Under the pieces are notes generated by a model. The model saw nothing but the letters and a program-made list of their open reading frames with translations, ran no database searches and was not told the DNA's origin. A DNA stretch of 64,000 bases from Rhizophagus irregularis (Eukaryota; Glomeromycota; Glomeromycetes; Glomerales; Glomeraceae): positions 2,418,001-2,482,000 of the forward strand of contig NC_089452.1 in NCBI RefSeq assembly GCF_026210795.1, read 5' to 3'. The stretch's first letter is position 1. Each line of letters begins with the position of its first letter. A program made the position numbers and the translations under genes. Of the stretch, positions 1-64,000 are shown one piece after another.

Positions 1-46
1 CTTTCTTTGCTCTATGTGCTTATATGTATAATTATTAGATCCTTGT

Positions 47-140
47 CATCGGGCTGGTAGTGTGCCTCGCTACGCTCATCCCACCTCGGCCTCGTGGCCT
101 CGCAGTACCTACATCCCCCCTTCGTGGGGTAGAGAATTCC
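47..140. repeat. GC-rich hairpin-forming segment
   Basis: A GC-rich patch in AT-rich DNA with two small self-complementary motifs: GGCC-TCGT-GGCC (88-99) and a C6/G4 pair (115-120 with 126-129). It has no convincing coding potential; overlapping short reading frames in two frames are not supported by any recognisable protein. From memory, such 'CTCGGCCTCG' blocks are dispersed in glomeromycete genomes, but I could not check this. Confidence 0.4.
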
Positions 141-154
141 CCATATATACTAAC

Positions 155-177
155 GCCATGGCCACAGTGGCCATGGC
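155..177. repeat. Perfect 11-bp-arm palindrome
   Basis: GCCATGGCCAC (155-165), a single A, then GTGGCCATGGC (167-177): a perfect inverted repeat with a one-base centre. It contains the same TGGCCA/CCAC words as the neighbouring tandem repeats. A protein-binding site or terminus-related signal is possible but not shown. Confidence 0.6.
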
Positions 178-235
178 TGGTCACAGTACTTTCCAACTTC
201 TTTTTTTTATCCATTTTTTCTTATATATTAAAACT

Positions 236-262
236 ACTATGACCACTATGACCACTATGACC
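236..262 (+). repeat. 9-bp tandem repeat ACTATGACC x3
   Basis: Three exact copies of ACTATGACC stand head to tail. The same word is the core of the larger repeat field at 360-645, so both probably belong to one repeat family flanking the gene block to the right. Confidence 0.75.
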
Positions 263-359
263 AGACTACTAAAAAGTGGATAAAAACACGAATAAAGCTG
301 AAATCAGACAGAATATCCGGTCATAGTACTGGCCATAGTTCGAAAAATATATGATAATA

Positions 360-645
360 CTATGACCACTGAACTATGACCGCCGAACTATGACCACCGA
401 ACTATGTCCACCTTAGTAAACTCCTCAGGCTCCAAAACCTGATTCATGCTATGATTACCCTTTATCTACTTACCTGGGACACTGAACTATGCCACCGAAC
501 TATGACCACTGAACTATGGCCACTTGCCCTAAACTATGACCACTTATCCCGAACTATGACCACCGAACTATGACCACTTGTCCCGAACTATGACCACCGA
601 ACTATGACCACTGAACTATGACCACCGAACTATGACCACTTGCCC
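360..645 (+). repeat. Imperfect tandem repeats of GAACTATGACCAC
   Basis: About a dozen copies of GAACTATGACCAC, with spacers such as CGAACTATG and TTGCCC, cover 360-410 and 481-645. A short unrelated stretch (411-480) interrupts the field. It ends about 75 bp before the helicase gene and is not seen after the last gene of the block. It could be a terminal or subterminal repeat or an origin-type iteron field of the virus-like element; it could equally be a simple minisatellite. There is no reading frame through it. Confidence 0.7.
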
Positions 646-670
646 CCGTCAGAAAAAATACATTCGGCAA

Positions 671-678
671 TTGAAGAT
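671..678 (+). promoter_or_regulatory. Shared upstream motif TTGAAGAT
   Basis: TTGAAGAT lies 49 nt before the helicase ATG. Closely similar octamers precede the polymerase gene, the 153-residue protein gene and the F-box gene, which suggests a common promoter or 5'-leader element. Confidence 0.45.
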
Positions 679-719
679 TAGGTAACTATAAATTAGTACT
701 CGATTTGATAGAACAAAAA

Positions 720-1871
720 ATGGCCGCTCAAGTTCTAGCGATCTTTAACCCCAACAACCGTTTCTTCTACGATGACCTTCTTAAAAAATGTGTAGGTACA
801 CATACGAAAGAAAGCGTCAATTCAGCAATCTTGGCTTCTGTGGCTTTCATCACCACAAAATCCGGCATGTGGATTAGAAAAAAGAAGGCTTACAATGGAA
901 GCATATACTTCAAGTTCACCGCAGATCTCAAGGGGATTTCTACTAAGCACAAGGTAATTATTCGGTCAGATACCGGAGAAGACAGTGATGCGACCACATC
1001 CACCAAATTAAAGGATCTTCTTCTCCAAGCCTCAATCGCAAAGATCTGTTATACAGATGTAAACTTCATGCCTTATCCCCCAAATGCGCCAAAGTATAAT
1101 CCTGAATTCTTCAATCTCTTCCTAGGTTTCAGGGCCCAACCCGCTGAGCGCATCAAACCAAACCTAGTTAATCCAATCATCCGACACGTTCATGAGGTAT
1201 GGTGTGCAGAAGACAAGCAATTAACCATATACATCCTCAACTGGCTCGCATTTCTAATTCAAAATCCAGACAAAAAACCCGGTACAGCAATTATCATGCG
1301 CAGTCCCCCCAGATGTGGTAAGAATATCTTAACCGATTTTATCGGAAAACGTATTCTCGGCTGTGAAAATTTCCTCTCTACTACCCGTCTTGAAGATGTA
1401 ATGGGAAGGTTCAATGCGGCTGTTCGTGCCAAAAAACTTATCATCCTCAATGAATGCGATATGTCAGGCAAAGAATGGCACGGGGCAAACAACCGACTCA
1501 AGAGTTTAATCACCGAGCCTTACATTTCTATTGAGGAAAAGGGGATAGATGTGAAGGTTATTGATGACTTTGCTGGCTACATGATCTTCAGTAATCATGC
1601 TATGCCAATCCGCATAGAAATGGGAGATGAAAGATTTGTAGCTCTCAACGTCTCAGCCAAATATAAGGGCAATAGAGAATACTTTGGTTCTCTCGTAAAA
1701 GTATTAGAAAATCCGGATACAGCCAGTTCCTTCATGTCCTACCTACTTAGCCAAGACTTAACTAGCTTCAATCCCCGATCTATTCCTGATACTCAAATGA
1801 AACGGGAGTTAATCGAAGCAAGTATCCCGAATCCCCAGCGTTTTATACAATATTACTTTGAAATGATGTAG
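720..1871 (+). CDS. SF3-type / D5-like replicative helicase
   Basis: A 383-residue protein starting at the ATG at 720; an upstream in-frame TTG at 705 is unlikely to be used. The C-terminal half shows the superfamily-3 helicase order: Walker A PPRCGKN with Lys201, Walker B LIILNE ending at Glu245, and motif C/sensor 1 FSN with Asn292. It resembles the DUF5906-type helicase halves of viral primase-helicases. The first ~180 residues show no primase motif that I recognise. Such enzymes unwind DNA at the origin as hexameric ATPases. It heads the block that also encodes a family-B polymerase, so the two probably replicate the same element. The reading frame is intact. Family level is fairly safe; the exact subfamily is inference. 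Confidence 0.8.
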   Translation: MAAQVLAIFNPNNRFFYDDLLKKCVGTHTKESVNSAILASVAFITTKSGMWIRKKKAYNGSIYFKFTADLKGISTKHKVIIRSDTGEDSDATTSTKLKDLLLQASIAKICYTDVNFMPYPPNAPKYNPEFFNLFLGFRAQPAERIKPNLVNPIIRHVHEVWCAEDKQLTIYILNWLAFLIQNPDKKPGTAIIMRSPPRCGKNILTDFIGKRILGCENFLSTTRLEDVMGRFNAAVRAKKLIILNECDMSGKEWHGANNRLKSLITEPYISIEEKGIDVKVIDDFAGYMIFSNHAMPIRIEMGDERFVALNVSAKYKGNREYFGSLVKVLENPDTASSFMSYLLSQDLTSFNPRSIPDTQMKRELIEASIPNPQRFIQYYFEMM

Positions 1872-1982
1872 CTCGACAATTGCGACACACTTGAAATCCC
1901 GTGTACAAATTTCTATAGCACTTACCAGAATTGGTGCAGTGAGAAGGGCGAAAACAAAACACTTAGTGATAATAAGTTTGGC

Positions 1983-3083
1983 ATGGAGATTAAACAATTT
2001 ATTCCTAAAACCCGCCCAAGATGTTCAGATGCCCGAATAAACTATTACATGCTAAATAAAGCAAAAATTGCGGAGAATTTTAGTAAAGTAATCCAAGATG
2101 TACAAGACGTACAGGAAGCACCAGTAGAGGAAGTAGAGTTAGTTGCTGAGAAACCCGCTGAGGAAAAACCCGCACCTATAATTCGCAAGACTCCTCCACC
2201 GCTTCCACCTAAGCCTGACCACTTAAAAGAACGTCTACAAGAGTTAAGGGAAGAAAAACTGTCTGCCCCCGAGCTAGATGACTATGACGTCTTAGACGAC
2301 TTGTTATCAGACTCGGATTCTACAACCGCAAACCCAGTTCCTGAAAAACTGTCTGCCCCCGAGCCAGATAACTATGACATCTTAGACGACTTATTATCAG
2401 ACTCAAATTCTACAACCATGGACCCAACTCCTGAACAACAACCCGAGTCTCCCGCAGAATATTCTGCATCTGTCACTAAGCCTGACCCAGAACCGGCTCC
2501 CGAAGAGCAATTTATCCCAGAACCCGACACAGAACCAGAAGTCGACCGGGATCCTGAACCAAAAGAAGGCACTCGAGCGCACTGGGCTTGGCATGAAAGA
2601 CACCGATGGGATCGCAAACCGTGGGTTAAAAATTCAAAGGACCAGGTCTTCAATGATCTCTACAATACAGGTAAGGAATTATGGGCCAAGTACCAAGACG
2701 CGTCAGATGAATACGACTGGGAAATACTCACGTTTGAAATAGAGGAATGTCCCACAACGCGTATTGAGGACGAGTACCAGTATTACCTTATGGAAGTAGT
2801 AGACCGCTTCAAGGACTGGATCGAATATAATGGATACTTACCTAAAACACCTAGCCGTAAAGAACTCGCGGATTTAATAAGAGTATACAAGGATAATCGT
2901 GATGCCGAGATTATTCCCACCCCTTCTGGTTATGAAACTATGAGGGCAGATAAGGGAAAAGCGCGAGAGATCCCCGAGGAACGTCCAAAAACTGATATGG
3001 AACGTGAATGGGAGGCCGCCAATGGAATCATCGATGACTGGAACGAAGAGGATACTGAGGGCGCTATCAACGACATATTGTAA
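1983..3083 (+). CDS. Acidic, proline-rich protein with duplicated 30-residue unit
   Basis: A 366-residue protein that I do not recognise. The N-terminal ~40 residues are basic. Residues ~45-85 are Glu/Pro-rich with a TPPPLPPKP stretch that looks like an SH3- or WW-ligand. Two tandem 90-nt units (2253-2342 and from 2343) encode EKLSAPE..D.YD.LDDLLSDS, a short acidic motif. Residues ~155-205 are Pro/Glu/Asp-rich and probably disordered. The remainder (~205-366) is Trp-rich and helical, with DWEILTFEIEE and YQYYLMEVVDRFKDWIEY segments. It sits between helicase and polymerase on the same strand, so a replication- or virion-associated role is possible. A terminal protein for primed replication is one speculation; nothing in the sequence proves it. 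Confidence 0.7.
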   Translation: MEIKQFIPKTRPRCSDARINYYMLNKAKIAENFSKVIQDVQDVQEAPVEEVELVAEKPAEEKPAPIIRKTPPPLPPKPDHLKERLQELREEKLSAPELDDYDVLDDLLSDSDSTTANPVPEKLSAPEPDNYDILDDLLSDSNSTTMDPTPEQQPESPAEYSASVTKPDPEPAPEEQFIPEPDTEPEVDRDPEPKEGTRAHWAWHERHRWDRKPWVKNSKDQVFNDLYNTGKELWAKYQDASDEYDWEILTFEIEECPTTRIEDEYQYYLMEVVDRFKDWIEYNGYLPKTPSRKELADLIRVYKDNRDAEIIPTPSGYETMRADKGKAREIPEERPKTDMEREWEAANGIIDDWNEEDTEGAINDIL

Positions 3084-3141
3084 GCGCTATTTGAGATTAT
3101 TTCTTTTTTTTTTCGTATATATAGAAAGTTATTATTTATAT

Positions 3142-3149
3142 TTGAAGAC
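3142..3149 (+). promoter_or_regulatory. Shared upstream motif TTGAAGAC
   Basis: A one-mismatch version of the TTGAAGAT motif, 25 nt before the polymerase ATG, just after a T-rich stretch (3103-3113) that follows the previous gene. Confidence 0.4.
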
Positions 3150-3166
3150 AAATCATATACATAAAA

Positions 3167-5020
3167 ATGCAATACTCAAGAATCGCCCACACTTTACCAA
3201 CACGATCTGACATCAAGGAACTTCAATATTCTGGTGCCCGCTTTTCCAGAGGAGCTATCACCAGACTCGGTCAGACTCTCCAGGCGCGATTTCCAGATAG
3301 AAAGTTCCAGATCCTACTTCCCTATGAAAACTGGAAACCCGGTGGATGGACATCAGAAAACCAACCAGCCAGCCTCTTTTCACTATTAGACCATTATGAT
3401 GAAGCACAACTACCGGATGACGCAGACCCCGATTATTTTGAACAATTCATAATTTATGCGAGAGATAGTCCACCGGCCGCAGGAGGTTGCAACGGAGAGC
3501 TAAATGATTGCCTGTATGAATGCCTGAAATATATCTATGGCACATTCTCTAAAATGCCAAAGTCAATCGAAAAGCCTGAATATATCAAAAAGGCATTAGG
3601 TCTCAATCGCGATGCTCCTATCCCAGTTTCATACATGGACAAGGTTGAACAACTCGCAGGAAGTCTCGCAATTAATATTGTGGGAGACATTACCCGAATC
3701 TCTAAGAGTAAGTCCGATAGACGTGCGACTCTCATCCTGTCTGAGGGTCATTACTCCCTCGCGTTAAATCCCGGAAGACTCCAACCCAGTAAATTAGATA
3801 GGAAGCGTAATCTGCCCATTGTGTATCATGAAGATGGAGTAAACAATGTAGTCACAATATACAACGGCAAAACAGTTAAGTCTTGCACAATTGCGCAGTT
3901 TCAAAAAACTAAGAATTCCAAGAGTTCCTTTATCTCTGTTGAGAAAAACCGTAAAACGGGAATATATGAAACTCTTGAAGAAGCATATCAGAGAATCCAC
4001 GAGGAGCGGGATGTCTTCTTACAGACTACAAAGAAGTTCGGTTTAGGAATCGACTTATCATACCATAACTGGTCTTACAAAAGAACGACTCTCTGGTTAT
4101 TCGAACGATTAAGTGTAGGGATTCCAGCCAATGATCCTCTTGACCCAATAGAAGCAGAGTGGTTAAGTGATGTAATGATGGGAGGATTAATCTGGGCAGA
4201 TAACGAGTGGAAGGGCTATGGAAGACAGTACGACGCAACAAGTTTATACCCGAGTATCCAACAATCGAACGTGAACTTTCCAATCAGACGGGGTAAATTC
4301 CAGATACTTAATAACTTTGTTAACCACAGGGGTTATGCCTTGTATGGATTATTCCGTGCCAAGGTAAGTGGGAATAATATTCTCTTCCGACAGAATAAAA
4401 GGGGAATCTATACATTCATCGACTTACAACAAGCAAAAAAACTTGGTCTCAATATACAGTTAATACAGGATGGGAAGCCAAATGCATTGATATATGATAG
4501 AGAAGCGAGAATTCCTGGAACTGTAATATTCGGTGAGTATGTACACTTCCTCTTCAAAATTAAAAACCAGGGTGGTGTAGCTGGCCGCATGGCAAAGCGA
4601 GTCCTCAACACATTATGGGGAGCATTATGCCAGAGGAAGCGTAATTACAAGACACTCACCACAGATCAAACAGACCCATTTACATTTCCAGAGGGCCATA
4701 CACTCGACTCTATCATACCAGTAGGATCCGACCAGTGGCGATTCCAGTTTACAAACCCGGGTAATCCCTTCAAAGGTGAGTATCCCAGGATCGCCCCATT
4801 CTTATTAGCACGTGGACGCAAAATCACATCTGAGGCAATTCAACCATACAAGGATAAAGTACGACGTATCCATACAGACGGATTTATTTTAGAAGAACAG
4901 CCAGATAGCCCCGCGCTTTTCACTTGTTCAGAGAATGCAGATACGACTCTAAAGACTTTCAAGTTTGAAATCGCGGGATACTGCCATGTGAAAAATGCGA
5001 ACAAGGTTATCTGGATATGA
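3167..5020 (+). CDS. Compact family-B DNA polymerase with Cys-protease-like N-terminal domain
   Basis: 617 residues. The C-terminal half carries family-B (protein-primed/viral type) polymerase motifs: motif A YDATSLYPS (Asp356), motif B KRVLNTLWGALCQ (from Lys477) and motif C IHTDGF (Thr570-Asp571). No 3'-5' exonuclease motifs (DxE, Nx2-3(F/Y)D, YxxxD) are evident. In their place residues ~100-205 contain NDCLYECL (Cys115) and, 80 residues later, SEGHYSLAL (His195). That is the Cys-then-His arrangement of OTU/papain-fold cysteine proteases. At 617 residues it is much shorter than typical protein-primed polymerases of polinton-like elements (around 1000). The polymerase call is strong; the protease-like domain is a motif-based inference and could be a terminal-protein or structural domain instead. 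Confidence 0.8.
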   Translation: MQYSRIAHTLPTRSDIKELQYSGARFSRGAITRLGQTLQARFPDRKFQILLPYENWKPGGWTSENQPASLFSLLDHYDEAQLPDDADPDYFEQFIIYARDSPPAAGGCNGELNDCLYECLKYIYGTFSKMPKSIEKPEYIKKALGLNRDAPIPVSYMDKVEQLAGSLAINIVGDITRISKSKSDRRATLILSEGHYSLALNPGRLQPSKLDRKRNLPIVYHEDGVNNVVTIYNGKTVKSCTIAQFQKTKNSKSSFISVEKNRKTGIYETLEEAYQRIHEERDVFLQTTKKFGLGIDLSYHNWSYKRTTLWLFERLSVGIPANDPLDPIEAEWLSDVMMGGLIWADNEWKGYGRQYDATSLYPSIQQSNVNFPIRRGKFQILNNFVNHRGYALYGLFRAKVSGNNILFRQNKRGIYTFIDLQQAKKLGLNIQLIQDGKPNALIYDREARIPGTVIFGEYVHFLFKIKNQGGVAGRMAKRVLNTLWGALCQRKRNYKTLTTDQTDPFTFPEGHTLDSIIPVGSDQWRFQFTNPGNPFKGEYPRIAPFLLARGRKITSEAIQPYKDKVRRIHTDGFILEEQPDSPALFTCSENADTTLKTFKFEIAGYCHVKNANKVIWI

Positions 5021-5031
5021 TTGCTAGGGAC

Positions 5032-5060
5032 CGGTATGTGTATTTTTTACTGACATACCG
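5032..5060 (+). terminator. Hairpin enclosing a T-tract after the polymerase gene
   Basis: CGGTATGT (5032-5039) and ACATACCG (5053-5060) form a perfect 8-bp stem around a 13-nt loop containing TATTTTTTA, starting 12 nt after the stop codon. A weaker version (GTTCAT 5614-5619 with ATGAAC 5639-5644 around TTTATTTTT) follows the next gene. T-rich tracts also follow the other genes of the block. This may be a virus-like 3'-end signal. Confidence 0.4.
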
Positions 5061-5083
5061 TGATGGCATAATTGAATAAACCT

Positions 5084-5605
5084 ATGGGATATGTAATCTT
5101 ACGAGATACCCAAATGCAAAACACTGACGGATTAGGTAGACAAGACGATGAAAGTTTCTACACGTGGGCTAGGCGCATTCAGAATGCTGTGCAATATTAT
5201 GATACTTGTAGTAGAATAGGTTATAAGCGGCCACCTTATCCAAGGTCTCGTCAAGCTGTATATGCTTATATTGTGCACATTAGGAGAATAGTATCACGAC
5301 TACCAAAAAGGTGGTACTGTACCTACTGTAAATATTTTATTGATCGCGGATGGGGAGCCGACGCTTCTATGGATCAAGCGGTACGACTACATTTATATAG
5401 TTGCCCAAAGCATTTTAATTTCGACTATTATACTCATCATGCTGAAATGATCCAGAATGCCTTTAGGAGATATATAGAAAGAAGGAACAATAAAGCGGCT
5501 AGGATTATCCAGAAAGTCGCTATCCCCTGGTTGTATAGACCAGGCTCTCCATTGATGCAAAAGGCCGAGCAACGCTTCTACCGCCTTGCAGTATCCCAAG
5601 TGTAA
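5084..5605 (+). CDS. Small basic protein with IQ-like helices and a Cys/His cluster
   Basis: 173 residues from the ATG at 5084; the reading frame also has an upstream TTG at 5072 without support. The middle contains CTYC followed about 25 residues later by HLYSC, a CxxC...HxxxC pattern compatible with one zinc site. The C-terminal part has two IQ-like basic amphipathic helices (IQNAFRRYIERR and ARIIQKVAIPWLYRP), as in calmodulin- or nucleic-acid-binding segments. The protein is rich in Arg, Tyr and His. It follows the polymerase by 63 bp. I do not recognise a family; a DNA-binding accessory role would fit the context but is inference. Confidence 0.65.
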   Translation: MGYVILRDTQMQNTDGLGRQDDESFYTWARRIQNAVQYYDTCSRIGYKRPPYPRSRQAVYAYIVHIRRIVSRLPKRWYCTYCKYFIDRGWGADASMDQAVRLHLYSCPKHFNFDYYTHHAEMIQNAFRRYIERRNNKAARIIQKVAIPWLYRPGSPLMQKAEQRFYRLAVSQV

Positions 5606-5650
5606 ACCCCGAGGTTCATATTTATTTTTCTCGTTTTAATGAACAGGTAA

Positions 5651-5658
5651 CTGAAGAT
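5651..5658 (+). promoter_or_regulatory. Shared upstream motif CTGAAGAT
   Basis: A one-mismatch copy of the TTGAAGAT motif, 36 nt before the ATG at 5687, followed by TCATATTTATTA. Confidence 0.4.
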
Positions 5659-5686
5659 TCATATTTATTACAAAGTACAAAGAATC

Positions 5687-6148
5687 ATGTCAACATATAC
5701 CGAATTCGCAAGCATTGTTAACAGCACTAGTGAGGAGGTTATTTACGAGGCATCGCGCATTCAGCCTAATATTGTCTCTGACGAAACTGTCCCCAAGATT
5801 ATCCGCGTATTAAAAGATACTATAGTAGTCGCATTAGTATCTGGGTTTAGCAAAACCAGTTACCTCGTCCAGGACCACGTGAAGTATATCAAGCGAATCC
5901 AGATGGCAAATTCTCCTGTATCATATGTGAAGTTCGTGGCCAGAAAACTCTTCCCAGATAATGCAGCATATATTGCTAAGATAGCAAAAATCCGCGAATC
6001 ATACAAAAATAAACAAGCTCTCCTAAATAAGCTTGAGGCCCTCTTCGAATTGTATTATAATGCGACTAAGGACTCATCAACCGGTCCCCCAAAGCGAGCT
6101 ATTACTAAAAACGAGGCTGAGAAAACTTTAACAGAACTTCTTGCATAA
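5687..6148 (+). CDS. Hypothetical helical protein of the replicon block
   Basis: 153 residues from an ATG that lies 36 nt after the shared motif. The composition suggests an all-helical, soluble protein. There is a moderately hydrophobic stretch at residues ~45-57 (TIVVALVSGF) and a Lys-rich helix at ~100-125. I do not recognise the family. Its intact reading frame, its spacing (81 bp after the previous gene) and its motif support it as a real gene of the block. Confidence 0.6.
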   Translation: MSTYTEFASIVNSTSEEVIYEASRIQPNIVSDETVPKIIRVLKDTIVVALVSGFSKTSYLVQDHVKYIKRIQMANSPVSYVKFVARKLFPDNAAYIAKIAKIRESYKNKQALLNKLEALFELYYNATKDSSTGPPKRAITKNEAEKTLTELLA

Positions 6149-6223
6149 GCGGCTCCTGTGGTCCTACGATCCTGTACGAATTTAGTCTATATTTTTTATC
6201 CATGTGTAATACGCATACAGTAA

Positions 6224-6231
6224 TTGAAGAT
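6224..6231 (+). promoter_or_regulatory. Shared upstream motif TTGAAGAT
   Basis: An exact copy of the octamer found before the helicase gene, 34 nt before the F-box gene ATG. Confidence 0.45.
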
Positions 6232-6257
6232 AGCTATAGTATAAGTAACATAATATC

Positions 6258-6650
6258 ATGTTGGACCGATTACCAGTAGAAATAGTCAAACGCATTGTCA
6301 CAAAGATCCCGGATACTGACCTTATTGCAGTGAGTAAGGTAGATAGAGTGTGGTGGCAGGAAGTTCGTCAAGAGGCATATAAGAGGTGGAAAAATTATGC
6401 CACTACGATCGGGTATGTCCGAGCTCTTGGAAAGCCATTCGAAAAAGGGAATGTTGACTGGATAACATTTGAAGATGTAAACGACTTCTATAAAAGATGG
6501 ATAGACCACCTCACCGAGGATCAGCTTTATATTATGGAGAAAATGCTTAGGAATGGGATGGTCGTGGACCCCCAAGAGAGGGAAACCATAGAGCATGCAT
6601 TAAGTGAACATAGATGGGGAGGCGATCCTTGGGGACTGGGAGTGGTATGA
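6258..6650 (+). CDS. F-box-like protein
   Basis: 130 residues. The N-terminus matches the F-box pattern: LDRLPVEIVKRIVTKIPDTD followed by LIAVSKVDRVWW, with the Leu-Pro start, the helix ending in Ile/Leu and the Trp-rich end. F-boxes bind Skp1 and recruit substrates to SCF ubiquitin ligases. The remaining ~85 residues are charged and show no repeat such as LRR or WD40. An F-box gene at the end of a viral-type block would suit host-pathway manipulation, but it could also be a captured host fragment. It is the last gene of the block; a T-rich tract follows at 6709-6718. Confidence 0.6.
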   Translation: MLDRLPVEIVKRIVTKIPDTDLIAVSKVDRVWWQEVRQEAYKRWKNYATTIGYVRALGKPFEKGNVDWITFEDVNDFYKRWIDHLTEDQLYIMEKMLRNGMVVDPQERETIEHALSEHRWGGDPWGLGVV

Positions 6651-7002
6651 ATGGACTCAACAGAAGTAAGCATTTTGTACTTGACTTTCGTAGGAATTAC
6701 CCTGCAGAGTCATATTTTTTAGATCCGGCCGGCATTACCGCGTAATCCCGAATTACCGAAAAAGGAAATTTATGTTACACAAGATTACAAACGCATTTTT
6801 ACCAAAATCGATTTTTTGTGGAACGGGTATCGCCCAAAAAGGAAATGATCTACGTACCCGCATGAAGTCACATGACATCGAAATTATTAGATCGAGACAT
6901 CGTGTCCCGATCTCAAAGTTTAGCACTTTTTTTATACACTGTACTGTAAAAAATTCCACGGTTTTTCCATGAATGCTTTTTAGGCCAATAATCCAATAAC
7001 TT
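6651..7002. other. Non-coding spacer with an 11-bp hairpin
   Basis: No gene is visible between the F-box gene and the LINE. AGATCGAGACA (6889-6899) and TGTCCCGATCT (6903-6913) form an 11-bp stem with one mismatch and a 3-nt loop. GCCGGC and CGCGTAAT words near 6727-6745 are mildly GC-rich. I cannot tell where the replicon block ends and the LINE flank begins. Confidence 0.4.
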
Positions 7003-7005
7003 ATT

Positions 7006-7094
7006 CATCAGGTATCCTCGTGTTTCGCGACAAGGACTGATGACCATGTAACCTCGTCATCAGGCATCCTCGTATTTTTTGACAAGGACTGATG
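7006..7094 (+). repeat. Two tandem hairpin units in the LINE leader
   Basis: A 52-bp unit occurs twice. In each, CATCAG (7006-7011, 7058-7063) pairs with CTGATG (7037-7042, 7089-7094). Inside that stem ATCCTCGT roughly pairs with ACAAGGA. A third partial GACAAGGACTGAT follows. The repeated structured unit may be a LINE RNA leader or promoter element. Confidence 0.55.
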
Positions 7095-7210
7095 ACAAGG
7101 ACTGATAGATCTCTTACCGCTGATCTATTGACCAAAAAATTTTCGGAAAGAAAATTTATATATCTTCGTACTAACAACTCTTATATTTTACCCAACTCAT
7201 ACCTTCTAAC

Positions 7211-9334
7211 ATGTCTAGAAACCTTGCTAGAAGAGGTGGCGGCAGCTATAACCCTAACAGTAATAAGGCTGCTCGTCAAGAAAAGAAAAATAATAAAAAA
7301 CAACTCTCTGATAACTCTGGCTCTGATAGTGATAGCACTACTCAAAAACGTTCCCGCATTATCACTGACAACACCATGGATGAAGATTTCGTTGCCGACG
7401 CGCCGGCTGACGATGGTTTAGTTGGTTCAACTTCGACCGCTATTCCTCAACAAAATAATTCCCGCAGCACTTCTCAAGAAAATACTCAAGCTTCTACCCC
7501 GAATAATTCTGCTGCGCCTACTGCGCCTGGCCCAGACGCGTCCTCTGGAGCTGACGCGCCTATTCATGCACCTCAGAACAAAGAAAATAACTCATCCCTT
7601 AACGCGTCCCCTAATATGGATGGATATGATGGTACATCGCCCGATCAGGCTGTTGATCCCTCCCCCACCATTACCATTAATCGTCAAGATTTCCTGGCTG
7701 CAGCTGCGCCCAACTCCGCTCCCCAAACTCTAGAGAAACTCAAAACTAATAAGGCAATCATTGATGCCGTTAATAATATGTTTTTAGAAACATATGAATC
7801 ATATACCGGTCGGGCTCGTATGACTGGTTCAGGGGACGCTAAACGTCTCATTATTCACTTCCATACTGCGGAGGCTCGTGACTCGTGTATAGGTGCCACA
7901 CATTCCGATTTTCCGGACCTACAATTCCACCTGTACGATCCCAAACAGCTCCAGTCCGATGAAGACCTCCGTGCAATTCAAGTCACGGACATACCTTTCT
8001 TTATTACCAAATCCCAACTACAATCCTATTTCAAGAAATTCGGCAACTTGTTATCCCTTCATCTCTATTCACGGAAAGGTGCCAAAATGCAACAAGCCCG
8101 CATCGTTTACGATCATGCCGATGCCATCGCCCATTTTACGACCCAATGGGCTGTTTATTGTTTCTCCACTTGTTTACGCGTTACTCCATGTCACTATTCA
8201 GTGGACCAAAAAGCTGCTCATCGTGAATTTGTTGCCGTCCTCTCTGGACTCCCAGCCAACACTAAAGATATCCATCTCGCTCCGTTAGTTAAAGAACATG
8301 GAGCTAAAGCTATCAACATTCCTCTTTCTCTGAACTCCTATAAGCCTAAACCATGGGCTTATGTTACTTTTAATTCACAGGCGACAATGGATGCCGCTAT
8401 GGAACAAACAATTGGATTCCAAGGTCGTACTCTTCGGTGGGGTACTTCCAACGATTCAAAAGCCCTCTGCCACAGATGTGGTAAACTCGGTTGTGCTCCT
8501 ACCTCCTGCCCGCTCAACCAACGCCGCGGACGTTCACGTACACGTGACCCTGTTGCTGCTCTCAAAGACCGTTTCAACATTGGCCAACGACCTGCTCAAC
8601 AAAGAACTCCACGAAATAATTCTAGGTCTCGATCTCGATCTAAATCTCGCGATCGCTCTGCCTCTGCACAACGTTCCAACCCCAAATCTAATAACTTTAA
8701 TAATAATAATAATAACAATGACGATACTAACCCTTCCTCCTCTGGTTCAATCAACTCCTCCTCCACTACTCATGGACGTACACCTTCCAAGAATCAGAAA
8801 GGCAAAGATAGATCTGTTTCTTTTTCATCCAATGCTCGCTCTCCACTTCCGGACCCGACTTCTCCTAATGCTCTAGAGGCTGCCCTTAAAATTCTTAATG
8901 TCTTAAAAGATCTTCAACACGATGTTGCTCGTGTGGAATCCCGTATCTCAAATCTTGAACTTAACAACCAACGGCTATCTGCTATTGAAGCTCATTTAGG
9001 CATCAATCCTCCCTCCGCTCCTGTTATCAATTCTGAACCTGATAGGATGGAAGAAGACCCTCCTGAAACCACTGGCACCTTAATCCCACATCCTAATGCT
9101 CCCTTATCATCAGGTGCAAAACACTCCTCTTCCCTTAAATCCACATCCAACAACACTCCGCACTCTGCTCCTGCATCCACTTCTAACCCTTCCCCGCAAG
9201 ATGAATTGAACTCGGTTATTCAAGATCAAAAAGCGATTAAAGATACTTTACAGTCGCTCACTGGTTCCATTCAAGGTTTTATTGCTTCTCTTGGTGGTTC
9301 TCCCTCTGATAGAGCTTCAGCTCCTTCGCAATAA
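7211..9334 (+). CDS. LINE ORF1 protein (RRM-like domains, zinc knuckle)
   Basis: 707 residues, intact. The N-terminal ~230 residues are low-complexity (Ser, Asn, Asp, Pro). Two RRM-like folds follow, at roughly 254-330 (IQVTDIPFFI..LQSYFKKFG) and 338-415. A zinc-knuckle-like motif CHRCGKLGCAPTSC lies at ~420-433; the usual CCHC histidine is replaced by Cys, giving CX2CX4CX4C. An Arg/Ser-rich segment (~455-490), a poly-Asn patch and a likely coiled coil (~565-600) complete it. ORF1 proteins bind LINE RNA and form the RNP. It is followed after 47 bp by ORF2 in another frame. Copy 3 encodes a nearly identical 707-residue protein. Confidence 0.85.
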   Translation: MSRNLARRGGGSYNPNSNKAARQEKKNNKKQLSDNSGSDSDSTTQKRSRIITDNTMDEDFVADAPADDGLVGSTSTAIPQQNNSRSTSQENTQASTPNNSAAPTAPGPDASSGADAPIHAPQNKENNSSLNASPNMDGYDGTSPDQAVDPSPTITINRQDFLAAAAPNSAPQTLEKLKTNKAIIDAVNNMFLETYESYTGRARMTGSGDAKRLIIHFHTAEARDSCIGATHSDFPDLQFHLYDPKQLQSDEDLRAIQVTDIPFFITKSQLQSYFKKFGNLLSLHLYSRKGAKMQQARIVYDHADAIAHFTTQWAVYCFSTCLRVTPCHYSVDQKAAHREFVAVLSGLPANTKDIHLAPLVKEHGAKAINIPLSLNSYKPKPWAYVTFNSQATMDAAMEQTIGFQGRTLRWGTSNDSKALCHRCGKLGCAPTSCPLNQRRGRSRTRDPVAALKDRFNIGQRPAQQRTPRNNSRSRSRSKSRDRSASAQRSNPKSNNFNNNNNNNDDTNPSSSGSINSSSTTHGRTPSKNQKGKDRSVSFSSNARSPLPDPTSPNALEAALKILNVLKDLQHDVARVESRISNLELNNQRLSAIEAHLGINPPSAPVINSEPDRMEEDPPETTGTLIPHPNAPLSSGAKHSSSLKSTSNNTPHSAPASTSNPSPQDELNSVIQDQKAIKDTLQSLTGSIQGFIASLGGSPSDRASAPSQ

Positions 9335-9381
9335 CTGTTTTCTCGTCTGCTTTCCCCGTCCCTAATTATCATTGTGCTCTA

Positions 9382-10777
9382 ATGTCAGACAACTTTAATT
9401 ATGACACATTTGTTCGAAACCCACCCAACCCTGAAGATAATTATAATTTTTCGGAACATGAATCTTTATTTTCTTCTTTAAACTCTTCCCCAATCCCCAA
9501 TTCTTTTAATATTTCATCCTTCAATGTTAATGGTCTTCGCCATAATAGTCAAGTTAAATTTGAACAAATTTCAAACTTTTTTAATCTCAAACATATTTCT
9601 TTTGGTGGTATCGTAGATACCCATCTATCCCCTAAACAGATTCATTTTCTATCTAAACGCCTCCCTAATTATACTGTCTTTTCCTCTGACATAGATAAAA
9701 TTAAACATGTCAATTCTACTGGTGGCGTTTTCCTTTTTATTGAAAAATCTCTTGCTTCTCATGTACAAGATTTTGTTTCACATTCCTCACGCATTTTATC
9801 AGTTGACCTCTATTTTAAAGGCAACACTAAATTGCGTATTCTTGTTGTATATATCCCTCCTTTTTCGGATTCTAAATTAAGATCTGAAACTATTGACCTT
9901 CTTTTACAATTATTGGTGCAAACTAAACAACAAAATTTTTATCACGCCATTTGTGGCGATTTTAATATGCACTTAGATACTTATTACCCTATTTATTTCA
10001 ACCGTCCTTCTGTTGCTTCTCAACGAGCTCATCGTTTGTTATATCATCTTTTATCTCATGGTTATGAAGAAACCATTCCTGTTAATGCTTCTGATTCCCT
10101 AGGCACCTTCCATCGCGATGATCAGATTACCCGCATAGACTATGTTTGGTCTTGCCCAATGCTTAAGAGCTTTGCTCTCACTTCCTACATTTTCGATGCT
10201 CAAGATACTTGCTCCTCTGACCATAATCCTGTCATCACGTATTTTGATGACTCACTCTTATCAGCATCTATCAAGGTTGCTCGTGCCAAACAACTTCAAC
10301 GTCGGACTCGCCGCATATTTAAATTTGATTCAGTCACTGTTCAACAATGGGAATCCTTTTCTACTCATACTGATTCTTTATGCGATGTTCCTCCTTCAAC
10401 CTTCTCAACATGGCATATCAACCAACAATGCGAATATTTACATTCTCGTATAGTGAAAGCTGCTAATGCCTCCCTCCCTTTTGTTACGGTTGGTAATCAA
10501 TATACTCCTACGGTGCCTAAAGATTTGGAAGCCTTAACTCAACATTACCATTTCCTTAGCCGTCTTTTGCATTCGATACGCTTATTGCGAAAATATCCTT
10601 CTACATATTATAATAGATGTGAACTTATTTGGTCCACTCATTTCGTTCGACTTCACAAAATTCTTCATCTTTATAAGAAGGTTATTCCTTCTCCCCCTAT
10701 TTTACCTGCTTCTTTATCTACATGTAGGCAAGACGATTTTAAATTTTTATTAGATTCCTTAAAGATTATCTCCAGTG
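9382..10777 (+). pseudogene. LINE ORF2, N-terminal fragment (endonuclease only)
   Basis: The first 465 residues of ORF2. They contain the apurinic-type endonuclease motifs SSFNVNGLR, VDTHLS, CGDFNMHLD, IDYVWS and SDHNPV. The frame continues a few codons into transposon DNA and stops at 10789-10791. RT and RNase H are missing, so this copy cannot act alone. The sequence rejoins nothing inside the window: the next LINE DNA (24082) belongs to ORF1 of another copy. Confidence 0.9.
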
Positions 10778-10791
10778 CACAGGTCGAATGA
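10778..10791 (+). repeat. Terminal inverted repeat, left end of copy A
   Basis: CACAGGTCGAATGA. The same sequence, inverted, ends copy B at 48893. The opposite end of the element (24068-24081) reads CACACGTCAAATAA on the other strand. Confidence 0.75.
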
Positions 10792-10799
10792 AAAAAAAT

Positions 10800-11465
10800 C
10801 GGATTTTGACCCTTTTAAAATAGTTTTGCCGATATTAGCATATACATGCCGATTTTCGCGTATTTATGTATAGATTTGCCCATTTATGCCGATTTTTAAT
10901 AAAATCCGATACATCAGTCGGAAATACCAATTTTTAATGGCCGATCTTTGTTAATATTAAATTCGGATGTTGTTATTATTATATAGTATTGTCCGCTTTT
11001 CACATCGGAGGTTTGATATACAAATCGGAATTCGCTCCTTTAAATATAGCCATGCCAATTTCAGTATAGCTTTCGATGAAATCCGATAATTCAGTCGGAA
11101 ATATCAATTTTTAATGACCGATCTTTGTTAAATAAAACCGATATTAAATTCGGATGTTGTTATTATTATATAGTATTGTTCGCTTTTCATATCGCAGGTC
11201 TGATGTACAAATCGGAATTCGCTCCTTTAAATATAGCCATGCCAATTTCAGTATAGCTTTCGATGAAATCCGATAATTCAGTCGGAAATATCAATTTTTA
11301 ATGACCGATCTTTGTTAAATAAAACCGATATTAAATTCGGATGTTGTTATTATTATATAGTATTGTTCGCTTTTCATATTGCAGGTCTGATGTACAAATC
11401 GGAATTCGCTCCTTTAAATATAGCCATGCCGATTACAGCATATCTTTGCCGATTTAAAGTATAAT
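10800..11465. repeat. Subterminal repeats incl. ~180-bp tandem units (copy A, left)
   Basis: Non-coding. Short words TGCCGAT, ATCGG and AATCCGAT recur many times. Tandem units of about 177 and 187 bp, marked by CAGTCGGAAATA at 10915, 11092 and 11279, each contain CCGATCTTTGTTAA, ATTCGGATGTTGTTATT and AATCGGAATTCGCTCC. Subterminal repeats of this kind bind the element's own proteins in plant CACTA elements; here that is inference. Confidence 0.7.
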
Positions 11466-11647
11466 ACTGTCGCGGTAATACTGCAGACTTAATAATTTTA
11501 ATATATATATATATACACTAATGTACCGACTTCATAACAATGAAAATTCGGATAGAGAAGAAAAAAAGGAAGCATTGGAAAATAAGTGAATTAAACCTTC
11601 ACGATATACTTAAAGATAATAAACTTAGGACCTTAGGTGGAAAATTA

Positions 11648-12375
11648 GTTAAGTGCTTCTTAACTTAACAAATGGAAATATACTTATACCATATAAGAAA
11701 AAGAGAACATAATTATTTAAAAAAAAATTATTTTGATTTTTTTTTTATTATTATTATTATTATCAGGTAAGTTGGAGCGCGAACGTAATAAGTTTCTCGG
11801 ATTTTTTAGAGCTTGATTTTCCGCTGAAATTAACAAAAGATATGTTAATGAAATAATATGAAATAATAGGACAAAGATATTTTTAAGTAATAAGGAAGAT
11901 ACTTACATCGTAATTTGCGTATTTGCCGGTGAAGAGTAGAAATTGATTCTACTTCATGGTTCTCCAGCTCCTCAACCCTATCTTCTGCGTCCCAGAGTGC
12001 ATTAATAGTCCTTTGGTGAGCATTTACTGAGCAATAAAAAAAAATACATATATATAAAAATAATGGGTGGTTAGCAAAAGCTAAGTGAATAAGTCGATAG
12101 TCCTTGGAAGCATTCTTCAGGATTGTTCCATTTAAGAACCGAGACTGCCCTGGAGGTACAAGACCTCGTCTCTTCAGGTGACCCATCTAAGAACCGGACA
12201 GCTCTGGGAGTATAAAACTCCGTCTACAGGCGACTCCATTAGAGAAATACAACCATGAACCTTGCGTACGATACCCACTTTTCAAAAATTTTACGGTCGT
12301 CATACGCTTCGCTTTGAGCGTCTTAAAACGCTCCTTAGATTTTTTCTGCGAGGTTGTGGAACGGCGAGAACCCAT
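11648..12375 (-). pseudogene. Small accessory gene with basic N-terminus and coiled coil (copy A)
   Basis: Read on the minus strand from the ATG at 12375. A 62-residue basic peptide (MGSRRSTTSQKKSKERFK..) ends at TAG (12189-12187), and the frame continues directly as MGHLKRRGLVPP.., so one in-frame stop splits it. The stop lies in a ~55-bp tandem duplication, both halves ending in GGTTCTTA(G/A)ATGG. Downstream is an amphipathic helix (INALWDAEDRVEELENHEVESI) with coiled-coil spacing. A likely intron with donor GTAAGT (11906 down) and acceptor TTTCAG (11824) leads to a second exon (11823-11648) with ENQALKNPRNLLRSRS. A region with TTGCTCAG near 12030 may be another intron end. Function unknown; it may encode a dimerising DNA-binding helper. 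Confidence 0.45.
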
Positions 12376-12411
12376 AATGGCGTTAATAAAATATAATTGA
12401 TGAAAAGACAA

Positions 12412-12636
12412 AAATTATTGAGCGAAAGTAAAGGGCATGGAATGATGAAAGGTAGACTTTATATAATAAAAATACGCGTCCTGAAAAACGCGAACAAGCT
12501 GATGAAAATACACGTGAATTTTAGAATAATTATTTTTAGAATAAGGAGAATAGCAACTTTAAATTAGTAATATATTATTTTGAGATTTGAGCCGATTTTT
12601 AATAACGTTATTCAAATTTATAGAAAATTCATTTTA
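12412..12636. other. Non-coding AT-rich spacer
   Basis: No gene is visible. The segment separates the small coiled-coil gene from the transposase 3' remnant and probably holds the promoter of the former (minus strand), including a TATATAA-type sequence near 12460. Confidence 0.35.
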
Positions 12637-12855
12637 TTAAAATGTTATTTTTTTATTTAAAGGAATAACTGCCATATAATTTTTTATCTTTCTCACTTCA
12701 ACATTAAATTACATGTAATAATACATTATATATTGGTATTATACTATCTCTATCCATAATTCTATATTACATGATTTTATGTCGTTATATACTTGACAAT
12801 AAAATCTTATCTTGAGAATCATGAATCGGTTTATACCATTTAACTAGTGCAAGTA
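12637..12855 (-). pseudogene. Remnant of a second transposase 3' end (copy A)
   Basis: On the minus strand this stretch aligns by eye with the 3'-terminal coding part of the transposase (15748-16000). Shared words include CACTAGTTAAATGGTA, TTGTCAAGTA, GACATAAAATCATG, TAATATAGAATTATGGA and CTTTAAATAAAAAAAT. The reading frame is lost through indels. It implies that the element once contained two transposase genes or was internally duplicated. The same remnant is present in copy B. Confidence 0.7.
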
Positions 12856-13500
12856 ATTATTTAAATAGACCTGTCCCTTAAGGTCTATAGGTCCGGAATG
12901 TCTAAAAATTTGCAAATCACATGAATTTTCACTCTGGACCCACAATGGTTAGTATTTACGAGTGATAGTTTAGCCGTTTCCAAACTGATACATACGCCCA
13001 ATTGCAACAATCATGATTAAAAAAAATACTTTTGTCAATTGATTGGTTACTATAAAATCGCCTTATATTGTTCGACATTCCAATTGTCGAAAACGGCAAT
13101 AATCGTAGTATAATTATTTGTTAATATTTCACGTGAACAAACAAATCAATAATTATTTATATAAACCTTTCTCCATCCCTTTATCGAATTTTAGAACGAT
13201 GGTTGATTGATTGTTTTGCTAAGTAAATTTCATTTTACGATTTTTAATAGTGATATATACATGATAATTAATTAAGTGATATCGATGGTATCAATTTTTA
13301 GTTTAATTTTAATAGTGATATACACATGATAATTAATTTAGTGATATCGATGATATTAATTTAATTAAGTGATATCGATGATATTAATTTTTAATTAAGA
13401 GATAACGATTATGATATTATTTTAATGATATAAGTAATGGTTAAATAGGTGACTTTTCACCTTTCTTTTCGTTTCAATCTTGTTTCTTTACATTATTAAA
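12856..13500. repeat. AT-rich spacer with GTGATATCGAT repeats (copy A)
   Basis: No gene is visible. From about 13240 to 13430 the words GTGATATCGATG, ATGATAATTAATT and TATTAATTTTTA recur three to five times, forming an imperfect tandem array directly before accessory gene X. A promoter or protein-binding function is possible. Confidence 0.5.
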
Positions 13501-15584
13501 ATGAAAAAAAAAATAAATTGACGCTTATTCCTATTTCACGTAGCGAATCACATCCTCGTTCTCCTTCTCAGGGTCGCTCTCAGCAATATCATCAATCTCC
13601 TTCCTCTCACTCCCATCGACGTCGACGTCGACATCATTCTCGTTCTCTCTCCCCCTCTCCCTCCTCTCACTCTCGTCGACGTCGACGTCGACATCATTCT
13701 CGTTCTCGACACCATTATGATTCTCTCTCCTCCTCTCCCTCCTCTCACTCTCGTCGACGTCGACGTCGACATCATTCTCGTTCTCGACACCATTATCATT
13801 CTCTCTCCTCCTCCCTCCCTCCTCTCACTCTCGTCGACGTCGACATCATTATCATTCTCATTCTTCCAATTCTCATTCTCAACAATCCTCTCTCCCCTCT
13901 AGGGGGAGATCGTAACAAAAAGTATTATTATTTATATTTTTATTGAAATTATATTTAATATGACCTGTACTAATTACTTGTAAAATAATAGGAAATTTGC
14001 CGGATTTATCGGAAGGTGGTTATATATATATATTATTATCAAATCAATTAAAAATATAATAAATTTATAATATTTTATTAACTTCTGATAGGTGGACAAC
14101 AGCAACATCATCAAGAAGAGCAATCTTCGCAATCTTTAGGTGAGGACCCATTCATATCATCGCTTCATCAACTTCGCGCTTCTTTGCATAACTGTTTTTC
14201 CTATTATAAAATTATTAAATCAAGAAATTCAAGAACTAAAAAGCGCGGTATCACAATTGTCTAGTCGACTGGAGGCTTTGACAGGCAGTAACTCCAGCCA
14301 TTCCAGTGATAAGACGATCGCGAGTATAACAACAAGTGTTAATCGAAGTCTATCACCCGTAATAAGCAGAAATAAAGGAAAAAAACTATCACCAATGACT
14401 CCAGGCTTTAAAAAAACACTTCGTGTAAGTTACACCTCTATTATAAAATATTTATCTTTTATAATCTTTAATCATATTCATTATTATTTTAAATAGGATG
14501 AAGTTGTTCAAATCATTAATAATTTAGGTTCCAGAATTTCGTTTGATGTTTCGCAAACGTTTAGTGACCAGAAGAAATCAATAAACAAAAAACTTTTACC
14601 AGCGGTAAAAGCGGCAATGAATCCATCGATTGAAGTATACGATACCGAGATTGTTAATGTAATCAAACAGCTTCATAAGTCTCGCCGAGATATCTGGAAA
14701 ATAACCCAGGATGGCAAATTAGATACGCACAGTAGACGTCAACATATGACTTCTCGGCGAGACCAAGTACGAAATTTAATAAAATGCAAAATTTGTCAAT
14801 TATTTCTAATTGTCTATGCAATCAATTAACATTATTAATTAACTATTAATTAACTTTTTAACAGAAAATGACGCGACGTAAACGCGGTTTACAACACATG
14901 ATTAACACAAAAGACAAGGTTTTAAATGACTGCAAACCTCAAGAAATTACCTGGGACGAGTACATGAAAGATTGTGAAAAAATTGTAGTGATCTCGGAAC
15001 TTCATTCCGATGAGTGGTCATCGGAAGATGAAAATCTTGCCAACAATGAAAAAAAATCTAGAGAAAAGACCAGAACGTTTAGATAAATCGAATTCTGTAA
15101 TCAAAATACATGAAAAAAAATGGAAATCTACGAGAGTATGTAAAGTTATTTCTTTATCAATATAACATTTATAAATAATATTTTTTTTTTTAATTAGATT
15201 AGGAGAATTCTAAGTAGGGCGGATGAAATCGGGGAGAGTATTGGAACTGGTCTAATCCGTATGCGTCATCGTTTAGATAATGTCATCGATAATAAAAGTA
15301 GACCGACAGAAATAATGCCAGACTGGTGGATTTCTTCCACCTGGGCGCCAGTTAGCGAAGACAGCGAAGACAGCGAAGACAGCAATGAAAGTCATAATGA
15401 AGGTGGCGATAATAATGATGACAATAATAATAATGATGACAATAATAATAATGATGACAATAATAATAATGATGACAATAATGATGAGGATGACAATAAT
15501 AACAATAGTGGCAATAATAATAACAACGAATTCGATGACAACAACAACAACAACAACGATAATAACCCTTTAGTAGTTTTATAA
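13501..15584 (+). pseudogene. Accessory gene X: RS-repeat/acidic-tail protein, decaying (copy A)
   Basis: Paralogue of gene Y (21090-23254). Exon 1 (to ~13921) encodes Ser/His/Arg repeats, but the ATG at 13501 is followed by A10 and is out of frame with them, and a 2-bp change in the third repeat shifts the frame again. Exon 3 ends at a GTAAGT donor near 14425. Exon 4 (14497-14766, 90 codons) and exon 6 (15198-15584) are intact: DEVVQIINNLGSR.. and ..PDWWISSTW plus an Asp/Asn tail. Exon 5 (14865-15135) has an A8 run where copy B has A7, which breaks the frame. The exon-3 acceptor conserved in gene Y also looks lost. Function unknown. A TnpA-like DNA-binding partner of the transposase is a reasonable hypothesis from position only. 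Confidence 0.6.
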
Positions 15585-15747
15585 ATATAATATATGTAAC
15601 AATAATATAATAATAATATAATAAAAATATGATATATCCTTTAATAAAAAAAATTAGTTATAATTTAATCAAATACAAATGTTATATAATTCAAATTCGT
15701 CATTCCGATTTACATATAAACAATTTTATATAAGATTCATTTGTTTT

Positions 15748-18700
15748 TTAAAACGAAATTTTTTTATTTAAAGGAATCACGGCCATATATTCTTTTATCT
15801 TTCTCGTTCCAATATTAAAATCACATTTTATAAATTTTCCTAATATATGATGTACCAGTATAATACTATCTCGACTCATATCATAAAACCCATTTGTCCA
15901 TAATTCTATATTACATGATTTTATGTCATCGTCTACTTGACAAAAATATCTTGTCCTATGATCTTGGGCCGGCCTGTACCATTTAACTAGTGCTAGCGAA
16001 TGAGTTAATGATGATGAATTTTTTAAATAAATAGTATGTTCAAAATAAAATTGAACTTGACCGGGGTATGTGTCTATAGTTCCATCTTCCTGCTCAAAAC
16101 GAGCTAATATGTATGATGATTTCTCATGACGAGCTGCCTGAATGGAACCAAATATATCCGCCCAATTCTTATTCTACCGTATTGTATAATTTTGGAAATT
16201 ACAACAATATCGTTATTTGGACCCGTTATAGAATAAATGGGGACGAAATGTTCTTCATACAAACTATTATAAAACTCAACCAGTAAGTCCAAGACGCGGT
16301 TTGGGAGACATGTTTCTTGGCGCGGTTTCATTAACAACCCGGGAAAACGTTCTGTTCCATAAGCCGATTCATTTTCGATAAGTGAAAGCCTCAGAAAATT
16401 TTGATACTCATCACTTGTAAAATCGTCAAGTGCAGCCAAGCTTCCTGCAGATTTTCTAGGCTTTATAATGTCCAAAGTGGTGTTTAATATATTGCTATCG
16501 CAATTTGTGAGGTAATAGTTTAAAAAGGAACTTTCAACCATTATTTTTAATAGCTCTGGTTCAATGTTACGTTTGCTATTTTTATACGATCCTATGTTCT
16601 TAAGAAATAAATTGGTCAATCTGTATAAATTAAAAAAAACAATACGATTTTCAAATCGGCGAAATTAATATATCATACCTAGAATTCCGTTCATTCGTTC
16701 GAAGCTAAAACACCAAAATGAGGATAAAGGTCCATAATCTAAAGCGCATTCACATATGTGAAGGCATAAATGAAGATTTGGGCTTATTTTTTTTTGTCCG
16801 TATTTTTTTTCAATTAATTTATTCATTTCGAGTAGTTTTGTAAATGCTTCGTTTAGATCACTTTTTTGTAGTTCCCGATTTGTTAAAATTTTACAGGAAC
16901 GTACGAAATAAGCAAGAATTTTTCGATCGATCTCTCCCAAGAGATTCCATGTGATAGGTATTGCAAAAATTAGAACAAACGTCTTCCACATGTCCGCCGT
17001 AAAATTTGAAAAGCCGTCGCCAGTGGCTATTCTAACGGGATGGCGACCGAGGTCACTTGGAAATTTTATCAAGTCGGCTCGCTCTTGCATTATTTTGAGC
17101 TTTTCATTATTTAATATACCTTCGTCGATCCAGAGCTTCATTACAATCCACTTTGCTACCCCGAGAAAGAGGCAGTGCATGGGATCAACTACGCAAAAGC
17201 GCACAGAATTAAAATAAGGTAATTGGTATACTTCCGACCAACGAACATGATACTGTGAGACATGAGCCTTACGCGATTCTTCGGTTGCACATTTCTTCCA
17301 TTCACGTGCTTTCTCCCTTATTAAATTAATATCTCTCTCAACAAACCAGTCGTCAATGTCTTCAAACCCACCAAAATTGGGTTGATTATTTACCAAGTTT
17401 GCTGATTTATAGCATCGATAACATGCGATTCGAGCTGATATAAAACCACATAATTTTCGAGTCGCAGGAACGTCACTAGCACAACCTATTATCGCGCCAC
17501 GGATAAAACGACCGTTGTTATATTCGTAGGTTTTTATATGATACCCTTCCCATAACCGATTCAGCTGATTTATGATGGGGTATAAGTAATTGTTGATTTC
17601 ATGTTTCTTTGGCTCTTTAGGACCGGGTATAACTGCTAGTGTGAGAATATTGTAGGGCTTGAAACGTTCGCTTCGGGGTAAGTTACAAATAACGGCATAT
17701 ATTACACCGACAGAATATTGGGAATTTATATAGGGTTGAAACCAATCCATGTTTAGCATTAATCTGATATGAGTTTTGGCGTATTCTTTTTTGAAGAATG
17801 GTTCTCCTTTGCCATCTTCAAAACTCATCCAAATCCTCCCATCATAAATGTAAAATAAGGCTTCAGTTTCGTTTTCCCTTTCTGCCCACTTTCGACATGT
17901 CACCTCAAAATCTTTGCGACCGAAAAATAGGGTTAGTTGGCGCCTAATGTTAACTAATGGAAATGTCATTATCGGACGGATAATTGGATTATTTCCACCA
18001 TCTTTATTACTGTCTATTTTTTTGACTAGAGGGTTATTACATTTTTGTCGAAATCTTTCTATGCTATGATTCGGGTAGTTTATAAAACTACATGTTGGTA
18101 CTTCGGTTGTGTTTGATATTTCATTTATGTCATACAATTTGTGACATTTATTACATGCGGCATATTTGATAATATTCGTTGATATTCCCAATATTTTTTT
18201 GGCTACGTACAGGGAGGAAGGAAAAGATGAAAATTTATTTTCATCTACCGTTAAAAGAAAAAACCTTAGAAATTTAAATAAAGAATCTATTGAAACATTA
18301 GGAAGCTTATATCTTTGTTGATATTGTAATATCCATAAGATAATCCAGGTATAATTATCATTGTTGATATTAGGAAGTTTTGGTTCACCATCGTCAAAAT
18401 CTTTTGACGCAAAATTGACTTCTTCCTCATCATCATCTTCAAAATCTTCAGAGTCTCTATATTCTTCATCGCTTTCAAAATCTCCAAAATTACTGTCTTC
18501 GTCATCATCTTCAAAATCGCTAGAAACACCATCTTCGTCATCATCTTCAAAACTTTCAGAATCTCTATTTTCGTCGTCATAGTCTTCAAAATCTCTATCT
18601 TGATCATCATTCATATCTCTTCCATTATCCGGTAATAAATTTTCAAGAACGTGATCAGATATTTTCCCTTTCTTTGTGAATTTATGTTTTGCCGATTCAT

Positions 18701-19010
18701 GTATAGGTATCATCTCGAGTAAAGGTTCGCATTCCATTGCATTATTATCGTCAGTATATTGTCCAACATCAGAAGGCCCAGCCTCTTGATAATCATCACC
18801 AAAATTATTAGATGGATTAGCATTAGAAGGCTCAGCTTCTTGATAATTGTTACTAAAATTATTATTCGCATAAGATATATTATATTTTAACCCATGTTTA
18901 GTTTTCGTTCTTGGGTCCACTAACTTGCCATTACATTCTTTACAAAAGCAGTATACTTTAGTTCTTATTCTTGTTCTATTAGATTTGGCAACAGCTCGAG
19001 GGTTAGACAT
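15748..19010 (-). CDS. Tnp2/Plavaka-like transposase (copy A), C-terminus frameshifted
   Basis: The minus-strand ATG is at 19010. Exon 1 spans 19010-16679, the 87-nt intron GTATGA..CATAG spans 16678-16592, and exon 2 spans 16591-16104; together 939 residues. Splicing joins FERMNGILG to SYKNSKRNIEP in frame. N-terminal CFCKECNGKL..H and CNKCHKLY...C form possible zinc sites. Residues ~125-215 are strongly acidic. The RNase-H-fold candidates are Asp422 (LNMDWFQP), Asp609 (DPMHCLFLG) and Glu771 (FERMNG). After RIG the frame stops, but a missing base would continue it another ~120 residues (VDP.YPGQVQ-type end with LALVKWYRPA and EYMAVIPLN) to 15748. The same break exists in copy B. Copy A also differs by Tyr, Lys and Arg where copy B has Asp, Glu and Gly just before Asp422. 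Confidence 0.75.
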
Positions 19011-19016
19011 TTTTTT

Positions 19017-19098
19017 ATCTAGAAAATTTTTTGAAAATTTTTTTTTATATAGGAAATTTTTTTGAAAAATTTTTTTATCTAGGAAATTTTTTGAGATC
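19017..19098. repeat. A/T-tract tandem repeat before transposase (copy A)
   Basis: Three imperfect copies of TCTAGGAAATTTTTTGA spaced about 35 bp lie immediately upstream of the transposase ATG on its strand. They probably form its promoter or leader. The mirror set lies at 40576-40657. Confidence 0.5.
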
Positions 19099-19409
19099 CT
19101 GAATTAATATTAAAGGTTAATTTCTGATTCACAAAAAGCCGCTAGATACTTATTAAAGTGAAACAATCAGCCACATTTTTTTAATTTGTATTAATTATAA
19201 TATTACAAATATTTACTCAAAATCTTTCGGGATTTTAACCAATTTATATATATATGATTGGAAAATACCACCTGACAGGCACTTTTGCGCCTCTCCCACC
19301 CCCTAAAATATAGCATAATGAATGTTATTAGCCATTTTTAGCAATAATACATGCTTTATTCATCGAATTATAAATTCCGAGATTAGCCAGAAAGATTATT
19401 TTCGCAAAA

Positions 19410-19827
19410 ATGGGCAAACCATCGTTGAATTCTCGCAAATCCTCGCGAAATCGCAAAAAAAAATAGAAGAGAGCGAATGCTAAAGGAATTAAAGGGGTAG
19501 GATAAGGAAGTTGCCGATTTGCAAGTCCAGTTGCTGGACTTTAAAAAAGTTGTGTACGATTCGGGAGAGAAATTACTTAATAAGTTGGAGAAAAGTTCCC
19601 GTGAAAACAATAATTTGGTGGAGTGGTTAAAAATATACGACGAAAAAATAAAAGACTATGAAAAAGAAATTTATGATTTAAATTTACGATTATATTTTTC
19701 GCAACAACATCAACAAACGCAGCCGCAACAACAATCGCAACAACAATCGCAACAACAATCGCAACAACAATCGCAATCACCTACATTTAGCAGCTTATCA
19801 GAATACTTCAAATTTCACAAGTCATGA
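19410..19827 (+). pseudogene. Coiled-coil, poly-Gln accessory gene with premature stops (copy A)
   Basis: The ATG at 19410 gives MGKPSLNSRKSSRNRKKK and then a stop after an A9 run. A frame shift restores RMLKELKG, followed by TAG (19498-19500), then an open frame to TGA at 19825-19827. That frame encodes a long amphipathic helix (VADLQVQLLDFKKVV..EKLLNKLE, IYDEKIKDYEKEIYDLNLRL) of coiled-coil type and a tail of (QQQS) repeats from a 12-nt microsatellite. Both stops are shared with copy B, so the damage predates the duplication. It lies divergently next to the transposase gene. It was probably once a dimerising helper protein. Confidence 0.5.
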
Positions 19828-20596
19828 TTAATCAATTATATTTCATTTTTTCATTTTTTAATTTGAAAATTCCTTTATATTTTGTAAATATGATGTTTTT
19901 TTTTGGCTATTAAACCAGCTTCTTTTTCATAATATAAGATAAGATAATATTAATACCTTTAAAATCGATTTAAAATGTCATAAATTTTGTATAAATCTAA
20001 TAGTAATTAATCATCATACTGCATGTAACAAGTATCTCAACGAACGATTTGTCCATCAGCGCCGAATGATCGTGATAAACTTGCATCTATCATTTTAGTA
20101 GTAATACATATGAACTATAATTTAAACAAAAAATCAGTCTAGTATGGGGATCATCCTCCCTATCGACATGGGGAACATCTCCCTGTAGATGTTATTCATG
20201 TACGCAGGCAGAATGGAACTCAGAACTTTATTACATCAACGATGTTATTAGTGGTTAAATTTATGCGCTGTTTTTTTAATCAAGTTTCATAAAGAATGAA
20301 AAAAAAAATTTTGGCGATTTTGTATGTTATCTAGTTGAAAGATTTTATATTATTTTTTATTAAAAATTAATTGATTGAGTTATTTTTAATCAAAATATCA
20401 AAATCACGTATAAAAGTATAAAAAGTTATTCTTTTATTGCCCAATAAGTACTAATTTTCTGCCTTGGGCGCAGTTTGTTACTACACGTGACTGGATGACG
20501 CATAAGTGTCACGCGCCAGATGCATAAATCCTACAAAATCGGAGGTGCCGATCATGATATATTTGTGTATGTTTACCACGCTTTCTTCGACGATAT
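19828..20596. other. Non-coding AT-rich spacer with a small direct repeat (copy A)
   Basis: No gene is visible. Around 20145-20192 the word TATGGGGATCATC.TCCCT is repeated as CATGGGGAACATCTCCCT, an imperfect direct repeat of about 26 bp. The rest is AT-rich with poly-A and poly-T tracts. Confidence 0.4.
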
Positions 20597-20790
20597 TTAT
20601 ATCGCTTTTTTTCGTTCACATCACAGTTCGAAATATTTCCTCTCTCTTTTCGTTCACATCACAGTTCGAAAATATTTCCTCTCTCTTTTCGTTCACATCA
20701 CAGTTTCGAAAATATTTTCTATCGCTTTTTGCGTTCACATCACGGTTTCAAAAATATTTCCTATTGCTTTTTCGTCACGTATCGCTATTT
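20597..20790. repeat. ~38-bp minisatellite upstream of gene Y (copy A)
   Basis: About five imperfect units containing TCGTTCACATCACAGTTCG and AAATATTTCCT. Short reading frames through it are artefacts of the repeat. It ends 300 bp before gene Y and could contain its regulatory sites. Copy B has a small insertion in one unit. Confidence 0.7.
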
Positions 20791-21089
20791 CGTCGCGTCA
20801 CAGATTTCCTACCGGAAAAACAAACTTCCGTAAGTAATTAATTTAATTAAGTTTAATGATATTAATTGATTATTAATATATTTAATTGATGGATAGCGAT
20901 GTAGTATAAATTTATTGATATGTGATAACGAAGTTAATAATTTATTTTATGTTTATTTTGATTAGGCAATTACGCGTTAAATGATAGGATGATTCAAAAT
21001 ATGTATATAAAGTGCCTTTTTATCTCTTGTCCGATCTTTAATAATAAATACCATAATGAAAAGATTTAAATTTTTACAAATTTCTCGGG

Positions 21090-23254
21090 ATGCATAGGAA
21101 CCTCAATACTAGATCTCAACAAAAAGAATCAGATTCCCGTTCTCACTCACATCGTTCTCATCAACGATCCCATTCACGTTGTTCCCATCGTCGTTCTCAC
21201 TCACGTCGTTCTCATCAACGATCCCATTCACGTCGTTCCCATCGTCGTTCTCACTCACGTCGTTCTCATCAACGATCCCACTCACGTCGTTCTCACTCAC
21301 GTCGTTCACATCGTCGTTCTCATTCACGTCGTTCCCATTATCGTTCCCAACCTCGTAGTCGTAGTTATTCCCAATCTCGTAGTCGTAGTCGTTCCCAATC
21401 TCGTAGTCACCGATTACGACAACAACATATCTCTCCATCCCATTCTAGTTCCCCTATCCGTTCACGTCGACATCATCGATCACATAAATCACAATCTAGA
21501 TCCCACAGTTCTAACCATCATCGATCCTATTATGAAGTATCTGATTCTAATGATCAATTTACCACTCTCTCATCCAAAGATTCATCACCACAAAATAGAG
21601 GGAGATCATTAACAAAAAGTAATATTATTTAAATTAGTCTTAATTACATTTCAAAACATATACCGATTTAACATAATTATTATAGGAACACTTACAAATC
21701 AATCTTCGATATTGCAAAATCAACCTTCCTCTTCAATTACTCTGGCTCTAAATAGCGGTATTATTTCCCTCACGCTCCTATTCTGACTTACATGTAAAAA
21801 AAAAATTTTCAAAATGAATTATATTAAATACTGACTTATAATAGGTGGCGTTGAAAACCAAGAAATTCAAGAATTAAGAAATGTAATCTTAAATCTCACA
21901 CAACGCTTAAATAACCTAACCGAAAAAAATGCTAGTCATGAAGAACCTTTAGTTAATCGTCCCAATAGAAGCTTATCGCCTATTCTTATTAGAGAACAGA
22001 AACGTGAGCTGCCACTCATGTCAAGTAATTATAAGAAGACACTTCACGTAAATATACATTTTTATTAAAATTTATCTTTATTAAATTAAATATTTGATCA
22101 TTTAATGACTGTTTTATTAAATAGGATGAAGTAGTCCATATTCTCAATAATCTTAATCAGTCGCTTCAATTCGACCTATCAAAGACGTACAGTGAACAAA
22201 AAAAAACAATAGAAAGAAAACTTTTGCCAGCAGTAAAATCGGCCATGAATCCTTCTATTGTAGCATATGATATAGAGATAGTAAGAATCATAAAACAATT
22301 GCATAAATCTCGCCGAGAGATTTGGAAACTGCAAAAAGAGGGTAAAATGCCGGAACATACCAAAAGACAACACATGATATCCAGAAGGGATCAGGTATAA
22401 AATTCATTATTTAATAATAAAAACATATACAATTAATTAATTTTTTAATTTACTCTTCAATAGAAGATGTCCCGGCGCAGAAGAGGATTGCAGCACATGA
22501 TATCGACACGAGACAAACTTTTGACTGAATGCCAACCTCGTAACTTAAAATGGGAAGAATTTATCAAAGATTGTATAAAGGCGACTAATACTTCAGACAT
22601 ACACTCGGACGAATGGTCCACAGAAGACGAGGAATTAGCAAACAAAGAACGCAGTAAAAATACAAGATCAGGTCGATTAATTAACAATAATTCAGTAATA
22701 AAGATTTACGACAAGAAGTGGCGGTCGTCGGGAGTATGCGAAGTCGTGATGTTATTAATGAATATAACATTTATGCTTAATAAATTATAAATTTTTATTA
22801 GATTCAAAAAATTCTACATCGATCGGAAGAAATTGGTATTAGCATCGGATCTGGTTTAAGTCGTCCACGTTACCGCTCAGATGAAAATTTTGACAAAAAA
22901 AGCAAACCAAAGGAGAACATTCCCAGTTGGTGGATTTCGTCAAGCTGGGTTGCACAAGAATCCGACGAAGATGGTGATGAAGAGGATAATAGTGACGACG
23001 ATAACAATGACGATAACAATGACGACAATAACGACAAAGATAAAAACAATGCTAGTAACGATAAAAACGACAATAACGTTAACGATGATAATAACGATAA
23101 GAATGATGACGATAAGAAAACCGATAATAATGATTATATTTTTATCGATGACAGCGATGAAAAGGATGATCCATTTCGACTAGTGGTTCCAAAAGAAATT
23201 ATTAGGAGATCAACTACTAAAAAACGTTCTCTTTTAAAAAGTGAAAGAAAATAG
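21090..23254 (+). CDS. Accessory gene Y: RS-repeat/acidic-tail protein, six exons (copy A)
   Basis: Predicted exons: 21090-21618, 21686-21757, 21845-22047, 22125-22394, 22464-22733, 22802-23254. All introns are GT..AG and 67-87 nt, and the joined frame is open for 598 codons. Exon 1 encodes SHSRRSHRRSHS-type repeats, exon 3 a leucine-rich helix (EIQELRNVILNLTQRLNNL), and exons 4 and 5 exactly 90 codons each. Exon 4 contains KKTIERKLLPAVKSAMNPS and exon 5 RRRRGLQHMI..HSDEWSTEDEELA. Exon 6 has PSWWISSSW followed by a long Asp/Asn-rich acidic tail and a basic end. It is paralogous to gene X exon by exon. No known domain is recognised. The mix of an Arg/Ser-rich region, a helix and an acidic tail suggests a nuclear nucleic-acid- or chromatin-interacting protein. 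It may help transposition. Confidence 0.7.
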
Positions 23255-24067
23255 TAAGATGATTATAGCACATAGTAATAATAAATATAGCAAGAATATA
23301 ATAATAAATATATCATAAACTGCAAAATAAAAAAACGTATATTACAATGTGTTCATATAAAATAAAATCGGTCAATAATAGAAAAAAACGGGTAATAATG
23401 AATTACGAAAAAATCAAAAATAGAAAGATTCTGGCTTACTCGAAATAAAAACAGGCATAGATTATTTTAAGTATTGCTCTTACTGATCTATGAATCGGCA
23501 TTTCTATTTAAAACTATTTGTGATCGAAATAAAAACAGGCATATGTTATTTTAAGTATTGTTCTTACTGATCTATATATCGGCATTTCTATTTGTGAGAA
23601 TGGCATGATTATCGCAGTCCGATTTTGGATGATTACTGCATGAATCTGCATGGTAGTATAAGTCTGTTGTGCCAATTTATAAATCGGCACTTATTTTTTG
23701 AAAAATTATTATACGAATCGGTACAATAGGCAGTCCGATTTGGGAGATTATTGAAGAATCGGCAGGTAATATAAAATGTTTGTTGTTCTGATTTAAAAAT
23801 CGGCACTTCTATATGTTATGAATCAGCATGTTTATTTTCATGCCGGCAGTCTGATTGTGATGATATTTTGTAAATTTATTTACAAGTCGGCAGTCCGATT
23901 ATTGTTTGAATCGGCATGATGGTTTAAAATGCGGCATTCCTATTTTTTGTCATTAAAAAGAGGAATTTCTATTTTTAGCAATTCGCGCCATAAAATCGGC
24001 TGAATAAAGCCACGAATCGGACAAATACAGCCAAAAATCGGCAGTCCGATATTTGACTGATTTTTAC
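23255..24067. repeat. Subterminal ATCGGCA / CAGTCCGAT repeats (copy A, right)
   Basis: Non-coding. From about 23440 the words AATCGGCA, GCAGTCCGATT and GCATTTCTATTT recur every 30-60 bp in both orientations. One pair of ~80-bp units (CGAAATAAAAACAGGCATA.. at 23443 and 23525) is tandem. The sequence differs from the left subterminal block but shares the ATCGG/CCGAT core. Confidence 0.7.
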
Positions 24068-24081
24068 TTATTTGACGTGTG
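24068..24081 (-). repeat. Terminal inverted repeat, right end of copy A
   Basis: It reads CACACGTCAAATAA on the minus strand. LINE ORF1 sequence begins at 24082. Confidence 0.75.
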
Positions 24082-24231
24082 AATCCTATTTCAAGAAATT
24101 CGGCAACTTGCTATCCCTTCATCTCTATTCACGGAAAGGTGCCAAAATGCAACAAGCCCGCATCGTTTATGATCATGCCGATGCCATCGCCCGTTTTACG
24201 ACCCAATGGGCTGTTTATTGTTTCTCCACTT
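24082..24231 (+). pseudogene. 150-bp LINE ORF1 fragment at the palindrome centre
   Basis: It matches LINE ORF1 codons for SYFKKFGNLL..CFST (compare 8027-8175 and 56926-57075). Its right edge (CCACTT) continues in frame at 48894 (CTTGTTTACG), so it is the 5' half of the insertion target of transposon B in LINE copy 2. Its left edge is cut by copy A. Confidence 0.9.
24229..24231 (+). repeat. Target-site duplication CTT of transposon B (left)
   Basis: CTT precedes the terminus at 24232 and is repeated at 48894-48896. The empty site in other LINE copies has a single CTT (CCACTTGTTTAC). A 3-bp duplication is usual for CACTA-like elements. Confidence 0.75.
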
Positions 24232-24245
24232 CACACGTCAAATAA

Positions 24246-25059
24246 GTAAAAATCAGTCAAATATCGGACTGCCGATTTTTGGCTGTATTTGTCCGATTCG
24301 TGGCTTTATTCAGCCGATTTTATGGCGCGAATTGCTAAAAATAGAAATTCCTCTTTTTAATGACAAAAAATAGGAATGCCGCATTTTAAACCATCATGCC
24401 GATTCAAACAATAATCGGACTGCCGACTTGTAAATAAATTTACAAAATATCATCACAATCAGACTGCCGGCATGAAAATAAACATGCTGATTCATAACAT
24501 ATAGAAGTGCCGATTTTTAAATCAGAACAACAAACATTTTATATTACCTGCCGATTCTTCAATAATCTCCCAAATCGGACTGCCTATTGTACCGATTCGT
24601 ATAATAATTTTTCAAAAAATAAGTGCCGATTTATAAATTGGCACAACAGACTTATACTACCATGCAGATTCATGCAGTAATCATCCAAAATCGGACTGCG
24701 ATAATCATGCCATTCTCACAAATAGAAATGCCGATATATAGATCAGTAAGAACAATACTTAAAATAACATATGCCTGTTTTTATTTCGATCACAAATAGT
24801 TTTAAATAGAAATGCCGATTCATAGATCAGTAAGAGCAATACTTAAAATAATCTATGCCTGTTTTTATTTCGAGTAAGCCAGAATCTTTCTATTTTTGAT
24901 TTTTTCGTAATTCATCATTACCCGTTTTTTTCTATTATTGACCGATTTTATTTTATATGAACACATTGTAATATACGTTTTTTTATTTTGCAGTTTATGA
25001 TATATTTATTATTATATTCTTGCTATATTTATTATTACTATGTGCTATAATCATCTTAC
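24246..25059. repeat. Subterminal repeats of copy B (left)
   Basis: Mirror image of 23255-24067, non-coding, with TGCCGATT and CAGTCCGAT words in the opposite orientation. Confidence 0.7.
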
Positions 25060-26302
25060 TATTTTCTTTCACTTTTTTAAAAGAGAACGTTTTTTAGTAG
25101 TTGATCTCCTAATAATTTCTTTTGGAACCACTAGTCGAAATGGATCATCCTTTTCATCGCTGTCATCGATAAAAATATAATCATTATTATCGGTTTTCTT
25201 ATCGTCATCATTCTTATCGTTATTATCATCGTTAACGTTATTGTCGTTTTTATCGTTACTAGCATTGTTTTTATCTTTGTCGTTATTGTCGTCATTGTTA
25301 TCGTCATTGTTATCGTCGTCACTATTATCCTCTTCATCACCATCTTCGTCGGATTCTTGTGCAACCCAGCTTGACGAAATCCACCAACTGGGAATGTTCT
25401 CCTTTGGTTTGCTTTTTTTGTCAAAATTTTCATCTGAGCGGTAACGTGGACGACTTAAACCAGATCCGATGCTAATACCAATTTCTTCCGATCGATGTAG
25501 AATTTTTTGAATCTAATAAAAATTTATAATTTATTAAGCATAAATGTTATATTCATTAATAACATCACGACTTCGCATACTCCCGACGACCGCCACTTCT
25601 TGTCGTAAATCTTTATTACTGAATTATTGTTAATTAATCGACCTGATCTTGTATTTTTACTGCGTTCTTTGTTTGCTAATTCCTCGTCTTCTGTGGACCA
25701 TTCGTCCGAGTGTATGTCTGAAGTATTAGTCGCCTTTATACAATCTTTGATAAATTCTTCCCATTTTAAGTTACGAGGTTGGCATTCAGTCAAAAGTTTG
25801 TCTCGTGTCGATATCATGTGCTGCAATCCTCTTCTGCGCCGGGACATCTTCTATTGAAGAGTAAATTAAAAAATTAATTAATTGTATATGTTTTTATTAT
25901 TAAATAATGAATTTTATACCTGATCCCTTCTGGATATCATGTGTTGTCTTTTGGTATGTTCCGGCATTTTACCCTCTTTTTGCAGTTTCCAAATCTCTCG
26001 GCGAGATTTATGCAATTGTTTTATGATTCTTACTATCTCTATATCATATGCTACAATAGAAGGATTCATGGCCGATTTTACTGCTGGCAAAAGTTTTCTT
26101 TCTATTGTTTTTTTTTGTTCACTGTACGTCTTTGATAGGTCGAATTGAAGCGACTGATTAAGATTATTGAGAATATGGACTACTTCATCCTATTTAATAA
26201 AACAGTCATTAAATGATCAAATATTTAATTTAATAAAGATAAATTTTAATAAAAATGTATATTTACGTGAAGTGTCTTCTTATAATTACTTGACATGAGT
26301 GG
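25060..26302 (-). pseudogene. Gene Y copy B, 3' part (exons 4-6 and end of exon 3)
   Basis: Minus-strand mirror of gene Y: exon 3 end 26302-26267, exon 4 26189-25920, exon 5 25850-25581, exon 6 25512-25060. These exons are unchanged by eye from copy A. The gene is cut inside exon 3 by the LTR retrotransposon, so only a truncated product could be made from either side. Confidence 0.8.
26299..26302. repeat. Target-site duplication GTGG of the LTR element (left)
   Basis: GTGG is present once in the uninterrupted copy A sequence (complement near 22013) and again at 37634-37637 after the right LTR. Confidence 0.8.
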
Positions 26303-27694
26303 TGTAAACGGTCAAATATCAAGCATGAAAAGATGATAAAATTCAACTACCAAACGTAATTGCCAAATGTTAAGAACGAACAAATTAATTATGGATTGGT
26401 GTAGATGGATAAATAATTAGCCGAAAAGGATAAACATTTAGGAGGAGTAATGGGAATCCCATAATTTTTATGAACTCAATATTTTAGTAATATATAAACT
26501 AAGCGATATCTATAATGTTGATAAACATTTAGGAAGAGTAATGATCTACATAATGTAATATTTATCAAATGATTGACAAAGAACCAATAGGAAAAATAGA
26601 GTCGATCATTTGCGGCTTAGCGATCTTTAACGATAAGAACGATAAGAAAGAATAATTATAAGCCACAGAAGATAAATTATAAGCAAAACACATAAAGTGG
26701 ATTAAAAGAACATATAAAATAATGTCGGAAAGATTAAAGAACACGAAATAATATAAAAGATAATATGAAGAGATAGTATAAAGATGGAATATAAAAGATA
26801 ACATTAAAAAAGAACATATATAAAAAGATAACACAGCCACAAAAGATGGATTATATCTTTACGACATAATATTTGAAAGATTATTTTAAAGAAAAGATAG
26901 CACAGCCATAAAAGATGGGTTATAAATTATTTCTTTACGATGTAATATTCGAATAATAGAAAAGATAATATATAAAATAATATATAAGATAGCATATTAA
27001 AAGATAGCGTATTTAGAATATAAATAGTATATTAAAAAGATAGTTCAAAGATAATATGTAAAAGAACATAAAAGAAGTATATTAGAAAGATAGTTCAACG
27101 ATAATATGTAAAGAATATAAAAGATAGTATATAGATAGAATAGAAAGTAGCATAAAAATTGTATATATAGAAAGCGGAATTCAAAGTAATTCCACAGTTC
27201 TCATCCACAGAACTCAATAAAAATATAAGTTTCATTTAATTATTCGTTAGTAAAGTTTAATATTAATTAAAGGTAATAGGTTCGCCCTAAACTTTAATTA
27301 ATGTTCGCTTAATTAATTTTAATTGAATAAAATGAAAATTTTAAGAAGAATTAAATATACATTGTGAAAAGTAATGATTCGTAGCGAGAGCTATCGAAGT
27401 TTGAAATTAAAGGTAAAGTGGATATAATTTGGGGAAAATTTAGAGAAGTTAATTTTATTTTATATCGTTTGATGTTTTATATTACTAATGCTATTTACGT
27501 CGTGAACCAAGAATGTTGTCGTTATATATTGTTGTATGTTGTTCGTTGATTATGTTATTGTTAGTTATGTTGTTGATAATTTGTTCGTTTGTTCAATTGT
27601 TCGTTCGTTCGTTCATTCGTTCGTTCAACCATGGGAATGCCCGTTCGACGTGGCAACTCTGTAAATTGATGACAGAGGGAATAGGGGGATCTCA
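26303..27694 (+). repeat. 5' LTR
   Basis: 1392 bp, TG..CA termini. AT-rich, with many AAAGATA words. A GTTCGTTCGTTC microsatellite lies near its 3' end (27590-27627). Confidence 0.95.
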
Positions 27695-27696
27695 TA

Positions 27697-27714
27697 TGGT
27701 GCATGCTCCGAGAA
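27697..27714 (+). promoter_or_regulatory. Primer-binding site (tRNA-derived)
   Basis: TGGTGCATGCTCCGAG begins 2 nt after the 5' LTR. It starts with TGG, the complement of a tRNA 3' CCA. Which tRNA primes cannot be decided from memory. Confidence 0.65.
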
Positions 27715-29137
27715 AGGAAATGATCATCATCACATGATTATTATTACAATAATGAATATGAAAATTTAATTTCGTTAGTAAGTCACTGATAGGTATTATT
27801 AATCAATATTTTATTTTAGAATTTATTTTTAGATTTCAGGTTTTAACGAGTTCAAAAGGAACCAATAAATCAACAAGGATTTAATCGAGTTAAAAACTTG
27901 GAAAGGTGAAAGATTGAAGTTTGAAGTTGTGCAAGTAATCACTTAATCGATAGAAAGCACAAGAATATTTCTTTCGGGAATAAAGTACCTGAGAAATTTC
28001 ATAAGGAGATGTGGAAGTGAAAGATGAATTTTGGAATAAAGATTAATAATGGGAGAACACCAATGCATTATCTGGGGTTCATCTGTGTGGTATGGGTTAC
28101 CTCTGAGCTTGAATTTTGGATAAATGCTCGAGATTGGAAAATTTTTATTCTTCGACATTAAAGATTATAACGTATGGGTTACGTCAAATCTGGATACCCA
28201 GCTCAATAATGCGCAAATTGCTTTGGGGACGGGGAATGAAAATTGTAAAGACACCTACTATCAAGAAACATTGAATGGATAAAATAGGACAAACCTGTAA
28301 ACTATCATGCTTTTACCCAATGGGAAAGAGATAGAGATAAGCCCAGTATAGGTCCACTAATTTGAGGAAAGATAAGTTGGTTTAGATGAGTTTTATGGAT
28401 AGCTGATGACTTTTGAAACCGGATTTTGGAAGGTTAGATTCACCCGTTAAGAGACAAGTCGGCCAACGAAGGAGGAAAAATGGATACGTTGTATTGTTAC
28501 AGGTCCTAGGCTACATTTCAGATGAAGGTTCCTGGTGTAGTGTCCTAGTTCACGCTCTCATTACAATATTCCGTTAAAAGAAGATAAAATAGAAGGATAT
28601 TTACACATTAACGAGCCGTATAATGAACATTACGTGCAGTATTTAATAATAGAGTAAAATCCGAAAAGAAGGACATTTATTAAAAAGAAGAACATTTATT
28701 TGAAAAAGAACATTTATTTGAAAAGAAGGACATTTATCTGAAAAGAACGACATTTTGTGCGTTATAGATTAATTTATATAATATAGAATATATAGAGCAA
28801 GAAGGATTTATGTGGATGATAAGAAAGATGTGATATGTGAAATTATGGATATCGGTGACAAAAGATAAACTTTGTGGCGCAGTAAAAACCTCCGCAGTCT
28901 GAGGAGATCGTGGACTTAGAATAATTTTTGAAATTTTGAGGCGCAGCAAAAAATTAATAATAGAATATGGAGTAGTAAATATATAAAATTGAAAGATGGA
29001 ACTCAAAGATTGAAAGAAGTAATCTATTTAAAGATAAAAGAATGTTTAAAAGATTGAAAATAGAAACGATAAGAGTGAAATATATATATAAAAGGAGGTG
29101 AAATTTTAGTTAAGATTCTGGATGAACGATTACAACG
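27715..29137 (+). other. Long untranslated leader of the LTR element
   Basis: About 1.4 kb without a supported ORF between the primer-binding site and Gag. At 28672-28756 a ~20-bp unit, GAAAAGAAGGACATTTATTT-like, is repeated four times. It probably contains the packaging signal. AAAGGAGGTGAAATTTTAG near 29092 is fortuitous in a eukaryote. Confidence 0.6.
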
Positions 29138-32100
29138 ATGGAATGGTACGAAACTTGGAGGGTTGATTACGAAAATCACAAATTAAGACATGATGAAAAT
29201 ATCGGAAATATAGATATAGATGAATTAAGGGGAGAAAATATAACATGTGAGATATGTTATCCGACAAGAGATACACCAGAAGTTTTCAAGAAATTTTGGA
29301 AAATATTGCAAAAATTTGAATATACGATAAAAGATTATAATGCAGAAACTATAAGAGCGTTACTAAATTTATTAAGTATAGATAGTGAAGAAAGAAATAA
29401 TTATACAAAAGGAAGGACTAGAGATGCATTAGATGTAATAGTCGAATCGATAAGATACTTGAAACAACCAGTATTAAGAGAGAAAGGATTAAAAATAATA
29501 ATAATAGTGATCGTGAGGGATTGTATAGAAAATGATAAAGAAGATGAAACAATGGACAGATTAATAGGGAATGAAGAATTAATAAGATATGGTTATATTT
29601 TGGAAGATTGGGATGTGAATATAAGATTTAGGGAATTTTATGAATGGCATAAAGTGGCTATATCAGAGTTTATAGAATGGAAAGATAGCGTTATTAGAAA
29701 ATACAAAGATATATTGTATGAGGAAGCGGAATTAAAAGAAGATGAGTCAACGGAAAAAATAGAAGCGTTCAAACAAAAGATTAGATCAATGTTGAATACA
29801 ATGTACGTAAAAGGTCGTGGTGGAGGAATCTCGAAAGTAGTAATTGAAAGAGTTTATGATAAGATTAGGGGGTTTGAGCAATTAAATATAGATGAAACAG
29901 ATAGTGATGACACACCAAGAAGTTATACTATAACAGAAACAGACGATGGGGAGGAAGAAAATTTACCAATTAGTAAAAATGAAGAAATGCCAGATGAGGA
30001 ATCTGACGAATCTATTGAATCTAATAATGTTGAAGAAACAGAAACAACAAAGGTATTCGAAGAAATAATTAGAATGGATTTGAAAAGAATGGGATATGAT
30101 GTAGAAATAACGGAAATTGAAAGAATAAGAAAATTTGGAGTAACCGCAAAGATAATAACAACATATGAATTTATGAAGAAATATTTAACAATATGGAATC
30201 TTGAAGATGGAAAATTAGATGAACAAATATTACAATGGAGAGTTGAAAACACAAAAGAATGCGGAAGATGTGAAATTGAAAGATTAAAGAGAGAATTTGA
30301 AATTGGAAAAGAAACCTGCATAGAATGTGAAAAAGATATTGAAAAAGAAAATCCAACAGATGATGAAGATGAAATGGAAGAGGATATAAAAGGACCCGAA
30401 ATTGGCTCAAGTAAAAAACCAAAAAGTAAAGAGAAAAATAAAAAATCAAAGGAAGTACCTATAATACCAATAACACCAGTACCACCAATAAAACCAAAGA
30501 TAACAATGGCAGCATCAAGAGATGAACTCAGAGCAGATCTAAGAGCATTAATGAATACTATGTATAATCATGATATTGGGGCAGATTGGAACAATTTAGC
30601 AGTACCACCGATAACATTGACAGGATTACAAGGAGAAGTTCAAGCGAATACCAATGCGATAGGAAATTTAAACGCAAATAGAGGAGCTATTGTAGAAATA
30701 CCAGCATTTTATGGTACCAGTGGAGAAGATCCAGAAGAATGGGCAGATAAATTTGAGGAGACATTTACAGCAAATGGTTTAGGGAATGATGATGCACAGA
30801 GATTTAGATTAGCAAAAGCGAAATTAATGGGAGGAGCAGCAGATTGGTTAAAGACTGAAGGAGTAAATATCGTCGATTGGAATGTTAATGGAGATCATAA
30901 TTTAAGATTAAGAGTAAGAATAATTGGAAAGTATGCAAGTGATGAAATTAAAGATAGATGGCTAGAACAATTAGAAAAGATTAGACAGGGAGACGAGAAT
31001 GTAACTCAATACCTTACGAGATTTAAGTATATGTTAAAGAGAGCGGGAGGTGATGCAGCAGTAGCAGCAAATCAGCAAAAGAGAATTTTTATTAGAGGAT
31101 TAAAACCGGACTTTACTAAAGATGTAGTAATGGGAAATCCAGCAGATCTAAACGCAACATTTCAGATAGCAAAAAACGTAGAAAGAGGTTTAGAAGCATT
31201 AACAGATAAAGTACAACCAAAAGGAATTAATGATGAACAAAGAAGACAAGAACCTATTGTTCAAGGGAATGTAAGGAATAATAAAGGGGTAGGTGTAGAT
31301 GAATTAGCAGACAGTTTTGCGAAGTTACAAATTAAGATGTTAGAAGATGAGAATGAAAGATTAAGAAATTTAGCGAGTCAGAGCTATAGGCGATTGCCAC
31401 AAAGAAATCAACCAATGCAAAGAAATCAACCAATTCAAAGAAATCAGTCATTCCAAAAAAGAGTACCGACATGCTATACATGTGGTAGAGCTGGTCATTA
31501 TTCAGGAGAGTGTCCAGAGAAAAGAAGGAATGTAGGAGTGAATATGATGGACGAGTATTATGATCAAGAAGAATATGATTATAATGGATATGAAGATGAG
31601 GAACCACAACACGGTGAAATGTATTATACACAAGGTTATTACGATGATTATGAAGATAGGGAATTAAATTATCATAATGAATTATACGCAAAAGATAACG
31701 CAGTAAAGACAAGAAGACAAACAAGAAGGACGAATCCAGTAGTGGGATATAAAAATAATGGTGAAGAAGGAAATTTACAAGAAGAATTAAGAGAAGCGGG
31801 AAATAGAATGGATGATAGAGAAATACCAAGTGGAACAACAACACCAAGATATACGCCCGAAAGGATAGAACAAAATAATGTATACAAAGATAGTCAAAAT
31901 TGGGATAATCCAATAGGACCAGAAGATTATAATTATGGTCGGCGACCCATGACAAAAGATGGAAGATTTTATAAACCAATGTTCACAAAAGAAGGCAAAG
32001 CATTTTACCCTGGAATGCGGCAAGATGAATTTGGAAATTGGGTTAGAACAAAGCCATCAGGGACAGGAAAGCCCAGAGAATATGGACTGAGATTAACTGA

Positions 32101-32248
32101 TGGAATACCACCTTACGATATTGTGGAAGACGTGAAAAATTGTAGAGCGAATATAACAATTGGACAAATGATAAATGAGAATACTAAGTATCATAAACAA
32201 TTGAGAGAAGGAACATATAGACCAAGAAGCATAAATGAGAAAAATTGA
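29138..32248 (+). CDS. gag: Gag polyprotein with long N-terminal extension
   Basis: 1036 residues, unusually long. Residues ~1-460 are a charged, helical region that I do not recognise, with CEIC, CGRCEIE and CIECE cysteine pairs (~45-48 and ~370-405). Residues ~465-480 are a Pro/Ile linker. The capsid-like Retrotrans_gag region follows at ~495-690 (FYGTSGEDPEEWADKFEETF, AADWLKTEG, YLTRFKYMLKRAGG). A CCHC zinc knuckle CYTCGRAGHYSGEC lies at ~777-790, and then an acidic Tyr/Asp-rich tail. It forms the virus-like particle and binds genomic RNA. It ends in TGA followed by CTA. The protease ORF is in the same frame, so part of it may be made as Gag-PR by readthrough. Confidence 0.9.
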   Translation: MEWYETWRVDYENHKLRHDENIGNIDIDELRGENITCEICYPTRDTPEVFKKFWKILQKFEYTIKDYNAETIRALLNLLSIDSEERNNYTKGRTRDALDVIVESIRYLKQPVLREKGLKIIIIVIVRDCIENDKEDETMDRLIGNEELIRYGYILEDWDVNIRFREFYEWHKVAISEFIEWKDSVIRKYKDILYEEAELKEDESTEKIEAFKQKIRSMLNTMYVKGRGGGISKVVIERVYDKIRGFEQLNIDETDSDDTPRSYTITETDDGEEENLPISKNEEMPDEESDESIESNNVEETETTKVFEEIIRMDLKRMGYDVEITEIERIRKFGVTAKIITTYEFMKKYLTIWNLEDGKLDEQILQWRVENTKECGRCEIERLKREFEIGKETCIECEKDIEKENPTDDEDEMEEDIKGPEIGSSKKPKSKEKNKKSKEVPIIPITPVPPIKPKITMAASRDELRADLRALMNTMYNHDIGADWNNLAVPPITLTGLQGEVQANTNAIGNLNANRGAIVEIPAFYGTSGEDPEEWADKFEETFTANGLGNDDAQRFRLAKAKLMGGAADWLKTEGVNIVDWNVNGDHNLRLRVRIIGKYASDEIKDRWLEQLEKIRQGDENVTQYLTRFKYMLKRAGGDAAVAANQQKRIFIRGLKPDFTKDVVMGNPADLNATFQIAKNVERGLEALTDKVQPKGINDEQRRQEPIVQGNVRNNKGVGVDELADSFAKLQIKMLEDENERLRNLASQSYRRLPQRNQPMQRNQPIQRNQSFQKRVPTCYTCGRAGHYSGECPEKRRNVGVNMMDEYYDQEEYDYNGYEDEEPQHGEMYYTQGYYDDYEDRELNYHNELYAKDNAVKTRRQTRRTNPVVGYKNNGEEGNLQEELREAGNRMDDREIPSGTTTPRYTPERIEQNNVYKDSQNWDNPIGPEDYNYGRRPMTKDGRFYKPMFTKEGKAFYPGMRQDEFGNWVRTKPSGTGKPREYGLRLTDGIPPYDIVEDVKNCRANITIGQMINENTKYHKQLREGTYRPRSINEKN

Positions 32249-32251
32249 CTA
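32246..32251 (+). promoter_or_regulatory. Candidate stop-codon readthrough context UGA-CUA
   Basis: The Gag stop reads UGA CUA, a context known to favour readthrough in several eukaryotic systems. The frame downstream stays open through the whole protease. The first in-frame ATG after it is at 32267. Confidence 0.5.
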
Positions 32252-32761
32252 CACTCGGTGGGAACTATGAAAAATGAAGAGAAAAGAACTACAGCAATGA
32301 GAACAGAATTAGAAGTTGAAGATCAATTAGTGAATGTAATAATAGATACTGGAGCAGCAGTAAGTGTGATAACAGACAAATTAAGGAGGAGATTGAATAT
32401 ACCTATATTTGGAAAAAGTAAATTTAGATGTACAATAGCAAATGGGCAAAAGATAGCAGCGTTAGGAAAGGCAAATATAACTTTGAGATACAAAGATGAA
32501 TTGGAAATACTAAAAGAAGTTGAGGTAATCGATTCAGAAGAAGAGGATCTAATTTTGGGAAATGATATATGGAAGCTGTATAATGCAAAAATAAATTTTG
32601 AAGATCATACCTTAAGAATAGAAAAACGAGGAGAAATAATAACGATTCCAGTAGGATATGAAAGGGAAGCAATATATGAAAGTGAAGAGAGCGAGGATGA
32701 CGAAGAATATGAAAGCAACGATGAAGGAGAGGTATTCAAAATGCACCAGAATTTTAAATAG
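32249..32761 (+). CDS. Retropepsin-type aspartic protease
   Basis: In frame with Gag across one TGA. From the ATG at 32267 it is 164 residues. The active-site motif IIDTGAAVSVI has its Asp at residue 27, and LILGNDIW near residue 100 is the family's second signature (ILG). Such enzymes work as dimers and cleave the Gag and Pol precursors. The C-terminal ~30 residues are acidic (SEESEDDEEYESNDEGE). The next ORF begins 35 nt after the TAG in the -1 frame. Confidence 0.9.
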   Translation, partial: LHSVGTMKNEEKRTTAMRTELEVEDQLVNVIIDTGAAVSVITDKLRRRLNIPIFGKSKFRCTIANGQKIAALGKANITLRYKDELEILKEVEVIDSEEEDLILGNDIWKLYNAKINFEDHTLRIEKRGEIITIPVGYEREAIYESEESEDDEEYESNDEGEVFKMHQNFK

Positions 32762-32796
32762 AAAGTCTTGGCTCTGAAGAGAGAGAGACGGAAAAG

Positions 32797-34878
32797 ATGC
32801 TCGAACCAAGTGAAAAATTTATGCAAAAACTAAGTATAGGGGAAGTAGAAGAACCAATTTGGGAAAATATGGTAAAATTACTATTAGAATATCAAGATAT
32901 TTTGGAATACGATGAGGAAATAGAAGGAAGAACAAAAGCAGCGCAACATGAGATAAAAATAAAAGATGGGGTAGAACCAATAAAGCAAAGAAGATATAAA
33001 GAAACAGATGAAAAGGCAAAATTTATAAGCGAAGAAGTAGACAAATTGTTAAGACAGGGAAGGATAAGGAAATCAAAAAGTCCATGGAGTTCACCTGTTA
33101 CATTAGCAGGAAAGAAAACAGGAAAATATAGATTTTGCATTGATTACAGAAAGTTAAATAAGATAACTATAATGGATAGTTTTCCTTTACCAAGAATGGA
33201 TGAATTATTAGACAAATACAGAAAAGCAAAATGGTTTTCAAGTATAGATTTAGCGGCAGGATTTAATCAGGTAGAAATGAAAGAAGAAGACAAAGAAAAA
33301 ACAGCATTTGTATGTTCGAAAGGGTTGTTTGAATATAATGTAATGCCGTTTGGTTTAACGAACGCACCAGCAACATTTCAAAGATTAATGGATGAAATAT
33401 TAGAAGAATACATAAATGATTTTGTAGTAGTATATATCGATGATATTATGATATATTCAGAAAATTTGAAAGACCATATGGAACATGTGGAAAAAGTATT
33501 GAAGAAGTTACAGGAGAATAATTTAATAATAAAATTAAAGAAATGCAGATTTTTGGAAAGAAACATAGAATTTTTAGGACATATAGTAGGAAATGATGGA
33601 TTAAGGCCAGACGATAAAAAGATAGAAAAGATAAAAGAAATGAAGGCACCAACAACAGTGAAAGAAGTAAGATCATTTTTAGGACTTTGTTCATATTACA
33701 GAAAATTTGTGAAGAATTTTTCAAAGATAGCAAGACCAATAAGTGATTTGAGAAAGAAGGGAATACCTTTCATTTGGGGAAGAGAACAACAAGAAGCGTT
33801 TGAAAAATTGAAAGAAAAGTTAATACAATATCCAATATTGCGACATCCAGATTGGAAGAAAGAATTTTTATTAATAACAGATGCATCAGGAAAAGGATTA
33901 GGTGCAGTATTAAGTCAAAAAGATGAAAAAGGAAAAGAAGTAGTAATAGCATATGCAAGTAGAAGTTTATTACCAGCAGAAGAGAATTATCCAATAACAG
34001 AATTGGAATGTTTAGGAATAGTTTGGGGAGTTCAACATTTTCATAAATATTTGATCGATAGAAAATTTAAAGTAATAACAGATCACAGTGCATTAAAAGG
34101 ATTAATGAATGCAAAGATACCGAAAGGAAAAAGAGCAAGATGGGTAATGGAATTACAGCAATATAATTTTGAAGTAATACATAGATCAGGAAAAGAAAAT
34201 ACGAACGCTGACGCATTAAGTAGGTTATTAAAGATAGTAGAGGATCAACCAGAAATAGTAATAATCGACGGAGTAGACGGATTAGGAAAGACAAGTATAG
34301 TACAAAATTTAATTGAAGAATGGGAAAAGCAAGGATTAAAAGTAAGATTCAACACTTATAAGAGAAGAAGAAAAGATAAAGATGAATTTTATGAATCAAA
34401 GATGGAGACAGAATGGAAATTCAGAAAAGAAGTAGTGGAACAAATAAACAGAAGAATGCTAGAATATGACGAAGATACAGATATAATAATTTTAGACAAA
34501 TCACCATATTGTGAATATTATTATCAAAAGACGAAAAGTTTTGACAGAGGATTAATTACTCCACATGGAAATCATGAGATGGAAAAAGAAATATTCAGAC
34601 TGAAAGAAACAATAGACAAATCAATAGTGATATTTTTAGAAAAGGATAGTGATGTATGTTGGAAAAATTACATTGGAAGAGAAACAAAGAAAACGGAAAA
34701 ATCGTCATATCCAACATTAAAGAAGGATGAATATTTGGACATGGTTAGAATGTTTGGAGAAAGTCAGGGCGTGTACAAAGATACTAAAAGATACAGTCGA
34801 GTAAAAGTTAAAAATGACAATAGTAGTTGGAGAAAAGTATTTAAAGAGGTGGAGAAATGGAGAAGAGCACAGAACTAA
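32797..34878 (+). CDS. Reverse transcriptase-RNase H fused to a thymidylate-kinase-like domain
   Basis: 693 residues. RT occupies ~60-330 (SPWSSPVTLAGKK, FCIDYRKLN, SSIDLAAGFNQ, PFGLTNAPATFQ, YIDDIMIYS with Asp215-Asp216). RNase H follows at ~360-480 (LLITDASGKGLGAVL, TELECLGIVW, TDHSALKGL, NTNADALSR). Directly behind it residues ~486-693 form an extra domain: beta strand plus P-loop IIDGVDGLGKTS (Lys498) and ILDKSPYCEYYYQ (from Asp567), where thymidylate kinases have DRY..S..AYQ, then a Lys/Arg/Thr-rich LID-like stretch near residues 630-645. Length (~208) and motif order match a thymidylate kinase; Lys replaces the usual Arg after Asp567. Usual gypsy Pol proteins run from RNase H straight into integrase. 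Confidence 0.9.
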   Translation: MLEPSEKFMQKLSIGEVEEPIWENMVKLLLEYQDILEYDEEIEGRTKAAQHEIKIKDGVEPIKQRRYKETDEKAKFISEEVDKLLRQGRIRKSKSPWSSPVTLAGKKTGKYRFCIDYRKLNKITIMDSFPLPRMDELLDKYRKAKWFSSIDLAAGFNQVEMKEEDKEKTAFVCSKGLFEYNVMPFGLTNAPATFQRLMDEILEEYINDFVVVYIDDIMIYSENLKDHMEHVEKVLKKLQENNLIIKLKKCRFLERNIEFLGHIVGNDGLRPDDKKIEKIKEMKAPTTVKEVRSFLGLCSYYRKFVKNFSKIARPISDLRKKGIPFIWGREQQEAFEKLKEKLIQYPILRHPDWKKEFLLITDASGKGLGAVLSQKDEKGKEVVIAYASRSLLPAEENYPITELECLGIVWGVQHFHKYLIDRKFKVITDHSALKGLMNAKIPKGKRARWVMELQQYNFEVIHRSGKENTNADALSRLLKIVEDQPEIVIIDGVDGLGKTSIVQNLIEEWEKQGLKVRFNTYKRRRKDKDEFYESKMETEWKFRKEVVEQINRRMLEYDEDTDIIILDKSPYCEYYYQKTKSFDRGLITPHGNHEMEKEIFRLKETIDKSIVIFLEKDSDVCWKNYIGRETKKTEKSSYPTLKKDEYLDMVRMFGESQGVYKDTKRYSRVKVKNDNSSWRKVFKEVEKWRRAQN

Positions 34879-34938
34879 AAATACAGAACACATAACGAAA
34901 ATAACAAATTTAGAAGCGAAATCAATTAAAGAGGTATT

Positions 34939-36165
34939 ATGGAAGAAAATAATTACAAGAGAATAATTGACAATATCGAAAAGGAGAATAAATATGAATT
35001 GAAAGAAGGAATTCTATATAGAGTGAAAGGACAAAACAAATTTAGAGTAATCAGGGATTATGAATACGAAGGATTGATGTACATGATGCATGATAACGAA
35101 TTATCAGGACATTTTGGAGTAGAAGCGACATTAGATAGAATAAAAGAAAATTATTGGTGGAAAAATATGAAAGAAGATGTAGAAGAATATGTAAAAACGT
35201 GTTGGAATTGTCAAATGAGAGGAAAACCAAGAGGAAAGAACGAATTAATGCCGATAAAGATAAATGAACCGTTCGAGATGATTGGAATAGATATAGTTGG
35301 ACCGTTAAAAGAGACAGAAAAGGGAAATAAGTATATTGTAGTAGCAATGGATTATTTTACAAAATGGCCCGAGGCCGCACCACTAAAAGAAGCTACAGCG
35401 AAAGAGGTAGTAGAATTTGTTTGGAGGGACATAATTTGTAGACATGGGTGTCCAAAGAAAATAATTAGTGATAGAGGGACTCACTTTAACAATAGAATGA
35501 TGGAAGAATTAGTAGAAAGATGTGGGATAAATCATAGATTAAGTACACCATATAGGCCACAAACAAATGGTTTGGTCGAAAGATTCAATAAAACTTTATG
35601 CGAAGGATTAGCCAAATTAGGAGAAGAAAACTGGGATAAACATATACCATCCGTATTATTTGCATACAGAACAAAGAAGCAATCGTCAACAAGAATTAAA
35701 CCTTTTTATGCAACGTACGGAAGGAGAGCGAAATTACCATTAGATAAAGACGAAAATAAAATAACATTAGCTGATAGAGTAAAAATATTAATTGAGGAGC
35801 TACCGGTAATAAGAAGGAAAATAAAAGAAAACGTGGAAGAAGCTCAAGAAAAACAAAAACAACAACATGACAAAAGAGGAATTAGGAAACCTAAATTTGA
35901 AATAGGAGAAAAAGTATTATTATACGAAGCGTGGAGAGAAAAACAATGGTCTGGAAAATTACAGAACAAATGGAAAGGACCATATTTAATTCACGAAGAA
36001 TTTGGAAACGGAGCATATAAACTCAAAGAATTGGACGGAAGAATACTAAAAACACCACAAAATGGAGAATGGTTAAAGAAATTTTATAATCGAGAGAGAT
36101 TTACACCAAAAATAGTAATTAAAGGAAAAGAGGTATTCGATAAGACCCGAGTTCGATTCGATTAA
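34939..36165 (+). CDS. Integrase (H2C2 zinc finger, DDE core, GPY module)
   Basis: 408 residues. N-terminal HHCC: H..GHFG and CWNCQMRG. The catalytic core has Asp in GIDIVGPL, Asp in SDRGTHF and Glu in GLVERFNKTL with exactly 35 residues between the last two (DX35E). The C-terminal WKGPYLIHE is the GPY/F module. No chromodomain follows. It is in the same frame as the preceding Pol ORF but separated by two in-frame TAA codons (34876-34878, 34927-34929), so it is probably translated independently or from another RNA. Confidence 0.93.
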   Translation: MEENNYKRIIDNIEKENKYELKEGILYRVKGQNKFRVIRDYEYEGLMYMMHDNELSGHFGVEATLDRIKENYWWKNMKEDVEEYVKTCWNCQMRGKPRGKNELMPIKINEPFEMIGIDIVGPLKETEKGNKYIVVAMDYFTKWPEAAPLKEATAKEVVEFVWRDIICRHGCPKKIISDRGTHFNNRMMEELVERCGINHRLSTPYRPQTNGLVERFNKTLCEGLAKLGEENWDKHIPSVLFAYRTKKQSSTRIKPFYATYGRRAKLPLDKDENKITLADRVKILIEELPVIRRKIKENVEEAQEKQKQQHDKRGIRKPKFEIGEKVLLYEAWREKQWSGKLQNKWKGPYLIHEEFGNGAYKLKELDGRILKTPQNGEWLKKFYNRERFTPKIVIKGKEVFDKTRVRFD

Positions 36166-36227
36166 AACCATTATGGATAAGACACGAGTTCGATTCTATT
36201 AAAATTATTTGTGAGGTCACAAATAGT

Positions 36228-36241
36228 GAAGAGGGGGATAA
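36228..36241 (+). promoter_or_regulatory. Polypurine tract
   Basis: GAAGAGGGGGATAA directly before the 3' LTR, the expected site for plus-strand DNA priming. Just upstream, GATAAGAC.CGAGTTCGATTC.ATTAAAA is directly repeated (36139-36202). Confidence 0.75.
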
Positions 36242-37633
36242 TGTAAACGGTCAAATATCAAGCATGAAAAGATGATAAAATTCAACTACCAAACGTAATT
36301 GCCAAATGTTAAGAACGAACAAATTAATTATGGATTGGTGTAGATGGATAAATAATTAGCCGAAAAGGATAAACATTTAGGAGGAGTAATGGGAATCCCA
36401 TAATTTTTATGAACTCAATATTTTAGTAATATATAAACTAAGCGATATCTATAATGTTGATAAACATTTAGGAAGAGTAATGATCTACATAATGTAATAT
36501 TTATCAAATGATTGACAAAGAACCAATAGGAAAAATAGAGTCGATCATTTGCGGCTTAGCGATCTTTAACGATAAGAACGATAAGAAAGAATAATTATAA
36601 GCCACAGAAGATAAATTATAAGCAAAACACATAAAGTGGATTAAAAGAACATATAAAATAATGTCGGAAAGATTAAAGAACACGAAATAATATAAAAGAT
36701 AATATGAAGAGATAGTATAAAGATGGAATATAAAAGATAACATTAAAAAAGAACATATATAAAAAGATAACACAGCCACAAAAGATGGATTATATCTTTA
36801 CGACATAATATTTGAAAGATTATTTTAAAGAAAAGATAGCACAGCCATAAAAGATGGGTTATAAATTATTTCTTTACGATGTAATATTCGAATAATAGAA
36901 AAGATAATATATAAAATAATATATAAGATAGCATATTAAAAGATAGCGTATTTAGAATATAAATAGTATATTAAAAAGATAGTTCAAAGATAATATGTAA
37001 AAGAACATAAAAGAAGTATATTAGAAAGATAGTTCAACGATAATATGTAAAGAATATAAAAGATAGTATATAGATAGAATAGAAAGTAGCATAAAAATTG
37101 TATATATAGAAAGCGGAATTCAAAGTAATTCCACAGTTCTCATCCACAGAACTCAATAAAAATATAAGTTTCATTTAATTATTCGTTAGTAAAGTTTAAT
37201 ATTAATTAAAGGTAATAGGTTCGCCCTAAACTTTAATTAATGTTCGCTTAATTAATTTTAATTGAATAAAATGAAAATTTTAAGAAGAATTAAATATACA
37301 TTGTGAAAAGTAATGATTCGTAGCGAGAGCTATCGAAGTTTGAAATTAAAGGTAAAGTGGATATAATTTGGGGAAAATTTAGAGAAGTTAATTTTATTTT
37401 ATATCGTTTGATGTTTTATATTACTAATGCTATTTACGTCGTGAACCAAGAATGTTGTCGTTATATATTGTTGTATGTTGTTCGTTGATTATGTTATTGT
37501 TAGTTATGTTGTTGATAATTTGTTCGTTTGTTCAATTGTTCGTTCGTTCGTTCATTCGTTCGTTCAACCATGGGAATGCCCGTTCGACGTGGCAACTCTG
37601 TAAATTGATGACAGAGGGAATAGGGGGATCTCA
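36242..37633 (+). repeat. 3' LTR
   Basis: 1392 bp, same length and termini as the 5' LTR, followed by the GTGG duplication (37634-37637). Confidence 0.95.
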
Positions 37634-38583
37634 GTGGCAGCTCACGTTTCTGTTCTCTAATAAGAATAGGCGATAAGCTTCTATTGGGACGATTAACTAA
37701 AGGTTCTTCATGACTAGCATTTTTTTCGGTTAGGTTATTTAAGCGTTGTGTGAGATTTAAGATTACATTTCTTAATTCTTGAATTTCTTGGTTTTCAACG
37801 CCACCTATTATAAGTCAGTATTTAATATAATTCATTTTGAAAATTTTTTTTTTACATGTAAGTCAGAATAGGAGCGTGAGGGAAATAATACCGCTATTTA
37901 GAGCCAGAGTAATTGAAGAGGAAGGTTGATTTTGCAATATCGAAGATTGATTTGTAAGTGTTCCTATAATAATTATGTTAAATCGGTATATGTTTTGAAA
38001 TGTAATTAAGACTAATTTAAATAATATTACTTTTTGTTAATGATCTCCCTCTATTTTGTGGTGATGAATCTTTGGATGAGAGAGTGGTAAATTGATCATT
38101 AGAATCAGATACTTCATAATAGGATCGATGATGGTTAGAACTGTGGGATCTAGATTGTGATTTATGTGATCGATGATGTCGACGTGAACGGATAGGGGAA
38201 CTAGAATGGGATGGAGAGATATGTTGTTGTCGTAATCGGTGACTACGAGATTGGGAACGACTACGACTACGAGATTGGGAATAACTACGACTACGAGATT
38301 GGGAATGACTACGACTACGAGGTTGGGAACGATAATGGGAACGACGTGAATGAGAACGACGATGTGAACGACGTGAGTGAGAACGACGTGAGTGGGATCG
38401 TTGATGAGAACGACGTGAGTGAGAACGACGATGGGAACGACGTGAATGGGATCGTTGATGAGAACAACGTGAGTGAGAACGACGATGGGAACAACGTGAA
38501 TGGGATCGTTGATGAGAACGATGTGAGTGAGAACGGGAATCTGATTCTTTTTGTTGAGATCTAGTATTGAGGTTCCTATGCAT
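37634..38583 (-). pseudogene. Gene Y copy B, 5' part (exon 1, exon 2, start of exon 3)
   Basis: Minus strand: exon 1 38583-38031 from the ATG at 38583, exon 2 37963-37892, exon 3 37804-37634, then the LTR element. The Ser/His/Arg repeat is 8 codons longer than in copy A through an extra RSRSHSQS-type unit, and one Arg is Cys. Splice sites are preserved. Confidence 0.8.
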
Positions 38584-38908
38584 CCCGAGAAATTTGTAAA
38601 AATTTAAATCTTTTCATTATGGTATTTATTATTAAAGATCGGACAAGAGATAAAAAGGCACTTTATATACATATTTTGAATCATCCTATCATTTAACGCG
38701 TAATTGCCTAATCAAAATAAACATAAAATAAATTATTAACTTCGTTATCACATATCAATAAATTTATACTACATCGCTATCCATCAATTAAATATATTAA
38801 TAATCAATTAATATCATTAAACTTAATTAAATTAATTACTTACGGAAGTTTGTTTTTCCGGTAGGAAATCTGTGACGCGACGAAATAGCGATACGTGACG
38901 AAAAAGCA

Positions 38909-39075
38909 ATAGGAAATATTTTTGAAACCGTGATGTGAACGCAAAAAGCGATAGAAAATATTTTCGAAACTGTGATGTGAACGAAAAGAGAGAGGAAATA
39001 TTTTCGAACTGTGATGTGAACAAAAGAAAAGAGAGGAAATATTTCGAACTGTGATGTGAACGAAAAAAAGCGATA
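38909..39075. repeat. ~38-bp minisatellite (copy B)
   Basis: Mirror of the array at 20597-20790. One unit carries a few extra bases (AACAAAAGAAAAGAG) compared with copy A, a sign of repeat instability after duplication. Confidence 0.65.
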
Positions 39076-39846
39076 TAAATATCGTCGAAGAAAGCGTGGT
39101 AAACATACACAAATATATCATGATCGGCACCTCCGATTTTGTAGGATTTATGCATCTGGCGCGTGACACTTATGCGTCATCCAGTCACGTGTAGTAACAA
39201 ACTGCGCCCAAGGCAGAAAATTAGTACTTATTGGGCAATAAAAGAATAACTTTTTATACTTTTATACGTGATTTTGATATTTTGATTAAAAATAACTCAA
39301 TCAATTAATTTTTAATAAAAAATAATATAAAATCTTTCAACTAGATAACATACAAAATCGCCAAAATTTTTTTTTTCATTCTTTATGAAACTTGATTAAA
39401 AAAACAGCGCATAAATTTAACCACTAATAACATCGTTGATGTAATAAAGTTCTGAGTTCCATTCTGCCTGCGTACATGAATAACATCTACAGGGAGATGT
39501 TCCCCATGTCGATAGGGAGGATGATCCCCATACTAGACTGATTTTTTGTTTAAATTATAGTTCATATGTATTACTACTAAAATGATAGATGCAAGTTTAT
39601 CACGATCATTCGGCGCTGATGGACAAATCGTTCGTTGAGATACTTGTTACATGCAGTATGATGATTAATTACTATTAGATTTATACAAAATTTATGACAT
39701 TTTAAATCGATTTTAAAGGTATTAATATTATCTTATCTTATATTATGAAAAAGAAGCTGGTTTAATAGCCAAAAAAAACATCATATTTACAAAATATAAA
39801 GGAATTTTCAAATTAAAAAATGAAAAAATGAAATATAATTGATTAA
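39076..39846. other. Non-coding AT-rich spacer (copy B)
   Basis: Mirror of 19828-20596, without a gene. Confidence 0.4.
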
Positions 39847-40264
39847 TCATGACTTGTGAAATTTGAAGTATTCTGATAAGCTGCTAAATGTAGGTGATTG
39901 CGATTGTTGTTGCGATTGTTGTTGCGATTGTTGTTGCGATTGTTGTTGCGGCTGCGTTTGTTGATGTTGTTGCGAAAAATATAATCGTAAATTTAAATCA
40001 TAAATTTCTTTTTCATAGTCTTTTATTTTTTCGTCGTATATTTTTAACCACTCCACCAAATTATTGTTTTCACGGGAACTTTTCTCCAACTTATTAAGTA
40101 ATTTCTCTCCCGAATCGTACACAACTTTTTTAAAGTCCAGCAACTGGACTTGCAAATCGGCAACTTCCTTATCCTACCCCTTTAATTCCTTTAGCATTCG
40201 CTCTCTTCTATTTTTTTTTGCGATTTCGCGAGGATTTGCGAGAATTCAACGATGGTTTGCCCAT
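39847..40264 (-). pseudogene. Coiled-coil, poly-Gln accessory gene with premature stops (copy B)
   Basis: Mirror of 19410-19827 with the same A9-linked frame break and the same internal TAG, so both copies inherited the damaged form. Confidence 0.5.
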
Positions 40265-40575
40265 TTTTGCGAAAATAATCTTTCTGGCTAATCTCGGAAT
40301 TTATAATTCGATGAATAAAGCATGTATTATTGCTAAAAATGGCTAATAACATTCATTATGCTATATTTTAGGGGGTGGGAGAGGCGCAAAAGTGCCTGTC
40401 AGGTGGTATTTTCCAATCATATATATATAAATTGGTTAAAATCCCGAAAGATTTTGAGTAAATATTTGTAATATTATAATTAATACAAATTAAAAAAATG
40501 TGGCTGATTGTTTCACTTTAATAAGTATCTAGCGGCTTTTTGTGAATCAGAAATTAACCTTTAATATTAATTCAG

Positions 40576-40657
40576 GATCTCAAAAAATTTCCTAGATAAA
40601 AAAATTTTTCAAAAAAATTTCCTATATAAAAAAAAATTTTCAAAAAATTTTCTAGAT
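40576..40657. repeat. A/T-tract tandem repeat before transposase (copy B)
   Basis: Mirror of 19017-19098, immediately 5' of the copy B transposase ATG. Confidence 0.45.
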
Positions 40658-40663
40658 AAAAAA

Positions 40664-43600
40664 ATGTCTAACCCTCGAGCTGTTGCCAAATCTAATAGAA
40701 CAAGAATAAGAACTAAAGTATACTGCTTTTGTAAAGAATGTAATGGCAAGTTAGTGGACCCAAGAACGAAAACTAAACATGGGTTAAAATATAATATATC
40801 TTATGCGAATAATAATTTTAGTAACAATTATCAAGAAGCTGAGCCTTCTAATGCTAATCCATCTAATAATTTTGGTGATGATTATCAAGAGGCTGGGCCT
40901 TCTGATGTTGGACAATATACTGATGATAATAATGCAATGGAATGCGAACCTTTACTCGAGATGATACCTATACATGAATCGGCAAAACATAAATTCACAA
41001 AGAAAGGGAAAATATCTGATCACGTTCTTGAAAATTTATTACCGGATAACGGAAGAGATATGAATGATGATCAAGATAGAGATTTTGAAGACTATGATGA
41101 CGAAAATAGAGATTCTGAAAGTTTTGAAGATGATGACGAAGATGGTGTTTCTAGCGATTTTGAAGATGATGACGAAGACAGTAATTTTGGAGATTTTGAA
41201 AGCGATGAAGAATATAGAGACTCTGAAGATTTTGAAGATGATGATGAGGAAGAAGTCAATTTTGCGTCAAAAGATTTTGACGATGGTGAACCAAAACTTC
41301 CTAATATCAACAATGATAATTATACCTGGATTATCTTATGGATATTACAATATCAACAAAGATATAAGCTTCCTAATGTTTCAATAGATTCTTTATTTAA
41401 ATTTCTAAGGTTTTTTCTTTTAACGGTAGATGAAAATAAATTTTCATCTTTTCCTTCCTCCCTGTACGTAGCCAAAAAAATATTGGGAATATCAACGAAT
41501 ATTATCAAATATGCCGCATGTAATAAATGTCACAAATTGTATGACATAAATGAAATATCAAACACAACCGAAGTACCAACATGTAGTTTTATAAACTACC
41601 CGAATCATAGCATAGAAAGATTTCGACAAAAATGTAATAACCCTCTAGTCAAAAAAATAGACAGTAATAAAGATGGTGGAAATAATCCAATTATCCGTCC
41701 GATAATGACATTTCCATTAGTTAACATTAGGCGCCAACTAACCCTATTTTTCGGTCGCAAAGATTTTGAGGTGACATGTCGAAAGTGGGCAGAAAGGGAA
41801 AACGAAACTGAAGCCTTATTTGACATTTATGATGGGAGGATTTGGATGAGTTTTGAAGATGGCAAAGGAGAACCATTCTTCAAAAAAGAATATGCCGAAA
41901 CTCATATCGGATTAATGCTAAACATGGATTGGTTTCAACCCTATATAAATTCCCAATATTCTGTCGGTGTAATATATGCCGTTATTTGTAACTTACCCCG
42001 AAGCGAACGTTTCAAGCCCTACAATATTCTCACACTAGCAGTTATACCCGGTCCTAAAGAGCCAAAGAAACATGAAATCAACAATTACTTATACCCCATC
42101 ATAAATCAGCTGAATCGGTTATGGGAAGGGTATCATATAAAAACCTACGAATATAACAACGGTCGTTTTATCCGTGGCGCGATAATAGGTTGTGCTAGTG
42201 ACGTTCCTGCGACTCGAAAATTATGTGGTTTTATATCAGCTCGAATCGCATGTTATCGATGCTATAAATCAGCAAACTTGGTAAATAATCAACCCAATTT
42301 TGGTGGGTTTGAAGACATTGACGACTGGTTTGTTGAGAGAGATATTAATTTAATAAGGGAGAAAGCACGTGAATGGAAGAAATGTGCAACCGAAGAATCG
42401 CGTAAGGCTCATGTCTCACAGTATCATGTTCGTTGGTCAGAAGTATACCAATTACCTTATTTTAATTCTGTGCGCTTTTGCGTAGTTGATCCCATGCACT
42501 GCCTCTTTCTCGGGGTAGCAAAGTGGATTGTAATGAAGCTCTGGATCGACGAAGGTATATTAAATAATGAAAAGCTCAAAATAATGCAAGAGCGAGCCGA
42601 CTTGATAAAATTTCCAAGTGACCTCGGTCGCCATCCCGTTAGAATAGCCACTGGCGACGGCTTTTCAAATTTTACGGCGGACATGTGGAAGACGTTTGTT
42701 CTAATTTTTGCAATACCTATCACATGGAATCTCTTGGGAGAGATCGATCGAAAAATTCTTGCTTATTTCGTACGTTCCTGTAAAATTTTAACAAATCGGG
42801 AACTACAAAAAAGTGATCTAAACGAAGCATTTACAAAACTACTCGAAATGAATAAATTAATTGAAAAAAAATACGGACAAAAAAAAATAAGCCCAAATCT
42901 TCATTTATGCCTTCACATATGTGAATGCGCTTTAGATTATGGACCTTTATCCTCATTTTGGTGTTTTAGCTTCGAACGAATGAACGGAATTCTAGGTATG
43001 ATATATTAATTTCGCCGATTTGAAAATCGTATTGTTTTTTTTAATTTATACAGATTGACCAATTTATTTCTTAAGAACATAGGATCGTATAAAAATAGCA
43101 AACGTAACATTGAACCAGAGCTATTAAAAATAATGGTTGAAAGTTCCTTTTTAAACTATTACCTCACAAATTGCGATAGCAATATATTAAACACCACTTT
43201 GGACATTATAAAGCCTAGAAAATCTGCAGGAAGCTTGGCTGCACTTGACGATTTTACAAGTGATGAGTATCAAAATTTTCTGAGGCTTTCACTTATCGAA
43301 AATGAATCGGCTTATGGAACAGAACGTTTTCCCGGGTTGTTAATGAAACCGCGCCAAGAAACATGTCTCCCAAACCGCGTCTTGGACTTACTGGTTGAGT
43401 TTTATAATAGTTTGTATGAAGAACATTTCGTCCCCATTTATTCTATAACGGGTCCAAATAACGATATTGTTGTAATTTCCAAAATTATACAATACGGTAG
43501 AATAAGAATTGGGCGGATATATTTGGTTCCATTCAGGCAGCTCGTCATGAGAAATCATCATACATATTAGCTCGTTTTGAGCAGGAAGATGGAACTATAG

Positions 43601-43926
43601 ACACATACCCCGGTCAAGTTCAATTTTATTTTGAACATACTATTTATTTAAAAAATTCATCATCATTAACTCATTCGCTAGCACTAGTTAAATGGTACAG
43701 GCCGGCCCAAGATCATAGGACAAGATATTTTTGTCAAGTAGACGATGACATAAAATCATGTAATATAGAATTATGGACAAATGGGTTTTATGATATGAGT
43801 CGAGATAGTATTATACTGGTACATCATATATTAGGAAAATTTATAAAATGTGATTTTAATATTGGAACGAGAAAGATAAAAGAATATATGGCCGTGATTC
43901 CTTTAAATAAAAAAATTTCGTTTTAA
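40664..43926 (+). CDS. Tnp2/Plavaka-like transposase (copy B), C-terminus frameshifted
   Basis: Exon 1 spans 40664-42995, intron 42996-43082, exon 2 from 43083. The open frame ends at 43570, and a continuation in another frame runs to TAA at 43924-43926. The break lies near 43512 (AGAATTGGGCGGATATA), where one base appears to be missing. Just before the first proposed catalytic Asp422 it reads THIGLMLNMDWFQP, and it has FDIYDG further upstream, which fits my memory of the family better than copy A. If the short form is functional, or if recoding occurs, this is the likelier active copy. Confidence 0.75.
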
Positions 43927-44089
43927 AAAACAAATGAATCTTATATAAAATTGTTTATATGTAAATCGGAATGACGAATTTGAATTATATAACATTTGTA
44001 TTTGATTAAATTATAACTAATTTTTTTTATTAAAGGATATATCATATTTTTATTATATTATTATTATATTATTGTTACATATATTATAT

Positions 44090-46169
44090 TTATAAAACTA
44101 CTAAAGGGTTATTATCGTTGTTGTTGTTGTTGTTGTCATCGAATTCGTTGTTATTATTATTGCCACTATTGTTATTATTGTCATCCTCATCATTATTGTC
44201 ATCATTATTATTATTGTCATCATTATTATTATTGTCATCATTATTATTATTGTCATCATTATTATCGCCACCTTCATTATGACTTTCATTGCTGTCTTCG
44301 CTGTCTTCGCTGTCTTCGCTAACTGGCGCCCAGGTGGAAGAAATCCACCAGTCTGGCATTATTTCTGTCGGTCTACTTTTATTATCGATGACATTATCTA
44401 AACGATGACGCATACGGATTAGACCAGTTCCAATACTCTCCCCGATTTCATCCGCCCTACTTAGAATTCTCCTAATCTAATTAAAAAAAAAATATTATTT
44501 ATAAATGTTATATTGATAAAGAAATAACTTTACATACTCTCGTAGATTTCCATTTTTTTTCATGTATTTTGATTACAGAATTCGATTTATCTAAACGTTC
44601 TGGTCTTTTCTCTAGATTTTTTTCATTGTTGGCAAGATTTTCATCTTCCGATGACCACTCATCGGAATGAAGTTCCGAGATCACTACAATTTTTTCACAA
44701 TCTTTCATGTACTCGTCCCAGGTAATTTCTTGAGGTTTGCAGTCATTTAAAACCTTGTCTTTTGTGTTAATCATGTGTTGTAAACCGCGTTTACGTCGCG
44801 TCATTTTCTGTTAAAAAGTTAATTAATAGTTAATTAATAATGTTAATTGATTGCATAGACAATTAGAAATAATTGACAAATTTTGCATTTTATTAAATTT
44901 CGTACTTGGTCTCGCCGAGAAGTCATATGTTGACGTCTACTGTGCGTATCTAATTTGCCATCCTGGGTTATTTTCCAGATATCTCGGCGAGACTTATGAA
45001 GCTGTTTGATTACATTAACAATCTCGGTATCGTATACTTCAATCGATGGATTCATTGCCGCTTTTACCGCTGGTAAAAGTTTTTTGTTTATTGATTTCTT
45101 CTGGTCACTAAACGTTTGCGAAACATCAAACGAAATTCTGGAACCTAAATTATTAATGATTTGAACAACTTCATCCTATTTAAAATAATAATGAATATGA
45201 TTAAAGATTATAAAAGATAAATATTTTATAATAGAGGTGTAACTTACACGAAGTGTTTTTTTAAAGCCTGGAGTCATTGGTGATAGTTTTTTTCCTTTAT
45301 TTCTGCTTATTACGGGTGATAGACTTCGATTAACACTTGTTGTTATACTCGCGATCGTCTTATCACTGGAATGGCTGGAGTTACTGCCTGTCAAAGCCTC
45401 CAGTCGACTAGACAATTGTGATACCGCGCTTTTTAGTTCTTGAATTTCTTGATTTAATAATTTTATAATAGGAAAAACAGTTATGCAAAGAAGCGCGAAG
45501 TTGATGAAGCGATGATATGAATGGGTCCTCACCTAAAGATTGCAAAGATTGCTCTTCTTGATGATGTTGCTGTTGTCCACCTATCAGAAGTTAATAAAAT
45601 ATTATAAATTTATTATATTTTTAATTGATTTGATAATAATATATATATATAACCACCTTCCGATAAATCCGGCAAATTTCCTATTATTTTACAAGTAATT
45701 AGTACAGGTCATATTAAATATAATTTCAATAAAAATATAAATAATAATACTTTTTGTTAACGATCTCCCCTAGAGGGGAGAGAGGATTGTTGAGAATGAG
45801 AATTGGAAGAATGAGAATGATAATGATGTCGACGTCGACGAGAGTGAGAGGAGGGAGAGGAGGAGAGAGAATGATAATGGTGTCGAGAACGAGAATGATG
45901 TCGACGTCGACGTCGACGAGAGTGAGGAGGAGGGAGAGGAGGAGGAGAGAATCATAATGGTGTCGAGAACGAGAATGATGTCGACGTCGACGTCGACGAG
46001 AGTGAGAGGAGGGAGAGGGGAGAGAGAACGAGAATGATGTCGACGTCGACGTCGATGGGAGTGAGAGGAAGGAGATTGATGATATTGCTGAGAGCGACCC
46101 TGAGAAGGAGAACGAGGATGTGATTCGCTACGTGAAATAGGAATAAGCGTCAATTTATTTTTTTTTCAT
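44090..46169 (-). pseudogene. Accessory gene X, copy B
   Basis: Minus-strand mirror of 13501-15584. Exon 6 44476-44090, exon 5 44807-44538 (270 nt, in frame, A7 run), exon 4 45175-44906. Exon 1 still fails: the ATG at 46169 is followed by A9, and the Ser/Arg repeat shifts frame earlier than in copy A because of CTC-microsatellite indels. The conserved exons 4-6 are thus better preserved here than in copy A. Confidence 0.6.
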
Positions 46170-46814
46170 TTTAATAATGTAAAGAAACAAGATTGAAACG
46201 AAAAGAAAGGTGAAAAGTCACCTATTTAACCATTACTTATATCATTAAAATAATATCATAATCGTTATCTCTTAATTAAAAATTAATATCATCGATATCA
46301 CTTAATTAAATTAATATCATCGATATCACTAAATTAATTATCATGTGTATATCACTATTAAAATTAAACTAAAAATTGATACCATCGATATCACTTAATT
46401 AATTATCATGTATATATCACTATTAAAAATCGTAAAATGAAATTTACTTAGCAAAACAATCAATCAACCATCGTTCTAAAATTCGATAAAGGGATGGAGA
46501 AAGGTTTATATAAATAATTATTGATTTGTTTGTTCACGTGAAATATTAACAAATAATTATACTACGATTATTGCCGTTTTCGACAATTGGAATGTCGAAC
46601 AATATAAGGCGATTTTATAGTAACCAATCAATTGACAAAAGTATTTTTTTTAATCATGATTGTTGCAATTGGGCGTATGTATCAGTTTGGAAACGGCTAA
46701 ACTATCACTCGTAAATACTAACCATTGTGGGTCCAGAGTGAAAATTCATGTGATTTGCAAATTTTTAGACATTCCGGACCTATAGACCTTAAGGGACAGG
46801 TCTATTTAAATAAT
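46170..46814. repeat. AT-rich spacer with ATCGATATCAC repeats (copy B)
   Basis: Mirror of 12856-13500, no gene; the repeat array lies at about 46240-46430. Confidence 0.45.
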
Positions 46815-47033
46815 TACTTGCACTAGTTAAATGGTATAAACCGATTCATGATTCTCAAGATAAGATTTTATTGTCAAGTATATAACGACATAAAATCATG
46901 TAATATAGAATTATGGATAGAGATAGTATAATACCAATATATAATGTATTATTACATGTAATTTAATGTTGAAGTGAGAAAGATAAAAAATTATATGGCA
47001 GTTATTCCTTTAAATAAAAAAATAACATTTTAA
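46815..47033 (+). pseudogene. Remnant of a second transposase 3' end (copy B)
   Basis: Mirror of 12637-12855. It lies about 3 kb downstream of the main transposase on the same strand and aligns by eye with 43684-43926. Confidence 0.7.
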
Positions 47034-47294
47034 TAAAATGAATTTTCTATAAATTTGAATAACGTTATTAAAAATCGGCTCAAATCTCAAAATAATATAT
47101 TACTAATTTAAAGTTGCTATTCTCCTTATTCTAAAAATAATTATTCTAAAATTCACGTGTATTTTCATCAGCTTGTTCGCGTTTTTCAGGACGCGTATTT
47201 TTATTATATAAAGTCTACCTTTCATCATTCCATGCCCTTTACTTTCGCTCAATAATTTTTGTCTTTTCATCAATTATATTTTATTAACGCCATT

Positions 47295-48022
47295 ATGGGT
47301 TCTCGCCGTTCCACAACCTCGCAGAAAAAATCTAAGGAGCGTTTTAAGACGCTCAAAGCGAAGCGTATGACGACCGTAAAATTTTTGAAAAGTGGGTATC
47401 GTACGCAAGGTTCATGGTTGTATTTCTCTAATGGAGTCGCCTGTAGACGGAGTTTTATACTCCCAGAGCTGTCCGGTTCTTAGATGGGTCACCTGAAGAG
47501 ACGAGGTCTTGTACCTCCAGGGCAGTCTCGGTTCTTAAATGGAACAATCCTGAAGAATGCTTCCAAGGACTATCGATTTATTCACTTAGCTTTTGCTAAC
47601 CACCCATTATTTTTATATATATGTATTTTTTTTTATTGCTCAGTAAATGCTCACCAAAGGACTATTAATGCACTCTGGGACGCAGAAGATAGGGTTGAGG
47701 AGCTGGAGAACCATGAAGTAGAATCAATTTCTACTCTTCACCGGCAAATACGCAAATTACGATGTAAGTATCTTCCTTATTACTTAAAAATATCTTTGTC
47801 CTATTATTTCATATTATTTCATTAACATATCTTTTGTTAATTTCAGCGGAAAATCAAGCTCTAAAAAATCCGAGAAACTTATTACGTTCGCGCTCCAACT
47901 TACCTGATAATAATAATAATAATAAAAAAAAAATCAAAATAATTTTTTTTTTAAATAATTATGTTCTCTTTTTCTTATATGGTATAAGTATATTTCCATT
48001 TGTTAAGTTAAGAAGCACTTAA
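47295..48022 (+). pseudogene. Small accessory gene with coiled coil (copy B)
   Basis: Mirror of 11648-12375: ATG 47295, in-frame TAG 47481-47483, coiled-coil segment about 47650-47760, intron 47764-47846 (GTAAGT..TTTCAG), last exon 47847-48022. One codon differs from copy A (Phe for Leu near 47580). Confidence 0.45.
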
Positions 48023-48204
48023 CTAATTTTCCACCTAAGGTCCTAAGTTTATTATCTTTAAGTATATCGTGAAGGTTTAATTCACTTATTTTCCAATGCT
48101 TCCTTTTTTTCTTCTCTATCCGAATTTTCATTGTTATGAAGTCGGTACATTAGTGTATATATATATATATTAAAATTATTAAGTCTGCAGTATTACCGCG
48201 ACAG

Positions 48205-48870
48205 TATTATACTTTAAATCGGCAAAGATATGCTGTAATCGGCATGGCTATATTTAAAGGAGCGAATTCCGATTTGTATATCAGACCTGCGATATGAAAA
48301 GCGAACAATACTATATAATAATAACAACATCCGAATTTAATATCGGTTTTATTTAACAAAGATCGGTCATTAAAAATTGATATTTCCGACTGAATTATTG
48401 GATTTCATCGAAAGCTATACTGAAATTGGCATGGCTATATTTAAAGGAGCGAATTCCGATTTGTACATCAGACCTGCGATATGAAAAGCGAACAATACTA
48501 TATAATAATAACAACATCCGAATTTAATATCGGTTTTATTTAACAAAGATCGGTCATTAAAAATTGATATTTCCGACTGAATTATCGGATTTCATCGAAA
48601 GCTATACTGAAATTGGCATGGCTATATTTAAAGGAGCGAATTCCGATTTGTATATCAAACCTCCGATGTGAAAAGCGGACAATACTATATAATAATAACA
48701 ACATCCGAATTTAATATTAACAAAGATCGGCCATTAAAAATTGGTATTTCCGACTGATGTATCGGATTTTATTAAAAATCGGCATAAATGGGCAAATCTA
48801 TACATAAATACGTGAAAATCGGCATGTATATGCTAATATCGGCAAAACTATTTTAAAAGGGTCAAAATCC
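48205..48870. repeat. Subterminal repeats incl. ~180-bp tandem units (copy B, right)
   Basis: Mirror of 10800-11465: tandem units with GGCATGGCTATATTTAAAGG, AATACTATATAATAATAACA and GATCGGTCATTAAAAATTG. Minor substitutions distinguish the units from those of copy A. Confidence 0.7.
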
Positions 48871-48879
48871 GATTTTTTT

Positions 48880-48893
48880 TCATTCGACCTGTG
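48880..48893 (-). repeat. Terminal inverted repeat, right end of copy B
   Basis: CACAGGTCGAATGA on the minus strand, followed by the duplicated CTT (48894-48896). Confidence 0.75.
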
Positions 48894-50059
48894 CTTGTTT
48901 ACGTGTTACTCCATGTCACTATTCAGTGAACCAAAAAGCCGCTCGTCGTGAATTTGTTGCTGTCCTCTCTGGACTCCCGGCCAACACTAAAGATATCCAT
49001 CTTGCTCCGTTAGTTAAAGAGCATGGAGCTAAAGCTATCAACATTCCTCTTTCTCTGAACTCCTATAAGCCTAAACCATGGGCTTATGTTACTTTTAATT
49101 CACAAGCGACAATGGATGCCGCTATGGAACAAACGATTGGATTCCAAGGTCGTACTCTTCGGTGGGGTACTTTCAACGATTCAAAAGCCCTCTGCCACAG
49201 ATGCGGTAAACTCGGTTGTGCTCCTACTTCCTGCCCGCTCAACCAACGCCGCGGACGTTCACGTACACGTGACCCTGTTGCTGCTCTCAAAGAACGTTTC
49301 AACATTGGCCAACGACCTGCTCAACAAAGACTTCCACGAAATAATTCTAGGTCTCGCTCTCGATCTAAGTCTCGCGATCGTTCTGCCTCTGCTCAACGTT
49401 ACAACTCCAACTCTAATGGCTCCAATAATAATAATCATACCAATAACAATACTAACCCCTCCTCCTCTGATTCAACCAACTCCTCCTCAACTGCTCATGG
49501 ACGTACACCTTCCAAGAATCGGAAAGGCAAAGATAGATCTGTTTCTTTTTCGTCCAATGCTCGAGCTCCACTCCCGGACCCAAATTCTTCTAATGCTCTT
49601 GAGGCTGCCCTTAAGATTCTTAATGTTTTAAAAGATCTTCAACAAGATGTTGCTCGTGTGGAATCCCGCATCTCAAATCTTGAACTTAACAACCAACGGC
49701 TATCTGCTATTGAAGCCCACTTAGGCATCAATCCTCCCTCCGCACCTGTTGTCAATTCCGAACCTGATCGGATGGAAGAAGACCCTCCCGAAACCACTGG
49801 TACCTTAATCCCGCATCCAAGCGCACCCTTGTCTTCTGGTCCAAAGAAAGCTTCTCCCCCTAATTCTACACTTAACAAAGCTTCGCACTCTGCTCCGGCT
49901 TCCAACTCTATCCCTTCCCCGCAAGACGAATTGAACTCAGTTATTCAAGATCAAAAAGCGATTAAAGATACTTTACAATCACTCACTGGTTCCATTCAAG
50001 GTTTTATTGCTTCTCTTGGTGGCTCTTCCTCAGATCGAGCTTCAGCTCCTTCGCAATAA
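48894..50059 (+). pseudogene. LINE ORF1, 3' part interrupted by transposon B
   Basis: It encodes the second RRM-like region, the CX2CX4CX4C knuckle (CHRCGKLGCAPTSC), the Arg/Ser region and the C-terminal coiled coil. It lacks the N-terminus, most of which is deleted or separated by 24.7 kb. The frame is otherwise intact to the stop at 50059. Confidence 0.85.
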
Positions 50060-50106
50060 CTGACTTACCTCTCACCCTCCCCGTTTATTATTATCATTGT
50101 GCTCTA

Positions 50107-53100
50107 ATGTCAGACAATTTTAATTATGATACATTTGTTCGAAACCCACCCAACCCTGAAGACACTTATAATTTTTCAGAACATGAATCTTTATTTTCTT
50201 CTTTAAACTCTTCCCCAATTCCCAATTCCTTTAATATTTCATCCTTTAATGTTAATGGTCTTCGCCATAATAGTCAAGTTAAAATTGAACAAATTTCAAA
50301 CTTTTTCAACCTTAAACATATTTCCTTTGGTGGTATCGTAGATACCCATCTATCCCCTAAACAAATTCATTATTTATCTAAACGCCTTCCTAATTATACT
50401 GTCTTTTCCTCTGACATAGATAAAATTAAACATGTTAATTCTACTGGTGGCGTTTCCCTTTTTATTGAAAAATCTCTTGCTTCTCATGTACAAGATTTTG
50501 TTTCACATTCCTCACGTATTTTATCTGTTGACCTTTATTTCAAAGGCAACATTAAATTGCGTATTTTTGTTATATATATCCCTCCTTTTTCAGATTCTAA
50601 ATTAAGATCTGAAACTATTGATCTTCTTTTACAATTATTAGTGCAAACTAAACAACAAAATTTTCATCACGCCATTTGTGGCGATTTTAATATGCACTTA
50701 GATACTTATTACCCTATTTATTTTAACCGCCCTTCTGTTGCTTCTCAACGAGCTCATCGTCTGTTATATCATCTTTTATCTCATGGTTATGAAGAAACCA
50801 TTCCTGTTAATGCTTCTGATTCCCTAGGCACCTTCCACCGTGATGACCAGATTACTCGTATAGACTATGTTTGGTCCTGCCCGATGCTTAAAAGCTTTGC
50901 TCTCACTTCCTATATTTTCGATGCTCAAGATACTTGTTTCTCTGACCATAATCCTGTCATCACGTATTTTGATGATTCACTCTTATCAGCATCTATCAAG
51001 GTTGCTCGTGCCAAACAACTTCGACGTCGAACTCGCCGCATATTTAAATTTGATTCAGTTACTAGTCAACAATGGGATTTTTTTTCCACTCAAACTGATT
51101 CTTTATGCGATGTTCCTCCTTCAACCTTCTCAACATGGCACATCAACCAACAATGCGAATATTTACATTCTCATATAGTGAAAGCTGCTAATGCCTCTCT
51201 TCCTTCTGTCACGGTTGGTAACCAATATACTCCCACGATGCCTAAAGATTTGGAAGCCTTAACTCAACATTATCGTTTCCTCAGCCGTCTTCTGCATTCG
51301 ATACGCTTATTGCGAAAATATCCTTCCACATATTATAATAGATATGAACGTATTTGGTCCATTCATTTTGATCGACTTCAAAAAATTCTTCATCTTTATA
51401 AGAAGGTTATTCCTTCTCCCCCTATTTTACCTACTTCTTTATCCACATGTAGGCAAGATAATTTTAAATTTTTATTAGATTCTTTAAAGATTATTTCTAG
51501 TGCCCTCCATGGCCTCCTTCTTCTTAAAGAAAAAGATTTTCAAGATTCTTCCATTCGTGCTAAATTGGATGATAGGGATAACAATTTTGAAACTGATATC
51601 TCTTCGTTTATTGATTCTGCTCTTTCACGAACAAGACGTCGTATTACTTTGGATCATGTTTTTGTTGACCACCCTACACAACCTAAACTTTTGACGGATC
51701 CACACGATATTGATGACATCGTTATCGACCATTTTCAGAACTCTGTTCCTATTAAATCATCTCCTCCTGATAATATTTCTGCTCTCCCTGAAAAATGGTT
51801 CTCTGCCTATCATCCTATGGACGATGTGGATTCTTCTATTTACGATTCTCTGTTGGATCCTCCTACCCTCGAGGAATGGTTGTCTACAGTCTCTTCAATG
51901 CCAAATGACAAGGCTCCTGGTCCCTCTATGATTACTTATGAGATGCTTAAGCATCTGGGTTCCAACACCTCTGCTTTGGTCCTGATCCTGGTACAATCAT
52001 GCTTTTGTACTGCTGATATTCCTAATTTATGGCGTCAAGCTATGGTTTTCCCTATCCCTAAACCTCACGAATGGAAATGTCAACTCAAGAATACAAGACC
52101 CATTACTTTACTCGAAGTAATTAGAAAATCTTTGGTCAAACTCCTTTATAATCGTCTCGCTTCCACTTTGGCTTCAAATGAAGTGCTCAAAGGTGGAAAC
52201 TTCGCCGGTCTCCCTGGTGGTTCTTGTCGCGACCCTATTGTTGTCCTGGAATCTATTATCCATGATGCTCATGTTAACAAATCGCCGCTTTGGATCCTTT
52301 CACAAGATATTTCGAAAGCTTTCGACTCGGTTGATCTCAAGATGTTGCGTTTTGCTTTAGAACGCATTAAACTTCCTGCTTCTGCTACTAAGTTTATTTT
52401 ATCCCTTTTCATGAAACGCTCTAATCGCGTTTTTACTGCTCATGGAACTACACCTTCTTACCGTGTTCGTATTGGTATAGATCAAGGCGAAGTTATCTCT
52501 CCTTTACTTTGGGTTATATATATAGACCCTTTATTAACTGTTCTTAAGAATGAAATGATTGATCCATATACACTTCATGCTCCTTCTTTATTTACTCCTT
52601 TGGCTGAGACAAGTTCGGATGGATTACGCATCAACAACTTGGTCTTTATGGATGATTCCACTTTAATTTCATCTTCTAAATCTGGAATGGAATCGATGCT
52701 TTCTATTACGGAAGAATTTTATCAGATTAATAATACTTCCGCTAATCATAACAAATACGTTTTAATTACTAATTCGTTGCCTTCCACTTCAGCTCCTTCG
52801 CCTTCTCCAGTCGTGTTTGACTTGCAATTATCTGGACTGAACAAAGTTCCTTCCATTTCTATTGTGCCTATCTCCATGAATAGCTCCTTTCGCTTCCTGG
52901 GCGTCTGGTTTAACGTCGCTGGATCTCGCGATTTTGTTAAAAAGCAAGTTGCTCGTGAATGCAACTCTTTCGCGGCTATCGTTCGCCCTGCCAAATTATC
53001 TGCAAAGCAAGTTGTTTACCTGCACAATACCGTCCTTATTCCGAAACTGGATTATCGTATGCAAGTCACTCACCTCTCCGAATCTGAATGTGCTTTGGCA

Positions 53101-55728
53101 ACCAGCAGCATCCGTTCCTTGGTTAAACATAAGGCCAATTTTTCGCGAGTGCTCCCTGATTCTATTTTATTTTTATCTCAAGGCTTGGGATTGATTAATT
53201 TATTTTTCCACCAATCACAATCACATTTAACTAATTTGTTTTTATTAGCTAATTCTTCTTCTTTTTTTATGAAAAGTTTATTTTTATATAGACTACGTTT
53301 AATCCAATTTTCCTTTTTAATTCCCATTTCTCCATTGTTAGTTAAAGATTGGACTTTATGGTCTAAACTCCTTGCTTTTAAACAGGACTATATCGCTTGC
53401 ACTATTGCTCTCCTGACCACCACTCCTTTTATGTTGTCGCGTTCTCGAATTTCAACCTCGTCTGACCTCACCGTGCCTGATGGTCACACGCCTTTATTTG
53501 AAGTGATGACCCCAAAAATTTTTATTTCTTACTTCCGACGTCTAAGAAGTTTGCATCTCTATTACCTATCTCAATTCATCACACCTCAAGGAACCCATAT
53601 GATCACTTGGAAGGTTTATTTATCCGGTCTATCAAGTAGAAAAGGCCATCGTGTCCTTCCGCATAAATGGTTTAATGACATTCATCAATGCGTCACCATC
53701 CCAAGTTCCAATTCTCTGCTCTTGGATCAGTTTTCTTCTGATGCTACCCCTTCTAATATTGACTTGGTCCCAGCCTTCGGTTCCTCTAGAAAATCCATGA
53801 AATGGATCGTGACTTTGGACGATGATGGCTCTCCTCTATTTGGAAAACAACTTAGCAAACAACAATATTCTTGCAAGATTGTCCACTGGATCTCTGATTG
53901 TGCGACTCGACCTAATGATGTCATTACGCTCACTCCCTGTCCTGGTTGTTCTAAACACGTACCGGTTACCCACACTAAAAGCAATCCAACAGATGTTACT
54001 CCTTTATGTATCATCCCAAAGCTTTCTCCTCTTAGATCTCTAATTCTCCCAACAACGCAGGAACGTATTAGACATGACACCACCGCTATTACTTCTCCTT
54101 TTACTTGGGCGGACCTTGACGAGTCTGTAAGATCCTATTATGGCCGGTTGGACATCCATCCTGATTTTTCACAAGAAGTTGTGATTACCCTCCCTTCTCC
54201 TTCTCCTCCTCCCTCCTTGGGTTCGGCTGCCCCTCTTGCTTTTGCTGTCTCACCGTTAGCGACTCCTCCTGATAACCATTATTGTTTTTATACCGATGGC
54301 TCTTTAATTAACCTTGGCACTCCTGATGTTTCTATGGGTTGGTCTTGGATTCAAGTCCTTGATGGCGCTGGCTTTTTTCAATCTATCGCTGCTCACGCTC
54401 ATGGAATTATTCATAATTGGCCTTCTTCTACAAGAGCTGAAATTGCCGCTATACACGCTGCTCTTACAGTCACTCCTCCTTCTTCAACGGTCACTATTCA
54501 TACTGACTCTCAATCTGCCATAGATGGTCTTCGTCTATGTGCTACCTTTTCTTATTCCAATAGTAGGCTTTATTACAAGACCACCAATTTTGAACTTTGG
54601 GCTATTATTGAACGTCTCATTTCCTCCAAATCTTTGTCTGTCACGGCTGTTAAAGTGAAAGGCCACTCTGGTAATTTCTACAATGACTACGCGGACTCTC
54701 TGGCCAACTCTGCACATACTTCTTCTTCAGCAATTCTTCTTTCTAATCTGGATCAAGTATCTCCTCACGAATTCTTATTAAAATATGATGATATTTTATG
54801 CGAATCTAACCCACGACGCCTATTCAAGCAATATTCGCAAATGCTATGGATGCATAGATTAACGCGTTTATCGCATTTCAATTTTACCATTGCTTTATCT
54901 TCTACCTTAGATTTCGTAATTGATTGGGATCTTACTTGGTTCTTGTTAAATTCTGATCCTCAGCATGATGCCTCTTTTACTCGTGCTCATGCTTCCTCTT
55001 ATCGCACCTTCAAATTCAAACTCTTTTTGGAAGACTTGCCCACCTTGGAACATCTTAAAAGAATTCACCCAGATTTGTATATCGACATCTTATCGTGTCG
55101 TTCATGCCTCGACTCCAAGGAAGATTTCATGCACTTGTTTATGTGCAAATGTAGACGAATCACTATGGAACAGATTCTCCTCTCCTACCAACAACATTTT
55201 ATTAACAAACTTCAAGAAGCTGGTGATCTCGTTAAGAAAGATCCCTCTTTAATTATTAACAAATTTAAATCTCTTCCTTGTTGGTCCTTTTCTTCTTCAA
55301 ATTGGACTTCATATAGCCTTGTCCGTGGCTGCCTTCCAAAATCCTTTGTCAAGTTTTTTGAAGAACTTTCTATTCCACGTAATTCTGCGATGAAGGTTAT
55401 CTCTGCTATCCACAATCACTTTATCCAAAAGATTAGAAAACGAATTTGGCTACCGCGCTCTTATGATAAATCTAAATGGGAAGACGCGATGAATATTACT
55501 CAAAAACTTAAACTTTCTCGGCCTTCTAATTTGCCAAAGTCCACGTACTTACCGTTCTCAACTTTACCTCCTCCGACCCTTTCCGATGCCGCACGTGACT
55601 CCGACGTTGATTATTTAAAGAACTCGATGAAATATGGTTTGCCTTGGTTTAATCACTATTCGGGTTTTATGGGTCGTCTAACGGTGCAACTTACTAACAG
55701 CTTTAGCAGGGTGGTGTGTCGATTTTAA
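50107..55728 (+). CDS. LINE ORF2: endonuclease-RT-RNase H polyprotein
   Basis: 1873 residues without interruption. AP-type endonuclease at ~40-300 (FNVNGLR, VDTHLS, CGDFNMHLD, SDHNPV). RT at ~620-900 (DKAPGPSMITYEML, PIPKPHEWKC, RPITLLEVIRK, LSQDISKAFDSV, IDQGEVISPLLW, FMDDSTLIS with Asp849-Asp850). RNase H at ~1390-1520 (FYTDGSL with Asp1397, RAEIAAIHAAL, HTDSQSAIDG, KGHSGNFYNDYAD). A CRSC..HLFMC zinc-type cluster lies at ~1664-1680. It nicks target DNA and copies the LINE RNA there. This is the only intact ORF2 in the window, while its own ORF1 is destroyed; mobilisation would need ORF1 in trans (copy 3 or 1). Confidence 0.93.
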   Translation: MSDNFNYDTFVRNPPNPEDTYNFSEHESLFSSLNSSPIPNSFNISSFNVNGLRHNSQVKIEQISNFFNLKHISFGGIVDTHLSPKQIHYLSKRLPNYTVFSSDIDKIKHVNSTGGVSLFIEKSLASHVQDFVSHSSRILSVDLYFKGNIKLRIFVIYIPPFSDSKLRSETIDLLLQLLVQTKQQNFHHAICGDFNMHLDTYYPIYFNRPSVASQRAHRLLYHLLSHGYEETIPVNASDSLGTFHRDDQITRIDYVWSCPMLKSFALTSYIFDAQDTCFSDHNPVITYFDDSLLSASIKVARAKQLRRRTRRIFKFDSVTSQQWDFFSTQTDSLCDVPPSTFSTWHINQQCEYLHSHIVKAANASLPSVTVGNQYTPTMPKDLEALTQHYRFLSRLLHSIRLLRKYPSTYYNRYERIWSIHFDRLQKILHLYKKVIPSPPILPTSLSTCRQDNFKFLLDSLKIISSALHGLLLLKEKDFQDSSIRAKLDDRDNNFETDISSFIDSALSRTRRRITLDHVFVDHPTQPKLLTDPHDIDDIVIDHFQNSVPIKSSPPDNISALPEKWFSAYHPMDDVDSSIYDSLLDPPTLEEWLSTVSSMPNDKAPGPSMITYEMLKHLGSNTSALVLILVQSCFCTADIPNLWRQAMVFPIPKPHEWKCQLKNTRPITLLEVIRKSLVKLLYNRLASTLASNEVLKGGNFAGLPGGSCRDPIVVLESIIHDAHVNKSPLWILSQDISKAFDSVDLKMLRFALERIKLPASATKFILSLFMKRSNRVFTAHGTTPSYRVRIGIDQGEVISPLLWVIYIDPLLTVLKNEMIDPYTLHAPSLFTPLAETSSDGLRINNLVFMDDSTLISSSKSGMESMLSITEEFYQINNTSANHNKYVLITNSLPSTSAPSPSPVVFDLQLSGLNKVPSISIVPISMNSSFRFLGVWFNVAGSRDFVKKQVARECNSFAAIVRPAKLSAKQVVYLHNTVLIPKLDYRMQVTHLSESECALATSSIRSLVKHKANFSRVLPDSILFLSQGLGLINLFFHQSQSHLTNLFLLANSSSFFMKSLFLYRLRLIQFSFLIPISPLLVKDWTLWSKLLAFKQDYIACTIALLTTTPFMLSRSRISTSSDLTVPDGHTPLFEVMTPKIFISYFRRLRSLHLYYLSQFITPQGTHMITWKVYLSGLSSRKGHRVLPHKWFNDIHQCVTIPSSNSLLLDQFSSDATPSNIDLVPAFGSSRKSMKWIVTLDDDGSPLFGKQLSKQQYSCKIVHWISDCATRPNDVITLTPCPGCSKHVPVTHTKSNPTDVTPLCIIPKLSPLRSLILPTTQERIRHDTTAITSPFTWADLDESVRSYYGRLDIHPDFSQEVVITLPSPSPPPSLGSAAPLAFAVSPLATPPDNHYCFYTDGSLINLGTPDVSMGWSWIQVLDGAGFFQSIAAHAHGIIHNWPSSTRAEIAAIHAALTVTPPSSTVTIHTDSQSAIDGLRLCATFSYSNSRLYYKTTNFELWAIIERLISSKSLSVTAVKVKGHSGNFYNDYADSLANSAHTSSSAILLSNLDQVSPHEFLLKYDDILCESNPRRLFKQYSQMLWMHRLTRLSHFNFTIALSSTLDFVIDWDLTWFLLNSDPQHDASFTRAHASSYRTFKFKLFLEDLPTLEHLKRIHPDLYIDILSCRSCLDSKEDFMHLFMCKCRRITMEQILLSYQQHFINKLQEAGDLVKKDPSLIINKFKSLPCWSFSSSNWTSYSLVRGCLPKSFVKFFEELSIPRNSAMKVISAIHNHFIQKIRKRIWLPRSYDKSKWEDAMNITQKLKLSRPSNLPKSTYLPFSTLPPPTLSDAARDSDVDYLKNSMKYGLPWFNHYSGFMGRLTVQLTNSFSRVVCRF

Positions 55729-55993
55729 TAATGGGCGCATTGTTCGTTGGTTTGTTTGCATAGTTGCCTCTTCTTAGGTTGGAATATATCTAGGCGGGGG
55801 ATCAAGATAGTTTTAGTGTTATGCGATTTTTCCTTTTTGAATTATTTTATAGCTTTATTACTATTTTGGAGACTATATAGTTTTGTTTTTAGTTAATTTT
55901 ATTTTTCCTTTTTGTACTTTGAAAATTTTATTTTATTTTTGTAAGTTCGTTAAATAAATTTAATAAAGATAAAGGCTACTATGCCATGTTTGC
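55729..55993 (+). other. LINE 3' UTR and junction to the next copy
   Basis: No gene. The segment with TAGGCGGGGGATCA (55791-55804) is repeated after copy 3 (63969-63982). Several AATAAA-like words occur near 55953-55970. LINE copy 3 leader sequence starts at CTTGACAAGG (55994). Confidence 0.8.
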
Positions 55994-56114
55994 CTTGACA
56001 AGGACTGATGAAGGACTGATACCGCTGATCTATTGACCAAAAATTTTCGGAAAGAAAATTTATATATCTTCGTACTAACAACTCTTATATTTTACCCAAC
56101 TCATACCTTCTAAC

Positions 56115-58238
56115 ATGTCTAGAAACCTTGCTAGAAGAGGTGGCGGCAGTTATAATCCTAATAGTAATAAAGCTGCTCGTCAAGAAAAGAAAAATAATAA
56201 AAAACAACTCTCTGATAACTCTGGCTCTGATAGTGATAGCACTACCCAAAAACGTTCCCGCATTATCACTGATAACACCATGGATGAAGATTTCGTTGCC
56301 GACGCGCCAGCTAACGATGGTTTAGTTGGTTCAACTTCGACCGCTATTCCTCAACAAAATAATTCCCGCAGCACTTCTCAAGAAAATACTCAAGCTTCTA
56401 CCCCGAATAATTCTGCTGCGCCTACTGCGCCTGGCCAAGACGCGTTCTCTGGAGCTAACGCGTCTATTCATGCACCTCGAAACAAAGAAAATAACCCATC
56501 CCTTAACGCGTCCCCTAATATGGACGTAAATGATGGTACATCGCCCGATCAGGCTGTCGATCCCTCCCCCACCATTACCATTAATTGTCAAGATTTCCTG
56601 GCTGCGGCTGCGCCCAACTCCGCCCCCCAAACTCTTGAAAAACTTAAAACTAATAAGGCAATCATTGATGCCGTGAACAACTTATTTTTAGAAACATATG
56701 AATCATATACCGGTCGGGCTTGTATGACTGGTTCAGGGGACGCTAAACGTCTCATCATTCACTTCCATACTGCGGAGGCTCGTGACTTGTGTGTTGGCAG
56801 TACACACTCCGAATTTCCGGACCTACAATTCCACCTGTACGATCCCAAACAGCTCCGATCTGATGAAGACCTCCGTGCAATTCAAGTTACGGATATACCG
56901 TTCTTCATTACTAAACCCCAACTGCAATCCTATTTCAAGAAATTCGGCAATTTGCTATCCCTTCATCTCTATTCACGGAAAGGTGCCAAAATGCAGCAAG
57001 CCCGCATCGTTTATGATCATGCCGATGCCATCGCCCGTTTTACCACCCAATGGGCTGTTTATTGTTTCTCCACTTGTTTACGTGTTACTCCATGTCACTA
57101 TTCAGTAGACCAAAAAGCTGCTCATCGTGAATTTGTTGCCGTCCTCTCTGGACTCCCAGCCAACACTAAAGATATCCATCTCGCTCCGTTAGTTAAAGAA
57201 CATGGAGCTAAAGCTATCAACATTCCTCTTTCTCTGAACTCCTATAAGCCTAAACCATGGGCTAATGTTACTTTTAATTCACAAGCGACAATGGATGCCG
57301 CTATGGAACAAACGATTGGATTCCAAGGTCGTACTCTTCGGTGGGGTACTTCCAACGATTCAAAAGCCCTCTGCCATAGATGCGGTAAACTCGGTTGTGC
57401 TCCTACCTCCTGCCCGCTCAACCAACGCCGCGGACGTTCACGTACACGTGACCCTGTTGCTGCTCTCAAAGAACGTTTCAATATTGGCCAACGACCTGCT
57501 CAACCAAGAACTCCACGAAATAATTCTAGGTCTCGCTCTCGATCTAAGTCTCGCGAACGTTCTGCCTCTGCTCAACGTTACAACTCCAACCCTAATGGCC
57601 CCAATAATAATACTAATACCAATAACAATACTAACCCCTCCTCCTCTGATTCAACTAACTCCTCCTCAACTGCTCATGGACGTACACCTTCCAAGGATCG
57701 GAAAGGCAAAAATCGATCTGTTTCTTTTTCGTCTAATGCTCGCGCTCCACTTCCGGACCCGACTTCTCCTAATGCTCTTGAGGCTGCCCTTAAGATTCTT
57801 GATGTTTTAAAGAATCTTCAACAAGATGTTGCTCGTGTGGAATCTCGCATTTCAAATCTTGAACTCAATAATCAACGGCTATCTGCTATTGAAGCCCATT
57901 TAGGCATCAATCCTCCCTCCGCTCCTGTTATCAATTCTGAACCTGATCGGATGGAAGAAGACCCTCCTGAAACCACTGGCACCTTAATCCCACATCCTAA
58001 CGCTCCCTTATCTTCTGGTGCAAAGAATCCCTTTTCCCCCAAATCTACACCCATTAATGATCCGCGCTCAACTCTTACATCCACTTTTACCCCTTCCCCG
58101 CAAGACGAATTGAACTCGGTTATTCAAGATCAAAAAGCGATTAAAGATACTTTACAATCGCTCACTGGTTCCATTCAAGGTTTTATTGCTTCTCTTGGTG
58201 GTTCTCCCTCCGATCGAGCTTCAGCTCCTTCACAATAA
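56115..58238 (+). CDS. LINE ORF1 protein (copy 3)
   Basis: 707 residues, full length, same architecture as in copy 1: low-complexity N-terminus, two RRM-like regions, the CX2CX4CX4C knuckle, Arg/Ser segment and C-terminal coiled coil. Differences are scattered substitutions and changes in the poly-Asn region (~495-510), as expected for diverged members of one family. It could supply ORF1 for the intact ORF2 of copy 2. Confidence 0.88.
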   Translation: MSRNLARRGGGSYNPNSNKAARQEKKNNKKQLSDNSGSDSDSTTQKRSRIITDNTMDEDFVADAPANDGLVGSTSTAIPQQNNSRSTSQENTQASTPNNSAAPTAPGQDAFSGANASIHAPRNKENNPSLNASPNMDVNDGTSPDQAVDPSPTITINCQDFLAAAAPNSAPQTLEKLKTNKAIIDAVNNLFLETYESYTGRACMTGSGDAKRLIIHFHTAEARDLCVGSTHSEFPDLQFHLYDPKQLRSDEDLRAIQVTDIPFFITKPQLQSYFKKFGNLLSLHLYSRKGAKMQQARIVYDHADAIARFTTQWAVYCFSTCLRVTPCHYSVDQKAAHREFVAVLSGLPANTKDIHLAPLVKEHGAKAINIPLSLNSYKPKPWANVTFNSQATMDAAMEQTIGFQGRTLRWGTSNDSKALCHRCGKLGCAPTSCPLNQRRGRSRTRDPVAALKERFNIGQRPAQPRTPRNNSRSRSRSKSRERSASAQRYNSNPNGPNNNTNTNNNTNPSSSDSTNSSSTAHGRTPSKDRKGKNRSVSFSSNARAPLPDPTSPNALEAALKILDVLKNLQQDVARVESRISNLELNNQRLSAIEAHLGINPPSAPVINSEPDRMEEDPPETTGTLIPHPNAPLSSGAKNPFSPKSTPINDPRSTLTSTFTPSPQDELNSVIQDQKAIKDTLQSLTGSIQGFIASLGGSPSDRASAPSQ

Positions 58239-58284
58239 CTGACTTCTCAACTCCTTCCCCGTTCTTTATTATCACTGTGTTCTA

Positions 58285-61200
58285 ATGTCAGACAACTTTA
58301 ATTATGATACATTTGTTCGTAACCCATCTAACTTTGTAGATACTTATAATTTTTCAGAACATGAATCTTTATTTACTACTTTAAATTCTTCTCCTATTCC
58401 TAATTCGTTTAATATTTCATCCTTTAATGTTAATGGTCTTCGCCAAAATAGTCAAGTCAAAATTGAACAAATTTCAAACTTTTTCAATCTCAAACATATT
58501 TCCTTTGGTGGTATCGTAGATACCCATCTATCCCCTAAACAAATTCATTATTTATCTAAACGCCTTCCTAATTATACTGTCTTTTCCTCTGACATAGATA
58601 AAATTAAACATGTCAATTCTACTGGTGGCGTTTCACTTTTTATTGAAAAATCTCTTGCTTCTCATGTACAAGATTTTGTTTCACATTCTTCACGCATTTT
58701 GTCTGTTGACCTTTATTTTAAAGGCAACGTTAAATTGCGTATTTTTGTCATATATATCCCCCCCTTTTCCGATTCTAAATTAAGATCTGAAACTATTGAT
58801 CTTCTTTTACAATTATTAGTGCAAACTAAACAACAAAATTTTCATCACGCCATTTGTGGCGATTTTAATATGCACTTAGATACTTTTTACCCTATTTATT
58901 TTAACCGCCCTTCTGTTGCTTCTCATCGAGCTCATCGTCTGTTATATCATCTTTTATCTCATGGTTATGAAGAGACCATTCCTGTTAATGCTTCTGATTC
59001 CCTAGGCACCTTCCACCGTGATGATCAGATTACTCGCATAGACTATGTTTGGTCCTGCCCGATGCTTAAGAGCTTTGCTCTCACTTCCTACATTTTCGAT
59101 GCTCAAGATACCTGCTCCTCTGACCATAATCCTGTCATCATGTATTTTGATGACTCACTCTTATCAGCATCTATCAAGGTTGCTCGTGCCAAACAACTTC
59201 GACGTCGAACTCGCCGCATATTTAAATTTGATTCAGTCACTACTCAACAATGGGAATCTTTTTCTACTCAAACTGATTCTTTATGCGATGTTCCTCCTTT
59301 GACCTTCTCAACATGGCACATCAACCAACAATGCGAATATTTACATTCTCGCATAGTAAATGCTGCTAATGCCTCTCTCCCTTCTATTACGGTTGGTAAT
59401 CATTATACTCCTACGGTGCCTAAAGATTTGGAAGCCTTAACTCAACATTACCGTTTCCTCAGCCGTCTTCTGCATTCGATACGCTTGTTGCGAAAATATC
59501 CTTCCACTTATTATAGTCGATGTGAACATATTTGGTCCACTCATTTTGTTCGACTCCAAAAAATTCTTCATCTTTACAAGAAGGTTATTCCTTCTCCTCC
59601 TATTTTACCTACTTCTTTATCCTCATGTAGGCAAGATGATTTTAAATTTTTATTAGAATCTTTAAAGACTATTTCCAGTGCTCTCCATGGCCTCTTTCTT
59701 CTTAAAGAAAAAGATTTTCAAGATTCTTCCATTCGTGCTAAATTGGATGATAGGGATAACAATTTTGAAACTGACATCTCTTCGTTTATTGATTCTGCTC
59801 TTTCACGAACAAGACGTCGTATTACTCTGGATCGTGTCTTTGTTGACCACCCTACACAACCAAAACTTTTGACGGATCCACACGATATTGATGACGCCGT
59901 TATTAACCATTTCCAGAACTCTGTTCCTATTAAATCATCTCCTCCGGCTCATATTTCAGCTCTTCCTGAAAGATGGTCCTCTGCCTATCGTCCCATAGAT
60001 GAAGTGGATTCTTCTATTTACAATTCTCTATTGGATCCTCCTACCCTTGATGAATGGTTGTCTACGGTGTCTTCTATGCCCAATGACAAGGCTCCTGGTC
60101 CCTCTATGATTACTTATAAGATGCTTAAGCATCTGGGTTCCAATACCTCTGCTTTGGTTCTGATCCTGGTACAATCATGCCTTTGTACTGCTGATATTTC
60201 TGATTTATGGCGTCAAGCTATGGTTTTCCCTATCCCTAAACCTCACGAATGGAAATGTCAACTTAAGAATACAAGACCCATTACTCTACTCGAAGTAATT
60301 AGAAAATCTTTGGTCAAGCTCTTTTATAATCGTCTCGCTTCCATTTTGGCTTCAAATGAAGTGCTCAAAGGAGGAAACTTCGCCGGTCTCCCTGGTGGTT
60401 CTTGTCGCGACCCTATTGTCCTCCTAGAATCTATTATCCATGATGCTCATGTTAACAAATCGCCGCTTTGGATCCTTTCACAAGATATTTCAAAAGCTTT
60501 CGACTCAGTTGATCTCAAGATGTTGCGTTTTGCTCTAGAACGCATTAAACTTCCTGCTTCTGCTACTAAGTTTATTTTATCCCTTTTCATGAAACGCTCT
60601 AATCGCGTCTTTACTGCTCATGGAACTACACCTCCTTACCGTGTTCATATTGGTATAGATCAAGGCGAAGTTATCTCTCCTTTACTTTGGGTTATATATA
60701 TAGACCCTTTATTAGCTGTTCTTAAGAATGAAATGATTGATCCATATACACTTCATGCTCCTTCTTTATCTAATCCTTGGCTGAGACACATCCGGATGGA
60801 TTACGCATCAACAACTTGGTCTTTATGGATGATTCTACTTTAATTTCATCATCTAAATCTGGAATGGAATCGATGCTTTCTATTACGGAAGAATTTTATC
60901 AGATTAATAATACTTCCGCTAATCATAACAAATACGTTTTGATTACTAATTCTTTGCCTTCCACTTTAGCTCCTTCGCCTTCTCCAGTCGTGTTTGACTT
61001 GCAATTATCTGAACTGAATAAAGTTCCTTCCATTTCTATTGTGCCTATCTCCATGAATAGCTCTTTTCGCTTCCTGGGCGTCTGGTTCAACGTCGCTGGA
61101 TCTCGCGATTTTGTTAAAAAGCAAGTTGCTCGTGAATGCAACTCTTTCGCGGCTATCGTTCGCCCTGCCAAATTATCTGCAAAACAAGTTGTTTACCTGC

Positions 61201-63905
61201 ACAACACCGTCCTTATTCCGAAGCTGGAATATCATATGCAAGTCACTCACCTCTCCGAGTCTGAATGTGCTTTGGCAACCAGCAGCATCCGTTCCTTGGT
61301 TAAACATAAGGCCAATTTTTCGCGAGTGCTCCCTGATTCTATTTTGTTTTTATCTCAAGGCTTGGGATTGATTAATTTATTTTTCCACCAATCACAATCA
61401 CATTTAACTAATTTGTTTTTATTAGCTAATTCTTCTTCTTTTTTTATGAAAAGTTTATTTTTATATAGACTACGTTTAATTCAATTTTCTTTTTTAATTC
61501 CCATTTCTCCATTGTTAGTTAAAGATTGGACTTTATGGTCTAAACTTCTTGCTTTTAAACAGGATTATATCGCTTGCACTATTGCTCTCCTGACCACCAC
61601 TCCTTTTCAGTTGTCGCGTTCTTGAATTTCAACCTTGTCTGACCTCACCGTGCCTGATGGTCGCACGCCTTTATTTGAAGTGATGACTCCAAAAATTTTT
61701 ATTTCTTACTTCCGACGTCTAAGAAGTTTGCAACTTTATTACCTATCTCAATTCATCACACCTCAAGGAACCCATATGATCACTTGGAATGTTTATTTAT
61801 CCGGTCTATCAAGTAGAAAAGGCCATCGTGTCCTCCCGCATAAATGGTTTAATGACATTCATCAATGCGTCACCATCCCAAATTCCAATTCTCTGCTCTT
61901 GGATCAGTTTTCTTCTGATGCTACCCCTTCTAATATTGACTTGGTTCCAGCCTTTGGTTCCTCTAGAAAATCCATGAAATGGATCGTGACTTTGGACGAT
62001 GACGGCTCTCCTCTATTTGGAAAACAACTTAGCAAACAACAATATTCTTGCAAGATTGTCCACTGGACCTCTGATTGTGTGACTCGACCTAATGATGTTA
62101 TCACGCTCACTCCCTGTCCTGGTTGTTCTAAACACGTACCGGTTACCCATACTAAAAGCAATCCAACAGATGTTACTCCTTTATGTATCATCCCAAAGCT
62201 TTCTCCTCTTAGATCTCTAATTCTCCCAACAACGCAGGAACGTATTAGACATGACACCACCGCTATTACTTCTCCTTTTACTTGGGCGGACCTTGACGAG
62301 TCTGTAAGATCCTATTATGGTCGGTTGGACATCCATCCTGATTTTTCACAAGAAGTTGTGGTTACTCTCCCTTCTCCTTCTCCTCCTCCCTCTTTGGGTT
62401 CGGCTGCTCCTCTTGCTTTTGCTGCCTCACCGTTAGCGACTCCTCCTGATAACCATTATTGTTTTTATACCGATGGCTCTTTAATTAACCTTGGCACTCC
62501 TGATGTTTCTATGGGTTGGTCTTGGATTCAAGTCCTTGATGGCGCTGGTTTTTTTCAATCTATCGCTGCTCACGCTCATGGAATTATTCACAATTGGCCT
62601 TCTTCTACAAGAGCTGAAATCGCCACTATACACGCTGCTCTTACAGTCACTCCTCCTTCTTCAACGGTCACTATTCATACTGACTCTCAATCTGCCATAG
62701 ATGGTCTTCGTCTATGTGCTACCTTTTCTTATTCCAATAGTAGGATTTATTACAAGACCACCAATTTTGAACTTTGGGCTATTATTGAACGTCTCATCTC
62801 CTCCAAATCTTTATCTGTCACGGCTGTTAAAGTGAAAGGTCACTCTGGTAATTTTTATAATGACTACGCGGACTCTCTGGCCAACTCTGCGCATACTTCT
62901 TCTTCAGCAATTCTTCTTTCTAATCTGGATCAAGTATCTCCTCACGATTTCTTATTAAAATATGATGATATTTTATGCGAATCTAACCCACGACGCCTAT
63001 TCAAGCAATATTCGCAAATGCTATGGATGCATAGATTAACGCGTCTATCACGTTTTAACTTTACCATTGCTATATCTTCTATCTCAGATTTCGTGATTGA
63101 TTGGGATCTTACTTGGTTCTCGCTAAATTCCGAACCACAGCATGATGCCTCTTTTACTCGTGCTCATGCTTCCTCTCATCGCACCTTTAAATTCAAACTC
63201 TTTTTGGAAGATTTGCCTACCTTGGAACATCTTAAAAGAATTCGCCCGGACTTGTATATCGACATTCTATCATGTCGTTCATGCCTCGACTCCAAAGAAG
63301 ATTTCATGCACTTGTTTATGTGCAAATGTAGACGAATCGCTATGGAACAGATTCTCCTCTCCTACCAACAACATTTTATTAACAAACTTCAAGAAGCTGG
63401 TAATCTCGTTATGAAAGATCCCTCTCTAATTATTAACAAATTCAAATCTCTTCCTTGCTGGTCCTTTTCCTCTTCAAATTGGACTTCATATAGTCTTGTC
63501 CGTGGCTGCCTTCCAAAATCCTTTGTCGAATTTTTTGAAGAACTCTCTATTCCGCGTAACTCTGTGATGAAGGTTATCTCTGCTATCCACAATCACTTTA
63601 TCCAAAAGATTAGAAAACGAATTTGGCTACCGCGCTCTTATGATAAATCTAAATGGGAAGACGCGATGAATATTACTCAAAAACTTAAACTTTCTCGGCC
63701 TTCTAATTTACCAAAGTCCACGTACTTATCTTTCTCAACTTTACCTCCTCCGACCCTTTCCGACGCCGCACGTGACTCCGACGTTGATTATTTAAAGAAC
63801 TCGATGAAATATGGTTTGCCTTGGTTTAATCACTATTCGGGTTTTATGGGTCGTCTAACGGTGCAACTTACTAACAGCTTTAGCAGGGTGGTGTGTCGAT
63901 TTTAA
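58285..63905 (+). pseudogene. LINE ORF2 (copy 3), broken by frameshift and nonsense
   Basis: Homologous to 50107-55728 throughout. The frame is lost near 60776, where AATCCTTGG replaces ACTCCTTTGG (one T missing), just before the RT FMDD box; the open frame stops at 60841-60843. A second segment (60777-61625) ends at TGA (61623-61625), where copy 2 has CGA, a C-to-T change. A third open segment (61635-63905) carries RNase H and the zinc cluster. Endonuclease and the first RT motifs remain readable. No active ORF2 protein is expected. Confidence 0.92.
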
Positions 63906-64000
63906 CAATGGGCGCATTGTTCGTTAGTTTGTTTGCATAGTTGCTTCTTCTTAGGTTGGAATATATCTAGGCGGGGGATCAGGATAGTTTTAGTGTTATG
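63906..64000 (+). other. LINE copy 3, start of 3' UTR
   Basis: Matches 55729-55823 with few changes (for example GGGGATCAGGATAG versus GGGGATCAAGATAG). The window ends here, so whether a fourth tandem copy follows is unknown. Confidence 0.85.

Follow-up and report, generated by a model that had tools for sequence, protein, structure and literature searches.

The Ty3/gypsy element and its surroundings

The window analyzed here is a 64,000-nucleotide stretch of Rhizophagus irregularis contig NC_089452.1 (positions 2,418,001 to 2,482,000, forward strand), and all positions below are those of the window unless a contig is named. At 26303-37633 lies a Ty3/gypsy LTR retrotransposon with two 1,392-bp LTRs that have TG/CA ends and are 100% identical, so that the apparent LTR identity noted in the first-pass annotation held over their whole length. 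The marks of a Ty3/gypsy LTR element are present (paired TG..CA LTRs, a 4-bp target site duplication and a polypurine tract), and its Pfam matches follow the Ty3/gypsy order gag, protease (PR), reverse transcriptase (RT), RNase H and integrase (IN). The features of the element, including a domain resembling thymidylate kinase (TMK) and deoxynucleoside kinase (dNK), are as follows.

26299..26302, no strand: left copy of the target site duplication GTGG (flank sequence; the empty site has one GTGG)
26303..27694, plus: 5' LTR, TG...CA (exact 1392-bp repeat, offset 9939)
27697..27712, plus: putative primer binding site (TGG...), inferred from the sequence 3' of the 5' LTR
29138..32248, plus: gag ORF, 1036 aa (Pfam Retrotrans_gag match, CCHC knuckle)
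32258..32761, plus: aspartic protease ORF (Pfam gag-asp_proteas, 3.3e-9), in the gag frame after the UGA stop
32797..34251, plus: RT and RNase H part of the 693-aa ORF (RVT_1 5.8e-45, RT_RNaseH 3.3e-37)
34252..34875, plus: TMK/dNK-superfamily kinase-like domain, in frame with RT-RNase H (AlphaFold2, Foldseek/VIA, PHROG 761)
34270..34296, plus: P-loop GVDGLGKTS, from sequence, with the Walker Lys
34495..34527, plus: DKSPYCEYYYQ motif, at the position of the TMK DR motif
34678..34692, plus: basic LID-like stretch RETKK, with Arg150 of the model
34939..36165, plus: integrase ORF (Pfam: H2C2 zinc finger, rve core)
36229..36239, plus: polypurine tract AAGAGGGGGAT, from sequence, adjoining the 3' LTR
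36242..37633, plus: 3' LTR, identical to the 5' LTR
37634..37637, no strand: right copy of the target site duplication GTGG (flank sequence)

The insertion site can be read from the surrounding sequence. Window 10777-24083 mirrors 24230-26302 plus 37633-48894 (99.9 and 99.5% identity), and the reverse complement of 22000-22030, in the opposite arm, is uninterrupted and has a single GTGG. Because the mirrored arm retains the uninterrupted site, the gypsy element is a clean insertion in one palindrome arm. The palindrome is near-perfect (99.5-99.9%), with ∼13.3 kb per arm and the gypsy element in one arm only; it is either a genuine inverted repeat of giant size or an artifact of the assembly folding back on itself. 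Each arm has a 781-aa tnp2-like (Transposase_21) ORF, at 16665-19010 on the minus strand and 40664-43009 on the plus strand (the domain scan was made on the plus copy). Elsewhere in the window, 7093-10778, 48894-55823 and 55996-64000 are direct repeats, 93-95% identical and LINE-like by eye, the middle one (48894-55823) with an open 1873-aa ORF. ORFs at 705-5020 match DUF5906 and, marginally, a viral/organellar DNA polymerase B family (26 vs a cut-off of 25.8), and this region is perhaps a polinton/Maverick-like element.

The gag/protease junction (32246-32251) reads UGA and then CUA, with the same frame on both sides, a context that favors stop readthrough. TGACTA is kept in all 53 genome matches listed to the surrounding 24-mer (≤2 mismatches), a search whose pattern itself favors TGACTA. 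The N-terminal part of the gag ORF (29138-30900) is long; the Retrotrans_gag match begins at residue 590, and a Pfam scan of the part before that residue found no family above cut-off.

Fold and class of the domain downstream of RNase H

The ORF at 32797-34878 encodes 693 aa with no internal stop. RVT_1 matches residues 106-264 and RT_RNaseH residues 352-456, and ∼208 residues then follow, containing GVDGLGKTS, DKSPYCEYYYQ and the basic stretch. The first-pass annotation had described this extension with all three motifs, and all were found; its further statement that the ORF is intact and lies between RNase H and integrase needs one correction, as the kinase part ends at a stop before the integrase, which is a separate ORF beginning after stops downstream of the kinase-like domain. 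The stop 3' of the kinase part is at the same place in 30/30 copies (the 30 best domain matches, the window copy among these).

Residue conservation was scored in an alignment of 52 rows, with counts over rows that have a letter and numbering of the modeled domain. The P-loop follows GxxxxGK[ST], with the Walker Lys in 50/50 rows and Thr or Ser next to it in 49/50. F64, R65 and R150 are found in 52/52 rows, Y98 in 51/51 and Q99 in 50/51. TMKs have the motif DR..S..[AF][YF]Q, with DR[YH] at its start; DKSPYCEYYYQ fits the former ungapped, with K in place of R and the spacing to C/S and YQ kept. D89 and K90 are each present in 50/50 rows, and because DK stands instead of DR[YH] throughout them the domain is filed here as TMK-like rather than as a TMK. 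The element domain shares with cellular and phage TMKs (PF02223; PHROG 761) the P-loop, the overall fold and the DR/DK..S..[AFY][FY]Q spacing, but it differs from them in DK for DR, in FNTFKRRR for the REP/RFP motif and in being part of a retroelement polyprotein. Its identity to the TMK structural matches is 9-17%.

The AlphaFold2 model of the domain (from 34231) has a pLDDT of 92.5 and a pTM of 0.89. A Foldseek/VIA comparison with the PDB ranked dNKs, TMKs and adenylate kinases highest; the TMK fold is among those recovered, and structural Z places TMK and dNK chains level. On this predicted structure we confidently assign the domain to the TMK/dNK superfamily by fold, and the lack of any structural match, one outcome foreseen by the first-pass annotation, did not occur.

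Profile searches gave a graded picture. PHROG 761 (thymidylate kinase) matches the window copy at 3.1e-14 over residues 9-210 and 10/10 diverse family members, at best at 1.9e-16. PF02223 (TMK) matches 42/52 members; the window copy scores 21.2 and 19.7, under the curated Pfam cut-off of 27, which is passed by the sister copy C16:4182955 (28.4 with neighbors) and the relic C6:4454486 (27.7). The suggested Pfam search thus succeeded for a sister copy and fell short for the window copy. Of the earlier label, thymidylate-kinase-like, the TMK/dNK fold of the model stands; the narrower assignment to TMK is tentative, given the below-cut-off Pfam score of the window copy, the DK in 50/50 rows and the Z tie.

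A deoxynucleoside (salvage) kinase, the kind of enzyme that makes monophosphates from thymidine or other deoxynucleosides, would share the fold, and the tie in structural Z bears on it; we consider this reading unlikely. PF01712 (dNK) matches 9/52 members (best 1.6e-4), against the 42/52 matched by PF02223, and is absent from the seven families matched by the window copy at E 0.01. The Glu of the dNK E-x(3)-W type motif after strand 2, which is the catalytic base, is missing: where the host dNK-family protein has HETIEEW, the element has FNTFKRRR (N41, K44 and R47 in 52/52 rows, R45 in 51/52, R46 in 48/52), a basic cluster that suits a phosphate-bearing acceptor. Reference profiles made from seven phage TMKs and two dNKs failed to separate the two classes over 54 sequences, the TMK median being slightly higher (29.9 vs 27.3 bits). 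The phage SP-15 dNK reference reaches only 7.3 bits, and the two NUDIX-fused relatives described below prefer the TMK reference (39.7 vs 18.6 and 28.0 vs 12.0). The putative assignment that we regard as most likely is a nucleotide kinase of the dTMP type that would feed reverse transcription.

Searches of other collections gave little. A PDB sequence search with the domain returned P-loop-type matches only, and a phage search by tblastn gave ≤29% coverage at E 3 or worse. Among viral contigs, queries A1, P0105 and P0130 had no useful match, and query A4 found two phage TMK-like loci only, the first of which as a query returned only itself; among genome contigs, A4 gave 97 pattern matches, of which 0 were confirmed.

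Distribution, architecture and selection

The genome assembly searched comprises 146.7 Mb in 32 contigs. At least 151 domain matches were found, a lower bound since 150 of 171 candidates were scored, and they group at about 92-100%, 85%, 60% and 55% identity, with some in between. The RT and RNase H counts that follow refer to best-scoring samples rather than full tallies. Among RT-RNase H relatives (the best 88 of 362 candidates), 87/88 have a domain match ≤1.5 kb downstream; in the one remaining case, C13:673410, a domain match lies on the same strand ∼15 kb beyond, and the element was perhaps split by an insertion. For RNase H matches (the best 150 of 264 candidates), the domain is downstream in 0/61 of the top-scoring, which belong to other elements, and in 87/89 of the rest. 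In an unrooted RT tree, the split between 14 domain-bearing and four domain-less rows (L075-L078) has 100/100 support, which is the pattern expected from one acquisition. In the protein database, the four top matches bear the name Rhizophagus irregularis DAOM 197198, with 96-99% identity across the domain, and proteins under the names of two other Glomeraceae, R. clarus and Glomus cerebriforme, have it as well; no further genus name appeared among the matches of two domain searches of limited sensitivity. Some of these ORFs carry database names of unrelated proteins (phosphodiesterase-like, KRAB-A, zinc knuckle).

Wherever the context was seen, the domain lies between RNase H and integrase, in two layouts. 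In the window copy, L073, L035 and L039 it extends RT-RNase H at the C terminus, and in L037, P0027, P0030 and P0031 it precedes integrase as an N-terminal fusion. Predicted stand-alone proteins of ∼220-265 aa also exist (e.g., P0044, P0049, P0088; known as proteins without context). Of 30 copies (L001-L030), 26 have a downstream integrase motif; none was found for the other four. The position beside integrase, and the fusion to its N terminus in P0027, P0030 and P0031, would also suit a P-loop domain retained for a task unrelated to dNTP supply, such as phosphorylation of nucleic-acid 5' ends, a switch or scaffold in Pol assembly or integration, or protection from host defense; the P-loop is weakly matched by other NTPase families as well, and the NUDIX-fused relative P0130 weakly matches a polynucleotide-kinase PHROG (2.6e-4). 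However, the acceptor-side F64-R65, DK, YQ and LID Arg are conserved equally to the P-loop, as expected for a small-molecule kinase, and small-molecule kinases make up nearly all structural matches listed. Such another role is in our judgment doubtful, and a small-molecule nucleotide kinase remains the preferred reading.

Selection was estimated within the family from 29 distinct intact sequences out of 30 copies (best RT matches; the window is L042, and L045, with two stops, was excluded). RT and kinase are free of stops in 29/30 of these RT-picked copies. The kinase gave a pooled pN/pS of 0.109 (0.071-0.157 when codons were bootstrapped), and RT-RNase H in the same 29 sequences gave 0.040 (0.026-0.057), the latter biased low because the copies were chosen by best RT match. 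Between families, dN/dS was calculated for all pairs of six sequences, which are not independent: kinase values were 0.09 (window-L073), 0.10 (L035-L039), 0.15 (L074-L037) and 0.11-0.25 in the 12 other pairs (53-67% identity; dS 0.86-2.94, partly saturated), and RT-RNase H values were 0.04-0.31 over the 15 pairs. We concluded that the kinase domain is under purifying selection within and between families. The dN/dS below 1 looked for in the first-pass annotation was thus observed, and the domain is intact and conserved in the family, so that the other outcome foreseen there, its loss or decay in all other copies, did not occur.

Retroelements do capture host sequence, and the host has TMK and dNK genes, so that the domain could be a passenger hitchhiking without use to the element. 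Purifying selection within and between families, the stop-free state of 29/30 RT-picked copies and retention across the clade under three species names argue against this, and the passenger reading is very improbable, close to refuted already. An accident of one copy was ruled out by the ≥151 genome matches, the 87/88 RT relatives and the purifying selection. The domain is more than a chance resemblance, given the number of matches, the confident fold model and the selection on it.

The kinase has also moved between families. In RT-RNase H, L073 shares 88% identity with L035 and 68% with the window, whereas its kinase is 66% identical to L035 and 87% to the window and groups with the window at 99/99 in the kinase tree. 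The 40-residue linker of L073 has 31 residues in common with L035 and 33 with L039, which puts the mosaic break near the P-loop. L073 is therefore a mosaic, and the kinase domain has been exchanged between families.

Origin, precedents and a possible role in dNTP supply

The nearest relatives of the domain without retroelement domains (Pfam scan) are two metagenomic proteins, P0105 and P0130, in which a NUDIX domain is joined to the same kinase. P0105 is 46% identical over the domain (profile match 3.6e-53), and both have a DKSPYSE and YQ signature like that of the element domain. A genome search with P0105 found no NUDIX-kinase gene among the matches listed: all but one begin at or after residue 157, and the one starting earlier (residue 114) is a stretch with six stops. 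A ∼60-residue linker of sister families, considered as a remnant of the NUDIX C terminus, aligns by eye but fails a shuffle test, the observed score of the linker profile against P0105 and P0130 being reached by 937/2000 and 499/2000 shuffles. The AlphaFold model of P0105 leaves the NUDIX part unresolved (pLDDT mostly 27-48, residues 1-140).

Direct descent from the host TMK was rejected: its exons read GCDKAGKST and DRYAYSGVSYS, and the two pieces of it compared with the family profile score 14.8 bits (P-loop surroundings only) and 0.6 bits. Two further host sequences are recorded here. L079 285-1292 (G000:C28:1224011-1224604), the sole dNK-family match at E 0.01 among 25 candidates scored, has a ∼125-residue N-terminal extension and aligns with the whole length of the retroelement kinase profile. 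L031 (G000:C24:3288271-3288729) is a second TMK-like sequence with a degenerate Walker A (GCEDTNTTLQS in the P-loop region), situated 3' of an ORF that is HMG-box-like by eye.

The nearest precedent is the dUTPase found in gypsy elements. In the portions of the sources available, dUTPase domains are described in fungal Ty3/gypsy elements (PosPlaTy3 of Postia placenta, Phanerochaete, Tuber), with the idea of help in non-dividing cells cited (PMC2864245), and LTR elements of bdelloid rotifers bear dUTPase (PMC5408684). Judged from these portions, such elements resemble ours in that an enzyme of nucleotide metabolism has been added within or next to Pol; their dUTPase sits at either Pol end or between PR and RT, whereas the kinase here sits between RNase H and IN. 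The dUTPase has a fold unrelated to P-loop kinases, and it removes dUTP. Retroviral dUTPase may lie between RT and IN, according to the accessible part of PMC5408684. A nucleotide-pool enzyme can on that account precede integrase, though enzyme, fold and host are different. Lentiviral dUTPase is placed in this way, and lentiviral genomes are A-rich. Orchid gypsy elements bear an m6A-demethylase-like domain (PMC9289625, part of the text), likewise an enzyme domain captured by a gypsy lineage but an unrelated one, in an additional ORF and in plants. Capture of enzyme domains by LTR elements is thus already known; the enzyme class here is new, as far as the open-access literature searched shows.

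The arrangement had been flagged as one not known from any common gypsy family, and the open-access literature gave no description of it in the parts covered. The titles and abstract openings listed, in a corpus that leaves most subscription journals and preprints outside, mentioned no retroelement with TMK or dNK and linked thymidylate kinase neither with an LTR retrotransposon nor with Rhizophagus. The available parts of two papers on R. irregularis transposable elements (PMC8647823, PMC11075540) do not mention such a domain; "kinase" and "dUTPase" are absent from the text of PMC6338049, on accessory domains of retrotransposon polyproteins, as are "kinase" from PMC5408684 and "thymidylate" from PMC11105155.

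Base composition bears on what the domain may do. On the sense strand, A makes up 44.1% and C 10.1% of the internal region, so the minus-strand (first) DNA needs 44% T. The A fraction of the RT region is 0.41-0.44 in 6/6 domain-bearing and 0.27-0.34 in 4/4 domain-less gypsy elements (third positions 0.49-0.56 vs 0.23-0.38). This A-richness fits the idea of dTTP supply, but it sets one clade against others. Singletons in 30 distinct copies (L045 with stops kept) did not support a recent strand-asymmetric signature of a dTTP-rich pool: transitions account for 139/150, without an evident bias towards either strand (per site, G>A 0.085 and C>T 0.081). In L041-L070 the transition bias among singletons is very strong.

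The account that we favor, and hold to be slightly on the probable side, is that the ancestor of one Glomeraceae Ty3/gypsy clade captured a TMK/dNK-superfamily P-loop kinase domain between RNase H and integrase, where it was kept under selection as a putative dNMP kinase feeding RT. The domain would have nucleotide kinase activity, with dTMP (or else a different dNMP) as the likeliest substrate; translated together with RT within Pol, and thus enriched in the element's particles, it would raise dTDP, and hence dTTP, for RT, with the same logic as for the dUTPases of some retroviruses and gypsy elements. The element may in this way help to supply its own DNA building blocks for copying. The fuller claim, that a whole fungal retrotransposon clade carries its own nucleotide kinase in Pol and makes dTDP/dTTP beside RT in the particle, is tentative and falls somewhat short of probable. 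If true, this would be the first known retroelement with a dNTP-synthesizing kinase, as far as open-access searches reach, and the kinase would be tied to an extremely A-rich, C-poor element genome with a first DNA strand of 44% T. The supply of dNTPs limits reverse transcription in non-dividing cells, and the retroviral answers to this limit are dUTPase or removal of host SAMHD1. A biosynthetic kinase within the element would be a different answer, one that would make local dNTP supply to RT testable with one small domain and would be relevant to arbuscular mycorrhizal fungi, whose genomes are rich in TEs and in AT.
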